Assembly (NCBI GenBank): GCA_025358295.1
Contig: JANYJY010000048.1
Span: 1 to 50,117, forward strand
Source: Gammaproteobacteria bacterium
Lineage (GTDB): Bacteria; Pseudomonadota; Gammaproteobacteria; Steroidobacterales; Steroidobacteraceae
Direction: 5' to 3'
DNA: 50,117 bases
Shown here: piece after piece, positions 1 through 50,117 of the stretch
How positions within the stretch are numbered: position 1 is the stretch's first letter
Layout of the letters: each line of letters starts with the position of its first letter
The notes under the pieces: model-generated
The model's database searches: none
Seen by the model: the letters and a program-made list of their open reading frames with translations, nothing else
Told to the model about the DNA's origin: nothing
Made by a program: the position numbers and the translations under genes

Positions 1-1
1 G

Positions 2-181
2 GGATTGGATCAAGACGATCAGGCGTGGGGCGAATATTTGTTCTTTCGAGATAATCCCAAGGGTCTGCATTTGGAGCGCTGGCGCCACCTGCAGGGCTGC
101 GGCCGTTGGTTCAATCTGCAGCGCAATACGGTCACCCATGAAATATTGTCCGTATACGCCATGACTGATTCGGTGCCATGA
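2..181 (+). CDS. soxD: Sarcosine oxidase delta subunit, C-terminal part (5' truncated by window edge)
   Basis: The first 180 bases are open in one frame and give about 59 residues ending in a TGA at 179-181. The residues include YLFFRDNPKG, ERWRHLQGCGRWFN and RNTVTHE, which match the conserved core of the small delta subunit of heterotetrameric sarcosine oxidase. In this family the subunit binds zinc through cysteines and helps assemble the alpha/beta/gamma/delta complex that demethylates sarcosine to glycine. The gene ends in an ATGA overlap with soxA, so translation is probably coupled. The N-terminus, and presumably soxB before it, lie outside the window. The usual soxB-D-A-G order supports the call. 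Confidence 0.9.
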   Translation, partial: GLDQDDQAWGEYLFFRDNPKGLHLERWRHLQGCGRWFNLQRNTVTHEILSVYAMTDSVP

Positions 182-3087
182 CGGCCTCACGACTACCGGC
201 GCCGGCAGGGCGGTGCATCGATCGATCGCGACCACTGTCCTTCGAATTCAACGGCCGGCGCCTGCCCGGCTTCCAGGGCGATACGCTGGCATCGGCGCTG
301 CTGGCGAACGGCGTGCAACTGGTCGGCCGCAGTTTCAAGTTGCATCGGCCGCGCGGTATTTTTTCCTGCGGCGTAGAAGAACCCAATGCGCTGGTCGACT
401 TGTGCGCCGATGGGGCGAGAACTCCCAATATGCGGGCGACTTTGGTGGAATTGGACGAGGGCTTGGTCGCCGAGAGCGTCAATTGCTGGCCGAGTCTGGC
501 CTTCGACCTGGGTGCCATTAACAACAAGTTGGGCGCGTTCCTGCCGTCCGGCTTCTATTACAAAACGTTCAAATGGCCCAATTGGCATCTTTATGAGCCA
601 TCGATTCGCCGCATGGCGGGATTGGGGAAAGTGCGTGTGCAACCCGATCCCGATCGTTATGAGGAGATCGCCGCCCAAACGGACGTGCTCGTCATCGGCG
701 GCGGCCTCGCTGGATTGAGCGCGGCGGTTGCCGCTGCGGAGGCGGGTGCGGATACCCTGCTGCTGACCGGCTCAGCCCTGTTGGGCGGTGCACTTGCGTG
801 GCGTGAGGACGCTCAGATCGCCGATCTCCTCGGCCGCGCCCGCAACTTGGGCGTGCGGCTGATGACCCGCACCATGGCCTTCGGAATCTACGATCACAAC
901 CTCGTATGCGCGCGCGAGTCCCTGCCGAGGGGCGAGGGTTTCCACAATCGCTGCGGTGTGCTGCGCGAGCGACTTTGGAAGATTCGCGCCCGGGCCGTCA
1001 TCGCGGCCGCCGGCGCCTTGGAACGTCCGATGATCTTCCCCAATAATGATCGCCCCGGCGTCATGTTGGCCGGTGCGGCCGACAAGTATGCCCATGCCTT
1101 CGGCGTCGGCTGCGGCCGGCGCGTGGTCATCGCCGCCAACAGCGATTCAGCCTATACAACCGCCAAATCCTTACTCGATGCCGGCGTGAAAGTGATTGCC
1201 GTGATCGATCGTCGGCCGCGCACGGATATGGCTGCCGATAAGGTGCCGGTGCGCATTTTTGCGGACTCCGGCATCGCCGAAGTGGGCGGCACGAAGGCGG
1301 TGCGCCACTGCACGGTCATTTCCACCGATTCGAATGCCGCGCGTCCGGAGCGGCTGGAGTGCGATTTGATTTTGAGTGCCGGCGGGCACGCCCCGACGGT
1401 GCATTTACATTCTCAGGCCGGCGGAAAATTGCGCTGGCTGGAAAACTCCGCCATGTTCGTTCCCGACGGTGCGGCGCCCGGCGTGTGGAGCGCCGGCGCA
1501 TGCGCGGGCATCTTTGGCCGCGATGCGTTGGTGAATCATGCGGCGGAACTCGGCGCCGCGCTCGCGCGTGGCGGAGCTGTGCCGGCGGCGCCTATGGGGG
1601 GCGGCGGCATATCCTTGGCGGCCACCCACATTCCTGGATTGACGGGCAAGCACTTCGTGGACCTGCAGAACGATGTGTCGATGAGCGACGTTGGACTGGC
1701 CGCGCAAGAGAACTACCGTTCTGTCGAACATTTGAAACGCTACACCACCACCGGCATGGGCACCGACCAGGGCAAGACCAGCAACGTCAATGCATTGGTA
1801 TTGATGGGAGAGTTCACCGGTCGCGAGCCCGTGGATGTGGGGACCACGAAGTTTCGTCCGCCGTTCGCGCCGGTGAGCCTCGGGTTGCTCGCGGGTCGAC
1901 GGGTGGGCGACCTGTATCGGCCGTTGAAACATCTGCCGGCACGGGCGTGGCACCAAGCACGCGGCGCGCTATTCGAGCAATTCGGCAATTGGGTTCGCCC
2001 TTCGGCTTATCCGCTGTCCGGCGAATCATTGGAGGACGCGGCGCGGCGCGAGGCGGGCGCGGTGCGCAGAAGCGTCGGGTTATTCGACGGGTCGCCGCTC
2101 GGCAAGCTCGAAATCTACGGACCGGACGCGGCTGCATTTCTCGATCTCATGTATGTGGGGACAATGTCCACTTTGAGCGTGGGTCAGGCCCGCTATGGAA
2201 TATTGCTCAATGAGAACGGCATTGTCGTCGACGACGGCATCGTCGCCTGTCTCGGGCCGCAACATTACTGGGTGAACACCACCAGCGCGGGTGTGGAGCG
2301 CACCACGGCTGCATTCGAGGAATGGCTGCAATGCGAATACACGCAGTTGCGCGTGCTGGTGACGCCGGTCACTTCGCGCTGGGGCAATGTCACCGTGGCG
2401 GGACCCCGCGCCTGGGATTGGCTCGCGGCCGTCGGCTTCGCGGCGCAACTCTCGCCGAGTTCGATGAAGCATATGACGCTGCGCGAATGTACTTTGGACG
2501 GTGTGCGCTTGCGCGTATTGAGGGCGAGCTTCAGCGGCGAGTTAGGATATGAGATCAATGTTCCGGCCAATCATGTCGAGGCCTTGCTGGAACGATTTTG
2601 GCATCATGCGGCGGATTTCGCGGCCGTGCCCTATGGAATCGAAGCGCTCGAGATCATGCGCACGGAAAAGGGCTTCATTCACATCGGCACCGACACCGAC
2701 GGCACGACTCTGCCGCAGGACATCGGTTTTGCCCGCGCCATTGAGCGCAAGGCCGCGAATTTTGTCGGCCGGCGTTCGCTGCTGCGCCACGCCGCGCGCG
2801 ATCCGAACCGGTTCCAATTGGTGGCGCTATCGCCCGTCGATCGTCGTACACGTCTGCCGGTCGGCGCGCAAATTGCGGCCGCCGCTCCGCCGGCGCAATC
2901 CGAGGGCTATGTGACCTCCAGTTATTGGAGTCCTGCACTGCAGATGCCGGTCGCGCTAGGACTGCTTGCGCGCGGCACTCAGAGGATGGGCGAACGCATC
3001 AAGGTTCATCATCTGGGGACCATGATCGAGGCCGAGGTGGTCAGGGCGCCGTTTGTTGACCCTGCCGGAGAGCGCCTGAATGGTTGA
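178..3087 (+). CDS. soxA: Sarcosine oxidase alpha subunit
   Basis: A 969-residue protein of the usual length for the alpha subunit of heterotetrameric sarcosine oxidase. In order it shows an N-terminal Fer2-like region (GDTLASALLANGV, about residues 38-50; RGIFSCGVEEPNA further on), a Rossmann dinucleotide-binding fold (VLVIGGGLAGLSAA, about residue 170), and a C-terminal GcvT-like folate-binding domain (about 590-960, with SFSGELGYEI). The enzyme oxidises sarcosine to glycine and passes the methyl carbon to tetrahydrofolate as 5,10-methylene-THF. The start is the ATG of an ATGA overlap with soxD, and the stop overlaps soxG by 8 bases. It is cytoplasmic. FolD, encoded at 4583-5473, would process the methylene-THF product. 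Confidence 0.95.
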   Translation: MTASRLPAPAGRCIDRSRPLSFEFNGRRLPGFQGDTLASALLANGVQLVGRSFKLHRPRGIFSCGVEEPNALVDLCADGARTPNMRATLVELDEGLVAESVNCWPSLAFDLGAINNKLGAFLPSGFYYKTFKWPNWHLYEPSIRRMAGLGKVRVQPDPDRYEEIAAQTDVLVIGGGLAGLSAAVAAAEAGADTLLLTGSALLGGALAWREDAQIADLLGRARNLGVRLMTRTMAFGIYDHNLVCARESLPRGEGFHNRCGVLRERLWKIRARAVIAAAGALERPMIFPNNDRPGVMLAGAADKYAHAFGVGCGRRVVIAANSDSAYTTAKSLLDAGVKVIAVIDRRPRTDMAADKVPVRIFADSGIAEVGGTKAVRHCTVISTDSNAARPERLECDLILSAGGHAPTVHLHSQAGGKLRWLENSAMFVPDGAAPGVWSAGACAGIFGRDALVNHAAELGAALARGGAVPAAPMGGGGISLAATHIPGLTGKHFVDLQNDVSMSDVGLAAQENYRSVEHLKRYTTTGMGTDQGKTSNVNALVLMGEFTGREPVDVGTTKFRPPFAPVSLGLLAGRRVGDLYRPLKHLPARAWHQARGALFEQFGNWVRPSAYPLSGESLEDAARREAGAVRRSVGLFDGSPLGKLEIYGPDAAAFLDLMYVGTMSTLSVGQARYGILLNENGIVVDDGIVACLGPQHYWVNTTSAGVERTTAAFEEWLQCEYTQLRVLVTPVTSRWGNVTVAGPRAWDWLAAVGFAAQLSPSSMKHMTLRECTLDGVRLRVLRASFSGELGYEINVPANHVEALLERFWHHAADFAAVPYGIEALEIMRTEKGFIHIGTDTDGTTLPQDIGFARAIERKAANFVGRRSLLRHAARDPNRFQLVALSPVDRRTRLPVGAQIAAAAPPAQSEGYVTSSYWSPALQMPVALGLLARGTQRMGERIKVHHLGTMIEAEVVRAPFVDPAGERLNG

Positions 3088-3631
3088 ATTGCAGAACGAT
3101 TCAACCGCTGCCATCGGCGCGGTGGGGCTGACTATCAACGCGGTCACCGATCTACAGATTGCCGCGTTACGTTACTTCGAGAGTGCCGGCGATTTCGCGG
3201 CCATGGTGCGCCGGCAGTTGGGAATAGCTCTCCCGCAGCCGCTGCGGTTCAATGCCGCCCCAGGGACCGACAGCGATCCGACTCTGCTGCTGGCATGGCG
3301 CAGTCCTACGGAAACTTGGCTATTGAGTACCGATGGGGCCGCCGTCGCGGGTCTCGCGACGCAGCCTGCACCGGTTGCGGATGGCTGCGTGGTGGATCTC
3401 ACGGGCGGGGTCCGCGTAGTTCGCGTGCGGGGCCCGAGGGCGGGCGATTTTTTGCGTCGATTGGGCGCTGTCTCTGCCCTATCCCATCCCGGCGAAGCCT
3501 TGTCCGGCCGATTGGCCGATCTCAATGTTCTGACGGTTTGCCTGTCTTACGAACACTACTTATTGCTGGTGGAGCGTGTGTACGGCGCACATCTGATGGA
3601 CTGGATGCGCGCCACCGCGGCCGATTTCTGA
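3080..3631 (+). CDS. soxG: Sarcosine oxidase gamma subunit
   Basis: This 183-residue protein follows soxA with an 8-base overlap, the expected operon position for soxG. The sequence is of the variable gamma type: a segment DPTLLLAWRSPTETWLL, then VVDLTGGVRVVRVRGPRAGDFLRRL, the region related to the folate-domain fold of GcvT, and a C-terminal HYLLLVERVYGAHLMDWMRA. The gamma subunit is thought to stabilise the alpha/beta complex rather than to catalyse. Identification rests on weak but recognisable motifs plus gene order. The stop at 3629-3631 lies next to the possible start region of the downstream hydrolase. Confidence 0.88.
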   Translation: MVELQNDSTAAIGAVGLTINAVTDLQIAALRYFESAGDFAAMVRRQLGIALPQPLRFNAAPGTDSDPTLLLAWRSPTETWLLSTDGAAVAGLATQPAPVADGCVVDLTGGVRVVRVRGPRAGDFLRRLGAVSALSHPGEALSGRLADLNVLTVCLSYEHYLLLVERVYGAHLMDWMRATAADF

Positions 3632-3672
3632 ATAACTCGCAACGCTGGAGGCAGGGCATTCTGCGCGCGACG

Positions 3673-4608
3673 GTGTTGGCGCTCCTAGCCGTCATCGTCT
3701 GCGGCATTGCTTGGCGGGCGCCTGAAGCAGCGGCATGGCTGTGGCGTGTGCGCGCCGGGACTCCGGCGATGAATGCGGACAAACCGGCGCTCCAGGCGCC
3801 GCTTCGCTGGTTCGACTCTTACTACGTCGTGGGAGATTTGGGCGAGGGCGCATTTGCCATCGGCGAACCATTCTATGGCCAGTGCAACTTCAGCTATCTC
3901 ATCGTCGGTTCGCAGCGTGCATTGCTGTTCGACACGGGACCCGGTGTCCGGGATATTTCTGCCGTCGTGAGCGCGCTTACCTCGCTGCCCGTCGAGGTGC
4001 TGCCGTCGCATTTGCACTTTGATCATACGGGAAACTTGCATCGTTTCGCCGCTGTCGCGCTGCTCAACTTGCCGGCGCTTCGCGCGCAAGTGCACGAGGG
4101 CGTGTTCTCGCTAGGGCTCTACCAAAGCTTGGGATTCATTGAAGGATTCAAGCGCGAGCCGTTTCGAGTTGCCCACTGGCTCGATTCAGGAGCGGAAATC
4201 GATTTGGGGGACCGGCGCCTGCTGCTGGTGAATCTGCCGGGACACACGGCCGAATCCGTGGTGCTCGTCGATGGGCTCGCCAATCGAGTTTTTGCCGGGG
4301 ACTTCATCTACCCCTCGGAGATCTACGCTTTTCTGCCTGGTGCGGATCTTGGCGCCTACGCGGCGAGCGCCCGCAAGCTGCAGGCGATGGTGAACGAGCA
4401 AACTCGAATTTTGGGTGCGCACGGCTGTGAGCGGCAGGGGCAGGTCGATGTGCCCACCCTGGGTCGATCCGACGTGCAGGCCCTCGCCTCCGCTTTGGAG
4501 CAGGCCGCCCACAGCAACGGGCCCGTGGGAACAGGCTGGTTCCCCAGAATCATGCCTGTCAACGAGCGCATGATTCTATGGGCTAAGTACCCGTGGATGT
4601 CTCGCTGA
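3673..4608 (+). CDS. Membrane-anchored metallo-beta-lactamase-fold hydrolase
   Basis: The metallo-beta-lactamase fold is clear: SHLHFDHTGN supplies the HxHxDH zinc motif, NLPGHTAESVVL a later histidine, VFAGDFIY an aspartate, and ILGAHG a final histidine. The N-terminus carries a hydrophobic stretch (VLALLAVIVCGIAW), so the enzyme is probably anchored in or exported across the inner membrane. The start is uncertain. A GTG at 3673 is used here (311 residues). A CTG at 3661 lies 9 bases after a GGAGG, a CTG at 3628 overlaps the soxG stop, and an ATG at 3769 would remove the hydrophobic segment. The substrate cannot be told. It follows soxG closely and is probably in the same transcript. Its stop lies inside the convergent folD by 26 bases. 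Confidence 0.8.
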   Translation: MLALLAVIVCGIAWRAPEAAAWLWRVRAGTPAMNADKPALQAPLRWFDSYYVVGDLGEGAFAIGEPFYGQCNFSYLIVGSQRALLFDTGPGVRDISAVVSALTSLPVEVLPSHLHFDHTGNLHRFAAVALLNLPALRAQVHEGVFSLGLYQSLGFIEGFKREPFRVAHWLDSGAEIDLGDRRLLLVNLPGHTAESVVLVDGLANRVFAGDFIYPSEIYAFLPGADLGAYAASARKLQAMVNEQTRILGAHGCERQGQVDVPTLGRSDVQALASALEQAAHSNGPVGTGWFPRIMPVNERMILWAKYPWMSR

Positions 4609-5473
4609 TTCCCCACATGCGCTGCGCCGCCGTGATGGTATTGGCGAGCAGCATGGTGACCGTCATGGGGCCGACGCCGCCCGGAACCGGTGTGATATAC
4701 GAAGCCTTCTGTCGGACTCCCTCGAAGTCCACATCGCCGACCACCTTGCCGTTGGGCAGGCGATTGATGCCCACATCGATGACCACGGCGCCCGTCTTGA
4801 CCATTTGCGGCACGATGAGATTTGGCTTGCCGGCTGCAACCACCAGGATGTCGGCGAGAATCGTGAATTGCGCCAAGTCGCGAGTCTTGGCGTGACAGAT
4901 GCAAACCGTTGCATCCTTCTGCATCAACATCATGGCGGTCGGCTTACCGACGATATTGCTGGCGCCGACCACCACCACGTTTTGACCGGCAATGGGAATG
5001 CCTTCGGCTTCCAGGAGCTTTTGCACGCCATAGGGCGTACAGGGCGGAAACACCGCCGTCCCGAGCGCCAGGCTGCCGACGTTGTACAGGTGAAATCCAT
5101 CCACATCTTTCTCGACGGAGATTCGTTCCAGCACCGCATGGACGGGTAAATGGGCGGGCAGGGGTAGCTGCACCAAGATGCCGTGTACGGATGGGTCGCG
5201 ATTCTGCTCTTCAATCACCGCGAGCAGGGCCTCGAGCCCGGTGGACGCCGGCAGTTCGATCACCACCGACGCAATGCCGACGTCGCGGCAGGCTTTGGAC
5301 TTGTTCGAGACGTATAGCCGCGAAGGTGCATCGTCACCGACCAGAATCACGGTGAGTTTGGGCGGGGCGCCGAATTTCGCAAGCAGCCCCGCGGCTTTGA
5401 TGCGCAATGCCTCGCGTAGCTGTCGCGCATGGTGGCGCCCGTCGATGATTTTGGCGCCGGCTGTTTGAGTCAT
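4583..5473 (-). CDS. folD: Bifunctional methylenetetrahydrofolate dehydrogenase / methenyltetrahydrofolate cyclohydrolase
   Basis: A 296-residue cytoplasmic enzyme with all FolD signatures: SRLYVSNKSKACRDVGI with the catalytic lysine, GILVQLPLPAHL, DVDGFH, PCTPYGV, the nucleotide-binding VVVVGASNIVGKP, and a C-terminal PVPGGVGPMTVTML. It converts 5,10-methylene-THF to 10-formyl-THF using NADP. The frame stays open upstream to 5632, but the family N-terminus matches the ATG at 5473 (MTQTAG...). It sits tail-to-tail with the sox/hydrolase transcript and overlaps it by 26 bases. The context makes sense because sarcosine oxidase yields methylene-THF. The promoter should lie in the 200 bases shared with the divergent lipoprotein gene. 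Confidence 0.96.
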   Translation of the reverse strand: MTQTAGAKIIDGRHHARQLREALRIKAAGLLAKFGAPPKLTVILVGDDAPSRLYVSNKSKACRDVGIASVVIELPASTGLEALLAVIEEQNRDPSVHGILVQLPLPAHLPVHAVLERISVEKDVDGFHLYNVGSLALGTAVFPPCTPYGVQKLLEAEGIPIAGQNVVVVGASNIVGKPTAMMLMQKDATVCICHAKTRDLAQFTILADILVVAAGKPNLIVPQMVKTGAVVIDVGINRLPNGKVVGDVDFEGVRQKASYITPVPGGVGPMTVTMLLANTITAAQRMWGISETSTGT

Positions 5474-5675
5474 AGGGACGGAAAACTCGTGTAAAACCCG
5501 GATGATACGCGAAGCGCGCTCTAGTTTGCGGACAAATGGCTGCGGCGCGCCAATCAGTCGAACCTCCACCTTGTAGACGCGGCAGCGATTCGAGTGTCCG
5601 AACCAGCCAACTTTGTATGTTCGCTGGGGCACCTACCTGACGAGTCAACCTGACTCTCGCTTTGAGGATGCCATC

Positions 5676-7700
5676 GTGCGAATACGACGTGTTGTATCGG
5701 TCTGTGTGACCGGAATGATTTGTGGTTTGGTTTTAGCCGGTTGCGGCGGCGGCGGCGGCTACGGAGGCGGATCCTCCATGCCTGGCGCCAATGTCAATGT
5801 AACCGTGGCGCCAACCAGCATCACGCTCGGACAATCGGCGGTGGTGACGTGGACATCGAACAGCGGCACGACTTGCACCGCTAGCGGCGGCTGGAGCGGC
5901 AGTCTGGCCGCCTCGGGAACGCAAACCGTGACGCCGACGGCGGCGGGCACCGATACCTTCAACTTAAGTTGCACGGGTAATTCCTACGGTTCGGGCACCG
6001 GTTCAGCCAGCCTCACCGTGAACGCCTCGACGGCGTACTCGCTGACCAATCTCGTCGCTGACAAGGCGGGCGGCACTGCGTTGAATGTAGATGCGAATCT
6101 CGTGAATCCCTGGGGTCTATCGATCCCAACAGGCAATTTCTTCGCCTGGGTGGCAAACAATCATTCCGAGACATCCACTTTGTACGATGGCAACGGCGTA
6201 GCTCAACCGCATGCGGCTGCGCTTGTGGTCAGCTTTGCGGCGGGTGCCGGTGGCGCGACTTTCGATCCCACGGGCGTTGTCTTCAACGGCGCTGCGAGCG
6301 ATTTTGTGGTCTCCAGTGCGGGCGCATCCGGTGCCGCCGCGTTCATCTTCGACGGCGAGGGGGGAATGATCGCCGGCTGGTCGCATAGTGTCGATGCCAC
6401 GCACGCCGTCACCATGTATACGGACGCAGGGGGCGCGGTGTACAAGGGCATTGCATTGGCTCAACACAATGGCAAGGCCTTTCTATATGCCGCGGATTTT
6501 CATAACAATAAAGTCGACGTGTTCGATGCGACCTTCGTCAAGCAGGTAACGTCGGCGACCGCCTTCACCTTTACCGACTCCAGCATTCCGGCGGGATATG
6601 CGCCCTTCGGCATTCAGTCCATCGCCACCGGGGCAGCCGGTGCACTGCAGCTCTGCGTGACCTATGCGAAGCAGCTGGGACCCGACAATCACGACAATGC
6701 CAATGGCGCCGGCCTGGGATATGTCGATATCTACGACACCAACGGCAAGCTGATCAAGCAATTGGTGGCAACGGGGGCGCTGAATGCTCCCTGGGGTGTT
6801 GCCATCGCGCCCGCGGACTTCGGCACCCTCGCCAAGGCATTGTTGGTGGGAAATTTCGGCGATGGAAAAATCAACGCCTACGATACCTCAACCGGCGCCT
6901 ATATCGGCACAGTGAAAGATTCAGCGGGCGCGGCCATCGCCACGCCGGGACTCTGGGGCATCGCCTTCGGCAACGATGCGAACAATCAACCGCACAACAC
7001 CCTGTTCTTCGCTGCGGGCACCAACAACGAGGCGAACGGTAGTTACGGCCGTATCGACGTCGGTGCGACACCGCCCGTCCTCAATGCCGCGCCGGTGGTC
7101 ACTCTGACCACGCCGACCGGCGCCCTCAAGGGCACTGTGGCCTTGAGCGCCACGGTGGTCGATCCGATCACCGTCGCGAAGGTCGAGTTCTTTGCCAATT
7201 CAACCTCCCTTGGTGTCGTGACGGCTCCGCCCTATACCGTCCAGTGGGATACCACCGCCGTGACCGACGGTTCGGTCAGCGTCAATGCCAAGGCGACGGA
7301 TGCGGACGGTAATGTGGGCTCAAAGGCCGCTACCGTGACGGTCTCCAATACGGTGGTCGCCCAGGTGACGCTCACCCAGCTGCAAACCACCCTCTTCACG
7401 CCGATCTGTTCGGTGTGCCACACCGGCGTGGGCTCGAGTTTGCCGGGCGTACAAAACCTCACGGCCGGGCACACCTTTGCCAGCATCGTCGGTGTGGCGA
7501 GTATCGAGCAGCCGAGTCTGCTGCGCATCAAGCCCAGCGACGCCGCCAACAGCTACCTGGTGCAGAAGATCGAGGGCGCCGCGGGAATCACCGGATCGCG
7601 GATGCCGCTGGGCTGCGGAGCCTCGTCGAATCCCTGTCTCGATCAGAACACCATCGATCTGGTGAAGACCTGGGTCAATCAGGGCGCGCTCAACAACTAG
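5676..7700 (+). CDS. TIGR03118-like lipoprotein with Ig-like and C-terminal CxxCH domain
   Basis: A predicted 674-residue lipoprotein. The GTG at 5676 follows GAGG by 8 bases and starts a clean lipoprotein signal (VRIRR..., lipobox LAGC, then a glycine-rich linker). After a short beta-rich domain (about residues 35-110) comes a beta-propeller-like region with LVNPWGLS, WVANNHSETSTLYDGNG and NAPWGVAIAP, typical of the TIGR03118 family. Next is an Ig-like domain (about 475-560, PVVTLTTPTG...). The C-terminal 100 residues contain one CxxCH (CSVCH, about 578-582) followed by LLRIKPSDAANSYLVQKIEG and RMPLG. A closely similar heme domain occurs in the lipoprotein at 44227-45039. It is probably a periplasmic or surface c-type heme protein; its role is unknown. 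Confidence 0.85.
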   Translation: MRIRRVVSVCVTGMICGLVLAGCGGGGGYGGGSSMPGANVNVTVAPTSITLGQSAVVTWTSNSGTTCTASGGWSGSLAASGTQTVTPTAAGTDTFNLSCTGNSYGSGTGSASLTVNASTAYSLTNLVADKAGGTALNVDANLVNPWGLSIPTGNFFAWVANNHSETSTLYDGNGVAQPHAAALVVSFAAGAGGATFDPTGVVFNGAASDFVVSSAGASGAAAFIFDGEGGMIAGWSHSVDATHAVTMYTDAGGAVYKGIALAQHNGKAFLYAADFHNNKVDVFDATFVKQVTSATAFTFTDSSIPAGYAPFGIQSIATGAAGALQLCVTYAKQLGPDNHDNANGAGLGYVDIYDTNGKLIKQLVATGALNAPWGVAIAPADFGTLAKALLVGNFGDGKINAYDTSTGAYIGTVKDSAGAAIATPGLWGIAFGNDANNQPHNTLFFAAGTNNEANGSYGRIDVGATPPVLNAAPVVTLTTPTGALKGTVALSATVVDPITVAKVEFFANSTSLGVVTAPPYTVQWDTTAVTDGSVSVNAKATDADGNVGSKAATVTVSNTVVAQVTLTQLQTTLFTPICSVCHTGVGSSLPGVQNLTAGHTFASIVGVASIEQPSLLRIKPSDAANSYLVQKIEGAAGITGSRMPLGCGASSNPCLDQNTIDLVKTWVNQGALNN

Positions 7701-7748
7701 GGGCGCAGGGCATGCGATGGGATCTCGGCGGTAAGGAAGCGTCTAGAA

Positions 7749-9278
7749 TTAAATTGGCGGGAATCTCGCCATCGCTTCCAGGTCGCCGAGATCCTGATCA
7801 TTGCGCACGTACAGGCGGCTCGCGTCGCGCAGGGGCTGGAAGTCCCAAGGCGTGTACTTGCCGGAGCGCAGGGCCGCGTAGACCAGATGGCGGCGCTGTT
7901 GGCTGGCAGTAACCGCCGCGTGCAGAGCACTGAGGTCCCAGCGCTGCGCCAGCTCGGCGCGAAAGTCTTGCACGAGCCTTGACTGCGCGGGCGAGCCCGC
8001 GAGATTGCGCAGTTCCTCCGGATCGTCGCGCAAGTCATAGAGTTGATCGGGATCCACCGGCGAATGCACGAATTTGTAACGGCCGCGCTTGATCATCACC
8101 AGGGGAGCGATCGCTCCCTCGGCCAGATATTCACCGAAGACTTCGTCCTTACCTGGGGCGCCGTTAAGCTGCGGCACCAGGCTCTGTCCGTCGAGAGGCG
8201 ATACGAAGTTTTGCGCCTTCGGGCCCGCGAGTTCGCAAAGCGTGGGCAGAATATCGACGAGCGAGGCGGATTCGGCCACACGCCGGGCCGCAAATCGTCC
8301 CGGTGCGTGTACGATCAGCGGGATGCGGCAGGCTGGCTCGAAGAAACTCATTTTGTACCAGAGGCCGCGCTCTCCCAGCATGTCGCCGTGATCGGCGAAT
8401 AACAACACGATGGTGTTCTCGGCCATGCCCGTATCGGCCAGCGCTTTGAGCAGCACGCCGACTTGATCGTCCACATAGGAAACCGCGCCATAGTAGGCAC
8501 GGCGCGCATTGCGCACCTGTGCCTCGTTCACCGGCAGCAGATCGAGTCCGCACACATGGCGCAAGCGGCGCGAGTGCGGATCAAGTTCCGCAGGGTCCAT
8601 GCGTACGCGCGGCATGTCGATGTCCGCGTGCGTGTACCGATCCCAGTAAGCTTGAGGAATGACATAGGGATCGTGGGGATGGGTCATGGAGGCGACCATG
8701 CAGAAGGGCCGCTTATCCTTGTCGCGCGCCATATCGAACAGTTCCTGCCGGGCGCTGAAGACGACGTCGTCGTCGAAGTCGATCTGATTGGTGCGCGTGC
8801 AGGGGCCCGCCTGGGTAACCGAGTCCATGGTGTGATACCAAGTCGGCCGATGCGAAAAGCGCGCCCAGTCGGGCGTCCAGCCGAAGTCGGCCGGATAGAT
8901 GTCGGTGGTCAAACGCTTCTCGAATCCGTGCAGCTGGTCCGCGCCGCAGAAATGCATTTTTCCGCTTAAGACCGTGCGGTATCCCGAGTGCCGTAGGTAA
9001 TGCGCAAAGGTCGGCACCTGCGAGGGAAATTCCGCCGCATTGTCGTATGCGCCTATGGCGGAGACTTGTCGTCCCGACAGCAGTGAAAAACGCGATGGTG
9101 CGCACAGCGGGCTGTTGCAGTAGAAGGAGTCGAACAGCACCCCGGCGCCGGCCAGGGCGTCGATGTGCGGCGTCTTCGCGACGGCGTTTCCGTACGCCGG
9201 AAGCGCGCGTGCGGTCAGCTGATCCGCCATCAAAATCAGGAAATTAGGACGGTCCGACAAGGTATTCTCCATTGCCAT
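7749..9278 (-). CDS. betC: Choline-sulfatase-like sulfatase
   Basis: A 509-residue type I sulfatase. LCAPSRFSLLSGRQ holds the CxPSR formylglycine motif, RPNFLILMADQL the N-terminal metal-binding Asp, and LLFADHGDMLGERGLWYK the second metal/His cluster. LSGKMHFCGADQLHGFEKRL and TDIYPADFGWTPDW match the choline-sulfatase subgroup, and the C-terminus (YTPWDFQPLRDASRLYVRN) matches its characteristic tail. It would hydrolyse choline-O-sulfate to choline and sulfate. No signal peptide is seen, so it is cytoplasmic, as BetC is. The start could be the ATG at 9278 or at 9272; neither has a strong ribosome-binding site. It reads toward the lipoprotein at 5676 and diverges from the toxin-antitoxin genes. 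A related organosulfate substrate is possible. Confidence 0.88.
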   Translation of the reverse strand: MAMENTLSDRPNFLILMADQLTARALPAYGNAVAKTPHIDALAGAGVLFDSFYCNSPLCAPSRFSLLSGRQVSAIGAYDNAAEFPSQVPTFAHYLRHSGYRTVLSGKMHFCGADQLHGFEKRLTTDIYPADFGWTPDWARFSHRPTWYHTMDSVTQAGPCTRTNQIDFDDDVVFSARQELFDMARDKDKRPFCMVASMTHPHDPYVIPQAYWDRYTHADIDMPRVRMDPAELDPHSRRLRHVCGLDLLPVNEAQVRNARRAYYGAVSYVDDQVGVLLKALADTGMAENTIVLLFADHGDMLGERGLWYKMSFFEPACRIPLIVHAPGRFAARRVAESASLVDILPTLCELAGPKAQNFVSPLDGQSLVPQLNGAPGKDEVFGEYLAEGAIAPLVMIKRGRYKFVHSPVDPDQLYDLRDDPEELRNLAGSPAQSRLVQDFRAELAQRWDLSALHAAVTASQQRRHLVYAALRSGKYTPWDFQPLRDASRLYVRNDQDLGDLEAMARFPPI

Positions 9279-9293
9279 TCAGGCGTCTACAGG

Positions 9294-9313
9294 TTAAACT
9301 AAGTCTAGTTTAA
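9294..9313. promoter_or_regulatory. Perfect inverted repeat, likely toxin-antitoxin operator
   Basis: Two 8-base arms, ttaaacta (9294-9301) and tagtttaa (9306-9313), are perfect inverted repeats around a 4-base spacer. They end 11 bases before the antitoxin ATG. Type II antitoxins normally bind such palindromes to repress their own operon. The repeat also lies only 15 bases upstream of the divergent sulfatase start, so binding could affect both promoters. The operator role is inferred. Confidence 0.7.
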
Positions 9314-9324
9314 AAAGGGCTATT

Positions 9325-9564
9325 ATGAGCAATATCATCAATATTCACGTGGCTAAGACGCATCTGTCGCGCATTGTGGACGAAGTGGCGGCCGGCGCGG
9401 AAGTAATCATCGCTAAGGCCGGAAAGCCTATGGCCCGGCTGACTCCGCTGATCGGAGTTCGGCGCGAGAAGAAACTGGGCTTGCTCAAGGGCAAGATCAA
9501 GGTGTCCGACGATTTCAATGCGCCGTTGCCTGCAGATGTAATGGCAGATTTTGAAGGGCGCTAG
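9325..9564 (+). CDS. Phd/YefM-type antitoxin
   Basis: A 79-residue protein whose first half (VAKTHLSRIVDEVAAGAEVIIAKAGKPMARLTPL) is the Phd/YefM DNA-binding fold, seen widely as the partner of PIN toxins. The C-terminal third (FNAPLPADVMADFEGR) resembles the toxin-binding tail of VapB antitoxins of this type. The ATG follows an AAGGG-rich site. It stands 2 bases before the toxin gene and just after a perfect inverted repeat, the usual autoregulated layout. It would neutralise the toxin and repress the operon. Confidence 0.93.
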   Translation: MSNIINIHVAKTHLSRIVDEVAAGAEVIIAKAGKPMARLTPLIGVRREKKLGLLKGKIKVSDDFNAPLPADVMADFEGR

Positions 9565-9566
9565 GC

Positions 9567-9941
9567 GTGCGGGTTCTTTTAGACACACATTTGTTGCTAT
9601 GGGCGCTATCACAGCCGTCGAAACTTTCTCCGTCGGTGCGCAAAAAAATTGTCGCAGCGGAGGTTTTTGTGAGTGCCGCCTCAATTTGGGAAATCAGCAT
9701 CAAGTCTGCGATGGGGAAACTTACAGCAAATCCGGCTGAAGTTCTCGCGGCGATCGAACCCGCCGGCTTCAGCCTCCTGCCGATAACCGGCGAGCATGCG
9801 GCAAAGGTGGCTGAGCTTCCCTTGCTGCACCAGGACCCTTTCGATCGCATGCTGATTGCGCAGGCATTTGTGGAGCCGATGTTGCTGCTGACCAACGACG
9901 AAGTCTTGCGTGGCTATGGTTCATTTGTTGCGATGGGGTAG
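9567..9941 (+). CDS. PIN-domain toxin, VapC family
   Basis: A 124-residue PIN-domain ribonuclease. The acidic residues are visible: LLDTHLLLWAL (first Asp), SAASIWEISIK (Glu), HQDPFDRMLIAQA (Asp pair) and LLTNDEVL (last Asp). It starts at GTG 9567, two bases after the antitoxin stop, with a GAAGGG inside the antitoxin 3' end. VapC toxins cleave RNA, often tRNA or rRNA, and are inhibited by the paired antitoxin. The 3' end overlaps the convergent MHS transporter by 28 bases, and the codons look intact, so the toxin is probably functional. Confidence 0.93.
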   Translation: MRVLLDTHLLLWALSQPSKLSPSVRKKIVAAEVFVSAASIWEISIKSAMGKLTANPAEVLAAIEPAGFSLLPITGEHAAKVAELPLLHQDPFDRMLIAQAFVEPMLLLTNDEVLRGYGSFVAMG

Positions 9942-11233
9942 TCGCGAGTCGCCGCCATGCTCGCCGAGCGACTCCCCAAAAAGGGAATAGCCATCAACGC
10001 CACGCACGCTGCCATCATCACATACCAGGCAGGCGAATAGATCGAGCCGCCCGAGCGCTGCGTGAGCCAGGTCAGGATCATGGGTGCGAAGCCGCCGAAC
10101 AGCGTGAAGGCGCCGTTGTACACCAGCGAGGTTCCCGTCGAGCGCACGCTGGTCGGGAAGATCTCGGACAGGGCCGCGGGCGCGACGCCGACGAAGCTCG
10201 CCACCAACAGGCATACGATGCATTGCACGGTGATCAGGGTGGTCAGGCTCGGGTCGGCCTTCAGCCATATAAACAGCGGCAGCACCAGGACGAGCAGCAG
10301 TGCCGCACTCAGAAATAAACTCCTGCGCCTGCCGATCCGATCCGATAGCGAGCCGAACCAGACGCAGCCGATGACGAAGGGAATATTGCCGATGAGCGAC
10401 GCGCCGAAGGCTTGCTTGGCGCTGAAATTGAACGTGTCCGGACGTTGCACATACGTGGGCAGAAAGATCATCAACACATACACCGACACCGCCCACAGCA
10501 CGGCGACGCAAAAGCCGACGAATAAACTGCGCCCGTGTTCGCGGAAAATCTCCACCAAGGGCACCCTGCGATCCGCGTGCAGTTCGGCGCGCCTGGATGC
10601 CTCCGCCTGAAAGGCCTGGGTCTCATCCAGAGTGCGGCGCAAATACAATCCCACGGGGGCAATGAGCAATCCGAACAAGAAGGGGATCCGCCAGCCCCAG
10701 GATTGAATCTCTTGAGTGCTGAGCGAGGCGGTGACCGTGAATGCCGCTAGTGCGCCCAGGATGTTCGCCATGCCCATGCTGGCCTCGAGCCATGATGCGA
10801 CCCGGCCGCGCTGCGCCGGTTCGGCACTCTCGAGCAAATAGGCCGTCGCGCCGCCGACTTCGCCGCCCGCCGAAAATCCCTGCAGAACGCGCCCGAGCAA
10901 CAACAGAAGCGGCGCGCCGATTCCAATCGAGGCGTAAGTAGGGGACAAGGCGATGATGCCCGTGCCGGCGGCCATCAACAAGATGGTCAAAGTCAGTGCG
11001 GCTTTGCGCCCCGATCGATCGCCGAAGTTGCCGATCAGCACCGCGCCCAAGGGACGAACCACGAAACCCAAACCGAACACCAGAAAGGTCTTGAGCAGCC
11101 GCGTATTCGGATCGTCGCCGGGAAAGAAATTTCCCGCGATGTAGCCTGCAAACAAGGCGTACACCGTGAAGTCGTACCACTCGAGCATATTGCCGATCGA
11201 GGTCGCGACGATCGCGCGGGTCTTGCTGGGCAA
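9914..11233 (-). CDS. MFS transporter, metabolite:H+ symporter (MHS) family
   Basis: A 439-residue, 12-helix inner-membrane transporter. GNMLEWYDFTVYALFAGYIA and the loop GNFGDRSGRK are hallmarks of the MHS family (KgtP, ProP, ShiA and citrate carriers), as are LLGRVLQGFSAGGEVGGATAYL and WRIPFLFG. It would import a small organic acid, betaine-like or related compound with protons; the substrate is not readable. The start is TTG at 11233, 9 bases after the desaturase stop, so it is the last gene of the six-gene minus-strand run beginning at 19600. Its 3' end overlaps the VapC-type toxin gene tail-to-tail. Confidence 0.92.
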   Translation of the reverse strand: MPSKTRAIVATSIGNMLEWYDFTVYALFAGYIAGNFFPGDDPNTRLLKTFLVFGLGFVVRPLGAVLIGNFGDRSGRKAALTLTILLMAAGTGIIALSPTYASIGIGAPLLLLLGRVLQGFSAGGEVGGATAYLLESAEPAQRGRVASWLEASMGMANILGALAAFTVTASLSTQEIQSWGWRIPFLFGLLIAPVGLYLRRTLDETQAFQAEASRRAELHADRRVPLVEIFREHGRSLFVGFCVAVLWAVSVYVLMIFLPTYVQRPDTFNFSAKQAFGASLIGNIPFVIGCVWFGSLSDRIGRRRSLFLSAALLLVLVLPLFIWLKADPSLTTLITVQCIVCLLVASFVGVAPAALSEIFPTSVRSTGTSLVYNGAFTLFGGFAPMILTWLTQRSGGSIYSPAWYVMMAACVALMAIPFLGSRSASMAATRDYPIATNEP

Positions 11234-11242
11234 TTCGATGCT

Positions 11243-12145
11243 CTACAGGGTGGGGTGAACGGGACTGAATACGGGAGTCAGAAAGTATTGCCGGGCAAGC
11301 ACGGCATAGCCCGTGTACACAAACTCTCCATTACTCGCCAAAAGGCCCGCGCGATTCTCCCGATAGAAGCGCGGAATGTCGTACCAGGGCATCGCCGGTT
11401 TCAAATGATGCGCGACGTGCAGATTGTTATACAGATACAGCAATCCGAACAGCACATTGGATTCCACCGATGCGGTCCTTTGCTGCGAGTCCTCTGCGGC
11501 ACGATGCTCCGTGAAGGCCCGCAACAGTCCCAAGCTCAGGCCAGGATAGGCGACGAGCAGGCAGTACTGCCACCAAGGAAAGCCGCAGACGCCGGAGATG
11601 AACCAGAACAGAACGCCCACCGCAATCACATGCGCGGCCCAGTGCGGCAAGTGACTGAGGTCTCCCTGCCGCACGCGGTCGGTTTCCTTTTTGATGAGGC
11701 TCCACAGGCGCAGAGCCGGCCCGATGAGCAAGCGGCCGGCCATGGTCTGATTGAAACGCAGCACACCCCGCGTGACCGGTCCCATGCGCGCCCAATCTGC
11801 CTGGCGAACGTAGTAAGACTCGGTGTCGACCCCCGGCACGGTCAGATTGATGTCGCGATGATGGGTGGTATGGCTCTTGCGATACAACGGGTAGGGGAAC
11901 CAGAGCCCCAGCGGCGGAAACACGATGGCAAACCTCAGCCAGGCCGGCACGCCCCGAAAGGAATGGATGGCTTCGTGCTGCAGAGAAAAATGCCAGGCAA
12001 TCAAATACGCGCCCACCGGCAGGATGATCCACCAGGGCAGCAGCGCGTTGAACCACACCAATAAGAACCACGCGCCGTAGAGCGCCAAGGCCACCAACCA
12101 GGTGGGTCCGTCGATTCTATAAAAGGTCTGCTTTAGGCTGTGCAT
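11243..12145 (-). CDS. Membrane fatty-acid desaturase
   Basis: A 300-residue integral membrane di-iron desaturase. The three histidine clusters are present: QHEAIHS (about 56-62), SHTTHHRD (about 90-97) and NLHVAHHL (about 242-249). Hydrophobic segments flank them (ALALYGAWFLLVWF, IAVGVLFWFISGV). Proteins of this class introduce double bonds in, or hydroxylate, acyl chains or carotenoid-like lipids using O2. The spacing from the upstream PhnD-like gene (36 bases) and to the MHS gene (9 bases) places it within the operon. Substrate unknown; a lipid-like ligand of the operon is one possibility. Confidence 0.92.
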   Translation of the reverse strand: MHSLKQTFYRIDGPTWLVALALYGAWFLLVWFNALLPWWIILPVGAYLIAWHFSLQHEAIHSFRGVPAWLRFAIVFPPLGLWFPYPLYRKSHTTHHRDINLTVPGVDTESYYVRQADWARMGPVTRGVLRFNQTMAGRLLIGPALRLWSLIKKETDRVRQGDLSHLPHWAAHVIAVGVLFWFISGVCGFPWWQYCLLVAYPGLSLGLLRAFTEHRAAEDSQQRTASVESNVLFGLLYLYNNLHVAHHLKPAMPWYDIPRFYRENRAGLLASNGEFVYTGYAVLARQYFLTPVFSPVHPTL

Positions 12146-12181
12146 GGCGCGGCTCGCAGACGTAAGTCTAACGGCTAACCA

Positions 12182-13021
12182 TCAATTCGCGAAGGAAGTC
12201 GACACGGCGGCAAAGGCCGGATGCAGGGTCTGCGCGAGGCGGTGTTGCGTCCAATAGCTGCTTGCCGCCGCGAAATTCAAGCGCAACGCATCATAGGAAT
12301 CAGGGTCGGGACGTACGAACCGCTCCAGCAGTAATCCCGACATGAGCGGCGCCACGGCGGGGATTTTATGGGCATCTAGGAAGGCCGCCTGCAAGGCATC
12401 GTACCCCGGCCGCGAGGCGACCAAGGGTGGAATGGGCGTGCGTGCGGTGCGCCCGATGATGCGCAGCTGGGACGTCAAATCCCAGCGATACTTATGCAAC
12501 AAGCAATAGGCATAGGAGTCGATGGGCGCCACGTCGGCGACGCCCTCGACGACGGCAGTCATCGCCCCCAGAGGCGTGACTTGCGGGGTGATGACCTCGC
12601 CATACAGGGGGAATTTCCCGGCTACCGACATGAGGTAGTACAGGGCCGCCAAACAGCCGGACTGAGAGTCCGGCACGGTCAGCGCGATTCTACCGCCGAA
12701 GGTATCCTCGATGATCTGATAGTGGCTGTCCTTGCGGACGACCATCTCGCTCCAATACTGGGGCAAGCTGCGAAATTCGGCGGGCGAGGGTACCGGTGCG
12801 GCAATGAGCTGCGGACGCGGCTTCGAACGCGAGAAAGGCAGGCCGCACATGAAGACGGCCGCCTTATCGTCGCGCAGCCATAAATCGTCGATCGGCGCAG
12901 GCTCTGTGTGTTCGAGCAGTTGGATGTCGAGACCGGCATGTTCGATCACTGCCGTCAGCAGGCGGCGCCACAGGCCGGCTGCTTCTGGGCTCACCGAATA
13001 CATGCGGGCGTTCGCGATCAT
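12182..13021 (-). CDS. PhnD-like solute-binding fold protein without a signal peptide
   Basis: A 279-residue protein resembling the PhnD/transferrin-like periplasmic binding fold: DDLWLRDDKAAVFMCGLPFSR, IALTVPDSQSGCLAALYYL, VVEGVADVAPIDSYAYCLL and TPIPPLVAS follow the order seen in phosphonate-binding proteins. Unlike those, it begins MIANARMYSVSPEA with no signal sequence, so it is probably cytoplasmic. No ABC permease or ATPase gene is nearby. Its ATG forms an ATGA overlap with the HAL-like gene stop, which suggests coupled translation and a linked function. It could be a ligand sensor or a small-molecule-binding partner. Function not known. Confidence 0.75.
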   Translation of the reverse strand: MIANARMYSVSPEAAGLWRRLLTAVIEHAGLDIQLLEHTEPAPIDDLWLRDDKAAVFMCGLPFSRSKPRPQLIAAPVPSPAEFRSLPQYWSEMVVRKDSHYQIIEDTFGGRIALTVPDSQSGCLAALYYLMSVAGKFPLYGEVITPQVTPLGAMTAVVEGVADVAPIDSYAYCLLHKYRWDLTSQLRIIGRTARTPIPPLVASRPGYDALQAAFLDAHKIPAVAPLMSGLLLERFVRPDPDSYDALRLNFAAASSYWTQHRLAQTLHPAFAAVSTSFAN

Positions 13022-14838
13022 GGGGCCATTGAGCGGCGCGGCGCCTCGTCCGGTTCCTGCGCATTGTGGCGATAGAAGCTCACCGCGGCATGGCCGTGGA
13101 TGAAGTCCGCCGCGATTTCATGAATGGGTTGAGTCGCCGATGCCGGCCCATTGCCATTGAATGGTAGCGTGGCGCGAAACGCGGTCCATACCGCCGTCGG
13201 CGCGGCGCCGAATTCGCGCGACGGCTTCTGCGCTTTGCGCAAGTCCAGCCAGTACGTTCCGGTCAGAAGATCTTCTGCCAATAATTCGATGGTGTTGTCG
13301 ACCACCGCTCGCGCCCGAGTAACCTTGAGCCGCGTCTGGGTCTGTAGGTCCTCTACATTTTGAATCAAGGCATTGCCCTCCGGCGGCACGGGGTTGATCA
13401 GTCCCTGTATTTCCTGCATCAATGCCGTCACATCGATTTCGCTGCCTTGAGTCAAGTGGAAGCGCCCCGGTTCTCCCGGAGATTCATCGGCTGCTGCGGT
13501 CACGGTGAAGAAGGGGTTGGTGAAGCGTATGACCCGCTGGGCCACGGCCGTATCGAGATTGGCGAGCGCGATGCTGAAGGCCTCGATCTCATTGGCCATG
13601 GGGTAGGGGTCCCAATTGGCATTCGAGAATATATATCCGTGTTGGCCATGATTGCGCGCGCTGCCCTTGACGTAGAACTGAGCCAGCTGCGGCGTGCTCA
13701 ATTCCCACGAGTCGCTTGGCGACGCGCCGACGCGCACGGCCGGATTGTGATCCGAGGAATTCATTTGAATCAAAACAACATCGCGCAATTGCGCCCACGC
13801 ATGCCACGCCGAGCCCTGACGAATCGAGGAGGCGCGCAGGCTTTCGGGATCTTGAATGATCCGCTTGTCGTCCAATTCGAACAGGTAGCTGCCCTTCAGC
13901 ATGTCGAGCACCCGCGCGGCATCCCAGTTCAGCCATTTGAAGGGCCGGTTGGCTTGGACGGGCTGCGACAGCGGCGAGACACTGCTGTTCATGCCGTTCA
14001 GATCGATGGCATAGATCAGGTCCGACCAGGAAAGCGCCTCGCGGGCGTCATGCAACAGCAGCGCTGCTTGGCCGGTTGCATAGGAATTGGTGCTCTCCAA
14101 TTCGCTATCGTCCGCTCCAAAGGGCGCTAGCGGCTCAAGTCCCGCCTGATGCAACGCCGCGGCAGCTGTCATGCGCACGCCGCGATAGTAGGCATTGCCG
14201 GCGCCCACCATGGTTGCGCCAACATTGGTGAAAGGTCCCAGATCGCCTTCGCCGACCGTGCCTCGTGATTGCACCACCGGGGTGATTCGATCGTTAAGCA
14301 AATCGAGCAGACGCTGAGTGAGCTGCGGGCTTGCCGCCTCGAAACTCATGGTGTTGGCACGCACCGCCAGCATGGCGCGGACGATTTCTTCTTCGCTGAC
14401 CTCGGGGCCAAGACCCGCGAGCGCACCGCGACGGAAGATCGCGAGCTGACGCTCTTCCAGGAGCTTTTTATTCGCGGGCGACAAGGGATCGCCGGTGAAG
14501 ATGAAACGCTCGCGTCCGGAGCCCGAACCGCGGTTGAACCAATACACGGAGACGCCTTCGGCAGCCGCTTCGAGCAGCAGCGCATGTGCGTCGGCGGAAC
14601 GTTGCCGCGCCTCATCGGTCAAGGCGACCTTGGCGCCATAGCGCGCCACCTGAACCACTTGATCGACGGTGAGATCGCGGCCGGTCAATACCACCGTCTG
14701 CTCCGCCATGCTCGGCACTATCGGGTGATATGTGACAGAGGCTCCGGCGAAGGAGTTCAGCGAGGTCAGCGACAGCGCCGCGGCGGCGCACAAACCGTGG
14801 ATCACGGTGGCTCTGGAAATCAATGCCATGACATTCAC
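13018..14838 (-). CDS. Exported HAL/PAL-like protein lacking the MIO cofactor triad
   Basis: A 606-residue member of the histidine/phenylalanine ammonia-lyase superfamily with a clear signal peptide (ALISRATVIHGLCAAAALSLTSLNSFAGA). The lyases make their MIO cofactor from Ala-Ser-Gly within GSVGASGDLAPL; here residues about 193-203 read GTVGEGDLGPF, one residue shorter and with no ASG. The segment equivalent to QDPYSLR reads QDPESLR (about 326-332), replacing the catalytic Tyr. The region matching YGINTGFG reads VYWFNRGSGSG (about 96-106). The fold is well kept (SSDHNPA, ARNHGQHGYI, KVTRARAVVD). It is probably not a classical ammonia-lyase; it may bind a ligand or carry out another reaction in the periplasm. 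It sits 38 bases after the sulfotransferase gene and is coupled to the PhnD-like gene. Confidence 0.85.
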   Translation of the reverse strand: MNVMALISRATVIHGLCAAAALSLTSLNSFAGASVTYHPIVPSMAEQTVVLTGRDLTVDQVVQVARYGAKVALTDEARQRSADAHALLLEAAAEGVSVYWFNRGSGSGRERFIFTGDPLSPANKKLLEERQLAIFRRGALAGLGPEVSEEEIVRAMLAVRANTMSFEAASPQLTQRLLDLLNDRITPVVQSRGTVGEGDLGPFTNVGATMVGAGNAYYRGVRMTAAAALHQAGLEPLAPFGADDSELESTNSYATGQAALLLHDAREALSWSDLIYAIDLNGMNSSVSPLSQPVQANRPFKWLNWDAARVLDMLKGSYLFELDDKRIIQDPESLRASSIRQGSAWHAWAQLRDVVLIQMNSSDHNPAVRVGASPSDSWELSTPQLAQFYVKGSARNHGQHGYIFSNANWDPYPMANEIEAFSIALANLDTAVAQRVIRFTNPFFTVTAAADESPGEPGRFHLTQGSEIDVTALMQEIQGLINPVPPEGNALIQNVEDLQTQTRLKVTRARAVVDNTIELLAEDLLTGTYWLDLRKAQKPSREFGAAPTAVWTAFRATLPFNGNGPASATQPIHEIAADFIHGHAAVSFYRHNAQEPDEAPRRSMAP

Positions 14839-14876
14839 CTCGTGAATCGCTTAGTTGCTGTCGCGGCGGCCTGCCT

Positions 14877-16889
14877 TCAAGAATCCGCCAGTGGGCCCAG
14901 GACTTGCTTCAGCGGCCCAAGCCAGGGTTCGTAATTCCGCCATTGATCGATGCCTTCCTTGAAAATCGGCTGGCGAACCTGCTCGGAGCTCGCCGTTCTG
15001 ATGCTGCGTTCGGTCTTGTAGAACTCAACGCACTGCGTTTCGAACTCCAAGCCGCAGAACTCCAGGATCCTGCGCACATTGGCCTCAAGATTCTCGACCA
15101 CGGCTTCGTGCTCGACGCGCAGCGCCTTCCCCGGCAGCACCGAATCCCAGTGCGCCATCAGTTCCACGTAGGTCTTGTAGTACCGGCCGATGTCCTCGAG
15201 TCCGTAGGTGAACTCCTGGCCGAAGGCAAAGTATTGCTTGAAATTGCTGAAGCAGCAGGCCATGGCGTTGCGACGGGTGTCGATGATCTTGGCGTGCGGC
15301 AGAATGAGGTGAATCAGACCCACATGACGGAAATTATTCGGCATCTTGTCGATGAAAAAGGGCTTCCCGGTGCGGTAGATGCGTGTGTCCCTCAGGTATG
15401 TCTCGCCCAGGCGTCGAAAGTCTTCGTCGGTCATGTCCTGCAGCACGGCGGGGTACCGAGGGCTCATGCCGTCCTGCTCTCGTCCCTGCAAATCCAAGAC
15501 CAGGCGCGGTATATCCGCGAGTTCCATCGTGCCTTCGACACGCGAATGCGAGGCCAGGATCTGCTCGATGAGAGTGGAACCGGAGCGCGGCAATCCGACG
15601 ATGAAGATGGGAGCTGGGTCGGGCGAGCCTACTCCGGGGTGCGCGGCAAAGAACTCGCGGGTGCACACGGCCTTTTGTAGGCGGGTGTTGCGCTCGATGG
15701 GTTCGGGCCGGTAGCGGCTCTGGGATTTCTTGAGCGCATTGCCGCGTTCGTAATAGCGGAACGATTCTGCAAATTCGCCGCGATCTTCGAGCGCTTTGCC
15801 GAGAGCGAAGCACAGGTTGATGCGGTCTAGGGGATCGAGGGACGGGGCGGACTCTTCCGCGCGCATGCACGAAATCTCTGACTCCTCGAACCGATAAGTC
15901 TTGAGATTGGCGAGGCTCCAATAGGCGTCGCCGAAGCTCGGACGCACGGCTGCGGCATGGCGGTACGCCTCGATGGCCTCCTTCTGCCGGCCCATGGCTT
16001 TGAGGGAATGCGCGATCGATAAGTGTAGTTCGCTGACTTGCACTGTCTGCGCGGCGTCCACCAACAGCGCCCGGTAGAGCTCGAGTGCCTGTTCGTGATC
16101 GCCCATGCCCACCTTCGTGGTGGCGTAGGTCGTGCGGTAAGCCCGATTGTTAGGCTCGACGAGGAGCAACTTCTCGAGCTGCGCAATGGCCGCAAGATGC
16201 TTGTGACGCTTGAGCAGGGCGATGGCGTAATCGTAGCGCGCGGCATTGTAGTCCGGCGCGACGGCAAGGACCGCCTCCAGCAGCACCTCGGCGTCGTCCA
16301 GAACGTCACTCGCGAGACCGATGCGCGCCAGCAGGCGCATGCCTTCGACGTGATCGCCGTGCTTGAGCAAGAATGCGCGTACGATCGCTTCCGCCGCGGG
16401 GAGTTCGCCGTCGGAGAACAGCGCCGTGGCCGTGACTACGTCGGGTGGCAGTTTGGCGAGCGTCGCCACGTGCGCGCCCGCCATGGCGGCGTTTTCGATC
16501 TGCCCGCTCATCTGGTATAGATTCTGGAGCGTGCGCCAGCTGGCCGGCAGAGCTGTGTTGATATTCACCGCATGCAAGAACGCGTCGATGGCCCGCGGCG
16601 CGTCGCGCAAGGCGACGTAGCAATGACCGCGCTCCTGATACAGGCGGCTGAAATTCGGCTGCAGCTTCTGCAGCCGCTCCAGAGTGGCGAGGGCGTCGGG
16701 AATCCTATTCAGGTTCCGTTGGCTCACGGCCGTCATGTACAGGACATCGCGATTTTCCGGCACCTTCAGTGCGAGCGCTTCCGCCGCGGCAAGCGCAGCA
16801 TCGAACTGGTTGCGTTCCATCAGCGCGCGAATGCGCATCACTTCCGTTTCGACGGGTGACGCGGCGGGGGCTGTAACGGCTGATTGCAT
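14877..16889 (-). CDS. TPR-repeat sulfotransferase (module copy 1)
   Basis: A 670-residue protein. Residues about 20-350 are TPR-like helical repeats (for example AIDAFLHAVNINTALPASW, ALELYRALLV, AIEAYRHAAAVRPSFGDAYWSLANL), and about 425-650 form a PAPS-dependent sulfotransferase domain with the 5'-phosphosulfate loop FIVGLPRSGSTLIEQIL, then FIDKMPNNFRHV and RRNAMACCFSNFKQ. The frame is open to an ATG at 16913, but that ATG lies in a terminator hairpin. The ATG at 16889 (MQSAVTAP...) aligns with the start of the paralogue at 22290. It would transfer sulfate from PAPS to a protein, peptide or other acceptor; the acceptor is unknown. It lies between a TonB-dependent receptor and the HAL-like gene. 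Confidence 0.9.
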   Translation of the reverse strand: MQSAVTAPAASPVETEVMRIRALMERNQFDAALAAAEALALKVPENRDVLYMTAVSQRNLNRIPDALATLERLQKLQPNFSRLYQERGHCYVALRDAPRAIDAFLHAVNINTALPASWRTLQNLYQMSGQIENAAMAGAHVATLAKLPPDVVTATALFSDGELPAAEAIVRAFLLKHGDHVEGMRLLARIGLASDVLDDAEVLLEAVLAVAPDYNAARYDYAIALLKRHKHLAAIAQLEKLLLVEPNNRAYRTTYATTKVGMGDHEQALELYRALLVDAAQTVQVSELHLSIAHSLKAMGRQKEAIEAYRHAAAVRPSFGDAYWSLANLKTYRFEESEISCMRAEESAPSLDPLDRINLCFALGKALEDRGEFAESFRYYERGNALKKSQSRYRPEPIERNTRLQKAVCTREFFAAHPGVGSPDPAPIFIVGLPRSGSTLIEQILASHSRVEGTMELADIPRLVLDLQGREQDGMSPRYPAVLQDMTDEDFRRLGETYLRDTRIYRTGKPFFIDKMPNNFRHVGLIHLILPHAKIIDTRRNAMACCFSNFKQYFAFGQEFTYGLEDIGRYYKTYVELMAHWDSVLPGKALRVEHEAVVENLEANVRRILEFCGLEFETQCVEFYKTERSIRTASSEQVRQPIFKEGIDQWRNYEPWLGPLKQVLGPLADS

Positions 16890-16898
16890 TTTTCCCAA

Positions 16899-16925
16899 GA
16901 AAAAGGCGGGCATGTGCCCGCCTTT
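16899..16925 (-). terminator. Intrinsic terminator between receptor 1 and sulfotransferase 1
   Basis: In the minus-strand RNA, AAAGGCGGGCA pairs with TGCCCGCCTTT (plus positions 16902-16912 and 16915-16925; effectively a 9-bp stem with a 6-base loop), and five U residues follow. It begins 27 bases after the receptor stop and directly precedes the sulfotransferase start, so it should lower or gate transcription of the downstream genes. The same stem core occurs in module copy 2. Confidence 0.85.
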
Positions 16926-16951
16926 AATTCTACCGCGTCCGACTGTCGAGG

Positions 16952-19600
16952 TTAGAACTTATACCCAAACTTCAACCCGATCACGCGCGGTCGAAGCGTA
17001 CTCTGCGCGACCACGAATTGAGCGGTATTCGTGAATAAGCTCGTTTCCTTATTGGTTAAATTCTGTGCGAACACATGAGCCGACCACGCGTCCTTGGCGA
17101 CCCCGAATGACGCATCGTATGTCGTATACGCCGGATTTTCGAAGCGCAGCAGCGTGGTGCTGATGCCGCCCGCGGAAATGGCCGGATCGTTGCCCGACTG
17201 CGTGTACGAATGGCCCGTATGCTGGCCGCCGAACTGCACGAAGGCGTTGTAGCTGTTGACCGTCCAATCGTAGCGGGCTCGCAGATTGAACTGGATGGGC
17301 GGTGAATTAGCGCTCGGCGCGCCGGGAGGCCCGAACAGGTTATTGATATTGTGGCAGGTAAACGGTTTTCCGCCGCAAGACTGAGTGATCGGCGTGCCGA
17401 CGCCCACGCTGTTCGGATTGGTATTCATCAGCGACGGCGAGTTGGTCTGCTCGCTGGAATTCCACGACGCAGCACCTTGCAGCGTCAACCCTGGCATGAC
17501 CACTGCTACGACGGACGTCTCCACTCCGCGGATACGGAAATTCTGCCCGTTGGTGCCGAAGGCCAGGTTGCCGGTCTCGCCCGGATCGAAGAAGCCGATC
17601 TGGACGTTGTCCCAGTTCTCCTGATACACCGCGCCATTCCACTGGAAGCGGTGATCGAACCACTCGGTCTTCCAGCCGACCTCCTTGTTGGTCAAGTCAT
17701 CCGAATGATATTCGCTCGGGATGGCGAACTGCGGTTTCCCGTCCGGTCCAGTAATGTATTTCGCTGGGCCGCCCTGGCGGTTGAAGCCGCCCGGTCTAAA
17801 TCCTTGCGAGTAGGTGGCGTACAGCATGATGTCCGGCGTGATATGCCAGGTGATGTTGCCGCGGCTTTTGGTGCCGGATTCCGAGAAGCTAAGGTTCTTG
17901 GCATTAAGGTTGGTCGAGCCCGTTACGCAGCCGCCAGCGGGGGCGCCCGCTTCGAAGCAGCTGAAGCTGCTGGTCACACTGCCCGTGAGAGCGTTCTCGA
18001 ACTTGTAATGACGTGTCCCTGCGGTGACGGTCAGGACTTTCGGAATGATGTCGAAGTCGACCGAGCCGAAGAACGCCGTTTGTTTGACCTCACGCTGAGT
18101 GTCTTCGAAGAAAGCCGTGTTGTCGCCGCGCACGCCGGGATTTTCGGTGGTGGTGCCGGGAGCGGTTCCGACGTTGGACATACAACCGGTGTTTCCGGGC
18201 GTACCCGGTGCGCCGTTGGCCGTACAGTTCGGAATGGACTTGTACAACCAGTCGGTCTGGTCGAACAGTTTGTTCTGTTCGTAGAACGCGCCGGCGATCC
18301 CCCGAATGCGCCAATCGTCCGGCGTGCTGACGCGAATTTCATTGCTGAGATGCTCATTGCGTTCGACCTCACGCCAGGTGGAACTCGGCGAGTAGCAGCG
18401 CGAGGTGAGACCCGGCGTCGGCGAGGGCAGATAGAACCCGGTTCCCGGGCCATAGCACTGGTAGTAATCGGCAAAGACGCCGCGCGCGTAGTTGGTGTAA
18501 TCGGCCACTTGGTCGACATGCCTCACCAAGTAGCCGCCGGTATAGACCGCCTTGAGCGGACCTAACTTGCCATTCAAGGTCCACGCCGTATTTTCAAATT
18601 TATCCTTGTCGTGGGCGTTATTGAACAGCGTCACTTCGAGCGGATTCAGTTTCTCGCCGTCGGAGCCATTGGGCATCTGATAGAACACGCCCTGCGAGTC
18701 CATGTTCTGATACGACTGGGAAAGCAAGACATTCCAGTCGTCATTGATCTGGTAGAGCAGTTCGGCGCGCATTCCGGTGTAGGTCACGGGATTGATGGCG
18801 CGGCCGGCGATGGCATCGTTATTGATGACAGGCGCGTTGACGGGCACGCCGCCGCCCGGGTTTCTCGCATAGCCAATGCCGAGGTCGGTGCTTTTGCGAG
18901 TAAAGTTGCCGGGCACGTTGTCGATGTAGCCACCGCGGCGATCGTTATAGATCACCGCACGCACGGCCAAATGGTCGGTAATCAGCGGCACGTTCAACAC
19001 CGCGTTCAAGTCGCTGTTCGGATCCCCGTGCGCGGTCACGCCGTAGCCGGCTTCGACGTTACCTTCGGTCACGTTGAGCTTGGGTTTGTTCGTGATATAG
19101 CGCACCACACCGGCCTGGGCGCCGGCGCCGAACAAAGTCCCCTGCGGACCTTCCAGCACCTCGATGCGCTCGAGATCGGCGGCATAGATGTCGAGGTTGC
19201 GGGCCGGCAGCTGGCCGGATTGATCATCCAGATAAATGGCGACATTCGGGAAGCCGCCGATGGTACCGCTCGATTGGCTGCCTGCGGCGCCGACGCTGAG
19301 GCCGCGCATGAAGATATTGCCCTGGCCCGGGCCGTTGGTCGCGACAGACACGTTCGGCAAGTAGCGCACGTAGTCGTCGAAGGTGCTGACGCTCAGTTGA
19401 TTCAGCGTTTCCGCCGTCAACGCTTGGATGGTGATGGGCACATTTTGAATGTTTTCCGTGCGGCGCTGCGCCGTCACAGTGATCTCTTGGATCGAATCCG
19501 ACGCTTCGGTGTCGGTGGCTGCTGCTGCGTGGGCGAAACTGGCGGCGGACCCGCTCAGGATGGCTGCTATGGCATAGGACAACTTCTGACTCGAGTTCAT
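16952..19600 (-). CDS. TonB-dependent outer-membrane receptor (module copy 1)
   Basis: An 882-residue receptor with a signal peptide (MNSSQKLSYAIAAIL...AHAAAA), a TonB-box-like EITVTAQRR (about 39-47), a plug domain (NVPITIQALTAETL, YLPNVSV, NIFMRGLSVG, LEGPQGTLFGAGAQAGVVRYIT) and a long beta-barrel ending GLKFGYKF with the terminal Phe. An AAGGGAT site precedes the ATG. The barrel has YATYSQGFRPGGFNRQGG, common in the oligotroph/sphingomonad type of receptor. It takes up a specific ligand across the outer membrane with TonB energy. The ligand is unknown; there is no adjacent iron-regulation gene. A close paralogue lies at 22355-24958. Confidence 0.95.
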   Translation of the reverse strand: MNSSQKLSYAIAAILSGSAASFAHAAAATDTEASDSIQEITVTAQRRTENIQNVPITIQALTAETLNQLSVSTFDDYVRYLPNVSVATNGPGQGNIFMRGLSVGAAGSQSSGTIGGFPNVAIYLDDQSGQLPARNLDIYAADLERIEVLEGPQGTLFGAGAQAGVVRYITNKPKLNVTEGNVEAGYGVTAHGDPNSDLNAVLNVPLITDHLAVRAVIYNDRRGGYIDNVPGNFTRKSTDLGIGYARNPGGGVPVNAPVINNDAIAGRAINPVTYTGMRAELLYQINDDWNVLLSQSYQNMDSQGVFYQMPNGSDGEKLNPLEVTLFNNAHDKDKFENTAWTLNGKLGPLKAVYTGGYLVRHVDQVADYTNYARGVFADYYQCYGPGTGFYLPSPTPGLTSRCYSPSSTWREVERNEHLSNEIRVSTPDDWRIRGIAGAFYEQNKLFDQTDWLYKSIPNCTANGAPGTPGNTGCMSNVGTAPGTTTENPGVRGDNTAFFEDTQREVKQTAFFGSVDFDIIPKVLTVTAGTRHYKFENALTGSVTSSFSCFEAGAPAGGCVTGSTNLNAKNLSFSESGTKSRGNITWHITPDIMLYATYSQGFRPGGFNRQGGPAKYITGPDGKPQFAIPSEYHSDDLTNKEVGWKTEWFDHRFQWNGAVYQENWDNVQIGFFDPGETGNLAFGTNGQNFRIRGVETSVVAVVMPGLTLQGAASWNSSEQTNSPSLMNTNPNSVGVGTPITQSCGGKPFTCHNINNLFGPPGAPSANSPPIQFNLRARYDWTVNSYNAFVQFGGQHTGHSYTQSGNDPAISAGGISTTLLRFENPAYTTYDASFGVAKDAWSAHVFAQNLTNKETSLFTNTAQFVVAQSTLRPRVIGLKFGYKF

Positions 19601-20295
19601 GCGTCTATCCCTTCCTTACTTTAATAAGATTGTGAAACGCTGTCGTCACTTATAGTTAATTCCGAGAATAGCATCGCCGGCCCAAAGCGAAAGCGGTATT
19701 TTGTTGCAAGCATGCATCGACTGCATGCCGAATTTAGATTCAGCCATACAGAAATTCGATGTGACAGCGCTCCTCGAGATGCTTCAGCGGATCCCCCAGG
19801 GTCATTCTCACCGTGCCTTTCTATGTGATCGCCATTGCCGCAGCTGCGCCAAGTGCGGTGTCTACGACGCCGATGCGATCGATGCGGTGGCTTGACCGGT
19901 CGAATTGCGCGTGGGCAGGCCTGCCCGGACTTCCGACGGCAGCAGCGGCAGCGCGAAACGGTCGATATATATTAATTAAAACAATAAGATATAACGCATA
20001 TTGAAGGTGTTTGCGCGAATTTGGGTAGACGCTGCAAGGCGCGACCTTGGCCAAGGCGCTCGTCTCGTTTCGCGACGCGACTTGACCGCCCGGCGCGGAC
20101 GCGCATTGGTGTCGTCACGCTCTTGGGCCACGTGGGAGGTGCTTGCGGTGTTTTGCCGGCACGACGCCAACGGCGCAGGATGGGACTTCGCTAGAAGCTG
20201 TGACGCGAGATCGGCTGGCTCAACCTTCGAATTCTTGTTGCGTGGTACCAACGAGAATTGTGACATTGCGGGGGGTAGGTGCTCTCAAGGCTCCC
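19601..20295. other. Intergenic region between the two receptor modules
   Basis: These 695 bases should contain the promoter of the receptor at 19600. An AT-rich patch lies at about 19963-20005. Short frames exist on both strands, but none has a convincing ribosome-binding site together with protein-like composition, and none resembles a known family. The minus-strand frame near 19757-19900 is interrupted by a TAG and may be decayed sequence. I see no tRNA, no repeats of the neighbouring genes and no clear terminator after sulfotransferase 2. Confidence 0.5.
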
Positions 20296-22290
20296 TTAAG
20301 CATTCCGTAGCGCCAAATTCAATGGCTCAAGCCAGGGTTCGAAGTGGCGCCACTGATGGAGCCCATCGCTGTTGATCGGTTGGCGAACCTGTTCCGAACT
20401 TGCCGTGCGGATGCTGCGCTCGGTTTTATGAAACTCGATGCATTGGGGTTCAAAGGGCAGGGCGCAGTGATCGAGAATGCGCCGTACGCTGCCCTCAAGA
20501 TCTGCAACCACATCCTCGTGCTGAACGCGCAAAATCCTACCCGGCAGAGCCTCATCCCAGTGGTTCATGATCTCCACGTAGCTGCGGTAGTAGCGCCCGA
20601 TGTCGGCCAATCCATAAGTGAATTCTTGGCCACTAGCAAACAGCTGCTTGAAATTACTAAAGCAGCAGGCCATGGGCTCCCGCCGCGCATCGATTATCTT
20701 GGCGTTCGGCAAGATCAAGTGGATGAGCGCGACGTGTCGGAAGTTGTTCGGCATCTTATCGATAAAAAGCGCTTTTCCATAGCGGTACACTTGTGTGACG
20801 GCGATATACTTATCGCCGAAGGTTTTGAATTGCTCGCGGTCCAGGTCCGCGAGCACCCGGGGGTAACGCGGCGCCGATTCGCTCGATTCGCGCCCGTTCA
20901 GCTCTTGTACCAGGCGTGGGATATCGGCGAGTTCCTTGGTCCCCTCCACGAGCGAATGCGAAGCGAGAATCTGCTCGATGAGCGTCGATCCGGCGCGCGG
21001 TAGTCCGATGATGAAAATGGGCGACGGATCGGGCGAGCCTGTGCCGCGGCGCGCAGCGAAAAAATCCGGCGTACAAATCTCTGCCTGGCGGCGTAAATTG
21101 CGTTCGAGTGCGGCTCCGTCGTAACTAAGCTCGGCTCTTTTCAGCGTATTCCCACGCTCGTAGAAGCGGAAGGACTCGGCGTACTGCCCGCGGTCTTCCA
21201 ATGCCTTGCCGAGTGCGAAGCAGAAATGATACCGATCGATGGCGGCTGTCGCCGGCGCTGATTCCTGCGTTCGCATATGAGCGATTTCCGCATCGGAGAA
21301 TCGGTAGGTCTTGAGGTTGGCCAGGCTCCAATAAGCATCGCCAAAGTCCGGCCGGACCTGCGCGGCGTGGCGATAGGAATCGATCGCCTCCTGTCCGCGG
21401 CCGACGGTCTTCAGTGCGTGCGCAATCGCCAGGTGCAGCGTCGGATTGGCCGGCGTTTGCTGCCGAAGTTCGCCGAAGATATTGAGTGCCGCCTGGTGAT
21501 CGCCGAGGCCGACCAGCACATTGCCCTCGAGGGAACGGAACACGGCATTGCGCGGTTCAATGGCCAACAACTGCCTCACCTGCCGCAGCGCTTGCGGATG
21601 CTTATGGCGCTCGTTCAGCACCTGGGCATAGTCGAGCCTTGCTGCATGGTAGTCCGGCGCAAATTCCAAAACGCTCTCGAGCAGGAACTCCGCATCGTCG
21701 AACACCTCGAGCTTCATGCCGATGCGCGCGAGCAGGCGCATGCCTTCGACGTGATCGGGGTGTTGCCGCAAAAATTCCCGCACCATTTTTTCCGCCGCCA
21801 GGGCCTCGTCTTCGGCGAACAGGCTGTTTGCGGTAACGACCGCCGTGGGAAGGGCATCCAGGCTCGCTGCCACGTCGGCTGCATTCTTGGATTCGGCAGT
21901 CCGGCCCGCTGCGGCGCATAGCGCTGCGAGGGACTTCCAACTCGCCGGCAGGGCGGGATTGCGATCCACCGCGCGTTGGAAGGCTTCGATGGCGGCCGGC
22001 GCATTGCCGAGCGCGCGAAGGCAATGGCCGCGCTCCTGGAACAACCGACCGTAACCCGGATGCACTGTCTCGAAATGCGCAAGCGTCGCGAGCGCCTCGG
22101 TGAGCCTTCCTAAATAGCGCTGACTGACTGCAATCAGATACAGCACGTCGCGATTTTCGGGATAGTCGTTGCGCAGCGACTCCGCCAGCGCCAAGGCTTC
22201 TGCAAATTGACGCTGCTGCAGCAGTGCCCGCGTACGTGCGACCACTGCCTCGACGCTGGATGGCACGGGGCCCGGATGGATGGCGGACAT
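20296..22290 (-). CDS. TPR-repeat sulfotransferase (module copy 2)
   Basis: A 664-residue paralogue of the protein at 14877-16889 with the same architecture: N-terminal TPR-like repeats (AIEAFQRAVDRNPALPASW, QALRQVRQLLAIEPRNAVF, AIDSYRHAAQVRPDFGDAYW) and a C-terminal sulfotransferase domain with FIIGLPRAGSTLIEQIL (about 425-440), FIDKMPNNFRHVALIHLILP, MACCFSNFKQ and near its end KTERSIRTASSEQVRQPI, which is identical in both copies. The ATG at 22290 follows the terminator hairpin by about 15 bases. Cytoplasmic by lack of a signal peptide, so any protein acceptor would have to be modified before export. The receptor gene just upstream is the obvious partner by context. Confidence 0.92.
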   Translation of the reverse strand: MSAIHPGPVPSSVEAVVARTRALLQQRQFAEALALAESLRNDYPENRDVLYLIAVSQRYLGRLTEALATLAHFETVHPGYGRLFQERGHCLRALGNAPAAIEAFQRAVDRNPALPASWKSLAALCAAAGRTAESKNAADVAASLDALPTAVVTANSLFAEDEALAAEKMVREFLRQHPDHVEGMRLLARIGMKLEVFDDAEFLLESVLEFAPDYHAARLDYAQVLNERHKHPQALRQVRQLLAIEPRNAVFRSLEGNVLVGLGDHQAALNIFGELRQQTPANPTLHLAIAHALKTVGRGQEAIDSYRHAAQVRPDFGDAYWSLANLKTYRFSDAEIAHMRTQESAPATAAIDRYHFCFALGKALEDRGQYAESFRFYERGNTLKRAELSYDGAALERNLRRQAEICTPDFFAARRGTGSPDPSPIFIIGLPRAGSTLIEQILASHSLVEGTKELADIPRLVQELNGRESSESAPRYPRVLADLDREQFKTFGDKYIAVTQVYRYGKALFIDKMPNNFRHVALIHLILPNAKIIDARREPMACCFSNFKQLFASGQEFTYGLADIGRYYRSYVEIMNHWDEALPGRILRVQHEDVVADLEGSVRRILDHCALPFEPQCIEFHKTERSIRTASSEQVRQPINSDGLHQWRHFEPWLEPLNLALRNA

Positions 22291-22302
22291 GGGCGGCGGC
22301 GT

Positions 22303-22327
22303 AAAAAAGGGCGGGCAAATGCCCGCC
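22303..22327 (-). terminator. Intrinsic terminator between receptor 2 and sulfotransferase 2
   Basis: In the minus-strand RNA, GGCGGGCA pairs with TGCCCGCC (plus 22310-22317 and 22320-22327), and a C and six U residues follow (22303-22308). It lies 28 bases after the receptor stop, the same place and the same stem core as the hairpin in module copy 1. It is a textbook intrinsic terminator shape. Confidence 0.88.
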
Positions 22328-22354
22328 TTCGATTCTATCCGACTTGTTCGGTTC

Positions 22355-24958
22355 CTAGAACTTAAAGCCGATTTTCAGCATGACGGTCCGCGGCCTGATG
22401 ACTGTATCTTCCTTGACGCGCTGCGCATACGTGGAGAAGTCCACGCCCCGGGTATCAGTGATATTCGTGCCGTAAATCTGCGCGGTCCACTGATCCTTGG
22501 CAACGCCCACCGACATGTCGTAGGTCGTGAAGCCCGGCAAATCGTAGGCAATGGATGTGCCATCCACTTCGGTGCCGAGCTTATCCGTCGTGGAAATCGA
22601 GTGCCCGCGCCTTACCGCCGCGCCTTGCACGAAGGCGTTGTAGTTGCCGAGCGGGAACTCATAGCGCACACGCAAGTTGCCTTGGAACGGCGGCGACTGG
22701 GCGAGAGAGCTGCCCGTTTCGCCGTACGGATTGTGCAGATGGAGCGCAGTCCAGTTGATCGGAACCCCGTTCTTGTCGACCAGCGTCGGTGTGTTGACCA
22801 GTTCGGAGTGATTCCACGATGCACCGAAGGTGATCGTCAGCCCGGTCAGCGGCTCGCCGATGATCTCGGTTTCGAACCCCCGCACCCGATAGTCGGGGCC
22901 ATTGGTCGTGAAGGTCAGGTTTCCGAGCACGCCGGGATCGAACAGCCCGATTTGCACACCCTTCCAATCTTCGCGGTAGAAAGTGCCATTGATCTGCAGG
23001 CGATGGTTCAGCCACTGGGTCTTGAAGCCGATTTCATTATTCGTCAGAAAATCCGGTGCGAAACCGATGGGTGTCTGATAGACATTCTTGAGCGGAGACT
23101 GCCCCGCGCTCACATAGCCCGACGCCCGGTTGAAGCCTCCCGGACGAAAGCCCTGCGACCAGGTGTAGTAGAGCAGGCCGTCCTGCATGAACTTCCAGCT
23201 GATGTTGGCGCGGCTCTTGAAGCCCTTGTAAGTCTTTTGCAGCCCGACAGCCTTGTCCGAATAGGCGCCATTGCCGGCGGGGACGACGAAGTTGTCGAGA
23301 TTGAGACCGTTGTTGCAGGCGCCGTCCAAATTGTCGCCCGGGTTGAAAGTATACAAACCGCCCGGACGGCAGCCATAACTGCCGCCCTTGGCGCCTTTCT
23401 CGAAGGTGTCCATGTTGTAGTAACGCGTGCCGGCGGTAATCGTCAAGGTCTTCGGAATGATGTCGAAGTCCGTGGAGAAGAACGCTGCCTTCTGCTTGTA
23501 GCCGCGCTGAATGTCGTCGTAAAAGCCGATTGAATCGTCGCGCACGGCGTGGTTGTTGGCGCTCGATGCCGGCGGGGCGATCAGCGGGATAAACCCTGCG
23601 CCGGGCGCTCGGTAGTGCCAATCGGAGATGTCCTGCACCAGAAAATCCTCGTAAAACACGCCGCCGATCGCACGCCAGCGCCAATCATCCGGAGTGCTCA
23701 AGCGAAATTCGTGGTTCTGATGGGTGTTGCGCTGCTGAACCCGGAAGGTCGCCACCGGTGACAGGCAGGCGCCTTTGGGCGTGCCGTTGGCGATGGCTTG
23801 CGCCGTGCCCGGTGTGATGCACGAGTAATAGTCGCCATAGGCACCGCGGTTGTAATTGGTGTAGTCGGCGACCTCATCCACCTTGCGCACGAGATAGCCG
23901 CCGGTATACACGGCTTTGAGGGCGCCGAGCCGGCCGTTGACCGTCCAGGCCGTATTCTCGAAGCGATCCTTGTTATATTGCGGTGTGAACAGATTGACCG
24001 ACAGGTCGGGTAGTTTCTCGCCGTCGGAACCGTTGGGCATCGCGGCAAAGACGCCGTCCGCTTCCATGTTTTGATACGACTGCGTCAACAACAGATTCCA
24101 GTCGTCATTGAATTGATACAGCCCGGAAAGGCGAAAGCCCTGGTACGTGACCGGATTGATTGCCTTGCCGGTCACCGACGAATTGTTGGCTACCTCATTG
24201 TTCGCCGGAACGACGCCGCCGAAATAATAAGCAATGCCCAAATCCGTGCTCTTGCGCGTGAAGGTTCCCGGCACATTGTCGATGTATCCGCCGCGACGCT
24301 CGTTGTAGATCACCGCGCGAAGCGCAAGTTTGTCCTCGATCAACGGCAGGTTGAACGTCGCGTCCAGGCTGCTGCTGGGGTCGCCATGCGATGTGTAGCC
24401 GTAGCCGGCATTGACGATGGCTTCGGTCTTGCCGAGTTTGGGCTTATTGGTGATATAGCGAATCACGCCCGCCTGCGCCCCGGCGCCGAACAACGTGCCC
24501 TGCGGACCCTCGAGCACTTCTATTCGCTCGATGTCGGCCGCGTACACGTCGAGATTGCGGCCCGGCAGCTGTGCGGACTGTTCGTCGAGGTATACCGCAA
24601 CGTTTGGAAAACTTCCCGTCGCACCGGAAGATTGCGGGCCGTCCTCGGTGGTCGCGAGACCTCGCATGTAAATGAGCCCCATGCCCGGACCCTGGTTGGC
24701 CACGGTGACATTCGGCAAGAACTTCACGTAATCGTTCAGCGTCGAGATATTCAGTTGCTTGATGGTCTCCCCGGTGAGCGCCTGGATCGTGATGGGCACG
24801 TCCTGCATGTTCTCCGCGCGTCGTTGAGCGGTGACCGTGATCTCTTGAATGCCCTCGGTTGCCTCTGTGTCGGCCGCCGGCGCCGCCTGCGCGAGACTCA
24901 CGCCGCCGCCGCCCAAGATTGCCGCAATCGCGTAGGAGAGCTTTTGATTGGAATTCAT
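22355..24958 (-). CDS. TonB-dependent outer-membrane receptor (module copy 2)
   Basis: An 867-residue receptor. The frame is open to 24991, but MNSNQKLSYAIAAIL at 24958 aligns with the first residues of the paralogue and follows an AAAGGGAT site, so that start is chosen. It has a signal peptide, EITVTAQRR, a plug domain (NVTVANQGPGMGLIYMRGL, LEGPQGTLFGAGAQAGVIRYIT) and a barrel ending MLKIGFKF. Large segments match receptor 1, but extracellular-loop-like stretches differ, so the two probably recognise related rather than identical ligands. The promoter should lie in the 220 bases between this gene and the stop of the operon at 25180, which hold an odd palindrome at 25119-25131 (acaac-tag-gttgt). 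Confidence 0.95.
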   Translation of the reverse strand: MNSNQKLSYAIAAILGGGGVSLAQAAPAADTEATEGIQEITVTAQRRAENMQDVPITIQALTGETIKQLNISTLNDYVKFLPNVTVANQGPGMGLIYMRGLATTEDGPQSSGATGSFPNVAVYLDEQSAQLPGRNLDVYAADIERIEVLEGPQGTLFGAGAQAGVIRYITNKPKLGKTEAIVNAGYGYTSHGDPSSSLDATFNLPLIEDKLALRAVIYNERRGGYIDNVPGTFTRKSTDLGIAYYFGGVVPANNEVANNSSVTGKAINPVTYQGFRLSGLYQFNDDWNLLLTQSYQNMEADGVFAAMPNGSDGEKLPDLSVNLFTPQYNKDRFENTAWTVNGRLGALKAVYTGGYLVRKVDEVADYTNYNRGAYGDYYSCITPGTAQAIANGTPKGACLSPVATFRVQQRNTHQNHEFRLSTPDDWRWRAIGGVFYEDFLVQDISDWHYRAPGAGFIPLIAPPASSANNHAVRDDSIGFYDDIQRGYKQKAAFFSTDFDIIPKTLTITAGTRYYNMDTFEKGAKGGSYGCRPGGLYTFNPGDNLDGACNNGLNLDNFVVPAGNGAYSDKAVGLQKTYKGFKSRANISWKFMQDGLLYYTWSQGFRPGGFNRASGYVSAGQSPLKNVYQTPIGFAPDFLTNNEIGFKTQWLNHRLQINGTFYREDWKGVQIGLFDPGVLGNLTFTTNGPDYRVRGFETEIIGEPLTGLTITFGASWNHSELVNTPTLVDKNGVPINWTALHLHNPYGETGSSLAQSPPFQGNLRVRYEFPLGNYNAFVQGAAVRRGHSISTTDKLGTEVDGTSIAYDLPGFTTYDMSVGVAKDQWTAQIYGTNITDTRGVDFSTYAQRVKEDTVIRPRTVMLKIGFKF

Positions 24959-25179
24959 GCCCGCATCCCTTTCATTTATATTATGGATCAATTTTTTCGC
25001 AGGGCACGCTTCAGTGCGCCCAGCTTCCCCGTTACGCCTATTTGGTGTACGTCATCAACACATTGTCATCCCAAGATCTGCTTGTCGTTTGATCCCGAGC
25101 TTAGCCCATTGATATCCCACAACTAGGTTGTTATGCGAATTGCTGTTATCAAATTGCGACATCTTTTGCGCGCAGGGCG

Positions 25180-26091
25180 TCAAGCGTCGCCGGGCCCTAA
25201 GCGCGCCGGAAAGCCGGGAGCGCGCAGCGGCGTGCCCACCGAGTCTTCCAGCAATTTGACGATCATCGATGACCAGGCGTCGCCGCCGTATTTTGCGCGC
25301 CCCTCGATGAAGGTCTGCTCCATCACCCCCGCGAGGCGCAAGGGCACGCCAAAGCGGCGTCCGAATTCGACTGCAAATCCCGCGTCCTTGCACGCCAGAT
25401 CCATGGTAAAGCCGATGTCGTAACTGCCGTTGAGGATGACCTGGCTTTCCGTTTCGTGGACGAAGCTATTACCCGAACTCGCCGCGATGGCCTCGAAGGC
25501 GGCGCGCAGATCGACGCCTGCCTTGGCGCACAGCATCAGCGCTTCGCCCGCCGCGATGAGATGGATAAAGGCGAGCATATTGGTCACGACCTTGGTCACG
25601 GCCGCCTGCTCGATTCCGCCCAAGTGAATGACGCGCCCGCCCATGGCCTTGAGCGCGGGTTCGTGAGCGGCAAAGGTCTGTTGCGCACCGCCGACGAGAA
25701 CCGTGATGTCGCCGGCCTCGGCGCGATGAACGCCGCCCGTGACCGGACAGGCGAGGGTCTCAATCCCTAAAATTTGGGCGCGCGCGGCGAGCGTCTCGAC
25801 TTCGGCAAAGTCATTGGTGCTCATCTCGATCCAAGTGCTGCCGTGACGCATAGCGGGCAAGGCTTGTTCAAGAACCTTGGCAGTAGCGGCCGGCGAGGGC
25901 AGGCAGGTAATAAGGCAATCACAGGACTTCGCGAGCGCCGCAATTGTATCGGCCCAGCGCGCCCCGGCAGCCACCACGGCATCCGCTGCGCTGCGCTGCA
26001 AGTCGTAGACTTCCACATCGAATCCGCCGCGTGTCAAGTTGACGGCCAGGTGCCGCCCGAGATTTCCCAGTCCAATAAAACCGTAGCGCAA
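25180..26091 (-). CDS. NAD(P)-dependent 3-hydroxyisobutyrate dehydrogenase-like protein
   Basis: A 303-residue beta-hydroxyacid dehydrogenase. GFIGLGNLGRHLAVNL is the N-terminal Rossmann loop; CPVTGGVHRAEAGDITVLVGG is the substrate-binding segment; VTKVVTNMLAF carries the catalytic lysine and asparagine; the end KDAGFAVEFGRRFGVPLRLAG is the family C-terminal motif. It would oxidise a beta-hydroxy acid or reduce the matching semialdehyde. The start is TTG 26091 after an AGGTAAGG, 11 bases from the dehydratase-like gene, so it is the third gene of a three-gene operon. Likely acts on the product of the enolase-superfamily neighbour. Confidence 0.92.
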   Translation of the reverse strand: MRYGFIGLGNLGRHLAVNLTRGGFDVEVYDLQRSAADAVVAAGARWADTIAALAKSCDCLITCLPSPAATAKVLEQALPAMRHGSTWIEMSTNDFAEVETLAARAQILGIETLACPVTGGVHRAEAGDITVLVGGAQQTFAAHEPALKAMGGRVIHLGGIEQAAVTKVVTNMLAFIHLIAAGEALMLCAKAGVDLRAAFEAIAASSGNSFVHETESQVILNGSYDIGFTMDLACKDAGFAVEFGRRFGVPLRLAGVMEQTFIEGRAKYGGDAWSSMIVKLLEDSVGTPLRAPGFPARLGPGDA

Positions 26092-26102
26092 TTACCTTAC
26101 CT

Positions 26103-27293
26103 CTAGCCCAAGGGCCGATCGATCATTTCCAAATGCAGGGGACTATCTTCCACGTAGGCGTGCGCCAGAGCCACCGATTCATCGAGCTCGATGCCGAGGC
26201 CGGGCGCCGTTGGAGGAATCACGTAGCCGCTCTCCCAGCGAATCGGGGTCTTCAACAGCTGGGCGTGAATCCCACCCCATTGCTGGATGCTCTCCAGAAT
26301 TAGGAAATTGGGACAACAAGTCGCGATCTGGATGTTTGCCGCGCCGACCACCGGGCCGCAGTACAGATGCGGCGCAATTTGCGCGTAATGCACTTCCGCG
26401 AGCGCGGCCACTTTTTTCGCCTCGAGCAGACCGCCGACGCGGCCCAGGTTCATTTGGATGATATTGGCCGCGCCGGTTGCCAGCACACGGGCGAACTCAT
26501 ACTTCGTCGACAGACGTTCGCCGGTGGCGACCGGGATGCTGGTGCCGCGCGCGACGATGGCCATCTGCTCGGGCATTTCCGGCGGCACGGGTTCCTCGAA
26601 CCAAAGAGGGTCAAAGGGCTCGAGCTGTTTCGCCAGGCGTATGGCACCCGAGGTGGTGAATTGGCCGTGAGTGCCGACCAGCAGATCCGCGCGGCGTCCG
26701 ACGGCCTCACGCACCCGCCTGACCAGACCGACGGTGCGTTCCAGCGCTTCTTGGGTCGGCTGACGCGGATCATAGGCTGAGAATCCGCCGGTGGGATCGA
26801 ACTTCAAGCCGGTAAAGCCCTGCGCCACGTATTCGGCGGCGCGCGCCGCAGACCGATCGGCGTCGTGATAGAAGTCATCGCCTTCGCCGTCTGCCGGATA
26901 CAAATAGGTGTAGGTACGCAGGCGTTCATTGACCTTGCCGCCCATCAAATTGTAGATCGGCTGACCGACCGCCTTGCCGATGATGTCCCAGCACGCCATT
27001 TCCAAGCCGCTGATCACGCCCATCAACGAGACGTCGGGACGCAAACTGAATCCGGAGCCATAGCTCTCGCGCCACAGCGATTCGATCTGAAACGGGTCGC
27101 GCCCTGCGAAGCGCCGCGCGAACAGATCTTCGATCATTGCGGCCACGACCTTGGGACCGAAAGTGGCCGCATACACTTCACCCACACCTTCGATGCCACA
27201 GGCGGTCTTCAGTTTCAAGAAGACGAAGTAGCGGCCGCCGAAACTCGGCGGCGGATTGGCGACAAGAAATACTTTGACGCTGTCGAGCTTCAT
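26103..27293 (-). CDS. Enolase-superfamily (mandelate racemase/sugar-acid dehydratase) protein with an altered metal site
   Basis: A 396-residue enolase-superfamily protein of the mandelate racemase/galactonate dehydratase group. PLWFEEPVPPE and IPVATGER hold the second and third metal-ligand glutamates, and QIAPHLYCGP the C-terminal His base. In galactonate dehydratase the first ligand is the Asp of DFHGR; here the aligned segment reads GTHGQF (about residue 207), so the Asp is missing and the His kept. That may be a subgroup feature. The likely reaction is dehydration or epimerisation of a carboxylic acid, with the neighbouring GMC enzyme and hydroxyacid dehydrogenase before and after it. 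ATG 27293 follows AAGGG, 13 bases after the GMC stop. Confidence 0.85.
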   Translation of the reverse strand: MKLDSVKVFLVANPPPSFGGRYFVFLKLKTACGIEGVGEVYAATFGPKVVAAMIEDLFARRFAGRDPFQIESLWRESYGSGFSLRPDVSLMGVISGLEMACWDIIGKAVGQPIYNLMGGKVNERLRTYTYLYPADGEGDDFYHDADRSAARAAEYVAQGFTGLKFDPTGGFSAYDPRQPTQEALERTVGLVRRVREAVGRRADLLVGTHGQFTTSGAIRLAKQLEPFDPLWFEEPVPPEMPEQMAIVARGTSIPVATGERLSTKYEFARVLATGAANIIQMNLGRVGGLLEAKKVAALAEVHYAQIAPHLYCGPVVGAANIQIATCCPNFLILESIQQWGGIHAQLLKTPIRWESGYVIPPTAPGLGIELDESVALAHAYVEDSPLHLEMIDRPLG

Positions 27294-27306
27294 ATAATTC
27301 CCTTAC

Positions 27307-28917
27307 TTAGGAGTCCTTCTGCTGAATGAGATCAGCCGCTTTTTGAGCCACCATGACTGTGGGCGCATTGGTATTGGCTGATGTAACTGTCGGAAACACG
27401 GATGCGTCCACGACCCGCAGGCGTTCCACGCCGTGCACCTTCAATGATGCGTCAACGACGGAATCCACGGGATGGCGGCCCATGCGGCAGGTGCTGACGG
27501 GGTGATAAACCGTGCTGGCCCGCGCGCGGAAATCGGCAAGCAATTCCTCGGGCGACAGGGCGCAGAGGTCGGGAGCCAAGGGCTCGAGGATCAAGGAGCG
27601 GATTGCCCGCGTGCGCGCGATGGACTGCAACAGGCGGCCGCCGTGCACTACGTCGGCGATGTCTTTCTCGGTCGACAGGTAGTTCGGGGCAATCCTCGGC
27701 GGCAGACGAAAATCCGGCCCCGCGATATCGATCCGCCCGGTGCTGGTCGGCCGCGTGGGTTGGAAGCATAAATAGAATCCGGAAAAGGCATCCAGCTTGA
27801 TCCGGGTTCGGGTTGCGTCGCCCGTGCCATAGGTCACCGGATTGAAATACAGCTGCACGTCGGGACGCGCAGCCTGGGGATTGGCGCGCGCGAATCCGCC
27901 GAATTGGTTCACGCTCAGGGCCAAGGGCCCGCGCCTGGCGAGCAGGTAGCGCATGCCGGCGATCAATTGCCGGATCGGGGAATGCAATTCATCGTTGAGC
28001 GTGGGTCGCGTGGCCTTGAAGGAATACACGACGGCGAGGTGATCTTGCAGATTTGCGCCGACGGCCGGGTTGTCGAGCAGGGGAGCGATCCCGGCGGACG
28101 CCAATCGTGCTGCGGGTCCGATCCCCGACAATTGCAGCAATTGCGGCGAATTGACCGCCCCGCCGCAGAGAATGACTTCGCGATTGGCTGCCGCGTAGTG
28201 CGCGGTGCCGCCACGCGAATATTCCACGCCCACGGCGCGCCGCTGCTCGAAGCGAATCTTGCTGACCCAGGCCTGGGTTTCGAGCCGCACGCCTTCGCGG
28301 CGCAGTGCGGGCCGCAAAAAAGCATCTGCGGCGGAGCGCCTCAGGCCGTCGCGGATAGTCACTTGGTAGCACCCAAAGCCTTCGGGGTGCAGTCCGTTGA
28401 AGTCATCGGTGACCGGCAAGCCGAGTTCAGCCGCCGCGTCCAGCCAATTGCGGCGAGTCGGGTGCAGAAACGGTGTCACATCCTTGACGTCCAGGGGACC
28501 GTCGCTGCGGACGGCGCCCGATGCATCGACGCGGCGCTCGGATTTCTCGAAGTACGGCCGCACGTCGTCCCAGCCCCAGCCGACATTGCCCAGGTCGCGC
28601 CAATCATCGAAATCGGCCGGCATGCCGCGGCAGTAGACCAGGGCGTTGATGGAACTGGAGCCCCCGATGACGCGGCCTCGCGGCCAATAAATGCTGCGGC
28701 CATTCAGGCCGGGGTTCGGCTGGGTGTGATATTTCCAATTAACCGCCGGGTCGGCAAAGGTCCGGCCATAGCCGATGGGCGTTCTGATCCAAAACCGTCT
28801 GTCGGAGCCGCCGGCTTCCAGAATCAGCACGCGGCTACGGCCGTCAGCGGACAGCCGATCGGCGAGCACGCAGCCGGCGGTGCCGGCGCCGATGATTATG
28901 TAGTCAAAGTCTGCCAC
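27307..28917 (-). CDS. GMC-family FAD oxidoreductase (choline dehydrogenase-like)
   Basis: A 536-residue flavoprotein of the glucose-methanol-choline family. It shows the N-terminal FAD loop DYIIIGAGTAGCVLADRL, the GMC signature YWPRGRVIGGSSSINALVYCRG (in pieces about 78-99), GAVNSPQLLQLSGIGP, and the C-terminal catalytic region VYHPVSTCRMG and ANTNAPTVMVAQKAADLI. It oxidises an alcohol to an aldehyde or further. BetA-like enzymes in this family use choline, but the operon with the two genes at 25180-27293 points as well to a polyol or sugar-acid pathway, so I leave the substrate open. It starts at GTG 28917 with a weak ribosome-binding site and diverges from the MFS gene at 29039. Confidence 0.9.
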   Translation of the reverse strand: MADFDYIIIGAGTAGCVLADRLSADGRSRVLILEAGGSDRRFWIRTPIGYGRTFADPAVNWKYHTQPNPGLNGRSIYWPRGRVIGGSSSINALVYCRGMPADFDDWRDLGNVGWGWDDVRPYFEKSERRVDASGAVRSDGPLDVKDVTPFLHPTRRNWLDAAAELGLPVTDDFNGLHPEGFGCYQVTIRDGLRRSAADAFLRPALRREGVRLETQAWVSKIRFEQRRAVGVEYSRGGTAHYAAANREVILCGGAVNSPQLLQLSGIGPAARLASAGIAPLLDNPAVGANLQDHLAVVYSFKATRPTLNDELHSPIRQLIAGMRYLLARRGPLALSVNQFGGFARANPQAARPDVQLYFNPVTYGTGDATRTRIKLDAFSGFYLCFQPTRPTSTGRIDIAGPDFRLPPRIAPNYLSTEKDIADVVHGGRLLQSIARTRAIRSLILEPLAPDLCALSPEELLADFRARASTVYHPVSTCRMGRHPVDSVVDASLKVHGVERLRVVDASVFPTVTSANTNAPTVMVAQKAADLIQQKDS

Positions 28918-29038
28918 GCATGGAGCTTAGTCGTTCATTGCCGCCGCGCTATGCCATTTCGCGATTTGCCCATGTCATTTTTCGAACCGACCCGGCCCCG
29001 TCGCGAAACCCGGGCGAACCCTGTATGGTGCGGAAGGA

Positions 29039-30358
29039 ATGAGCACGACCGCCATTGATCTGCCGCGATCCCAAGCGCCGACATCGATCGAGCGCTGGTA
29101 CATTCTGATCCTGATGTGTTTGATTTATGCGATCAACATCGCCGATCGCTATGTCGTGTCCACGGTTCTGGAGCCCATACGACTCGATCTGCATCTCGAT
29201 GATGACAGTGCGGGAATGCTCACCAGCTGGCCGCTGGCCTTGTTTTATGTCACCTGCGGCATTCCGATCTCGTGGTATGCGGATCGCTCGAACCGGCGCA
29301 ATATTCTGTCGATTTCGCTCATCGTCTGGTCAGGATTCACGGCGCTGTGTGGTCTGTCGCGCGACTGGATTCAGTTCGCCCTGGCGCGGATCGGCGCGGG
29401 GATCGGCGAAGCCGGCGGCACACCGCCGTCCACGGCCATCGTGTCTGATTGCTTTCCGCCGGATCGCAGGCCCATGGCCATGACCGTGCTGGCGCTCGGC
29501 GCGCCCATCGGCGCCTGGATTGCGCAGGAATTCGCCGGATGGGTGGCCAACGCCTATGGCTGGCGGGCCGCCTTCCTGGCGCTCGGCATTCCCGGGCTGG
29601 CAGTGGGGATAATCGTGTTTCTGACGATCCGTGAGCCGACGCGCGGCCGCATGGACGAAATCGTCGATGAACTCAAGCCGTCGCTGAAAGAGACCTGGCG
29701 ATTTTTCTGGCAGCAGAAGGCGGCGGTTCACGTCGTGATGGGCGGAGGCCTATGCGCCCTCTGGGGTTGGGGGCTGATGTTTTGGACACCGCCTTTCCTG
29801 ATGCGCACGTACAGTTTGAATGTTGCCCAAGCGGGCGATGTGACCGCCAATATCCACTTGATCGGCGGTTCTCTTGCAACCATTGCGACGGCTTGGTACC
29901 TGTCGCGGCCGACCATGGCGGACCCGCGGCGCGTGGTGTGGCTGATGGCAGGCGTCGTTGCGCTGGCCACATTTCCGTCGATCGTCGCCTACTGGACGCA
30001 CGATCTTGCGCTCACCAAGATCATGTTTTGGCTGTTCATTCCCGCCATTTATTTTTACATCGGTCCCTGCTTTGGACTGCTGAACAATCTCGCACCCTGC
30101 CACATGCGGTCCATGTTCATCGCGGTGTCGCTCCTGGTGGCCAATGTGTTCAATCTGATCGTCGCGCCGAAACTCATTGGTGCCTTGAGCAATTTTTTTG
30201 CGGGCAGTCACGGCAACGATGCAGCGTCGCTGCGAATGGCGGTGCTGATCCTCGCGCCAACCGGGTTCTGGGCTGCCTATCATTTGTATCTGGCTTCCAA
30301 GACGATTGTGGCCGATCAAAAACGGGCAATCGCCTACACTCGGGACTGGGCTCCCTAA
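29039..30358 (+). CDS. MFS transporter, spinster-like
   Basis: A 439-residue, 12-helix transporter. NIADRYVVSTVLEPIRLDLHLDD at the first helix, WYADRSNRRNIL in the 2-3 loop and GEAGGTPPSTAIVSDCFPPDRRP are typical of the spinster-like major-facilitator group. The ATG follows GGAAGGA with almost no spacing, which is unusual, but no in-frame alternative lies upstream. It precedes the LysR gene by 24 bases and diverges from the GMC operon, so it may import the substrate of that operon or the methylated amine of the genes downstream. Substrate unknown. Confidence 0.9.
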   Translation: MSTTAIDLPRSQAPTSIERWYILILMCLIYAINIADRYVVSTVLEPIRLDLHLDDDSAGMLTSWPLALFYVTCGIPISWYADRSNRRNILSISLIVWSGFTALCGLSRDWIQFALARIGAGIGEAGGTPPSTAIVSDCFPPDRRPMAMTVLALGAPIGAWIAQEFAGWVANAYGWRAAFLALGIPGLAVGIIVFLTIREPTRGRMDEIVDELKPSLKETWRFFWQQKAAVHVVMGGGLCALWGWGLMFWTPPFLMRTYSLNVAQAGDVTANIHLIGGSLATIATAWYLSRPTMADPRRVVWLMAGVVALATFPSIVAYWTHDLALTKIMFWLFIPAIYFYIGPCFGLLNNLAPCHMRSMFIAVSLLVANVFNLIVAPKLIGALSNFFAGSHGNDAASLRMAVLILAPTGFWAAYHLYLASKTIVADQKRAIAYTRDWAP

Positions 30359-30382
30359 ACCATTCGTCGGGCGCCGTAAAAC

Positions 30383-31348
30383 ATGGCAAATACAACGATC
30401 GATCGCCGCTGGCTCCCGCTCAATGCATTGCGCGCCTTCGAGGGCGTCGCCAAGCACTTGAGCTTTACCGCTGCAGCCAATGCACTGTTGATATCGCAAA
30501 GCGCTCTGTCGCGCCATGTGATCGCGCTGGAGAAATTGCTGGGCACGCAGCTGTTCGAGCGCAAGCCCCACGCGCTGGTGCTGACCAAGGCCGGACAACA
30601 TCTATTGCCGGCGGTGATGAAGTCCTTCGACCGTCTGGAATATGCGCTCGACGACATTCGCAACGACGGTTCCGCGAGCTTAAGAACCCTGCGCGTGCAG
30701 ATGCCGCCGAGTTTCGCGGTGCATCTCGCGGTGCCCATCTTGCGCGATTTTCGGCGCGCCGCGGCCGAAGTGGAGATCGACCTGGTGAGTCCCTATGGGG
30801 TCGGGCCGCCGCCGAGCGACGTCGACGTGGCGGTGGTGTATTCGCGGCCGACCGTGACCGATTTGGTGACGGACCTGTTGTGGCCGGTGCGACTGAGTCT
30901 GCTGTGTCACCCGAATATCGCCGCCCGGCACGCCGGCAAGAGCTTGGCCGAATTCATCGAATCCAATGAGCTGGTGCATGTGCGGATTTCCGATCAGCCG
31001 CGGCATCATCTTTGGACCCAGTTTGTGCGGCAATCGAATTTGAATTCGTTGAACGTCGAACGCGGGCTGGTTTTCGACACCGCCGTTCTCGCCGTTCAAT
31101 ATGCACTGAGCGGCGAAGGCATCGTGCTGGTGGATAATTATCTGTTCAGCGATTGCATCCGCACCGGGCAGTTGGTCAAGCCCTTCGACAACAGTCTCGA
31201 CGACGGCTATGGTTACTATTTGATCACTCACCCGGAAGCGCTGAGCGATACCGCCATTGCGCTGTTTCGTTCATGGCTGATCGAACGGTTCGGGACCGGT
31301 ACCGGCGCTGCGCACTCTAATTTGCATCTAGCCGTTTCGAATGAATAA
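30383..31348 (+). CDS. LysR-family transcriptional regulator (GcvA-like)
   Basis: A 321-residue LysR regulator: N-terminal winged helix (LNALRAFEGVAKHLSFTAAANALLISQSALSRHVIALEKLLGTQLFERKP, about 13-62, read in pieces) and a C-terminal ligand domain. The WLPLNALRAFE opening and the domain pattern resemble GcvA-type regulators. It lies between the MFS gene and the dimethylglycine-dehydrogenase-like gene on the same strand and probably controls these and/or the divergent GMC operon in response to a pathway intermediate. Confidence 0.93.
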   Translation: MANTTIDRRWLPLNALRAFEGVAKHLSFTAAANALLISQSALSRHVIALEKLLGTQLFERKPHALVLTKAGQHLLPAVMKSFDRLEYALDDIRNDGSASLRTLRVQMPPSFAVHLAVPILRDFRRAAAEVEIDLVSPYGVGPPPSDVDVAVVYSRPTVTDLVTDLLWPVRLSLLCHPNIAARHAGKSLAEFIESNELVHVRISDQPRHHLWTQFVRQSNLNSLNVERGLVFDTAVLAVQYALSGEGIVLVDNYLFSDCIRTGQLVKPFDNSLDDGYGYYLITHPEALSDTAIALFRSWLIERFGTGTGAAHSNLHLAVSNE

Positions 31349-31416
31349 TCGCGATTGCGTGGCGCGCGGTGCGCCCGCGATCACCTTGTACTCAACACCA
31401 TGAATTTGGAGATGCT

Positions 31417-33828
31417 ATGAAAAGCCACGCGAAAGTTGTGGTTATCGGCGGTGGCGTGGTCGGCGCCAGCGTTCTTTATCACTTGACGAAAGCCGGATGG
31501 AAGGATGTTCTGCTGATTGAACGCGCCGAGCTCACGTCGGGCTCCACCTGGCATGCGGCCGGCGGCATGCACACCGTCAACGGCGATCCGAATGTCGCCA
31601 AGTTGCAGCAGTACACCATCGAGCTGTACAAGGAGATCGAACAGATTTCCGGGCAGTCCTGCGGTGTCCACATCACCGGCGGCATCATGCTGGCGGGAAC
31701 CCGTGAGCGCCTGGACTGGTTGAAAATGGCGAAGGCGCGCGGCCGCTATCTCGGCATGGACTTGGAGATCATATCGGTCGACGAGGCTGCAGAGCTGTTT
31801 CCGTTGCTGGACAAGAAGCACTTCGCGGGCGCCATGTACGATCCCATCGAAGGCCATGTGGATCCCTATGGCGTCACCCATGCCTATGCGAAATCGGCGC
31901 AAATCGGCGGCGCTGAAATCATCCGCCACACGCGGGTCACGGATCTGCAGCAGCGCGCCGACGGCTCGTGGGATGTGATCACCGATCATGGCAACGTCCA
32001 TGCCGAGCACGTCGTGAACGCGGGCGGTCTGTGGGCGCGAGAAGTGGGGCGTATGGTGGGCATCGAACTGCCCATACTCGCGATGGAGCATCAGTACCTC
32101 ATCACCGGCGACATGCCGGAGCTGGTGGGCAAGAAGGAACAGCTTCACGCCATCGACTTCGAGGGCGAAATCTACATTCGCCAGGAACGCGGCGGCATGC
32201 TCATGGGCACCTATGAGCGCGCCGGAGTTCCGTGGTCTGAAGTAACCACCCCGTGGGATTTTGGCCAGGACTTGCTGCCCAACGACTTGGAGCGCATTGC
32301 CCCGAGCCTCGAGGTTGGTTTTGCGCATTTTCCGGCGCTCGCCGGCGCGGGCATCAAGAAGGTCGTGAACGGACCGTTCACCTTTGCGCCCGACGGCAAT
32401 CCCTTGGTGGGGCCGATCCGTGGATTGAAGAATTTCTGGGTGGCCTGTGGCGTGATGGCGGGCTTCAGCCAAGGCGGCGGCGTGGGCCTGGCGCTGTCGC
32501 ATTGGATGGTCGACGGCGATCCCGGCGCCGACATCTGGGGCATGGACGTGGCGCGCTACGGCGATTGGACGACCCTGGCGTACACCAATGCGAAGGTCCG
32601 CGAGAACTACTCGCGCCGTTTCAGTATCCGCTTTCCGAATGAGGAACTGCCTGCCGCGCGGCCCCTGCGTACCACGCCCATCTACGAAAAGCTGCAGGCG
32701 GAAAATGCGGTATTCGGCGATTACTGCGGACTGGAACACCCCCTATGGTTCGCACCGACGGAGCAGGAAGCACACGACGTCATCAGTTTCCGTCGTTCCA
32801 ATTCCCACCCGCATGTCGCCTCGGAGTGCCGGGCCGTGCAACAGTCCGTGGGGCTGTTGGAAATTTCGAATTACGGCAAGTTTGACGTCCGCGGGCCCGG
32901 TACGGCGGAATGGCTGTCGCATGTGATGGCGAACCGCGTTCCCGCAGTCGGGCGCATTGCGCTGACCCCGATGTTGAATGAGCGCGGCAAGCTGATCGGT
33001 GACTTCACCATGTGCAGAGTCGCCGCCGATCATGTCTTCCTGGTGGGGACCTATGCCGCCGAGACCTACTACATGCGCTGGTTCGAACGACATATGCCCG
33101 CCGCGGGCGTGTCGGTTCGGCCCTGTGCCATGGAATACGTCGGGTTATCCGTGGCGGGCCCGAACTCGCGAGCGTTGTTGCAAAAGCTGGTCCGCGACGA
33201 TCTATCGACCGCGGCATTTCCGTTCATGTCGTTCAAGCGCATGGAAATCGGCATGGTGCCCGGCTATGTCGGACGTGTGTCCTTTACCGGCGAGTTAGGC
33301 TACGAGATCTGGGTGACCACGGATTATCAACGGGCACTCTACGATCTTCTGGTGAAGGCCGGCCGCGAATTTGGCCTGAAGCTGTTTGGCGGCCGCGCCC
33401 TGAATTCCATGCGCATCGAAAAGAGCTTCGGCAGCTGGTCGCGCGAATTCAGGCCCATTTATGGACCCTTCGAAGCCGGCCTGGATCGGTTCGTCGATTT
33501 CAAGAAGAGCGAGTTCATCGGCCGCGCGGCGGCGGCCGAGGAGAAGCAGGGCGGCGGTGCGCTGCGCCTGGTGACTTTCAAAGTCGATGCCACCGATGCC
33601 GACGCCATCGGCGATGAGCCGATCTGGCATGACGGAAAAACCGTCGGATGGGTCACGTCGGGTGCCTTTGGGCACCGCGTCAATCATTCCTTGGCGCTCG
33701 GCTATGTTCCGGCGGCGCTTGCCACGACCGATTCGGGCTTTGAGATCGAAATCATCGGCGAGCGCCGCATGGCGCATCGTCTGGCGGGGCCCGCATTCGA
33801 TGCGAGCGGGAGTCTGATGCGGACATAA
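31417..33828 (+). CDS. Dimethylglycine/sarcosine dehydrogenase-like flavoprotein with GcvT domain
   Basis: An 803-residue protein: an N-terminal FAD amine-oxidoreductase domain (VVVIGGGVVGASVLYHLTKAG at about 7-27; TSGSTWHAAGGM at about 41-52, where the family carries the histidine that binds FAD covalently) and a C-terminal GcvT-like folate domain (SFTGELGYEIWV, RIEKSFGSWSREF, GYVPAAL). It would demethylate dimethylglycine, sarcosine or a similar N-methyl compound and pass the carbon to THF. The frame is open upstream, but ATG 31417 has GGAG 5 bases ahead and begins the domain. The substrate is not certain. Rieske and PotF-like genes follow on the same strand. Confidence 0.9.
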   Translation: MKSHAKVVVIGGGVVGASVLYHLTKAGWKDVLLIERAELTSGSTWHAAGGMHTVNGDPNVAKLQQYTIELYKEIEQISGQSCGVHITGGIMLAGTRERLDWLKMAKARGRYLGMDLEIISVDEAAELFPLLDKKHFAGAMYDPIEGHVDPYGVTHAYAKSAQIGGAEIIRHTRVTDLQQRADGSWDVITDHGNVHAEHVVNAGGLWAREVGRMVGIELPILAMEHQYLITGDMPELVGKKEQLHAIDFEGEIYIRQERGGMLMGTYERAGVPWSEVTTPWDFGQDLLPNDLERIAPSLEVGFAHFPALAGAGIKKVVNGPFTFAPDGNPLVGPIRGLKNFWVACGVMAGFSQGGGVGLALSHWMVDGDPGADIWGMDVARYGDWTTLAYTNAKVRENYSRRFSIRFPNEELPAARPLRTTPIYEKLQAENAVFGDYCGLEHPLWFAPTEQEAHDVISFRRSNSHPHVASECRAVQQSVGLLEISNYGKFDVRGPGTAEWLSHVMANRVPAVGRIALTPMLNERGKLIGDFTMCRVAADHVFLVGTYAAETYYMRWFERHMPAAGVSVRPCAMEYVGLSVAGPNSRALLQKLVRDDLSTAAFPFMSFKRMEIGMVPGYVGRVSFTGELGYEIWVTTDYQRALYDLLVKAGREFGLKLFGGRALNSMRIEKSFGSWSREFRPIYGPFEAGLDRFVDFKKSEFIGRAAAAEEKQGGGALRLVTFKVDATDADAIGDEPIWHDGKTVGWVTSGAFGHRVNHSLALGYVPAALATTDSGFEIEIIGERRMAHRLAGPAFDASGSLMRT

Positions 33829-33832
33829 GCCG

Positions 33833-33854
33833 TGCGCCGCGAATGGCGCATTTT
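33833..33854 (+). terminator. Weak hairpin with short T-run after the dehydrogenase gene
   Basis: tgcgcc (33833-33838) and ggcgca (33845-33850) can pair around a 6-base loop and four T residues follow. It is short; it may act as a partial terminator or an attenuator before the Rieske gene, or be chance. A TATATT at 33859-33864 could be a -10 element, but no -35 is visible. Confidence 0.3.
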
Positions 33855-33904
33855 GCGTTATATTGCGGCAGCGGAGTTTCGCATGAGCAGCGGCGGGAGG
33901 GCGT

Positions 33905-35074
33905 ATGCAGAGCACATCCGACATCGACAAGCTGGCCTATAACGGGCTGACCGAACACACGGAAGGTTTGCCGGCGGATGCGTATTACGATCCTCGTCAG
34001 TATGAGCGGGAAATGCAGCGCATCTGGTATCGCAACTGGATCTATGTTGGTCGCTCGAGCGACGTTAAGAGCGCTCGAGCGTTCCGTACGTTTGAACTCG
34101 GCGACCAGAAGATTCTCCTGGTGCGCGACGATCAGGGAATCTTGCAGGGCTTTCATAACACCTGCAGGCATCGCGGCGCGGCGCTGTGCCGTGAGTCGGA
34201 AGGGGTGCTGCGCACGGCAAGCATCATCTGCCCGTATCACGCATGGGTTTATAACTTACAGGGCGACCTGCTGCGAACTTCCTCCAAGGCGCACGCCAGC
34301 GGTTTCGACGTGGCGGACTTTCCGCTGTACAGAATCAGCGTCAAGGAATGGAGCGGTTTCATCTTCGTCGCGTTGACCGATGCGCCGCCGCCCTTCGAGA
34401 AGATTTTCGATCTGCCGTTAAACCGGCTCGCTGCCTGGCCGCTCGAGGAATTGGTGGTCGGGCATGTGCTGCTCAAGACGATCAACAGCAATTGGAAAAT
34501 ATTCTGGGAGAATTACAACGAGTGCCTGCACTGCCCGGGCGTGCACCCTCAGTTGTCGCGACTCGTGCCCATCTATGGACGTGGGCTGCTCGAGGAGCGC
34601 GACGATCCCCAGTGGAGCCTGCATGCCGATGATGCGCATCCGAAGTTCAAGGGCGGGCTGCGCAGAGGCGCCGCTACGTGGTCCTTGGACGGCAAGACCA
34701 CCGGAATCCCATTTCCCGGATTGTCCGACACCGATCGACAGGCAGGCCATATTTATATGACGAGCCTGCCTTCGGTGTTTTTGGTGGGGCATGTCGACTA
34801 TGTGCGTGTGGTGCGCCTCCTGCCGCTGGGTCCCGAGAAAACCGAACTACGCGTCGAATATCTTTTCTCTGCACAGACTTTGGCCGATCCGAGCTTCGAT
34901 ATGCGCAATGTGGTGGATTTCACCAATCTAGTCATGACCGAGGACGCGCAGGTGTGCGAACTCAATCAAATGGGCTTGCGGGCAGGACCTCATGTGCGCG
35001 GAGTGGTCATGCCGGAAGAGTACGTCGTACGTCAGTTTCATGAGTGGCTACACGCTGAGTTGGCGCGCGTATAG
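33905..35074 (+). CDS. Rieske non-heme iron oxygenase, alpha subunit (possible betaine/quaternary-amine demethylase)
   Basis: A 389-residue ring-hydroxylating-type oxygenase. The Rieske 2Fe-2S motif is C-x-H (CRHRG, about 87-91) and C-x2-H (CPYH, about 109-112); the mononuclear iron site is NYNECLHCPGVHP (about 203-215). Proteins with this layout include glycine-betaine and carnitine monooxygenases as well as aromatic dioxygenases; the neighbouring DMGDH-like and PotF-like genes favour an N-demethylase. No reductase component is encoded nearby. A GGGAGGG precedes ATG 33905. The PotF-like gene begins within its last 35 bases. Confidence 0.88.
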   Translation: MQSTSDIDKLAYNGLTEHTEGLPADAYYDPRQYEREMQRIWYRNWIYVGRSSDVKSARAFRTFELGDQKILLVRDDQGILQGFHNTCRHRGAALCRESEGVLRTASIICPYHAWVYNLQGDLLRTSSKAHASGFDVADFPLYRISVKEWSGFIFVALTDAPPPFEKIFDLPLNRLAAWPLEELVVGHVLLKTINSNWKIFWENYNECLHCPGVHPQLSRLVPIYGRGLLEERDDPQWSLHADDAHPKFKGGLRRGAATWSLDGKTTGIPFPGLSDTDRQAGHIYMTSLPSVFLVGHVDYVRVVRLLPLGPEKTELRVEYLFSAQTLADPSFDMRNVVDFTNLVMTEDAQVCELNQMGLRAGPHVRGVVMPEEYVVRQFHEWLHAELARV

Positions 35075-36173
35075 CTCAATGGCTGTTGCCGGCGTCGCGC
35101 TTTGCGCGACGGCCTGTGGCGGACGCCAGCCTGCCGCGCCGGCGGCGGAGCCGCAGGTGTTGAATATCTATAACTGGGCCGATTACATCGGCCATGACAC
35201 GATCGCCGAGTTCGAACGCCAAACCCATATCAAGGTGGTGTACGAACTGTACGACTCCAACCAGACCCTGGAAGCGAAAATGCTGGCGGGCCGCTCGGGC
35301 TACGACATCGTCAGCACCACCACGGCCTTCTACGACCGGCAGATCAAGGCGGGAGCGTATCTGGCGCTCGACCGATCGCAGCTGCCCAACTGGAAGAATC
35401 TCGATCCGACGGTGCTCGCCATCCAAGAGCAGGCCGACCCCGGCAATCGCCACGCCGTGCCCTATCTGCATGCCATGAACGGCTTCGTCTACAACGTCGA
35501 TCTCGTCAAGGCGCGCATGCCCGATGCACCCACGGACAGTCTGGCGATGATTTTCGATCCGAAGGTGACGGCTCGCTTCGCCGATTGCGGAATCACTTTT
35601 TTGGATTCTCCCGAGGATGTCATCCAATTGGCGCTGGCCTATCTGCATCTGGATCCCAATTCGCGCCGCGTCGAGGATCTGCAGGCCGCGGAACGGCTCG
35701 TAATGTCGGTGCGTCCCTACATTCGCACCTTCGATTCCAATGATTACTGGCATCAATTGGCATCGAAGGAGATCTGCCTCGCTATCGCGTGGTCGAGTGA
35801 CTATTCAGTCGCGCAAGCCCGGGCCCGCGAGGACGGCACCGGCGCGCACCTGGCGTTCACCCTGCCCAAGGAGGGTTCGAACATCACCTACAATGCGTTT
35901 CTGATTCCGGCATCGGCGCCTCATCCGCAGGCGGCGCACCGCTTTCTGAATTTCATTCTGGACCCGAAAGTCATTGCCGGCATCACCAACGACATTCACT
36001 ACGGGAATGACAATCTCGCCGCGCGGCCCTTCGTCAAGGCTGAGATACTCAATGACCCGGCCGTGTATCCACCGGCGGCATTGCGGGGGCGTCTGTATTT
36101 GCCGGCCGAATTGGGTCCGGAGTACGACCGGCTGCGCACCCGAGTCTGGACGCACATCAAGACAGGGCAATAG
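35040..36173 (+). CDS. PotF/PotD-like polyamine-binding lipoprotein
   Basis: A 377-residue predicted lipoprotein with a polyamine-type binding-protein body: VLNIYNWADYIGHDTIAEFE, KVVYELYDSNQTLEAKMLAGRSGYDIV, VPYLHAMNGFVYNVD and a C-terminal YNAFLIPASAPHPQAAHRFLNFILDP. The signal ends in LCATAC with Cys in the lipid-attachment position. The ATG at 35040 is inside the Rieske gene; the in-frame ATG at 35079 is an alternative. No permease or ATPase gene follows, so it must use a transporter encoded elsewhere or act as a sensor. It may bind an N-methylated amine for the pathway. Confidence 0.88.
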   Translation: MSGYTLSWRAYSSMAVAGVALCATACGGRQPAAPAAEPQVLNIYNWADYIGHDTIAEFERQTHIKVVYELYDSNQTLEAKMLAGRSGYDIVSTTTAFYDRQIKAGAYLALDRSQLPNWKNLDPTVLAIQEQADPGNRHAVPYLHAMNGFVYNVDLVKARMPDAPTDSLAMIFDPKVTARFADCGITFLDSPEDVIQLALAYLHLDPNSRRVEDLQAAERLVMSVRPYIRTFDSNDYWHQLASKEICLAIAWSSDYSVAQARAREDGTGAHLAFTLPKEGSNITYNAFLIPASAPHPQAAHRFLNFILDPKVIAGITNDIHYGNDNLAARPFVKAEILNDPAVYPPAALRGRLYLPAELGPEYDRLRTRVWTHIKTGQ

Positions 36174-36371
36174 AGACAGCGCTTAGGGCAGGGCCGCCGC
36201 CGCGCCCGATTAGATCAGGTTTCCCCCCCAAATCGTTGAAAAGTCGCATTTTTGTGAATTGCAACATGCTTTGCTCCCCCCTGGAAATGTAAAGTCCCGC
36301 CCCCATAAAGGACTGGCGCCGTCATGGAATCAGGGCGGCCGGCGATAGAACACGATTTAGGAGGCTTGAAC

Positions 36372-36464
36372 ATGATTGGAACAGTAGCCCGGTGGGGTCA
36401 TAACACATTGTTGGTCGCGCTTGCGCTCATGACATTCGCGCTCGTTTTCGCATTCACGAGATAA
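36372..36464 (+). CDS. Small 30-residue membrane protein
   Basis: An ATG at 36372 follows a perfect AGGAGG (36359-36364) by 7 bases and opens a 30-codon frame ending TAA 36462-36464. The product begins MIGTVARWGHN and then is almost entirely hydrophobic (LLVALALMTFALVFAF), ending TR, that is, one transmembrane helix with short positively charged ends. I do not recognise a family. It stands alone between the PotF-like gene and the APC permease, with about 200 bases of upstream sequence that could hold its promoter. The strong ribosome-binding site is the main evidence that it is real. Confidence 0.6.
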   Translation: MIGTVARWGHNTLLVALALMTFALVFAFTR

Positions 36465-36501
36465 CGAACAGGGCTCACGCGGTGCAGCGCGTGCGCCCGA
36501 T

Positions 36502-36542
36502 TGTCGCGGCGTAGTGGCGACAGGAGCGACTTCCATGTCGCC
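36502..36542. repeat. Two mutually exclusive hairpins
   Basis: tgtcgc at 36502-36507 can pair with gcgaca at 36517-36522 (9-base loop). The same right arm extended to ggcgaca (36516-36522) can pair instead with tgtcgcc (36536-36542), leaving a 13-base loop that contains GGAG. The two structures cannot form together. They lie 40 bases after the small membrane protein gene and are not followed by T-runs. Confidence 0.45.
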
Positions 36543-36546
36543 GCCC

Positions 36547-36735
36547 TTAAGGTGCTTGGATTTCCACAGCAACCCGCCGTAATCCCTGTGTAGGTGTGTG
36601 GCTCAAGTGCAGCCGGCCGGCATGCATTTCGAAGCGGGTTCGCTGCGAACCCCACACGGCCAATGAGATTCCGACTGTCGTGCCCATGAGTTCCGCGCTC
36701 AGGAACGGGCCGATTGGCGAAAAATCCGTTGGCAT
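36547..36735 (-). pseudogene. Remnant of a histidine-kinase ATPase domain
   Basis: Read on the minus strand, this stretch gives PFLSAELMGTTVGISLAV, then EMHAGRLHLSH and GLRRVAVEIQAP before a TAA (36547-36549). These match, in order, the last part of a sensor-kinase HATPase domain: PFFTTK..GMGVGLS, then E.HGGRL, then the final beta-strand and ..LPA. About five extra residues separate the two boxes, and no dimerisation or sensor domain lies upstream, because the APC permease start follows at 36757 on the other strand. It looks like the eroded 3' end of a kinase gene. Confidence 0.45.
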
Positions 36736-36756
36736 TTCACCGATACTACACAACCC

Positions 36757-38178
36757 ATGGACAACGGCATTTCCAGCGAGCCGGCACGACGTGAATTGAC
36801 GCGCGGAGTGGGACCGTGGGCGGCAACGGCCGTGAATGTCGCCAACATGATCGGCACCGGTGTGTTTCTGAAAAGCCGTGTCATGACCTGCAATGTCGGC
36901 AGCGCGAAGACCGTGCTGGTCGTCTGGCTGGTGGCAGGCCTGTTGTCTCTTGCCGGCACATTTTCCTATTCTGAAATTGCCGCAATGATGCCGGAGGCGG
37001 GCGGCGACTATGTGTATCTGCGCCGCGCGTACGGGCGTTTGGTGGGATTTCTCTACGGCTGGATAGCCTTCACCGTGGCGCGAGCGGGGTCCCAGGCCGC
37101 GCTTGCTGTCGGTCTGGCGATATTCATGAATGTGGCATTGGGCGGCGCCCTGGATCATTGGCACTTTGCGTTCAGTGCAATTGGTGCGCATGCGAGCGTC
37201 AGCGGCTTGACTCTGGTGGCCCTTGGCGCCATTTGGCTCGTGGCCGTGATCAATTGTGCGTCGGTGGCCGCAGGCGGGAGCTTCGCGCTCGCGTTGACCA
37301 TCGCCAAAGTGGGGTTGCTTCTATGCGTTGGGGTAGGCGCGTTTGCGTTTGCCGCCGGCGACTGGGGCCATTTCATGGAGTCCGGCACGGCCGGCGCCTG
37401 TGAAGGGGTCGCAATCAGCGCTCGCGGCGGCATTGCCGGCTTCGGCGCCGCCATGCTGGGCGCACTGTGGGCCTACGACGGCTGGCAAAATGTCGCGCCC
37501 CTCGCGGGTGAAATCAAGAATCCACAGCGCAATCTGCCGCGTGCCTTCGTCGTCGGCACACTGGTGGTGGCGTCCTTGTATCTGTTCGTCAACGCCGCGT
37601 ACTTCTTCGCGCTGTCCCCGGCCGAGGTCGCGAGCGTCCCCGCGAGTTCTTCCGTGGCCACCGAAGTGCTGAAGAAATTCCTGGGACCTCTCGCCGTCTC
37701 GATGACGGCCGTGGCACTGATGATTTCGTCGTTCGGCGCCCTGCATGCCAGCGTGTTGGCGAACTCACGCATTCCCTTCGCCATGGCGCGCGACGGGTTG
37801 TTCTTCCGCAGTCTCGTGCGCCTCTCGGCCCGGTCGAATGTGCCGGTCCGCGCCATTGTGGCGCAGGCGGTCTGGGCCAGTGTGCTGGCATTGTCCGGCT
37901 CCTACGACGCGCTCACCGACGCCGTGGTTTTTTCATCCTGGCTGTTCTACGGCTTGGTCACCGCCTCGCTATTTGTTTTCAGAGCAAAAATGCCGGACGC
38001 GCCCAGACCCTATCGCGCGCTGGGTTATCCCGTAGTCCCCTTGATTTTCCTGGCAGTGACCGCTGCGCTGTTGGTCAATACCTTCATTGCCGCTCCCCAT
38101 GAGGCGCTGCGAGGTGTGGTGTTGCTGGCCGCGGGACTGCCGTTCTATTGGTATTGGTCGCGTCACCCGCAGACCTAG
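36757..38178 (+). CDS. APC-family amino-acid permease
   Basis: A 473-residue, about 12-helix permease. VNVANMIGTGVFLKSRVM in the first helix is the substrate-binding unwound segment (IGTGVF), EAGGDYVYLRRAYG the loop after helix 2, and LWAYDGWQNVAPLAGEIKNPQRNLPRAF the helix 6 region. These are standard for APC amino-acid transporters of the LAT-like group. It probably imports amino acids released by the secreted M14 peptidase encoded 9 bases downstream, whose ribosome-binding site begins in this gene's stop codon. The start has only a weak ribosome-binding site. Confidence 0.92.
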   Translation: MDNGISSEPARRELTRGVGPWAATAVNVANMIGTGVFLKSRVMTCNVGSAKTVLVVWLVAGLLSLAGTFSYSEIAAMMPEAGGDYVYLRRAYGRLVGFLYGWIAFTVARAGSQAALAVGLAIFMNVALGGALDHWHFAFSAIGAHASVSGLTLVALGAIWLVAVINCASVAAGGSFALALTIAKVGLLLCVGVGAFAFAAGDWGHFMESGTAGACEGVAISARGGIAGFGAAMLGALWAYDGWQNVAPLAGEIKNPQRNLPRAFVVGTLVVASLYLFVNAAYFFALSPAEVASVPASSSVATEVLKKFLGPLAVSMTAVALMISSFGALHASVLANSRIPFAMARDGLFFRSLVRLSARSNVPVRAIVAQAVWASVLALSGSYDALTDAVVFSSWLFYGLVTASLFVFRAKMPDAPRPYRALGYPVVPLIFLAVTAALLVNTFIAAPHEALRGVVLLAAGLPFYWYWSRHPQT

Positions 38179-38187
38179 GAGCTGACT

Positions 38188-41025
38188 GTGAATTTATCGG
38201 AACGTATCGGCATTCTCGCCTGCTGGATCGCCTGCGCGTCTTGGAGCGGCGCATCGGCCCAGTCGCTGAGCGCGCCCGATATAGCCGAGCCGGGTTCGGT
38301 CGAGGAGATCGCCAAGGCGACGACGGAATCCCGTTTTCTATCTCCTTGGGTCGCCTATCTTCCGGCCTCATCCACAGTGCCGTCGCCGCGGGCGTACTTG
38401 GGGCGCATTCCCGGGGCGCCTGGGGAGCTCGTGAATTCCGAGAAGGCGTATGCCTACAGCCGCGCGCTGGCGGCAGCATCCCCGCGTGTGCGGGTCTTCA
38501 CCATCGGCCGTTCCGAGGAAGGCCGCGACATTATCGTATTGGCCATTGCGGATGAAAAGGGCATTCGAGATCTGGAGGCGCTGAAAGCCGATAACGCCAA
38601 GCTGGCCGATCCGCGCCGCATTGATCCCGCGGCTGCCGAACGCTTGATCGGCGATTCACGGCCTTTTTATTATTTCAATGCCGCGCTGCATTCGGATGAG
38701 ACCGGGTCCACCGAATCGGTCCTGGAACTCGCTTACCGCCTGGCGGTGTCGGAGCAGCCCATGATCCGGCGCATTCGCGAGAACATGGTGGTGCTCATCA
38801 ATCCGGTCTGCAATCCCGATGGCCGCGACAAGCAAGTGGAATGGTTTTATAAATACCTCAAGGGCAAAACCGATCGCGACACGCTACCGCGTCAGTCGCC
38901 GCCGTACTGGTCCAAGTACGCCTTCGTCGACATCAATCGCGATGCGCATCAGTTGGCACATCAAACCTCGCGCGCCTTGAGCCGCATGTTCTTCGAGTAT
39001 CACCCGGTAGTCGTCCACGATCTGCATGAGAGCACGCCGTTTCTCATGAGTTGGAATGGGACCGGTCCCTACAATCCGAACATCGACCCCATCACTTTCA
39101 GTGAATTTCTGGCGTTGAGCTTTCATGAAGTCGAGACCATGACCGGCATGGGCATGCCGGGCGTGTCGACCTGGAATTTCGGCGAGGGGTTCGGGCACAT
39201 GTTCACGGACTCCGTGGCCATGAATCACAATGCCATCGGGCGAGGATATGAAACCTTCGGCAACGGGACGGCCGAGACGCTGACGCAATCGCTGGGTCCT
39301 GAGGATACCTCGGCGCAGTGGTACCGGGTGTTGCCGCCCCCTAGCGGCACATTCTCCTGGTCGGCGCGCGACAACGTGAATTACAACGAAACCGGTGCGC
39401 TCGCCGCCTTGGATTACGCGGCGGTGAATTCCCGCATGCTGCTGCGGAATTTTTACACCAAGAGTTTGCACAGTCTGCGCAAAGGACTGGAGGAGCCGCC
39501 GTATGCGTTCGTAATTCCCGCCGATCAGGGCGATCCCATGCGGGTGGCCCAATTGGTGGCCAGGCTGCAGGCGCAGCACATCGAAGTGAGCCGCATCGAA
39601 ACTCCCCTGACTCTCAAGGAGGGCGTCTTTCCCGCGGGCACCTATGTCGTCAAATTGGGCCAGCCCTATCGAAATTACGCGGTGGATTTGTTGATGCCGC
39701 AGAAATACCCGAAGGATGCAGGGGAACCCTACGACGATGTGTCTTGGGAGTTGCCGGCGTTTTATCACGTCGAAGTCATTGCAAGCGCCGACCCCACGAT
39801 TCGCGACATGCCATTGACTCCATTGACGGCGCCCCCGTTGCCGCACGGGCAGTTGAGCGGTGCGGGTCCGGTGTACTTGCTCAAAGACTCAGGACAAGAG
39901 GGGATTTTCGCAGCTCGATATCGGCTGGCGCGCTTCAATGTCGAGATTGCCGAGCGCTCATTCGCCGCGAACGGCATCGACTATCCAGCGGGCTCGTGGA
40001 TTGTGCCGGCACAGGCCGGTGTTGACGCCGCCTTGCGCGAGGTAGCGACAGAATTGGGCTTGGATTTCGCGAGTACCCGTGCAGTGCCGACGGTCTCACG
40101 GCATCCCGCCAAGGTGCCGCGTTTGGGCCTTTGGGTACCCTGGGCCGATACCGATTCCATCGGCTGGGTTCGCTACACGTTGGACCAGAGGAAAATTCCC
40201 TATATTTATCTTCGCGACGAGGACATTCGCTCGGGAAGCCTGGAGAAGAAGATCGACGTGCTGCTGTATGGTCATGTGGATCTTGAATTGGCCGAGCAAA
40301 TTCAGGGGCTGCCAAAATCTTGGGGTCCGATGCCCTTCAAGAAGACGCCGCAAACGCCCAGTCTCGGCACGCCGGCTTCCTCGGATGACATCACCGGTGG
40401 CATAGGCTGGGGCGGGCTCGCGCAAATACAGCAATTCATCGACCACGGCGGATTGATGATCACCCTGGGCAATGCCAGCATGCTGGCTCTCGAAGGCGGC
40501 ATCGTGCGCGGCGTGCGCCGCGATTCGGGCGGCGTGCCGCGCAGCTCGGCAGGCGGGGGCGCCGCCTCGGCCGAAGCCTCGCACGTGTCGATCACACGGA
40601 CGCCCGGCGTACACATTCGCGTCAGCTTTGCGCAGCCCGATCATCCCATTGCCTACGGCTATTCACCCTCGACCTATGTGTTCAGACAAAATTTTGCGCT
40701 GTATTCGATGCCGCGACGCTGGTTGCGGATGGCCTATTGCAGTACGTGCCTGGACGGACCCGTCGATGCGCGAGGCGTGGTGCTGCAATGGGGAGATCCG
40801 CAGAATCCGGCTCCCTTCTTGGTCAGCGGTCAGGTTTGGGGCGAGGAAAATTTGATCGGCCGGCCCGCGATATTCGACATGCCGGTCGGACGGGGGCATG
40901 TGGTTGCGTTTAATTTCAATCCCCTCTACCGCGATTCGTCGGTGGGCGATCAGCGCATGCTGTGGAATACCATCATCAATTGGCAGGCGATTCTGGCGCC
41001 CCAGACCTCGCCTGCCGTGCACTGA
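38188..41025 (+). CDS. Large exported M14-family zinc carboxypeptidase-like protein
   Basis: A 945-residue exported protein. The M14 zinc site is visible: HSDE (about 168-171) supplies His and Glu and HDLHES (about 277-282) the second His; NPVCNPDGRD and DINRDAH lie between, as in the family. After the catalytic part (to about 400) comes a long C-terminal region (about 430-930) with a later class-I-amidotransferase-like alpha/beta appearance that I cannot assign with confidence. A signal peptide precedes ASAQ. The start is GTG 38188 with AGGAG overlapping the stop of the APC gene. It would trim peptides in the periplasm and supply the permease. Confidence 0.88.
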   Translation: MNLSERIGILACWIACASWSGASAQSLSAPDIAEPGSVEEIAKATTESRFLSPWVAYLPASSTVPSPRAYLGRIPGAPGELVNSEKAYAYSRALAAASPRVRVFTIGRSEEGRDIIVLAIADEKGIRDLEALKADNAKLADPRRIDPAAAERLIGDSRPFYYFNAALHSDETGSTESVLELAYRLAVSEQPMIRRIRENMVVLINPVCNPDGRDKQVEWFYKYLKGKTDRDTLPRQSPPYWSKYAFVDINRDAHQLAHQTSRALSRMFFEYHPVVVHDLHESTPFLMSWNGTGPYNPNIDPITFSEFLALSFHEVETMTGMGMPGVSTWNFGEGFGHMFTDSVAMNHNAIGRGYETFGNGTAETLTQSLGPEDTSAQWYRVLPPPSGTFSWSARDNVNYNETGALAALDYAAVNSRMLLRNFYTKSLHSLRKGLEEPPYAFVIPADQGDPMRVAQLVARLQAQHIEVSRIETPLTLKEGVFPAGTYVVKLGQPYRNYAVDLLMPQKYPKDAGEPYDDVSWELPAFYHVEVIASADPTIRDMPLTPLTAPPLPHGQLSGAGPVYLLKDSGQEGIFAARYRLARFNVEIAERSFAANGIDYPAGSWIVPAQAGVDAALREVATELGLDFASTRAVPTVSRHPAKVPRLGLWVPWADTDSIGWVRYTLDQRKIPYIYLRDEDIRSGSLEKKIDVLLYGHVDLELAEQIQGLPKSWGPMPFKKTPQTPSLGTPASSDDITGGIGWGGLAQIQQFIDHGGLMITLGNASMLALEGGIVRGVRRDSGGVPRSSAGGGAASAEASHVSITRTPGVHIRVSFAQPDHPIAYGYSPSTYVFRQNFALYSMPRRWLRMAYCSTCLDGPVDARGVVLQWGDPQNPAPFLVSGQVWGEENLIGRPAIFDMPVGRGHVVAFNFNPLYRDSSVGDQRMLWNTIINWQAILAPQTSPAVH

Positions 41026-41043
41026 CGTCAGTCGCTAGCTAGC
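41021..41043. repeat. Adjacent palindromes at convergent gene ends
   Basis: actgacgtcagt (41021-41032) is a 12-base perfect palindrome that includes the peptidase stop codon, and gctagctagc (41034-41043) is a second palindrome that includes the pirin stop codon. No T-runs follow. They might form a compact bidirectional structure, but function is uncertain. Confidence 0.35.
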
Positions 41044-41745
41044 TTCGCCGGGAAGGTCGAATACCAACACCTCGGCGTCGCGGCCGTCGCTCAAGCTCAG
41101 CGTGGAAGCATCGCTGATGCGCAGTGCATCGCCTGCTTCGAGCGCATTGCCGTTGGCGCTTATCGCGCCGCGGGCCACATGCAGATACAGGCGCCGACCG
41201 CCTGCCACGGCCAATTGCGCTTTCTCTTCCTTGTCAAAGAGTCCCGCATAGACTCGGGCGTCCTGATGGATCAGCAAGGATCCCTCGGCTTGATCGGGCG
41301 ACACAATCAGTCTAAGGCGCCCGCGCTTTTCCTCGGGAGCGAAGCGCTTCTCCTCGTAACTGGGCTCGATGTTGCGTTCGGCCGGTTGAATCCAGATCTG
41401 CAGGAAATGCACCGGCTCGTCGGCACTGGGATTGAATTCACTATGCCGCACGCCGCTGCCGGCGCTCATTCTTTGCACATCGCCGGGTTTGATCGTGGAC
41501 CCATTGCCCATGGAGTCCTTGTGGGCGAGTTCGCCCGACAAGACATAGCTGATGATTTCCATGTCGCGATGACTGTGTGTCCCAAACCCCGCGCCTGCCT
41601 GCACCCTGTCCTCATTGATCACACGCAAGGGCCCAAACTCCACATGCTGTGGATCGAAGTAATCCGCAAATGAGAAAGTGTGGAAGGACTTGAGCCAGCC
41701 GTGATCGGCAAAGCCTCTTTCATTACTGCGTCGAATGTTGTTCAT
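41035..41745 (-). CDS. Pirin-family protein (quercetinase-like)
   Basis: A 236-residue two-cupin protein. The first cupin has the metal ligands FGTHSHRDMEIISYVLSGELAHKDSMG and VRHSEF, the YhhW/pirin pattern with three His and a Glu. The N-terminus NERGFADHGWLKSFHTFSFADYFDP is the usual pirin opening. Some members have quercetin 2,3-dioxygenase activity, others serve as redox or regulatory proteins. It is divergently transcribed from a LysR gene 89 bases away, a common arrangement for this family, so the regulator probably controls it. Confidence 0.93.
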   Translation of the reverse strand: MNNIRRSNERGFADHGWLKSFHTFSFADYFDPQHVEFGPLRVINEDRVQAGAGFGTHSHRDMEIISYVLSGELAHKDSMGNGSTIKPGDVQRMSAGSGVRHSEFNPSADEPVHFLQIWIQPAERNIEPSYEEKRFAPEEKRGRLRLIVSPDQAEGSLLIHQDARVYAGLFDKEEKAQLAVAGGRRLYLHVARGAISANGNALEAGDALRISDASTLSLSDGRDAEVLVFDLPGEAS

Positions 41746-41834
41746 GGGTACCTCCTGAGCGAAGAATAGTCTCGATGAAACGGATAAAAAAGCGCAAAAT
41801 TCAGGAGGATTTGATCTAGTAATTGGATAGGTTC

Positions 41835-42722
41835 ATGGCAATCGCAAAGACAAGCGTGGAACAATGGGCTGTTTTGGCGGCGGTGGTGGACGCCGGAGGC
41901 TTTGCACAGGCGGCACAGGCCCTGAATCGCAGTCAGTCCGCCGTGAGCTACGCCGTGGCCCGCCTGCAAGATTCGCTGGGGCTGCCTCTGTTGGTGGTCG
42001 AAGGCCGTAAATCAGTGCTGACCTCTTACGGTCACACCCTGCTGGCGCGTGCCCGCAATCTGATCAAGGATCTCGATACCCTCGAGCAGTTGGCGAGAAG
42101 TTTAAAACAGGGCTGGGAGCCCCAATTGAACTTGGTGGTGGATGCGGCATTCCCGCGGCCTCGTCTGCTCGGCATTATCGCGGAACTGCAGCACAGCTGT
42201 CCCCGCACCCAGATTCAGCTGGCGGATGTGGTGTTGTCGGGGGCTGAGGATGCGATCACCGGCGGCAGCGCCGATGTGGTCGTTACCAGCCGCGTGCCTG
42301 CGGGCTATCTCGGCGATTGGCTGCTCGACGTGACATTCGTCGCGGTGGCACGTCCCGACCATGCGTTGTTTCAAATCGAGCGCGAACTGACCACCGACGA
42401 TTTGGTGCGTCATGTGCAGGCCGTGGTTCGAGATTCAGGCACGCAACATCCTCGCGATGAAGGATGGTTGGGCGCCGAGAGGCGATTCACCGTGAGCAGC
42501 ATGGAGGCATCCCTGGCCACCATTCTCGCCGGCTTGGCCTACGCGTGGCTGCCTGAGCATTTGCTCACGGATCTGCTGAAAAGCGGCGCGCTACGGCGCT
42601 TGCCGCTCGCCGCCGGAGGCTCCCGCAATGTAGCGCTGCACATCGTGTTGGCACGGCCGGAATTGCTCGGGCCGGCCGGACGGGCCGCGGTCGAGGCGTT
42701 TCATCGGCACGTCCATCCGTGA
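41835..42722 (+). CDS. LysR-family regulator, divergent from the pirin gene
   Basis: A 295-residue LysR regulator: helix-turn-helix VEQWAVLAAVVDAGGFAQAAQALNRSQSAVSYAVARLQ (in pieces, about 8-40), then a ligand domain (PRTQIQLADVVLSGAEDAI, ADVVVTSRVPAGYLGDWL). The ATG at 41835 is chosen; a TTG at 41823 is also in frame and closer to an AGGAGG at 41803-41808. The promoter region is shared with the pirin gene, so it likely regulates that gene and itself. Confidence 0.92.
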   Translation: MAIAKTSVEQWAVLAAVVDAGGFAQAAQALNRSQSAVSYAVARLQDSLGLPLLVVEGRKSVLTSYGHTLLARARNLIKDLDTLEQLARSLKQGWEPQLNLVVDAAFPRPRLLGIIAELQHSCPRTQIQLADVVLSGAEDAITGGSADVVVTSRVPAGYLGDWLLDVTFVAVARPDHALFQIERELTTDDLVRHVQAVVRDSGTQHPRDEGWLGAERRFTVSSMEASLATILAGLAYAWLPEHLLTDLLKSGALRRLPLAAGGSRNVALHIVLARPELLGPAGRAAVEAFHRHVHP

Positions 42723-42831
42723 AGATACGAGTAGGACGGACCCTACAGAGGGAAAAGACGTGTCCCTACTGTGATGTGGCAGAGCGGAGCCTAAGGTTGC
42801 CGCAGTTTTATTCTGATACAGGGAGAAAGCA

Positions 42832-42990
42832 ATGTCCTTAGGCACCATTCTGTTGATACTGCTGGTCCTGCTTCTCGTCGGCGCCTTGCCGGCGTGGCCA
42901 TACAGCGGCAATTGGGGCTACTATCCCAGCGGCGGATTAGGTTTGGTGGTGATCGTTTTGTTGGTATTGGTCGTGACGGGACGACTTTAG
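42832..42990 (+). CDS. DUF3309 small membrane protein
   Basis: A 52-residue protein beginning MSLGTILLILLVLLLVGALPAWPYSGNWGYYPSGG and ending in a second hydrophobic helix (LVVIVLLVLVVTGRL, in pieces), the pattern of DUF3309: two membrane segments joined by a short aromatic/glycine loop. GGGAG lies 6 bases before the ATG. The function of the family is unknown; such genes are often stress-induced. It stands alone between the LysR gene and an inverted repeat. Confidence 0.85.
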   Translation: MSLGTILLILLVLLLVGALPAWPYSGNWGYYPSGGLGLVVIVLLVLVVTGRL

Positions 42991-43015
42991 GACACGTCAA
43001 GCGTGCTGTCACGTC

Positions 43016-43074
43016 GGCCGCGAAGGCATTCGCCCATCCCGTTTGTCTTCGCGGCCAGCGTATTGTTTGCTGGC
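43016..43074. repeat. Overlapping inverted repeats, possible bidirectional terminator
   Basis: ggccgcgaag (43016-43025) and cttcgcggcc (43047-43056) form a perfect 10-bp inverted repeat with a 21-base loop. gccagc (43054-43059) and gctggc (43069-43074) form a second, smaller repeat that uses the last bases of the first right arm. The site lies between the DUF3309 gene and the stop of the convergent porin, where a terminator would be expected, but no T-run follows on either strand. Confidence 0.45.
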
Positions 43075-43111
43075 TACTAAGACGGCGGCGCATGGGATCA
43101 TGTCGCCACTG

Positions 43112-44230
43112 CTAGAAGAATCCATGCAGCTGCACGAAGTACAGCCTCTGGTGTTCGAGGTCATCCTGGGGAATGCCGTCGTTCCAGCGAACACCGGCGC
43201 GAATCTGCACGAATTGGACGGGCGAGAGTTCATAGATCAGACTCCAGCGGGTCTGCTCGCCGTTGGCCACTGCACGGTTGGGATTGAGGAACTCCGCGGT
43301 GACCTTGACATTGTTGCCGCGCGCAACCATCCAATTGGCTTCGAGCAGTCCGGCGAGTTGTTTGCCTTGTCCGGCGGCGATGCTTCGATCGTCGGTAATG
43401 TCGGCCTGGCCCAACCATGCGATGGGTCCGGTGCGAAGTCCCGCAAAAATGCCGTAAGCGCTTTTCGCGCCCGCGGGTTGATCGTTGCGGTTCGCCGCCA
43501 GCCCCATCCGCCAGCGTGATGCCACAAAAGCCAGCTGACCGCTTGACTGTTTGCCGGCGCCGCTGACGGCGCCGCCGGCAGTGCCATTGCTCACGGCGAT
43601 CTGCGCATCCCAGTGACCGCGTTCCCAGCCGAATTCCACTCCCTGATCGGGCGTGGTCATATTAATTCCGGTGGCGGTGAAAATGAACGCGGTTTGGTCC
43701 TGAAGACGCAATCCAAACGGCAGGTACATTTGCCCGGCCTTGAGATACCAGTCGTGCGTCGCACCCCAGTACATCAAGTAGGCCTCGCGATTCAACGCTC
43801 CGCCGGGTGCGATCTGTTCATCGACATACGCCAGCAATCGATTGGCAATCACGTCGGCCTCGAAGTACACACGGGTCTGTTCCAAGGCGAATTGCTGCAC
43901 GGAATGGGCGTGCGGAACCTGAGTCACGGAGGCGTCGAAGCGAAGGTCGCCGCCGACACGAATGTATTGACCCACCTGGCCGGTCCAGTTATCGAGCACG
44001 CTGTCCAGATGCTGCGCCGGCAATACGGTTTGCGCGAAAATATCGCCGAAGGCGGTACGCAGGCCGCCGCCGGTGGGATTGACATGGCATTGTGAGCACT
44101 TGAGGCCCAGTTGCACGGCAAGATATGGCTCCGCATGCGCCGCGTTGGCGGCAAAATAAAGCAATGTCAGCAGGCCGATTCGGCCGAGCGCTGCGGCGCG
44201 CCGTTGCCGCAAGGTGCTCAGGGCCGTCAT
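43112..44230 (-). CDS. Outer-membrane beta-barrel protein with an N-terminal c-type heme site
   Basis: A 372-residue exported protein. After a signal peptide (LLYFAANAAHA) comes CSQCHVNPTGGGLR (about 44-57), a single CxxCH followed by the usual downstream glycines, and then a porin-like body of alternating beta-strands (YLKAGQMYLPFGLRLQDQTAF, GVEFGWERGHWDAQIAVSN) ending HGFF with terminal Phe. It appears to be a porin with a heme-binding plug or an outer-membrane electron conduit. Its ATG overlaps the stop of the heme lipoprotein by 4 bases, so the two are co-translated and probably act together. Confidence 0.85.
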   Translation of the reverse strand: MTALSTLRQRRAAALGRIGLLTLLYFAANAAHAEPYLAVQLGLKCSQCHVNPTGGGLRTAFGDIFAQTVLPAQHLDSVLDNWTGQVGQYIRVGGDLRFDASVTQVPHAHSVQQFALEQTRVYFEADVIANRLLAYVDEQIAPGGALNREAYLMYWGATHDWYLKAGQMYLPFGLRLQDQTAFIFTATGINMTTPDQGVEFGWERGHWDAQIAVSNGTAGGAVSGAGKQSSGQLAFVASRWRMGLAANRNDQPAGAKSAYGIFAGLRTGPIAWLGQADITDDRSIAAGQGKQLAGLLEANWMVARGNNVKVTAEFLNPNRAVANGEQTRWSLIYELSPVQFVQIRAGVRWNDGIPQDDLEHQRLYFVQLHGFF

Positions 44231-45039
44231 GGCGCAGGCTCCACGGAAAACTTGATCGTGACATTGGCGCCGAGCGTCCGGCCTTGCAGGTTGGCCAATG
44301 CGCCGCCATCGGTGCCGCGCAGAATCACGCGGTAATCGCCGGCATCGAGTGCCTTGCGCGGAGTGATCATCAGTACCGCAAAGTTGTCCGTCGACAGCGC
44401 CGCCACGGCTGGTATGCGCAAGGCAATTGAGTCCTCAGTGAATTTCTCCAGCGACACGGTGTCGTCGTTGATGAGCGAGGTGTCGAGATCTTGGGTGAAA
44501 GTGACCACGATGCGGGCCGGCGGCTTTATCAGCGCGGATCGGTCTAGGGGAGCGGAAGTTTGCATGGCGAAATCCTGGGCGGTGGCGGTGGAATTGGAGG
44601 CGCCGTTCGTGATCCATTGTCGGATTGCGTCGATCGTGGCTTGCGTGAGCGGCGCCTCTCCAAGCGGCATTTGACCGCCGGCGATGCGCGGCAGTCCTTC
44701 GATTTTATGCACCATGTAACTGTTATCGGGATCGCCGGGTTTTACTCGTAGCAGATTGGACTGTTCGTTGCTCGGGACGCCTACCAAGAGGTTGTAGCTA
44801 TGCGTGGAATCGAGCTGCAGGCCTTCGGGCGCGCTGGCGCCGATATGGCATTTGGAGCAGATAGGTGTGAACACATTATCCTGAATGGATTGGAAGTCGG
44901 CGGTGATCGGTCCGCCCTTGCCTCCACCTGCCGAAATGGGCTGGCCATTCTGGTCGAGCCCCTCGCCGTTGCCGGCGCAACTCGCTGCGCAAGCGGAGAG
45001 CGAGAGCACGAGCAACAAGCGCTTGACGACGATCTGCAT
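44227..45039 (-). CDS. c-type heme lipoprotein with Ig-like C-terminal domain
   Basis: A 270-residue lipoprotein (MQIVVKRLLLVLSLSACAAS...; lipobox before Cys). Residues about 45-155 hold PICSKCHIG, then SNLLRVKPGDPDNSYMVHKIEG and QMPLG, nearly the same pattern as the C-terminus of the protein at 5676-7700. A bacterial Ig-like domain (about 165-270, ARIVVTFTQDLDTSLINDD...) follows. The frame is open to 45129, but the lipoprotein signal sets the start at ATG 45039. ATGA coupling to the heme-porin suggests a two-part outer-membrane redox unit. Confidence 0.85.
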   Translation of the reverse strand: MQIVVKRLLLVLSLSACAASCAGNGEGLDQNGQPISAGGGKGGPITADFQSIQDNVFTPICSKCHIGASAPEGLQLDSTHSYNLLVGVPSNEQSNLLRVKPGDPDNSYMVHKIEGLPRIAGGQMPLGEAPLTQATIDAIRQWITNGASNSTATAQDFAMQTSAPLDRSALIKPPARIVVTFTQDLDTSLINDDTVSLEKFTEDSIALRIPAVAALSTDNFAVLMITPRKALDAGDYRVILRGTDGGALANLQGRTLGANVTIKFSVEPAP

Positions 45040-45210
45040 GGACGAACTCACGATGAAGACAGGCAGGAGTAAGTACCCGACAATCGACTCTGGGTTTAGT
45101 CCGGTGTGGGCAAGTGCCCAAGCATTCAATAAAGAGTTAATCTGCGTAGCGGTCGTTAATCGGGAGAATTTAATGCAGGGTCCGGCAGCTGAACCGGCGG
45201 TATTGCGATA

Positions 45211-45936
45211 GTGCGCCTGCTCGCGGGCAGCCTTACTTTGTCGCTGGGTGTTGCCGTCGGAAGCTCGCAGTGCACGGCGGCCGATTTATGGGGCGGTTCA
45301 ATCGCCATGACCAGCGACTATCTGGTGCGCGGCATATCGCGAAGCGACGAGCGCCCTGCGTTGCAATTGGATCTGCATTATTTGAGCAGCTCGGGAATTC
45401 TCGCCGGATTGTTTGCATCCAACACGCGCATCGATTCCGATCTGCCGACCGATGCGGAGTTAAATGCCTTTGTGGGCTACGCGTGGGCATCGGGGAGCGA
45501 TTGGCACGGCAGGATTCTGGCCGGTCACTATGCCTATCCGTGGAACCGGGCCGGATCCGGATACAACTATGACCAGCTGGATATCGACCTGGACTTTCGC
45601 CAATGGCTGGATATCGATCTGGTGTATTCCCCCAATGCGCCGCGCTACCTGAAGTATCGGGGCCTGATCGGTGTGGCGTCGGAATCTGCCGAGGTCAATG
45701 TGCGCAGAGCGTTGCCGATGCTGCGCCGCCTGACGGTCGTGGCGGGTATTGGCTATTCTCATTATGGCGGCCCCAATTCGGAGGAATACGCCTATTGGAG
45801 CCTGGGAGCCGCCTATGACCTGGCGCCGGTGTCCTTGGTTATGTCTTATGTCGATACGTCGTCCGGCGCTAAGGCATTGTTTTATAATGCGGCGTCGCAA
45901 GGCCGCTGGACCGGCACGGTCATTTGGCGCTTCTAA
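45211..45936 (+). CDS. TorF-family putative porin
   Basis: A 241-residue outer-membrane protein of the TorF (TIGR02001-like) family: signal peptide, then GGSIAMTSDYLVRGISRSDERPALQ, the diagnostic first strands, and a C-terminus GRWTGTVIWRF with final Phe. The start is GTG 45211. It diverges from the heme-lipoprotein gene 171 bases away and precedes the ECF sigma operon. The family is often found near nutrient or redox genes; its substrate is unknown. Confidence 0.9.
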   Translation: MRLLAGSLTLSLGVAVGSSQCTAADLWGGSIAMTSDYLVRGISRSDERPALQLDLHYLSSSGILAGLFASNTRIDSDLPTDAELNAFVGYAWASGSDWHGRILAGHYAYPWNRAGSGYNYDQLDIDLDFRQWLDIDLVYSPNAPRYLKYRGLIGVASESAEVNVRRALPMLRRLTVVAGIGYSHYGGPNSEEYAYWSLGAAYDLAPVSLVMSYVDTSSGAKALFYNAASQGRWTGTVIWRF

Positions 45937-45952
45937 TTTTTTGCACCGCGAT

Positions 45953-45988
45953 GGCAACTTTCGTCATTGCGGCCGGTACTTACGGTGA
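45953..45988 (+). promoter_or_regulatory. Candidate ECF-type promoter of the sigma operon
   Basis: ggcaacttt at 45953-45961 resembles the AAC-containing -35 element recognised by ECF sigma factors, and lies about 63 bases before the sigma gene start. A matching -10 box about 16 bases later is not clear. If real it would give positive autoregulation, which is usual for these operons. Confidence 0.35.
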
Positions 45989-46023
45989 ATGGCTCGACAT
46001 AGATAAAGGAGCGGCATTCGTCG

Positions 46024-46608
46024 ATGGCCCTACTGGCTAAAATTTCTGCGAAGGAGCACGACGGCGCCCTGCTTGCGGCGGTCGCGGCGGGAAATCGCCG
46101 CGCACTCGAGGATCTGTATCTCGGTTATCACCGGCGCCTGGCGCGATTCTTGTCGCGCTTCACCCCGCGCTACGAAAACATTGAGGAGATCATCAACGAT
46201 ACCTTCATGGTGGTCTGGCAGAATGCCAAGGATTTTCGCAACGCGTCCCAGGTGTCGACTTGGATCATCGGCATTGCGTACCGCACGGCGCTGAAGTCGA
46301 TTCGGCGTCAAAAAAATCACAGCGGCACGCGCAGCTTGGACGACTATCCTGAGCAGACCATCGATCCCACGTCCGACACCGAAGTGAAGGATTGGCTCAA
46401 GCACGGATTGGATCGGCTATCGGACGAGCATCGCCTGACGCTGGAGCTTGCCTATCACATGGGGCATTCATTGGAGGAAGTCGCGGCAATCACTGGCTGT
46501 CCGGTGGGAACCGTCAAGGCACGCATGTTTCACGCGCGTGAAAAATTACGTCAATGCCTGCCGCACCTGGGGCGCGGCACCTGCGAATTGCCACCGGGCA
46601 ACGAATGA
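46024..46608 (+). CDS. ECF-family RNA polymerase sigma factor
   Basis: A 194-residue sigma-70 family protein. Region 2 is LEDLYLGYHRRLARFLSR, NIEEIINDTFMVVWQNAKDF and QVSTWIIGIAYRTALKSIRRQ; region 4 is LTLELAYHMGHSLEEVAAITGCPVGTVKARMFHAREKLR (read in pieces). Standard length for an ECF factor. AAAGGAG lies 12 bases before the ATG. It overlaps the anti-sigma gene by ATGA, so the two are coupled. It would direct transcription of an envelope- or protease-related regulon, possibly including its own operon. Confidence 0.95.
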   Translation: MALLAKISAKEHDGALLAAVAAGNRRALEDLYLGYHRRLARFLSRFTPRYENIEEIINDTFMVVWQNAKDFRNASQVSTWIIGIAYRTALKSIRRQKNHSGTRSLDDYPEQTIDPTSDTEVKDWLKHGLDRLSDEHRLTLELAYHMGHSLEEVAAITGCPVGTVKARMFHAREKLRQCLPHLGRGTCELPPGNE

Positions 46609-47327
46609 CTCACGACCCCCGCAATGATGGTGCGCGCGAGCACACGGCCGTCTCGGACCTCTTGCCCTGGTATGCCAATGGCAGTATCGACGAGCATGAG
46701 CGTGAAAGAGTCGATGTTCATCTCGCGCTCTGCGATGCCTGCCGTCTGGACCTCGCGCACGAGCAGCGGGTCTACCGTGGCATGAACTCGGGCACTGGAA
46801 TCGAATATATGCCTGCCGCGTCGTTGAAACGTCTGCAGGCGCGGCTGGATGCCGCGGGCGCCGACACGTCGATGAGCGATGCCTCGCCGAGGGCGCCCTC
46901 GACGACCGAGAGCGCTGCGCCCTTGGCGGCGCGGTCGCGCCGCGCGGTGCCGTGGCAGGCAGTAATGGCAGCATCGATTGCCGTCATGGCCGTGGCGCTC
47001 AGCTTATTGGTCACCGATCAGTGGCTGCAATTCCGCGCACGGTCGGCGCAGCCCGGCTACACCACCGTCACAGCGCCTATTGCGCGCGCCCCGGGTGAGG
47101 TCATTCGGGCGGTATTCTCGCCGGCGATTACCTTGGTCGAGCTTCAGGCCATCCTTGATGAGGCACAGCTGCGTATCGTCGCGGGGCCGACCGAGGCGGG
47201 CGTGTATTCATTGGCCACGAATTCCCGCCGGCCGATCGGATCCTCTCTGGCATTGCTGCGCGCGCACGCGGTGGTGCGATTTGCGGAGAGCACTCAATCG
47301 AGTTCAAATCCGGGCGATGTGCCGTGA
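46605..47327 (+). CDS. Zinc-finger anti-sigma factor with a propeptide-like periplasmic domain
   Basis: A 240-residue transmembrane anti-sigma factor. The cytoplasmic part has the ZAS motif HLALCDACR (H-x3-C-x2-C, about 39-46), then a linker, one membrane helix (AVMAASIAVMAVALSLLV, about 115-133) and an exported C-terminal domain of about 100 residues. That domain (VELQAILDEAQLRIVAGP...GVYSLATN...LALLRAHAVVRFAES) has the pattern of an I9-type propeptide of S8 peptidases and parallels residues 75-125 of the S8 protein encoded next. It is coupled to the sigma gene by ATGA and to the peptidase gene by GTGA. It would hold the sigma factor until the exported domain is cleaved or bound. Confidence 0.9.
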   Translation: MTHDPRNDGAREHTAVSDLLPWYANGSIDEHERERVDVHLALCDACRLDLAHEQRVYRGMNSGTGIEYMPAASLKRLQARLDAAGADTSMSDASPRAPSTTESAAPLAARSRRAVPWQAVMAASIAVMAVALSLLVTDQWLQFRARSAQPGYTTVTAPIARAPGEVIRAVFSPAITLVELQAILDEAQLRIVAGPTEAGVYSLATNSRRPIGSSLALLRAHAVVRFAESTQSSSNPGDVP

Positions 47328-48637
47328 GGAATTGGGCTGCGATTGTTGTTCTGCTGATGGTTTCTGCCTGCGGCAATACGCCGGTGCGAATCGAATCGCG
47401 TGCGCTGGCGGACCAGGTGTCCCGATCCCCCGAACATTTCATTATCGCAGCGGTGCAAGACGATCCCGGCGGCATGGTGGCTCACGCGGGCAGCACACCG
47501 CGCGGCTACGACAACATAGCGCCCTATGGGCCAAGCCCGACCGCGCAGCGCATGATGCGCTCCTTGGAGAACGACTATGGCCTGCGCGAGGTGAGCGCAT
47601 GGCCGATTCAGCCCCTGCACATGCATTGCGCGGTGCTGGAGGTTCCCGATGGCACGGATCGTGACACGGTGCTGCTGGCGATGGCACACGATCGCCGTAT
47701 CAAGCTGGCGCAGCCCATGCAGGGCTTTGCAACGCGCACCGCGGGTTATAACGATCCGTATTGGGAGTTGCAGCGCGGCTTCCTGCAAATGGATGTGGCC
47801 GACGCGCATCCCTGGTCGCGAGGCGAGGGAGTCAAGGTGGCCATCATCGACACCGGTGCCGATACTCAGCATCCGGACCTGCGCGGCAGCATTATCGCCG
47901 CCCTGAATTTCGTCGATTCCGATGCGGCGCAATTTCAGCGCGACCGGCATGGTACGGAAATCGCGGGCGTCATCGCAGCCGTGGCCAACAATGGACAAGG
48001 CATCGTGGGGATCGCTCCCGGCGCACGCCTCTTGGTGTTGAAAGCTTGCTGGCAGGCCGAGGCCGGCATCGATGCCGCGCATTGTAATTCCTTTACACTT
48101 GCCCGGGCCCTCGTTGCGGCGTTCGATGCGCACGCGCAAATCGTGAATCTCAGTTTGGCCGGACCCGCGGATCCCTTGCTCAGCGATCTCATTCAAGAGG
48201 GCATCCGCCGGGGCGTACTGTTCGTGGGCGCGGCGCCGGCGGACGGCGGCGACGGCAACAAGGGCTTCCTGCAGCTGCCGGGAGTCATCGAAGTGGCGAG
48301 TGCGGGAACGCGCACATTGGGACCGGCTCTGTACGCGCCTGGCCGGGAGATTTTGACCTTGCTACCCGGCGGTCACTACGATTTTGCGACCGGAGATTCC
48401 ATCGCCACCGCACAGGTCAGCGGAGTCCTGGCGCTGATGCTGGCCCGGAAGTCCAGCTTGTCGGCGTCAGACGCCTATCGGGTGCTACGCGACAGCAGCG
48501 GAAAATCCGCCGCAGACGGCAGCACGATCGATGCCTGCGCCGCAGTGGTATCCATCGTCGGGCAGGGCGCTTGCAACCCGGCGGGCCCCACACATCGGGT
48601 CGCGGACGGGCAGACGCAGCGCCTCACGCTGCATTGA
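47324..48637 (+). CDS. S8 (subtilisin-like) serine peptidase lipoprotein
   Basis: A 437-residue lipoprotein peptidase (VVLLMVSACG). Residues about 35-135 form a propeptide-like domain; the catalytic domain has AIIDTGAD (Asp about 178), RDRHGTEIAGV (His about 209) and GDSIATAQVSG (Ser about 359). The oxyanion Asn of subtilisin (AAGN) is not seen; the equivalent strand reads FVGAAPADGG. So the triad is complete but the oxyanion hole may be altered. GTG 47324 overlaps the anti-sigma stop, so it is co-made with the protein it could regulate or cut. Confidence 0.9.
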   Translation: MRNWAAIVVLLMVSACGNTPVRIESRALADQVSRSPEHFIIAAVQDDPGGMVAHAGSTPRGYDNIAPYGPSPTAQRMMRSLENDYGLREVSAWPIQPLHMHCAVLEVPDGTDRDTVLLAMAHDRRIKLAQPMQGFATRTAGYNDPYWELQRGFLQMDVADAHPWSRGEGVKVAIIDTGADTQHPDLRGSIIAALNFVDSDAAQFQRDRHGTEIAGVIAAVANNGQGIVGIAPGARLLVLKACWQAEAGIDAAHCNSFTLARALVAAFDAHAQIVNLSLAGPADPLLSDLIQEGIRRGVLFVGAAPADGGDGNKGFLQLPGVIEVASAGTRTLGPALYAPGREILTLLPGGHYDFATGDSIATAQVSGVLALMLARKSSLSASDAYRVLRDSSGKSAADGSTIDACAAVVSIVGQGACNPAGPTHRVADGQTQRLTLH

Positions 48638-48647
48638 GCCGGCATCG

Positions 48648-49604
48648 TTAGGGCGGTGGACTTTCCGCATTGAGCGCAATCTGGCTCAGGCGATGTTCAT
48701 CGACAATGACGACGATGCCGCTGGCGATGACGATGCAGGCTCCCAAGATCAGGGTCAGCGAAGGCGATGCCGACCAAAATATCCAGTCAATGGCGAAAGC
48801 CCAGAGCAGCGCCGTATATTCAAATGGCCCGACAACCGAGGGAGGCGCGCGACGGAAGGCGTCCGTCAGCCACATTTGACCCAGCGCTCCGGTGATGCCA
48901 ATGCCGATGAGCCAGCCCCAATCGCCGTCGAGCACGGGACGCCAGTCGCCGAGCGCCAGCACCCCGCAACCGACGCTGACCATCAGCAAATACCAGAACA
49001 CCATGGACAAGCTCGAGTTGGATTTCCCCAGCGTGCGCACCGTCAAGGCGCTGAGCGAATAGCAAATAGTGGCCACTGCGGCCGCGCCCGCTGCCGCCAT
49101 GGAGAAGTTGCCCTTTCCCCAGGGCTGGAGAATCACCAGAACTCCGCCCAAACCCACTAGGATCGCCAGCCAACGCTTGCCCGTCACCTGTTCGCCATGC
49201 AAGGGCACCGACAGGGCCGTCATCAAGAGCGGCGCGGCCAAAAACAAAGAGTAGGTCTGCGCCAGGCTTAAGCGGTGAACCGCAAACACGAAGCTCGTCA
49301 GCATGCCAACGCCGAGCGCCGCGCGAAACAGATGCAGCCGCGGGTCGCGCAGCCGCAGCGTTCCCCAAGTCTTTTGCCAGGTGATGGGCAGCAACAGAAA
49401 CAGCCAAGAGGAAATGCAGCGAAGAAAGGAGATTTGCAGCGGCCCGTAGTGTGAGGACAGGCGCTTCATCAGCGAATCCATGATGGAAAAAACGGCCACC
49501 GCAGCCACCATGTAGCCGATGCCGCGCAGCCGCTCACGCGATTGCTCGCGAAAGGCCAGATCTGCAATGGGGCGGGGTTGTCGGCTCATGATGAGGGGCG
49601 CCAT
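48648..49604 (-). CDS. EamA-family (DMT) transporter
   Basis: A 318-residue protein with ten hydrophobic helices in two EamA repeats (first repeat about 30-155, second about 165-300), for example GIGYMVAAVAVFSIMDSLMKRL, VLVILQPWGKGNF and GPFEYTALLWAFAIDW. DMT transporters of this kind export amino acids or other metabolites. The start could be ATG 49604 or 49589. It is convergent with the S8 peptidase gene, 10 bases apart, with no room for a long terminator. Substrate unknown. Confidence 0.9.
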   Translation of the reverse strand: MAPLIMSRQPRPIADLAFREQSRERLRGIGYMVAAVAVFSIMDSLMKRLSSHYGPLQISFLRCISSWLFLLLPITWQKTWGTLRLRDPRLHLFRAALGVGMLTSFVFAVHRLSLAQTYSLFLAAPLLMTALSVPLHGEQVTGKRWLAILVGLGGVLVILQPWGKGNFSMAAAGAAAVATICYSLSALTVRTLGKSNSSLSMVFWYLLMVSVGCGVLALGDWRPVLDGDWGWLIGIGITGALGQMWLTDAFRRAPPSVVGPFEYTALLWAFAIDWIFWSASPSLTLILGACIVIASGIVVIVDEHRLSQIALNAESPPP

Positions 49605-49658
49605 TGTAGACGAGTGCGCCCCTCTGCATCGACAAGGAATCGGTGCGCGTGGATTACG

Positions 49659-50117
49659 CTACATCGAGGCTCGCACGGGATGGGCGCCCAACGAGCGACG
49701 CCGGATGTCCATCATTTTCAGAATCATTGGGGTCAATATAAGCTGCATGGCCAGCTCCATCTTGCCGCCGGGCGCCACGATGATATTGGGACGGGACATG
49801 AAGGAATCGTGCACCATTGACAATAGGTACGGAAAGTCGATGCCCTTGGGGTCTGAAAAGCGGATGACCACGAAACTCTCATCGGCCGCGGGAATATAGC
49901 GCGCCGTGAAGGGATTGGAAGTATCGACGGTGGGCACCCGCTGAAAATTGACATGAGTCTGGGAGAACTGCGGACAAATGTAATTCACGTAGTCCGGCAT
50001 GCGCCGCAGGATGGTGTCGACCACGGCCTCGGTGGAGTATCCGCGGGTTTCCTTGTCACGATGCAGCTTCTGAATCCATTCCAGATTGATGATGGGGACG
50101 ACGCCGATGAGCAGATC
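49659..50117 (-). CDS. Phosphoribulokinase, C-terminal part (5' truncated by window edge)
   Basis: About 152 residues are readable, open to the right edge. HRDKETRGYSTEAVVDTILRRMPDYVNYICPQFSQTHVNFQRVP, VDTSNPF, FVVIRF, GIDFPYLLSMVHDSFMSRPN and PGGKMELAMQLILTPM (read in pieces) are the conserved C-terminal half of proteobacterial phosphoribulokinase, which makes ribulose-1,5-bisphosphate. The ATP-binding N-terminus is outside the window. A GTG at 50022-50024 is an internal codon, not the start. It suggests a Calvin cycle or a nucleoside/one-carbon use of PRK in this organism; no RuBisCO gene is visible here. Confidence 0.92.
   Translation of the reverse strand, partial: DLLIGVVPIINLEWIQKLHRDKETRGYSTEAVVDTILRRMPDYVNYICPQFSQTHVNFQRVPTVDTSNPFTARYIPAADESFVVIRFSDPKGIDFPYLLSMVHDSFMSRPNIIVAPGGKMELAMQLILTPMILKMMDIRRRSLGAHPVRASM

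Follow-up and report, generated by a model that had tools for sequence, protein, structure and literature searches.

The window, a stretch of 50,117 nucleotides of a Steroidobacteraceae gammaproteobacterium (contig JANYJY010000048.1), carries a gene for a HAL-fold protein, hereafter the window lyase, in a module with genes for a TonB receptor, a TPR-sulfotransferase, a PhnD-like protein, a desaturase-like protein and an MFS carrier, all set among betaine-demethylation genes (Table 1). The product matched Pfam PF00221 over residues 56–555 (cut-off 27.3 bits), which places it in the HAL-fold superfamily, and its AlphaFold2 model (pLDDT 85.5, pTM 0.88) found its best PDB match with a TM score of 0.89 by target length and 0.73 by query length. 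Retention of the HAL/PAL fold, proposed in the initial annotation, was thus upheld. None of the NCBIfam equivalog cut-offs for hutH, PAL, TAL or the mutases was reached (best score 161.8 bits, TIGR01225 cut-off 539), and ordinary HAL was dropped as a candidate. Relatives are publicly annotated as aromatic amino acid or histidine ammonia-lyases.

Table 1. Features of the lyase locus and its surroundings in the window
Feature	Positions	Strand	Remarks
Putative MIO-free HAL-fold lyase, ergothionase-type, probably exported	13018..14838	minus	606 aa; GTG start; PF00221, 324.5 bits
Probable signal peptide, residues 1–33	14740..14838	minus	cleavage after AGA suggested by eye
YWFNRGSG, residues 99–106, catalytic-Tyr loop	14521..14544	minus	Y99 and R103 unchanged across the 44 aligned rows
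GTVGEGD, residues 193–199, site of GSxGASGD in MIO lyases	14242..14262	minus	without ASG, one residue shorter
QDPESLR, residues 329–335	13834..13854	minus	alignment
VED, residues 495–497, acidic pair common to HAL and ergothionase	13348..13356	minus	alignment
PhnD/AioX-like substrate-binding-fold protein	12182..13021	minus	PF12974; structure model and Foldseek; no evident signal peptide; 4 bp overlap with lyase gene
FA_desaturase-family membrane protein	11243..12145	minus	PF00487
MFS metabolite:H+ symporter	9914..11233	minus	48–53% identity to MFS of ergothioneine-type clusters L091, L105, L165, L166
TPR-sulfotransferase (Sulfotransfer_3)	14877..16913	minus	
TonB-dependent receptor	16952..19600	minus	
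Choline-sulfatase, betaine context	7749..9278	minus	TIGR03417, 810 bits (cut-off 433)
Sarcosine oxidase alpha-like protein	178..3087	plus	TIGR01372, 1127 bits, under cut-off 1164
Dimethylglycine/sarcosine-dehydrogenase-like protein, betaine context	31369..33828	plus	DAO and GCV_T domains
Rieske oxygenase	33905..35074	plus	closest NCBIfam model GbcA (glycine betaine monooxygenase), 188 bits, short of cut-off 670

The N-terminus of the window lyase, inspected by eye, contains an Arg and a hydrophobic segment as well as an AGA site, and the protein is probably exported. Such an N-terminus had been taken as setting it apart; the signal-like start was confirmed by eye, whereas export is not peculiar to this protein, since signal-like starts also occur in ergothionase-like proteins of Burkholderia arboris, Paraburkholderia PGU19, Paracoccus saliphilus and Sinorhizobium. 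No signal-like start was seen in the Lys-bearing lyase of Polaromonas or in that of R. ruizarguesonis, a member of the window clade.

Several neighbours have counterparts at other lyase loci. Three genes past the ergothionase-like lyase of Polaromonas lies a homologue of the PhnD-like protein (33%, 2e-39). The window MFS shares 52% identity with its counterpart in the ergothioneine-type cluster L165, where part of a TonB receptor, with 66% identity across 240 aa, is encoded as well. Of 68 loci, 13 have an FA_desaturase-family gene close to the lyase, and none gave a match to an OCD query from Polaromonas; neighbourhood genes were called as greedy ORF picks, some on the wrong strand or with overlong starts. 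Compared with 40 control stretches, the 68 loci were richer in DMGDH-like (10 vs 1), SoxA-like (11 vs 1) and MTTB genes (5 vs 0), with smaller differences for Rieske (2 vs 0) and aldehyde dehydrogenase genes (7 vs 3), but the controls are shorter (587,258 vs 1,195,078 bases) and were drawn solely from the genus and family to which the window belongs, whereas the loci span classes. The demethylation genes were dropped as proof of substrate. The window genome holds no S-Me-THD protein (desulfurase), and its sole urocanase is the hut one.

Active site

Alignment with the HAL of the same genome confirmed the motif changes read in the initial annotation: GTVGE-GDLGP replaces GSVGASGDLAP, with the ASG missing and the loop one residue shorter, YWFNRGSG replaces YGINTGFG, and QDPESLR replaces QDPYSFR. 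Judged from these sequences, MIO cannot form in the window lyase. Apart from the ASG, present in HutH (own genome, L001; P. putida, 1b8f) and missing here, the two proteins have in common the fold and the conserved Tyr, Gln, Arg and Glu. Across 44 aligned clade rows Tyr99, Gln329 and Arg335 are invariant and Glu496 nearly so. Glu332 of QDPESLR is nearly invariant within the clade, with Tyr at this position in HAL and Leu in the aligned ergothionase-type sequences.

The best PDB sequence match was 6s7j, the ergothionase of Treponema denticola (1e-42; next match 1e-21), and three 6s7j chains also ranked first in a Foldseek search with the model (E 6e-29). This ergothionase (PDB 6s7j, 6s7q) resembles the window lyase in its HAL fold, the lack of MIO, a GEGD loop of equal length, the NRG motif and the conserved Tyr, Gln, Arg and Glu-Asp; in the alignment its loops read SSIGEGDI and NRGVGW. 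The cofactor-free state is thus already precedented. Tyr53 and Glu411 of ergothionase (6s7j numbering), which we take to be catalytic, are matched by Tyr99 and Glu496. The two proteins are, however, only 24% identical in the Foldseek alignment. Ergothionase has Lys 383 (printed 6s7j numbering), presumably a catalytic residue, and the Leu of QDPLSFR where the window lyase has Ile and Glu, and the latter further differs by W100, W409 and an insertion around residues 370–400; E332 and the lack of a His at the HAL-His83 column are further differences. At the Lys column the 44 clade rows read Y 25, F 6, K 4, I 3, L 3, R 2 and G 1; the register of the S. formosensis paralogue L184 was unreadable. 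The Lys is kept in 6s7j, L116, L117, L118, L161 and L162, and both Sinorhizobium sequences have Ala.

Lys-bearing ergothionase-like lyases of Proteobacteria (B. arboris, Paraburkholderia PGU19, Paracoccus saliphilus, P. denitrificans and Polaromonas JS666) are like the window lyase in their MIO-less loop, in the signal-like N-terminus of three of the four with a visible start, and in neighbours, with a related MFS at the B. arboris locus and a PhnD-like partner at that of Polaromonas. They differ from it in a GEAD or GAAD loop, in reading YGLTVGVG or YGLNRGVG, in keeping the Lys and in falling outside the window clade in the tree.

Clade and selection

In a tree built by quick search with SH-aLRT support, the window lyase groups in a distinct clade that has good support and is rich in paralogues, apart from the Lys-bearing lyases; the 6s7j branch of this tree is long and its placement unsure. 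Hosts include Steroidobacteraceae-like MAGs, Mesorhizobium, Labrys, Sphingomonadales, Acetobacteraceae and Pseudonocardia, several of them plant-associated. The window genome has two paralogues and four other genomes three or four, which suggests more than one substrate.

A motif-independent protein search of 60 genomes gave 20 loci, of which 18 were close (L008–L025, L008 being the window copy). Their loops read GEGDL (13), GEGDR (3), GEDDR (1) and GEADL (1), and Ala-, Thr- or Cys-Ser-Gly was found in none of the 18; the two weak matches (29–30%) were of the HAL kind, L027 with ASG and L026 with GSVGYLTHMAH. A sequencing error that hides an ASG is ruled out, since the 17 close relatives, found without use of the motif, lack it as well, and no MIO enzyme was found among homologues with the window motif. 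The set of 68 loci was collected partly by the GEGD pattern and does not count as independent support for it. Pairwise dN/dS between the window lyase and four relatives was 0.080, 0.109, 0.133 and 0.120, ratios that are rough because dS (1.3–2.0) is near saturation. Such purifying selection rules out a dead gene and bears out the earlier view that a role has been retained.

Ergothioneine gene sets

In Sphingomonas formosensis (L105) a clade lyase adjoins a thiohydantoin desulfurase gene (NF058529, 596 bits, cut-off 440), with a 4 bp overlap between the lyase stop and the in-frame GTG of the latter, followed by genes for thiourocanate hydratase (NF058530, 990 bits, cut-off 930) and an MFS; ErtD (763 bits, cut-off 600) and ErtE (581 bits, cut-off 520) are encoded nearby on the opposite strand. 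By gene position, this lyase occupies the ergothionase slot of an ergothioneine-degradation gene set. It lies in a different subclade from the window lyase. S. formosensis has four PF00221 proteins, one HAL and three nearest the window lyase (47–58%), none being nearest the Lys-bearing references. L091 likewise holds desulfurase and thiourocanate hydratase, an MFS, a TonB-receptor-like gene and two clade lyases, but one of these tandem lyases carries the Lys, so that the locus is not evidence for the Lys-less type. Clusters with hydratase and desulfurase were thus seen for the clade lyases of L105 and L091, and not for the window copy or its genome. Six loci chosen via hydratase or desulfurase alone (L165, L166, L203–L206) each had a lyase of the HAL fold no more than some 6 kb away, and in five of them it is MIO-less; the lyase of L203 has ASG.

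Desulfurase matches were found in 6 of 48 clade-bearing genomes, at about 70% identity in four and at 44% and 37% in two. G073, among the four, encodes a Lys-bearing lyase of its own next to the desulfurase. Thiourocanate hydratase or desulfurase near 70% was found in none of the other 44, and 5 of the 48 had no urocanase match at E 1e-30. Among 289 evenly drawn Alphaproteobacteria (E 1e-60), desulfurase was present in five and a clade lyase in two, S. formosensis being counted in both. Co-occurrence is too sparse for a test, and the case therefore rests on gene position.

Discussion

The initial annotation had suggested a different role in the periplasm. A retained role is supported; the suggestion was incomplete in that the MIO-less motif has a precedent in ergothionase, and C-N lyase chemistry is most likely kept, with trimethylamine as the leaving group. 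The window lyase is probably a periplasmic, MIO-free trimethylamine lyase of the ergothionase type acting on a histidine betaine; ergothioneine itself falls a little short of an even chance as the substrate, the rest of the weight that this reading carries going to another such betaine, for example hercynine. A betaine of the ergothioneine kind would cross the outer membrane, possibly via the neighbouring TonB receptor, and the exported lyase would remove trimethylamine by 1,2-elimination, needing no MIO electrophile since N(CH3)3 leaves readily by itself. Tyr99, Glu496 and Arg335 may act as in ergothionase, as their conservation suggests, and the product, thiourocanate or another urocanate-like acid, could enter the cytoplasm via the MFS carrier encoded downstream. 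What counts for an ergothionase-type enzyme is the nearest solved relative by sequence and fold, the GEGD and NRG loops, the L105 slot, the MFS kinship, the PhnD-like homologue and the betaine genes. A plain ergothionase has against it the replacement of Lys by Ile, the changed pocket positions, the absence of desulfurase and thiourocanate hydratase from the window genome, the paralogues and the other subclade of L105.

Elimination from a non-imidazole quaternary amino acid, such as hypaphorine or the betaine of tyrosine or phenylalanine, with the acid imported by the MFS or made into a CoA ester, appears unlikely. It would suit the replaced Lys and altered pocket, the 44 clade genomes without a near-70% hydratase or desulfurase and the 5 without a urocanase match, the plant-associated hosts, and the R. 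ruizarguesonis clade lyase, which adjoins genes for ABC transport and for a protein of the acetate--CoA ligase family. Yet the S. formosensis gene set is one of ergothioneine degradation and the window MFS is akin to those of ergothioneine clusters; a literature search on hypaphorine gave nothing, a weak point against it. A degenerate homologue kept as a non-catalytic binding or structural protein of the periplasm, to which the lost MIO, the active-site changes and the signal-like N-terminus might point, is improbable given the conservation of Tyr99, Gln329, Arg335 and Glu496, the low dN/dS and the place of an enzyme that the clade member takes in L105. A standard ammonia-lyase whose cofactor triad is unusual would accord with the PF00221 family and the public name of aromatic amino acid ammonia-lyase, but is very improbable: the loop is one residue short, E-G-D stands where A-S-G-D is required, the 18 close loci offer no alternative triad, and the nearest solved relative is MIO-less.

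For the clade as a whole, we tentatively consider that a large, paralogue-rich, periplasmic MIO-free group may have swapped the ergothionase Lys, rebuilt the pocket and come to cleave a range of N-trimethyl amino acids; in the window lineage, the MFS may form a new downstream route together with a cytosolic partner of binding-protein fold and a membrane enzyme of the desaturase family, replacing thiourocanate hydratase and desulfurase. One paper (PMC13405746) says that ergothionase lacks MIO, citing Maurer et al. 2019. A search, mostly at the level of abstracts, of the literature on MIO-lacking lyases, ergothionase and related betaines found no mention of the clade, which does not establish its absence from print.

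If the trimethylamine lyase reading holds, this chemistry would also take place in the periplasm of many Proteobacteria that live in soil or with plants, ergothioneine or related betaines would be tied to trimethylamine release in soil, and GE[GA]D, QDPE and NSSDHNP would serve as a signature for finding members. The one fold offers a natural test of what substitutes for MIO and for the ergothionase Lys. Given the ammonia-lyase names in public records, MIO-free lyases may be mistaken for enzymes of histidine degradation.

Motifs and conservation of the putative MIO-free lyase

The window lyase matched PF00221 with 324.5 bits over residues 56–555 in a profile search, and scored far below all NCBIfam ammonia-lyase and aminomutase models matched (at best 161.8 bits versus a cut-off of 539). 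Alignment with the histidine ammonia-lyase (HAL) of the same genome bore out the three motif changes reported in the initial annotation, namely the loop GTVGEGDLGP, QDPESLR and NRGSG, and likewise the absence of Ala-Ser-Gly (ASG) from a MIO-loop site one residue shorter than in that HAL. The N-terminus resembles a signal peptide, as judged by eye only.

Coordinates of the lyase, neighbouring genes and related loci
Feature	Location	Coordinates	Strand	Remarks
MIO-free HAL-fold lyase	window	14838..13018	minus	ORF, 606 aa, GTG start
PhnD-like binding-fold protein	window	12182-13021		overlaps lyase gene
TPR-sulfotransferase + TonB receptor, pair 1	window	14877-16913 with 16952-19600		
TPR-sulfotransferase + TonB receptor, pair 2	window	20296-22290 with 22355-24991		consecutive to pair 1
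HAL-like, MIO-less	L002, window's genome, contig 51	68319-69683		GSVGYLSHMAH
MIO-less lyase	L007, S. meliloti RCAM1750 plasmid	9944-11584		GSVGQADM
ASG-bearing (MIO type) lyase	L203	7096-8613		
S-methyl thiourocanate hydratase and short lyase ORF	L164, Paracoccus seriniphilus	1149-2801 and 7992-9095		~5 kb apart

A sequencing artefact as the source of the missing ASG was ruled out by a motif-free protein search across 60 genomes, one being that of the window. Of the 20 loci returned, 18 were close (counting the window copy); all of these lacked ASG, their loops reading GEGDL (13), GEGDR (3), GEDDR (1) or GEADL (1). The remaining two were weak, HAL-like matches, one with ASG (L027) and one with GSVGYLTHMAH (L026). 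Pairwise comparison of the window lyase with four relatives gave dN/dS of 0.08–0.13 (dS 1.3–2.0), in agreement with the earlier proposal of a retained rather than dead gene; overall, the original observation was right and its interpretation right in part only. Residues Y99, R103, E197, D199, Q329, R335 and H364 were invariant, and E332, W409 and E496 nearly so, across an alignment of 44 clade sequences, made up of the window copy and 43 of 73 lyase ORFs; conservation of GE[GA]D in this alignment is partly by construction, because its loci were found partly with the GEGD pattern.

Relationship to ergothionase

The nearest solved protein was the Treponema denticola ergothionase (6s7j; phmmer 1e-42, next 1e-21), which also ranked first against an AlphaFold2 model of the window lyase (pLDDT 85.5, pTM 0.88), with E 6e-29, 24% identity and TM 0.89 by target or 0.73 by query length. 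In the alignment, 6s7j shows its own SSIGEGDI loop and NRGVGW. According to PMC13405746, ergothionase lacks MIO. A quick tree of 60 rows placed 47 of them in the window clade, with a support of 100; the four rows of the HAL kind (three ASG-bearing ones and L002, which lacks ASG) shared one side of a branch of support 100, and ergothionase-type sequences lay on long branches between both groups. The putative window lyase seems fairly likely to work like ergothionase.

Differences were also evident. Ergothionase carries at position 383 a Lys that we take to be catalytic, whereas the window lyase has Ile; W100, E332 and W409 further set it apart from the ergothionase type. Since this Lys is replaced and activity is predicted only, the protein was not filed as an ergothionase. 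The Lys is retained in five proteobacterial ergothionase-like lyases (L116, L117, L118, L161 and L162), and the position is Ala in S. meliloti L007 and S. sojae L163. Across the 44 clade rows it is Y in 25, F in 6, K in 4, I in 3, L in 3, R in 2 and G in 1.

L002 and L026 represent another MIO-less HAL-like type at the HAL GSVGASGDLAPLAH site. In the quick tree, L002 lay on a long branch among HALs, a grouping by which loss of ASG may have happened on more than one occasion. L007 is annotated as a histidine ammonia-lyase, yet is MIO-less; it has a signal-like N-terminus and relatives in 26 Sinorhizobium plasmid records.

Gene neighbourhood and the thiourocanate route

Downstream of the window lyase lie genes for a PhnD-like protein, a desaturase-family protein and an MFS protein. 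The spacing between lyase and PhnD-like genes is −4 bp in the window, L048, L049, L050, L052 and L083, and +3 in L057; the genes are non-adjacent in L065, L081 and L098, and an overlong ORF start obscures the spacing in L053. Among the 68 lyase loci versus 40 control stretches (shorter in sum and from the window's genus or family only), PhnD-like genes occurred in 12 versus 0, desaturase in 13 versus 0, MFS in 10 versus 0, TonB receptor in 18 versus 3 and TPR-sulfotransferase in 15 versus 1. The PhnD-like protein, with no evident signal peptide, has a predicted AioX/ArrX/PhnD-type binding fold; a 33% homologue occurs at a Polaromonas locus, and the L081 copy overlaps an MTTB gene. The window also encodes a choline-sulfatase above its NCBIfam cut-off, and sarcosine-oxidase-, dimethylglycine-dehydrogenase-, Rieske- and choline-dehydrogenase-like proteins, all four below theirs.

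The window genome (97.5% complete) contains a single urocanase and no S-Me-THD protein. From 49 of the 68 loci, 48 genomes bearing the clade were reached: some urocanase match was present in 43, one ~70% identical to thiourocanate hydratase in 4 (broken in one case), and a desulfurase match in 6 (~70% identical in 4). This scarcity indicates that most lyases of the clade do not supply the known thiourocanate route: they would either handle thiourocanate otherwise or use another betaine substrate such as hercynine, whose product, urocanate, would enter the Hut pathway.

Some lyases do lie in ergothioneine-type clusters. A Lys-less clade lyase of Sphingomonas formosensis (L105) directly precedes a thiohydantoin desulfurase gene, in whose frame a GTG overlaps the lyase stop by 4 bp; thiourocanate hydratase and MFS genes come next, with ErtD and ErtE adjoining on the opposite strand. 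Desulfurase, hydratase, ErtD and ErtE all exceed NCBIfam cut-offs. This genome encodes three further PF00221 proteins, a HAL and two whose best match is the window protein. L091 combines desulfurase, hydratase, MFS and TonB-receptor-like genes with two tandem clade lyases, one bearing the Lys; Lys-bearing lyases also accompany desulfurase and hydratase genes in B. arboris L118 and P. denitrificans L162. In L165, from the gammaproteobacterial MAG of L061, genes for ErtD and desulfurase accompany a disrupted hydratase gene and a lyase that keeps the Lys and has a signal-like N-terminus; the same stretch encodes an MFS protein 52% identical to that of the window and a TonB receptor piece (66% identity to the window's over 240 aa). 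A HAL-fold lyase was present in 10 of 10 desulfurase/hydratase stretches examined; the fair count is six (L165, L166, L203–L206; found via hydratase or desulfurase), because L091, L105, L118 and L162 were found via the lyase. All six had a lyase within ~6 kb, MIO-less in five, the exception being L203.

The L203 lyase directly adjoins thiohydantoin desulfurase and thiourocanate hydratase genes. The L164 hydratase scored 946 bits with NF058531 (cut-off 880), and the N-terminal part of the nearby lyase ORF is absent. In the alphaproteobacterial L204, L205 and L206, a further MIO-less type (GSIGCAD or GSIGCGD) keeps the Lys and lies a few kb from thiohydantoin desulfurase and thiourocanate hydratase genes.
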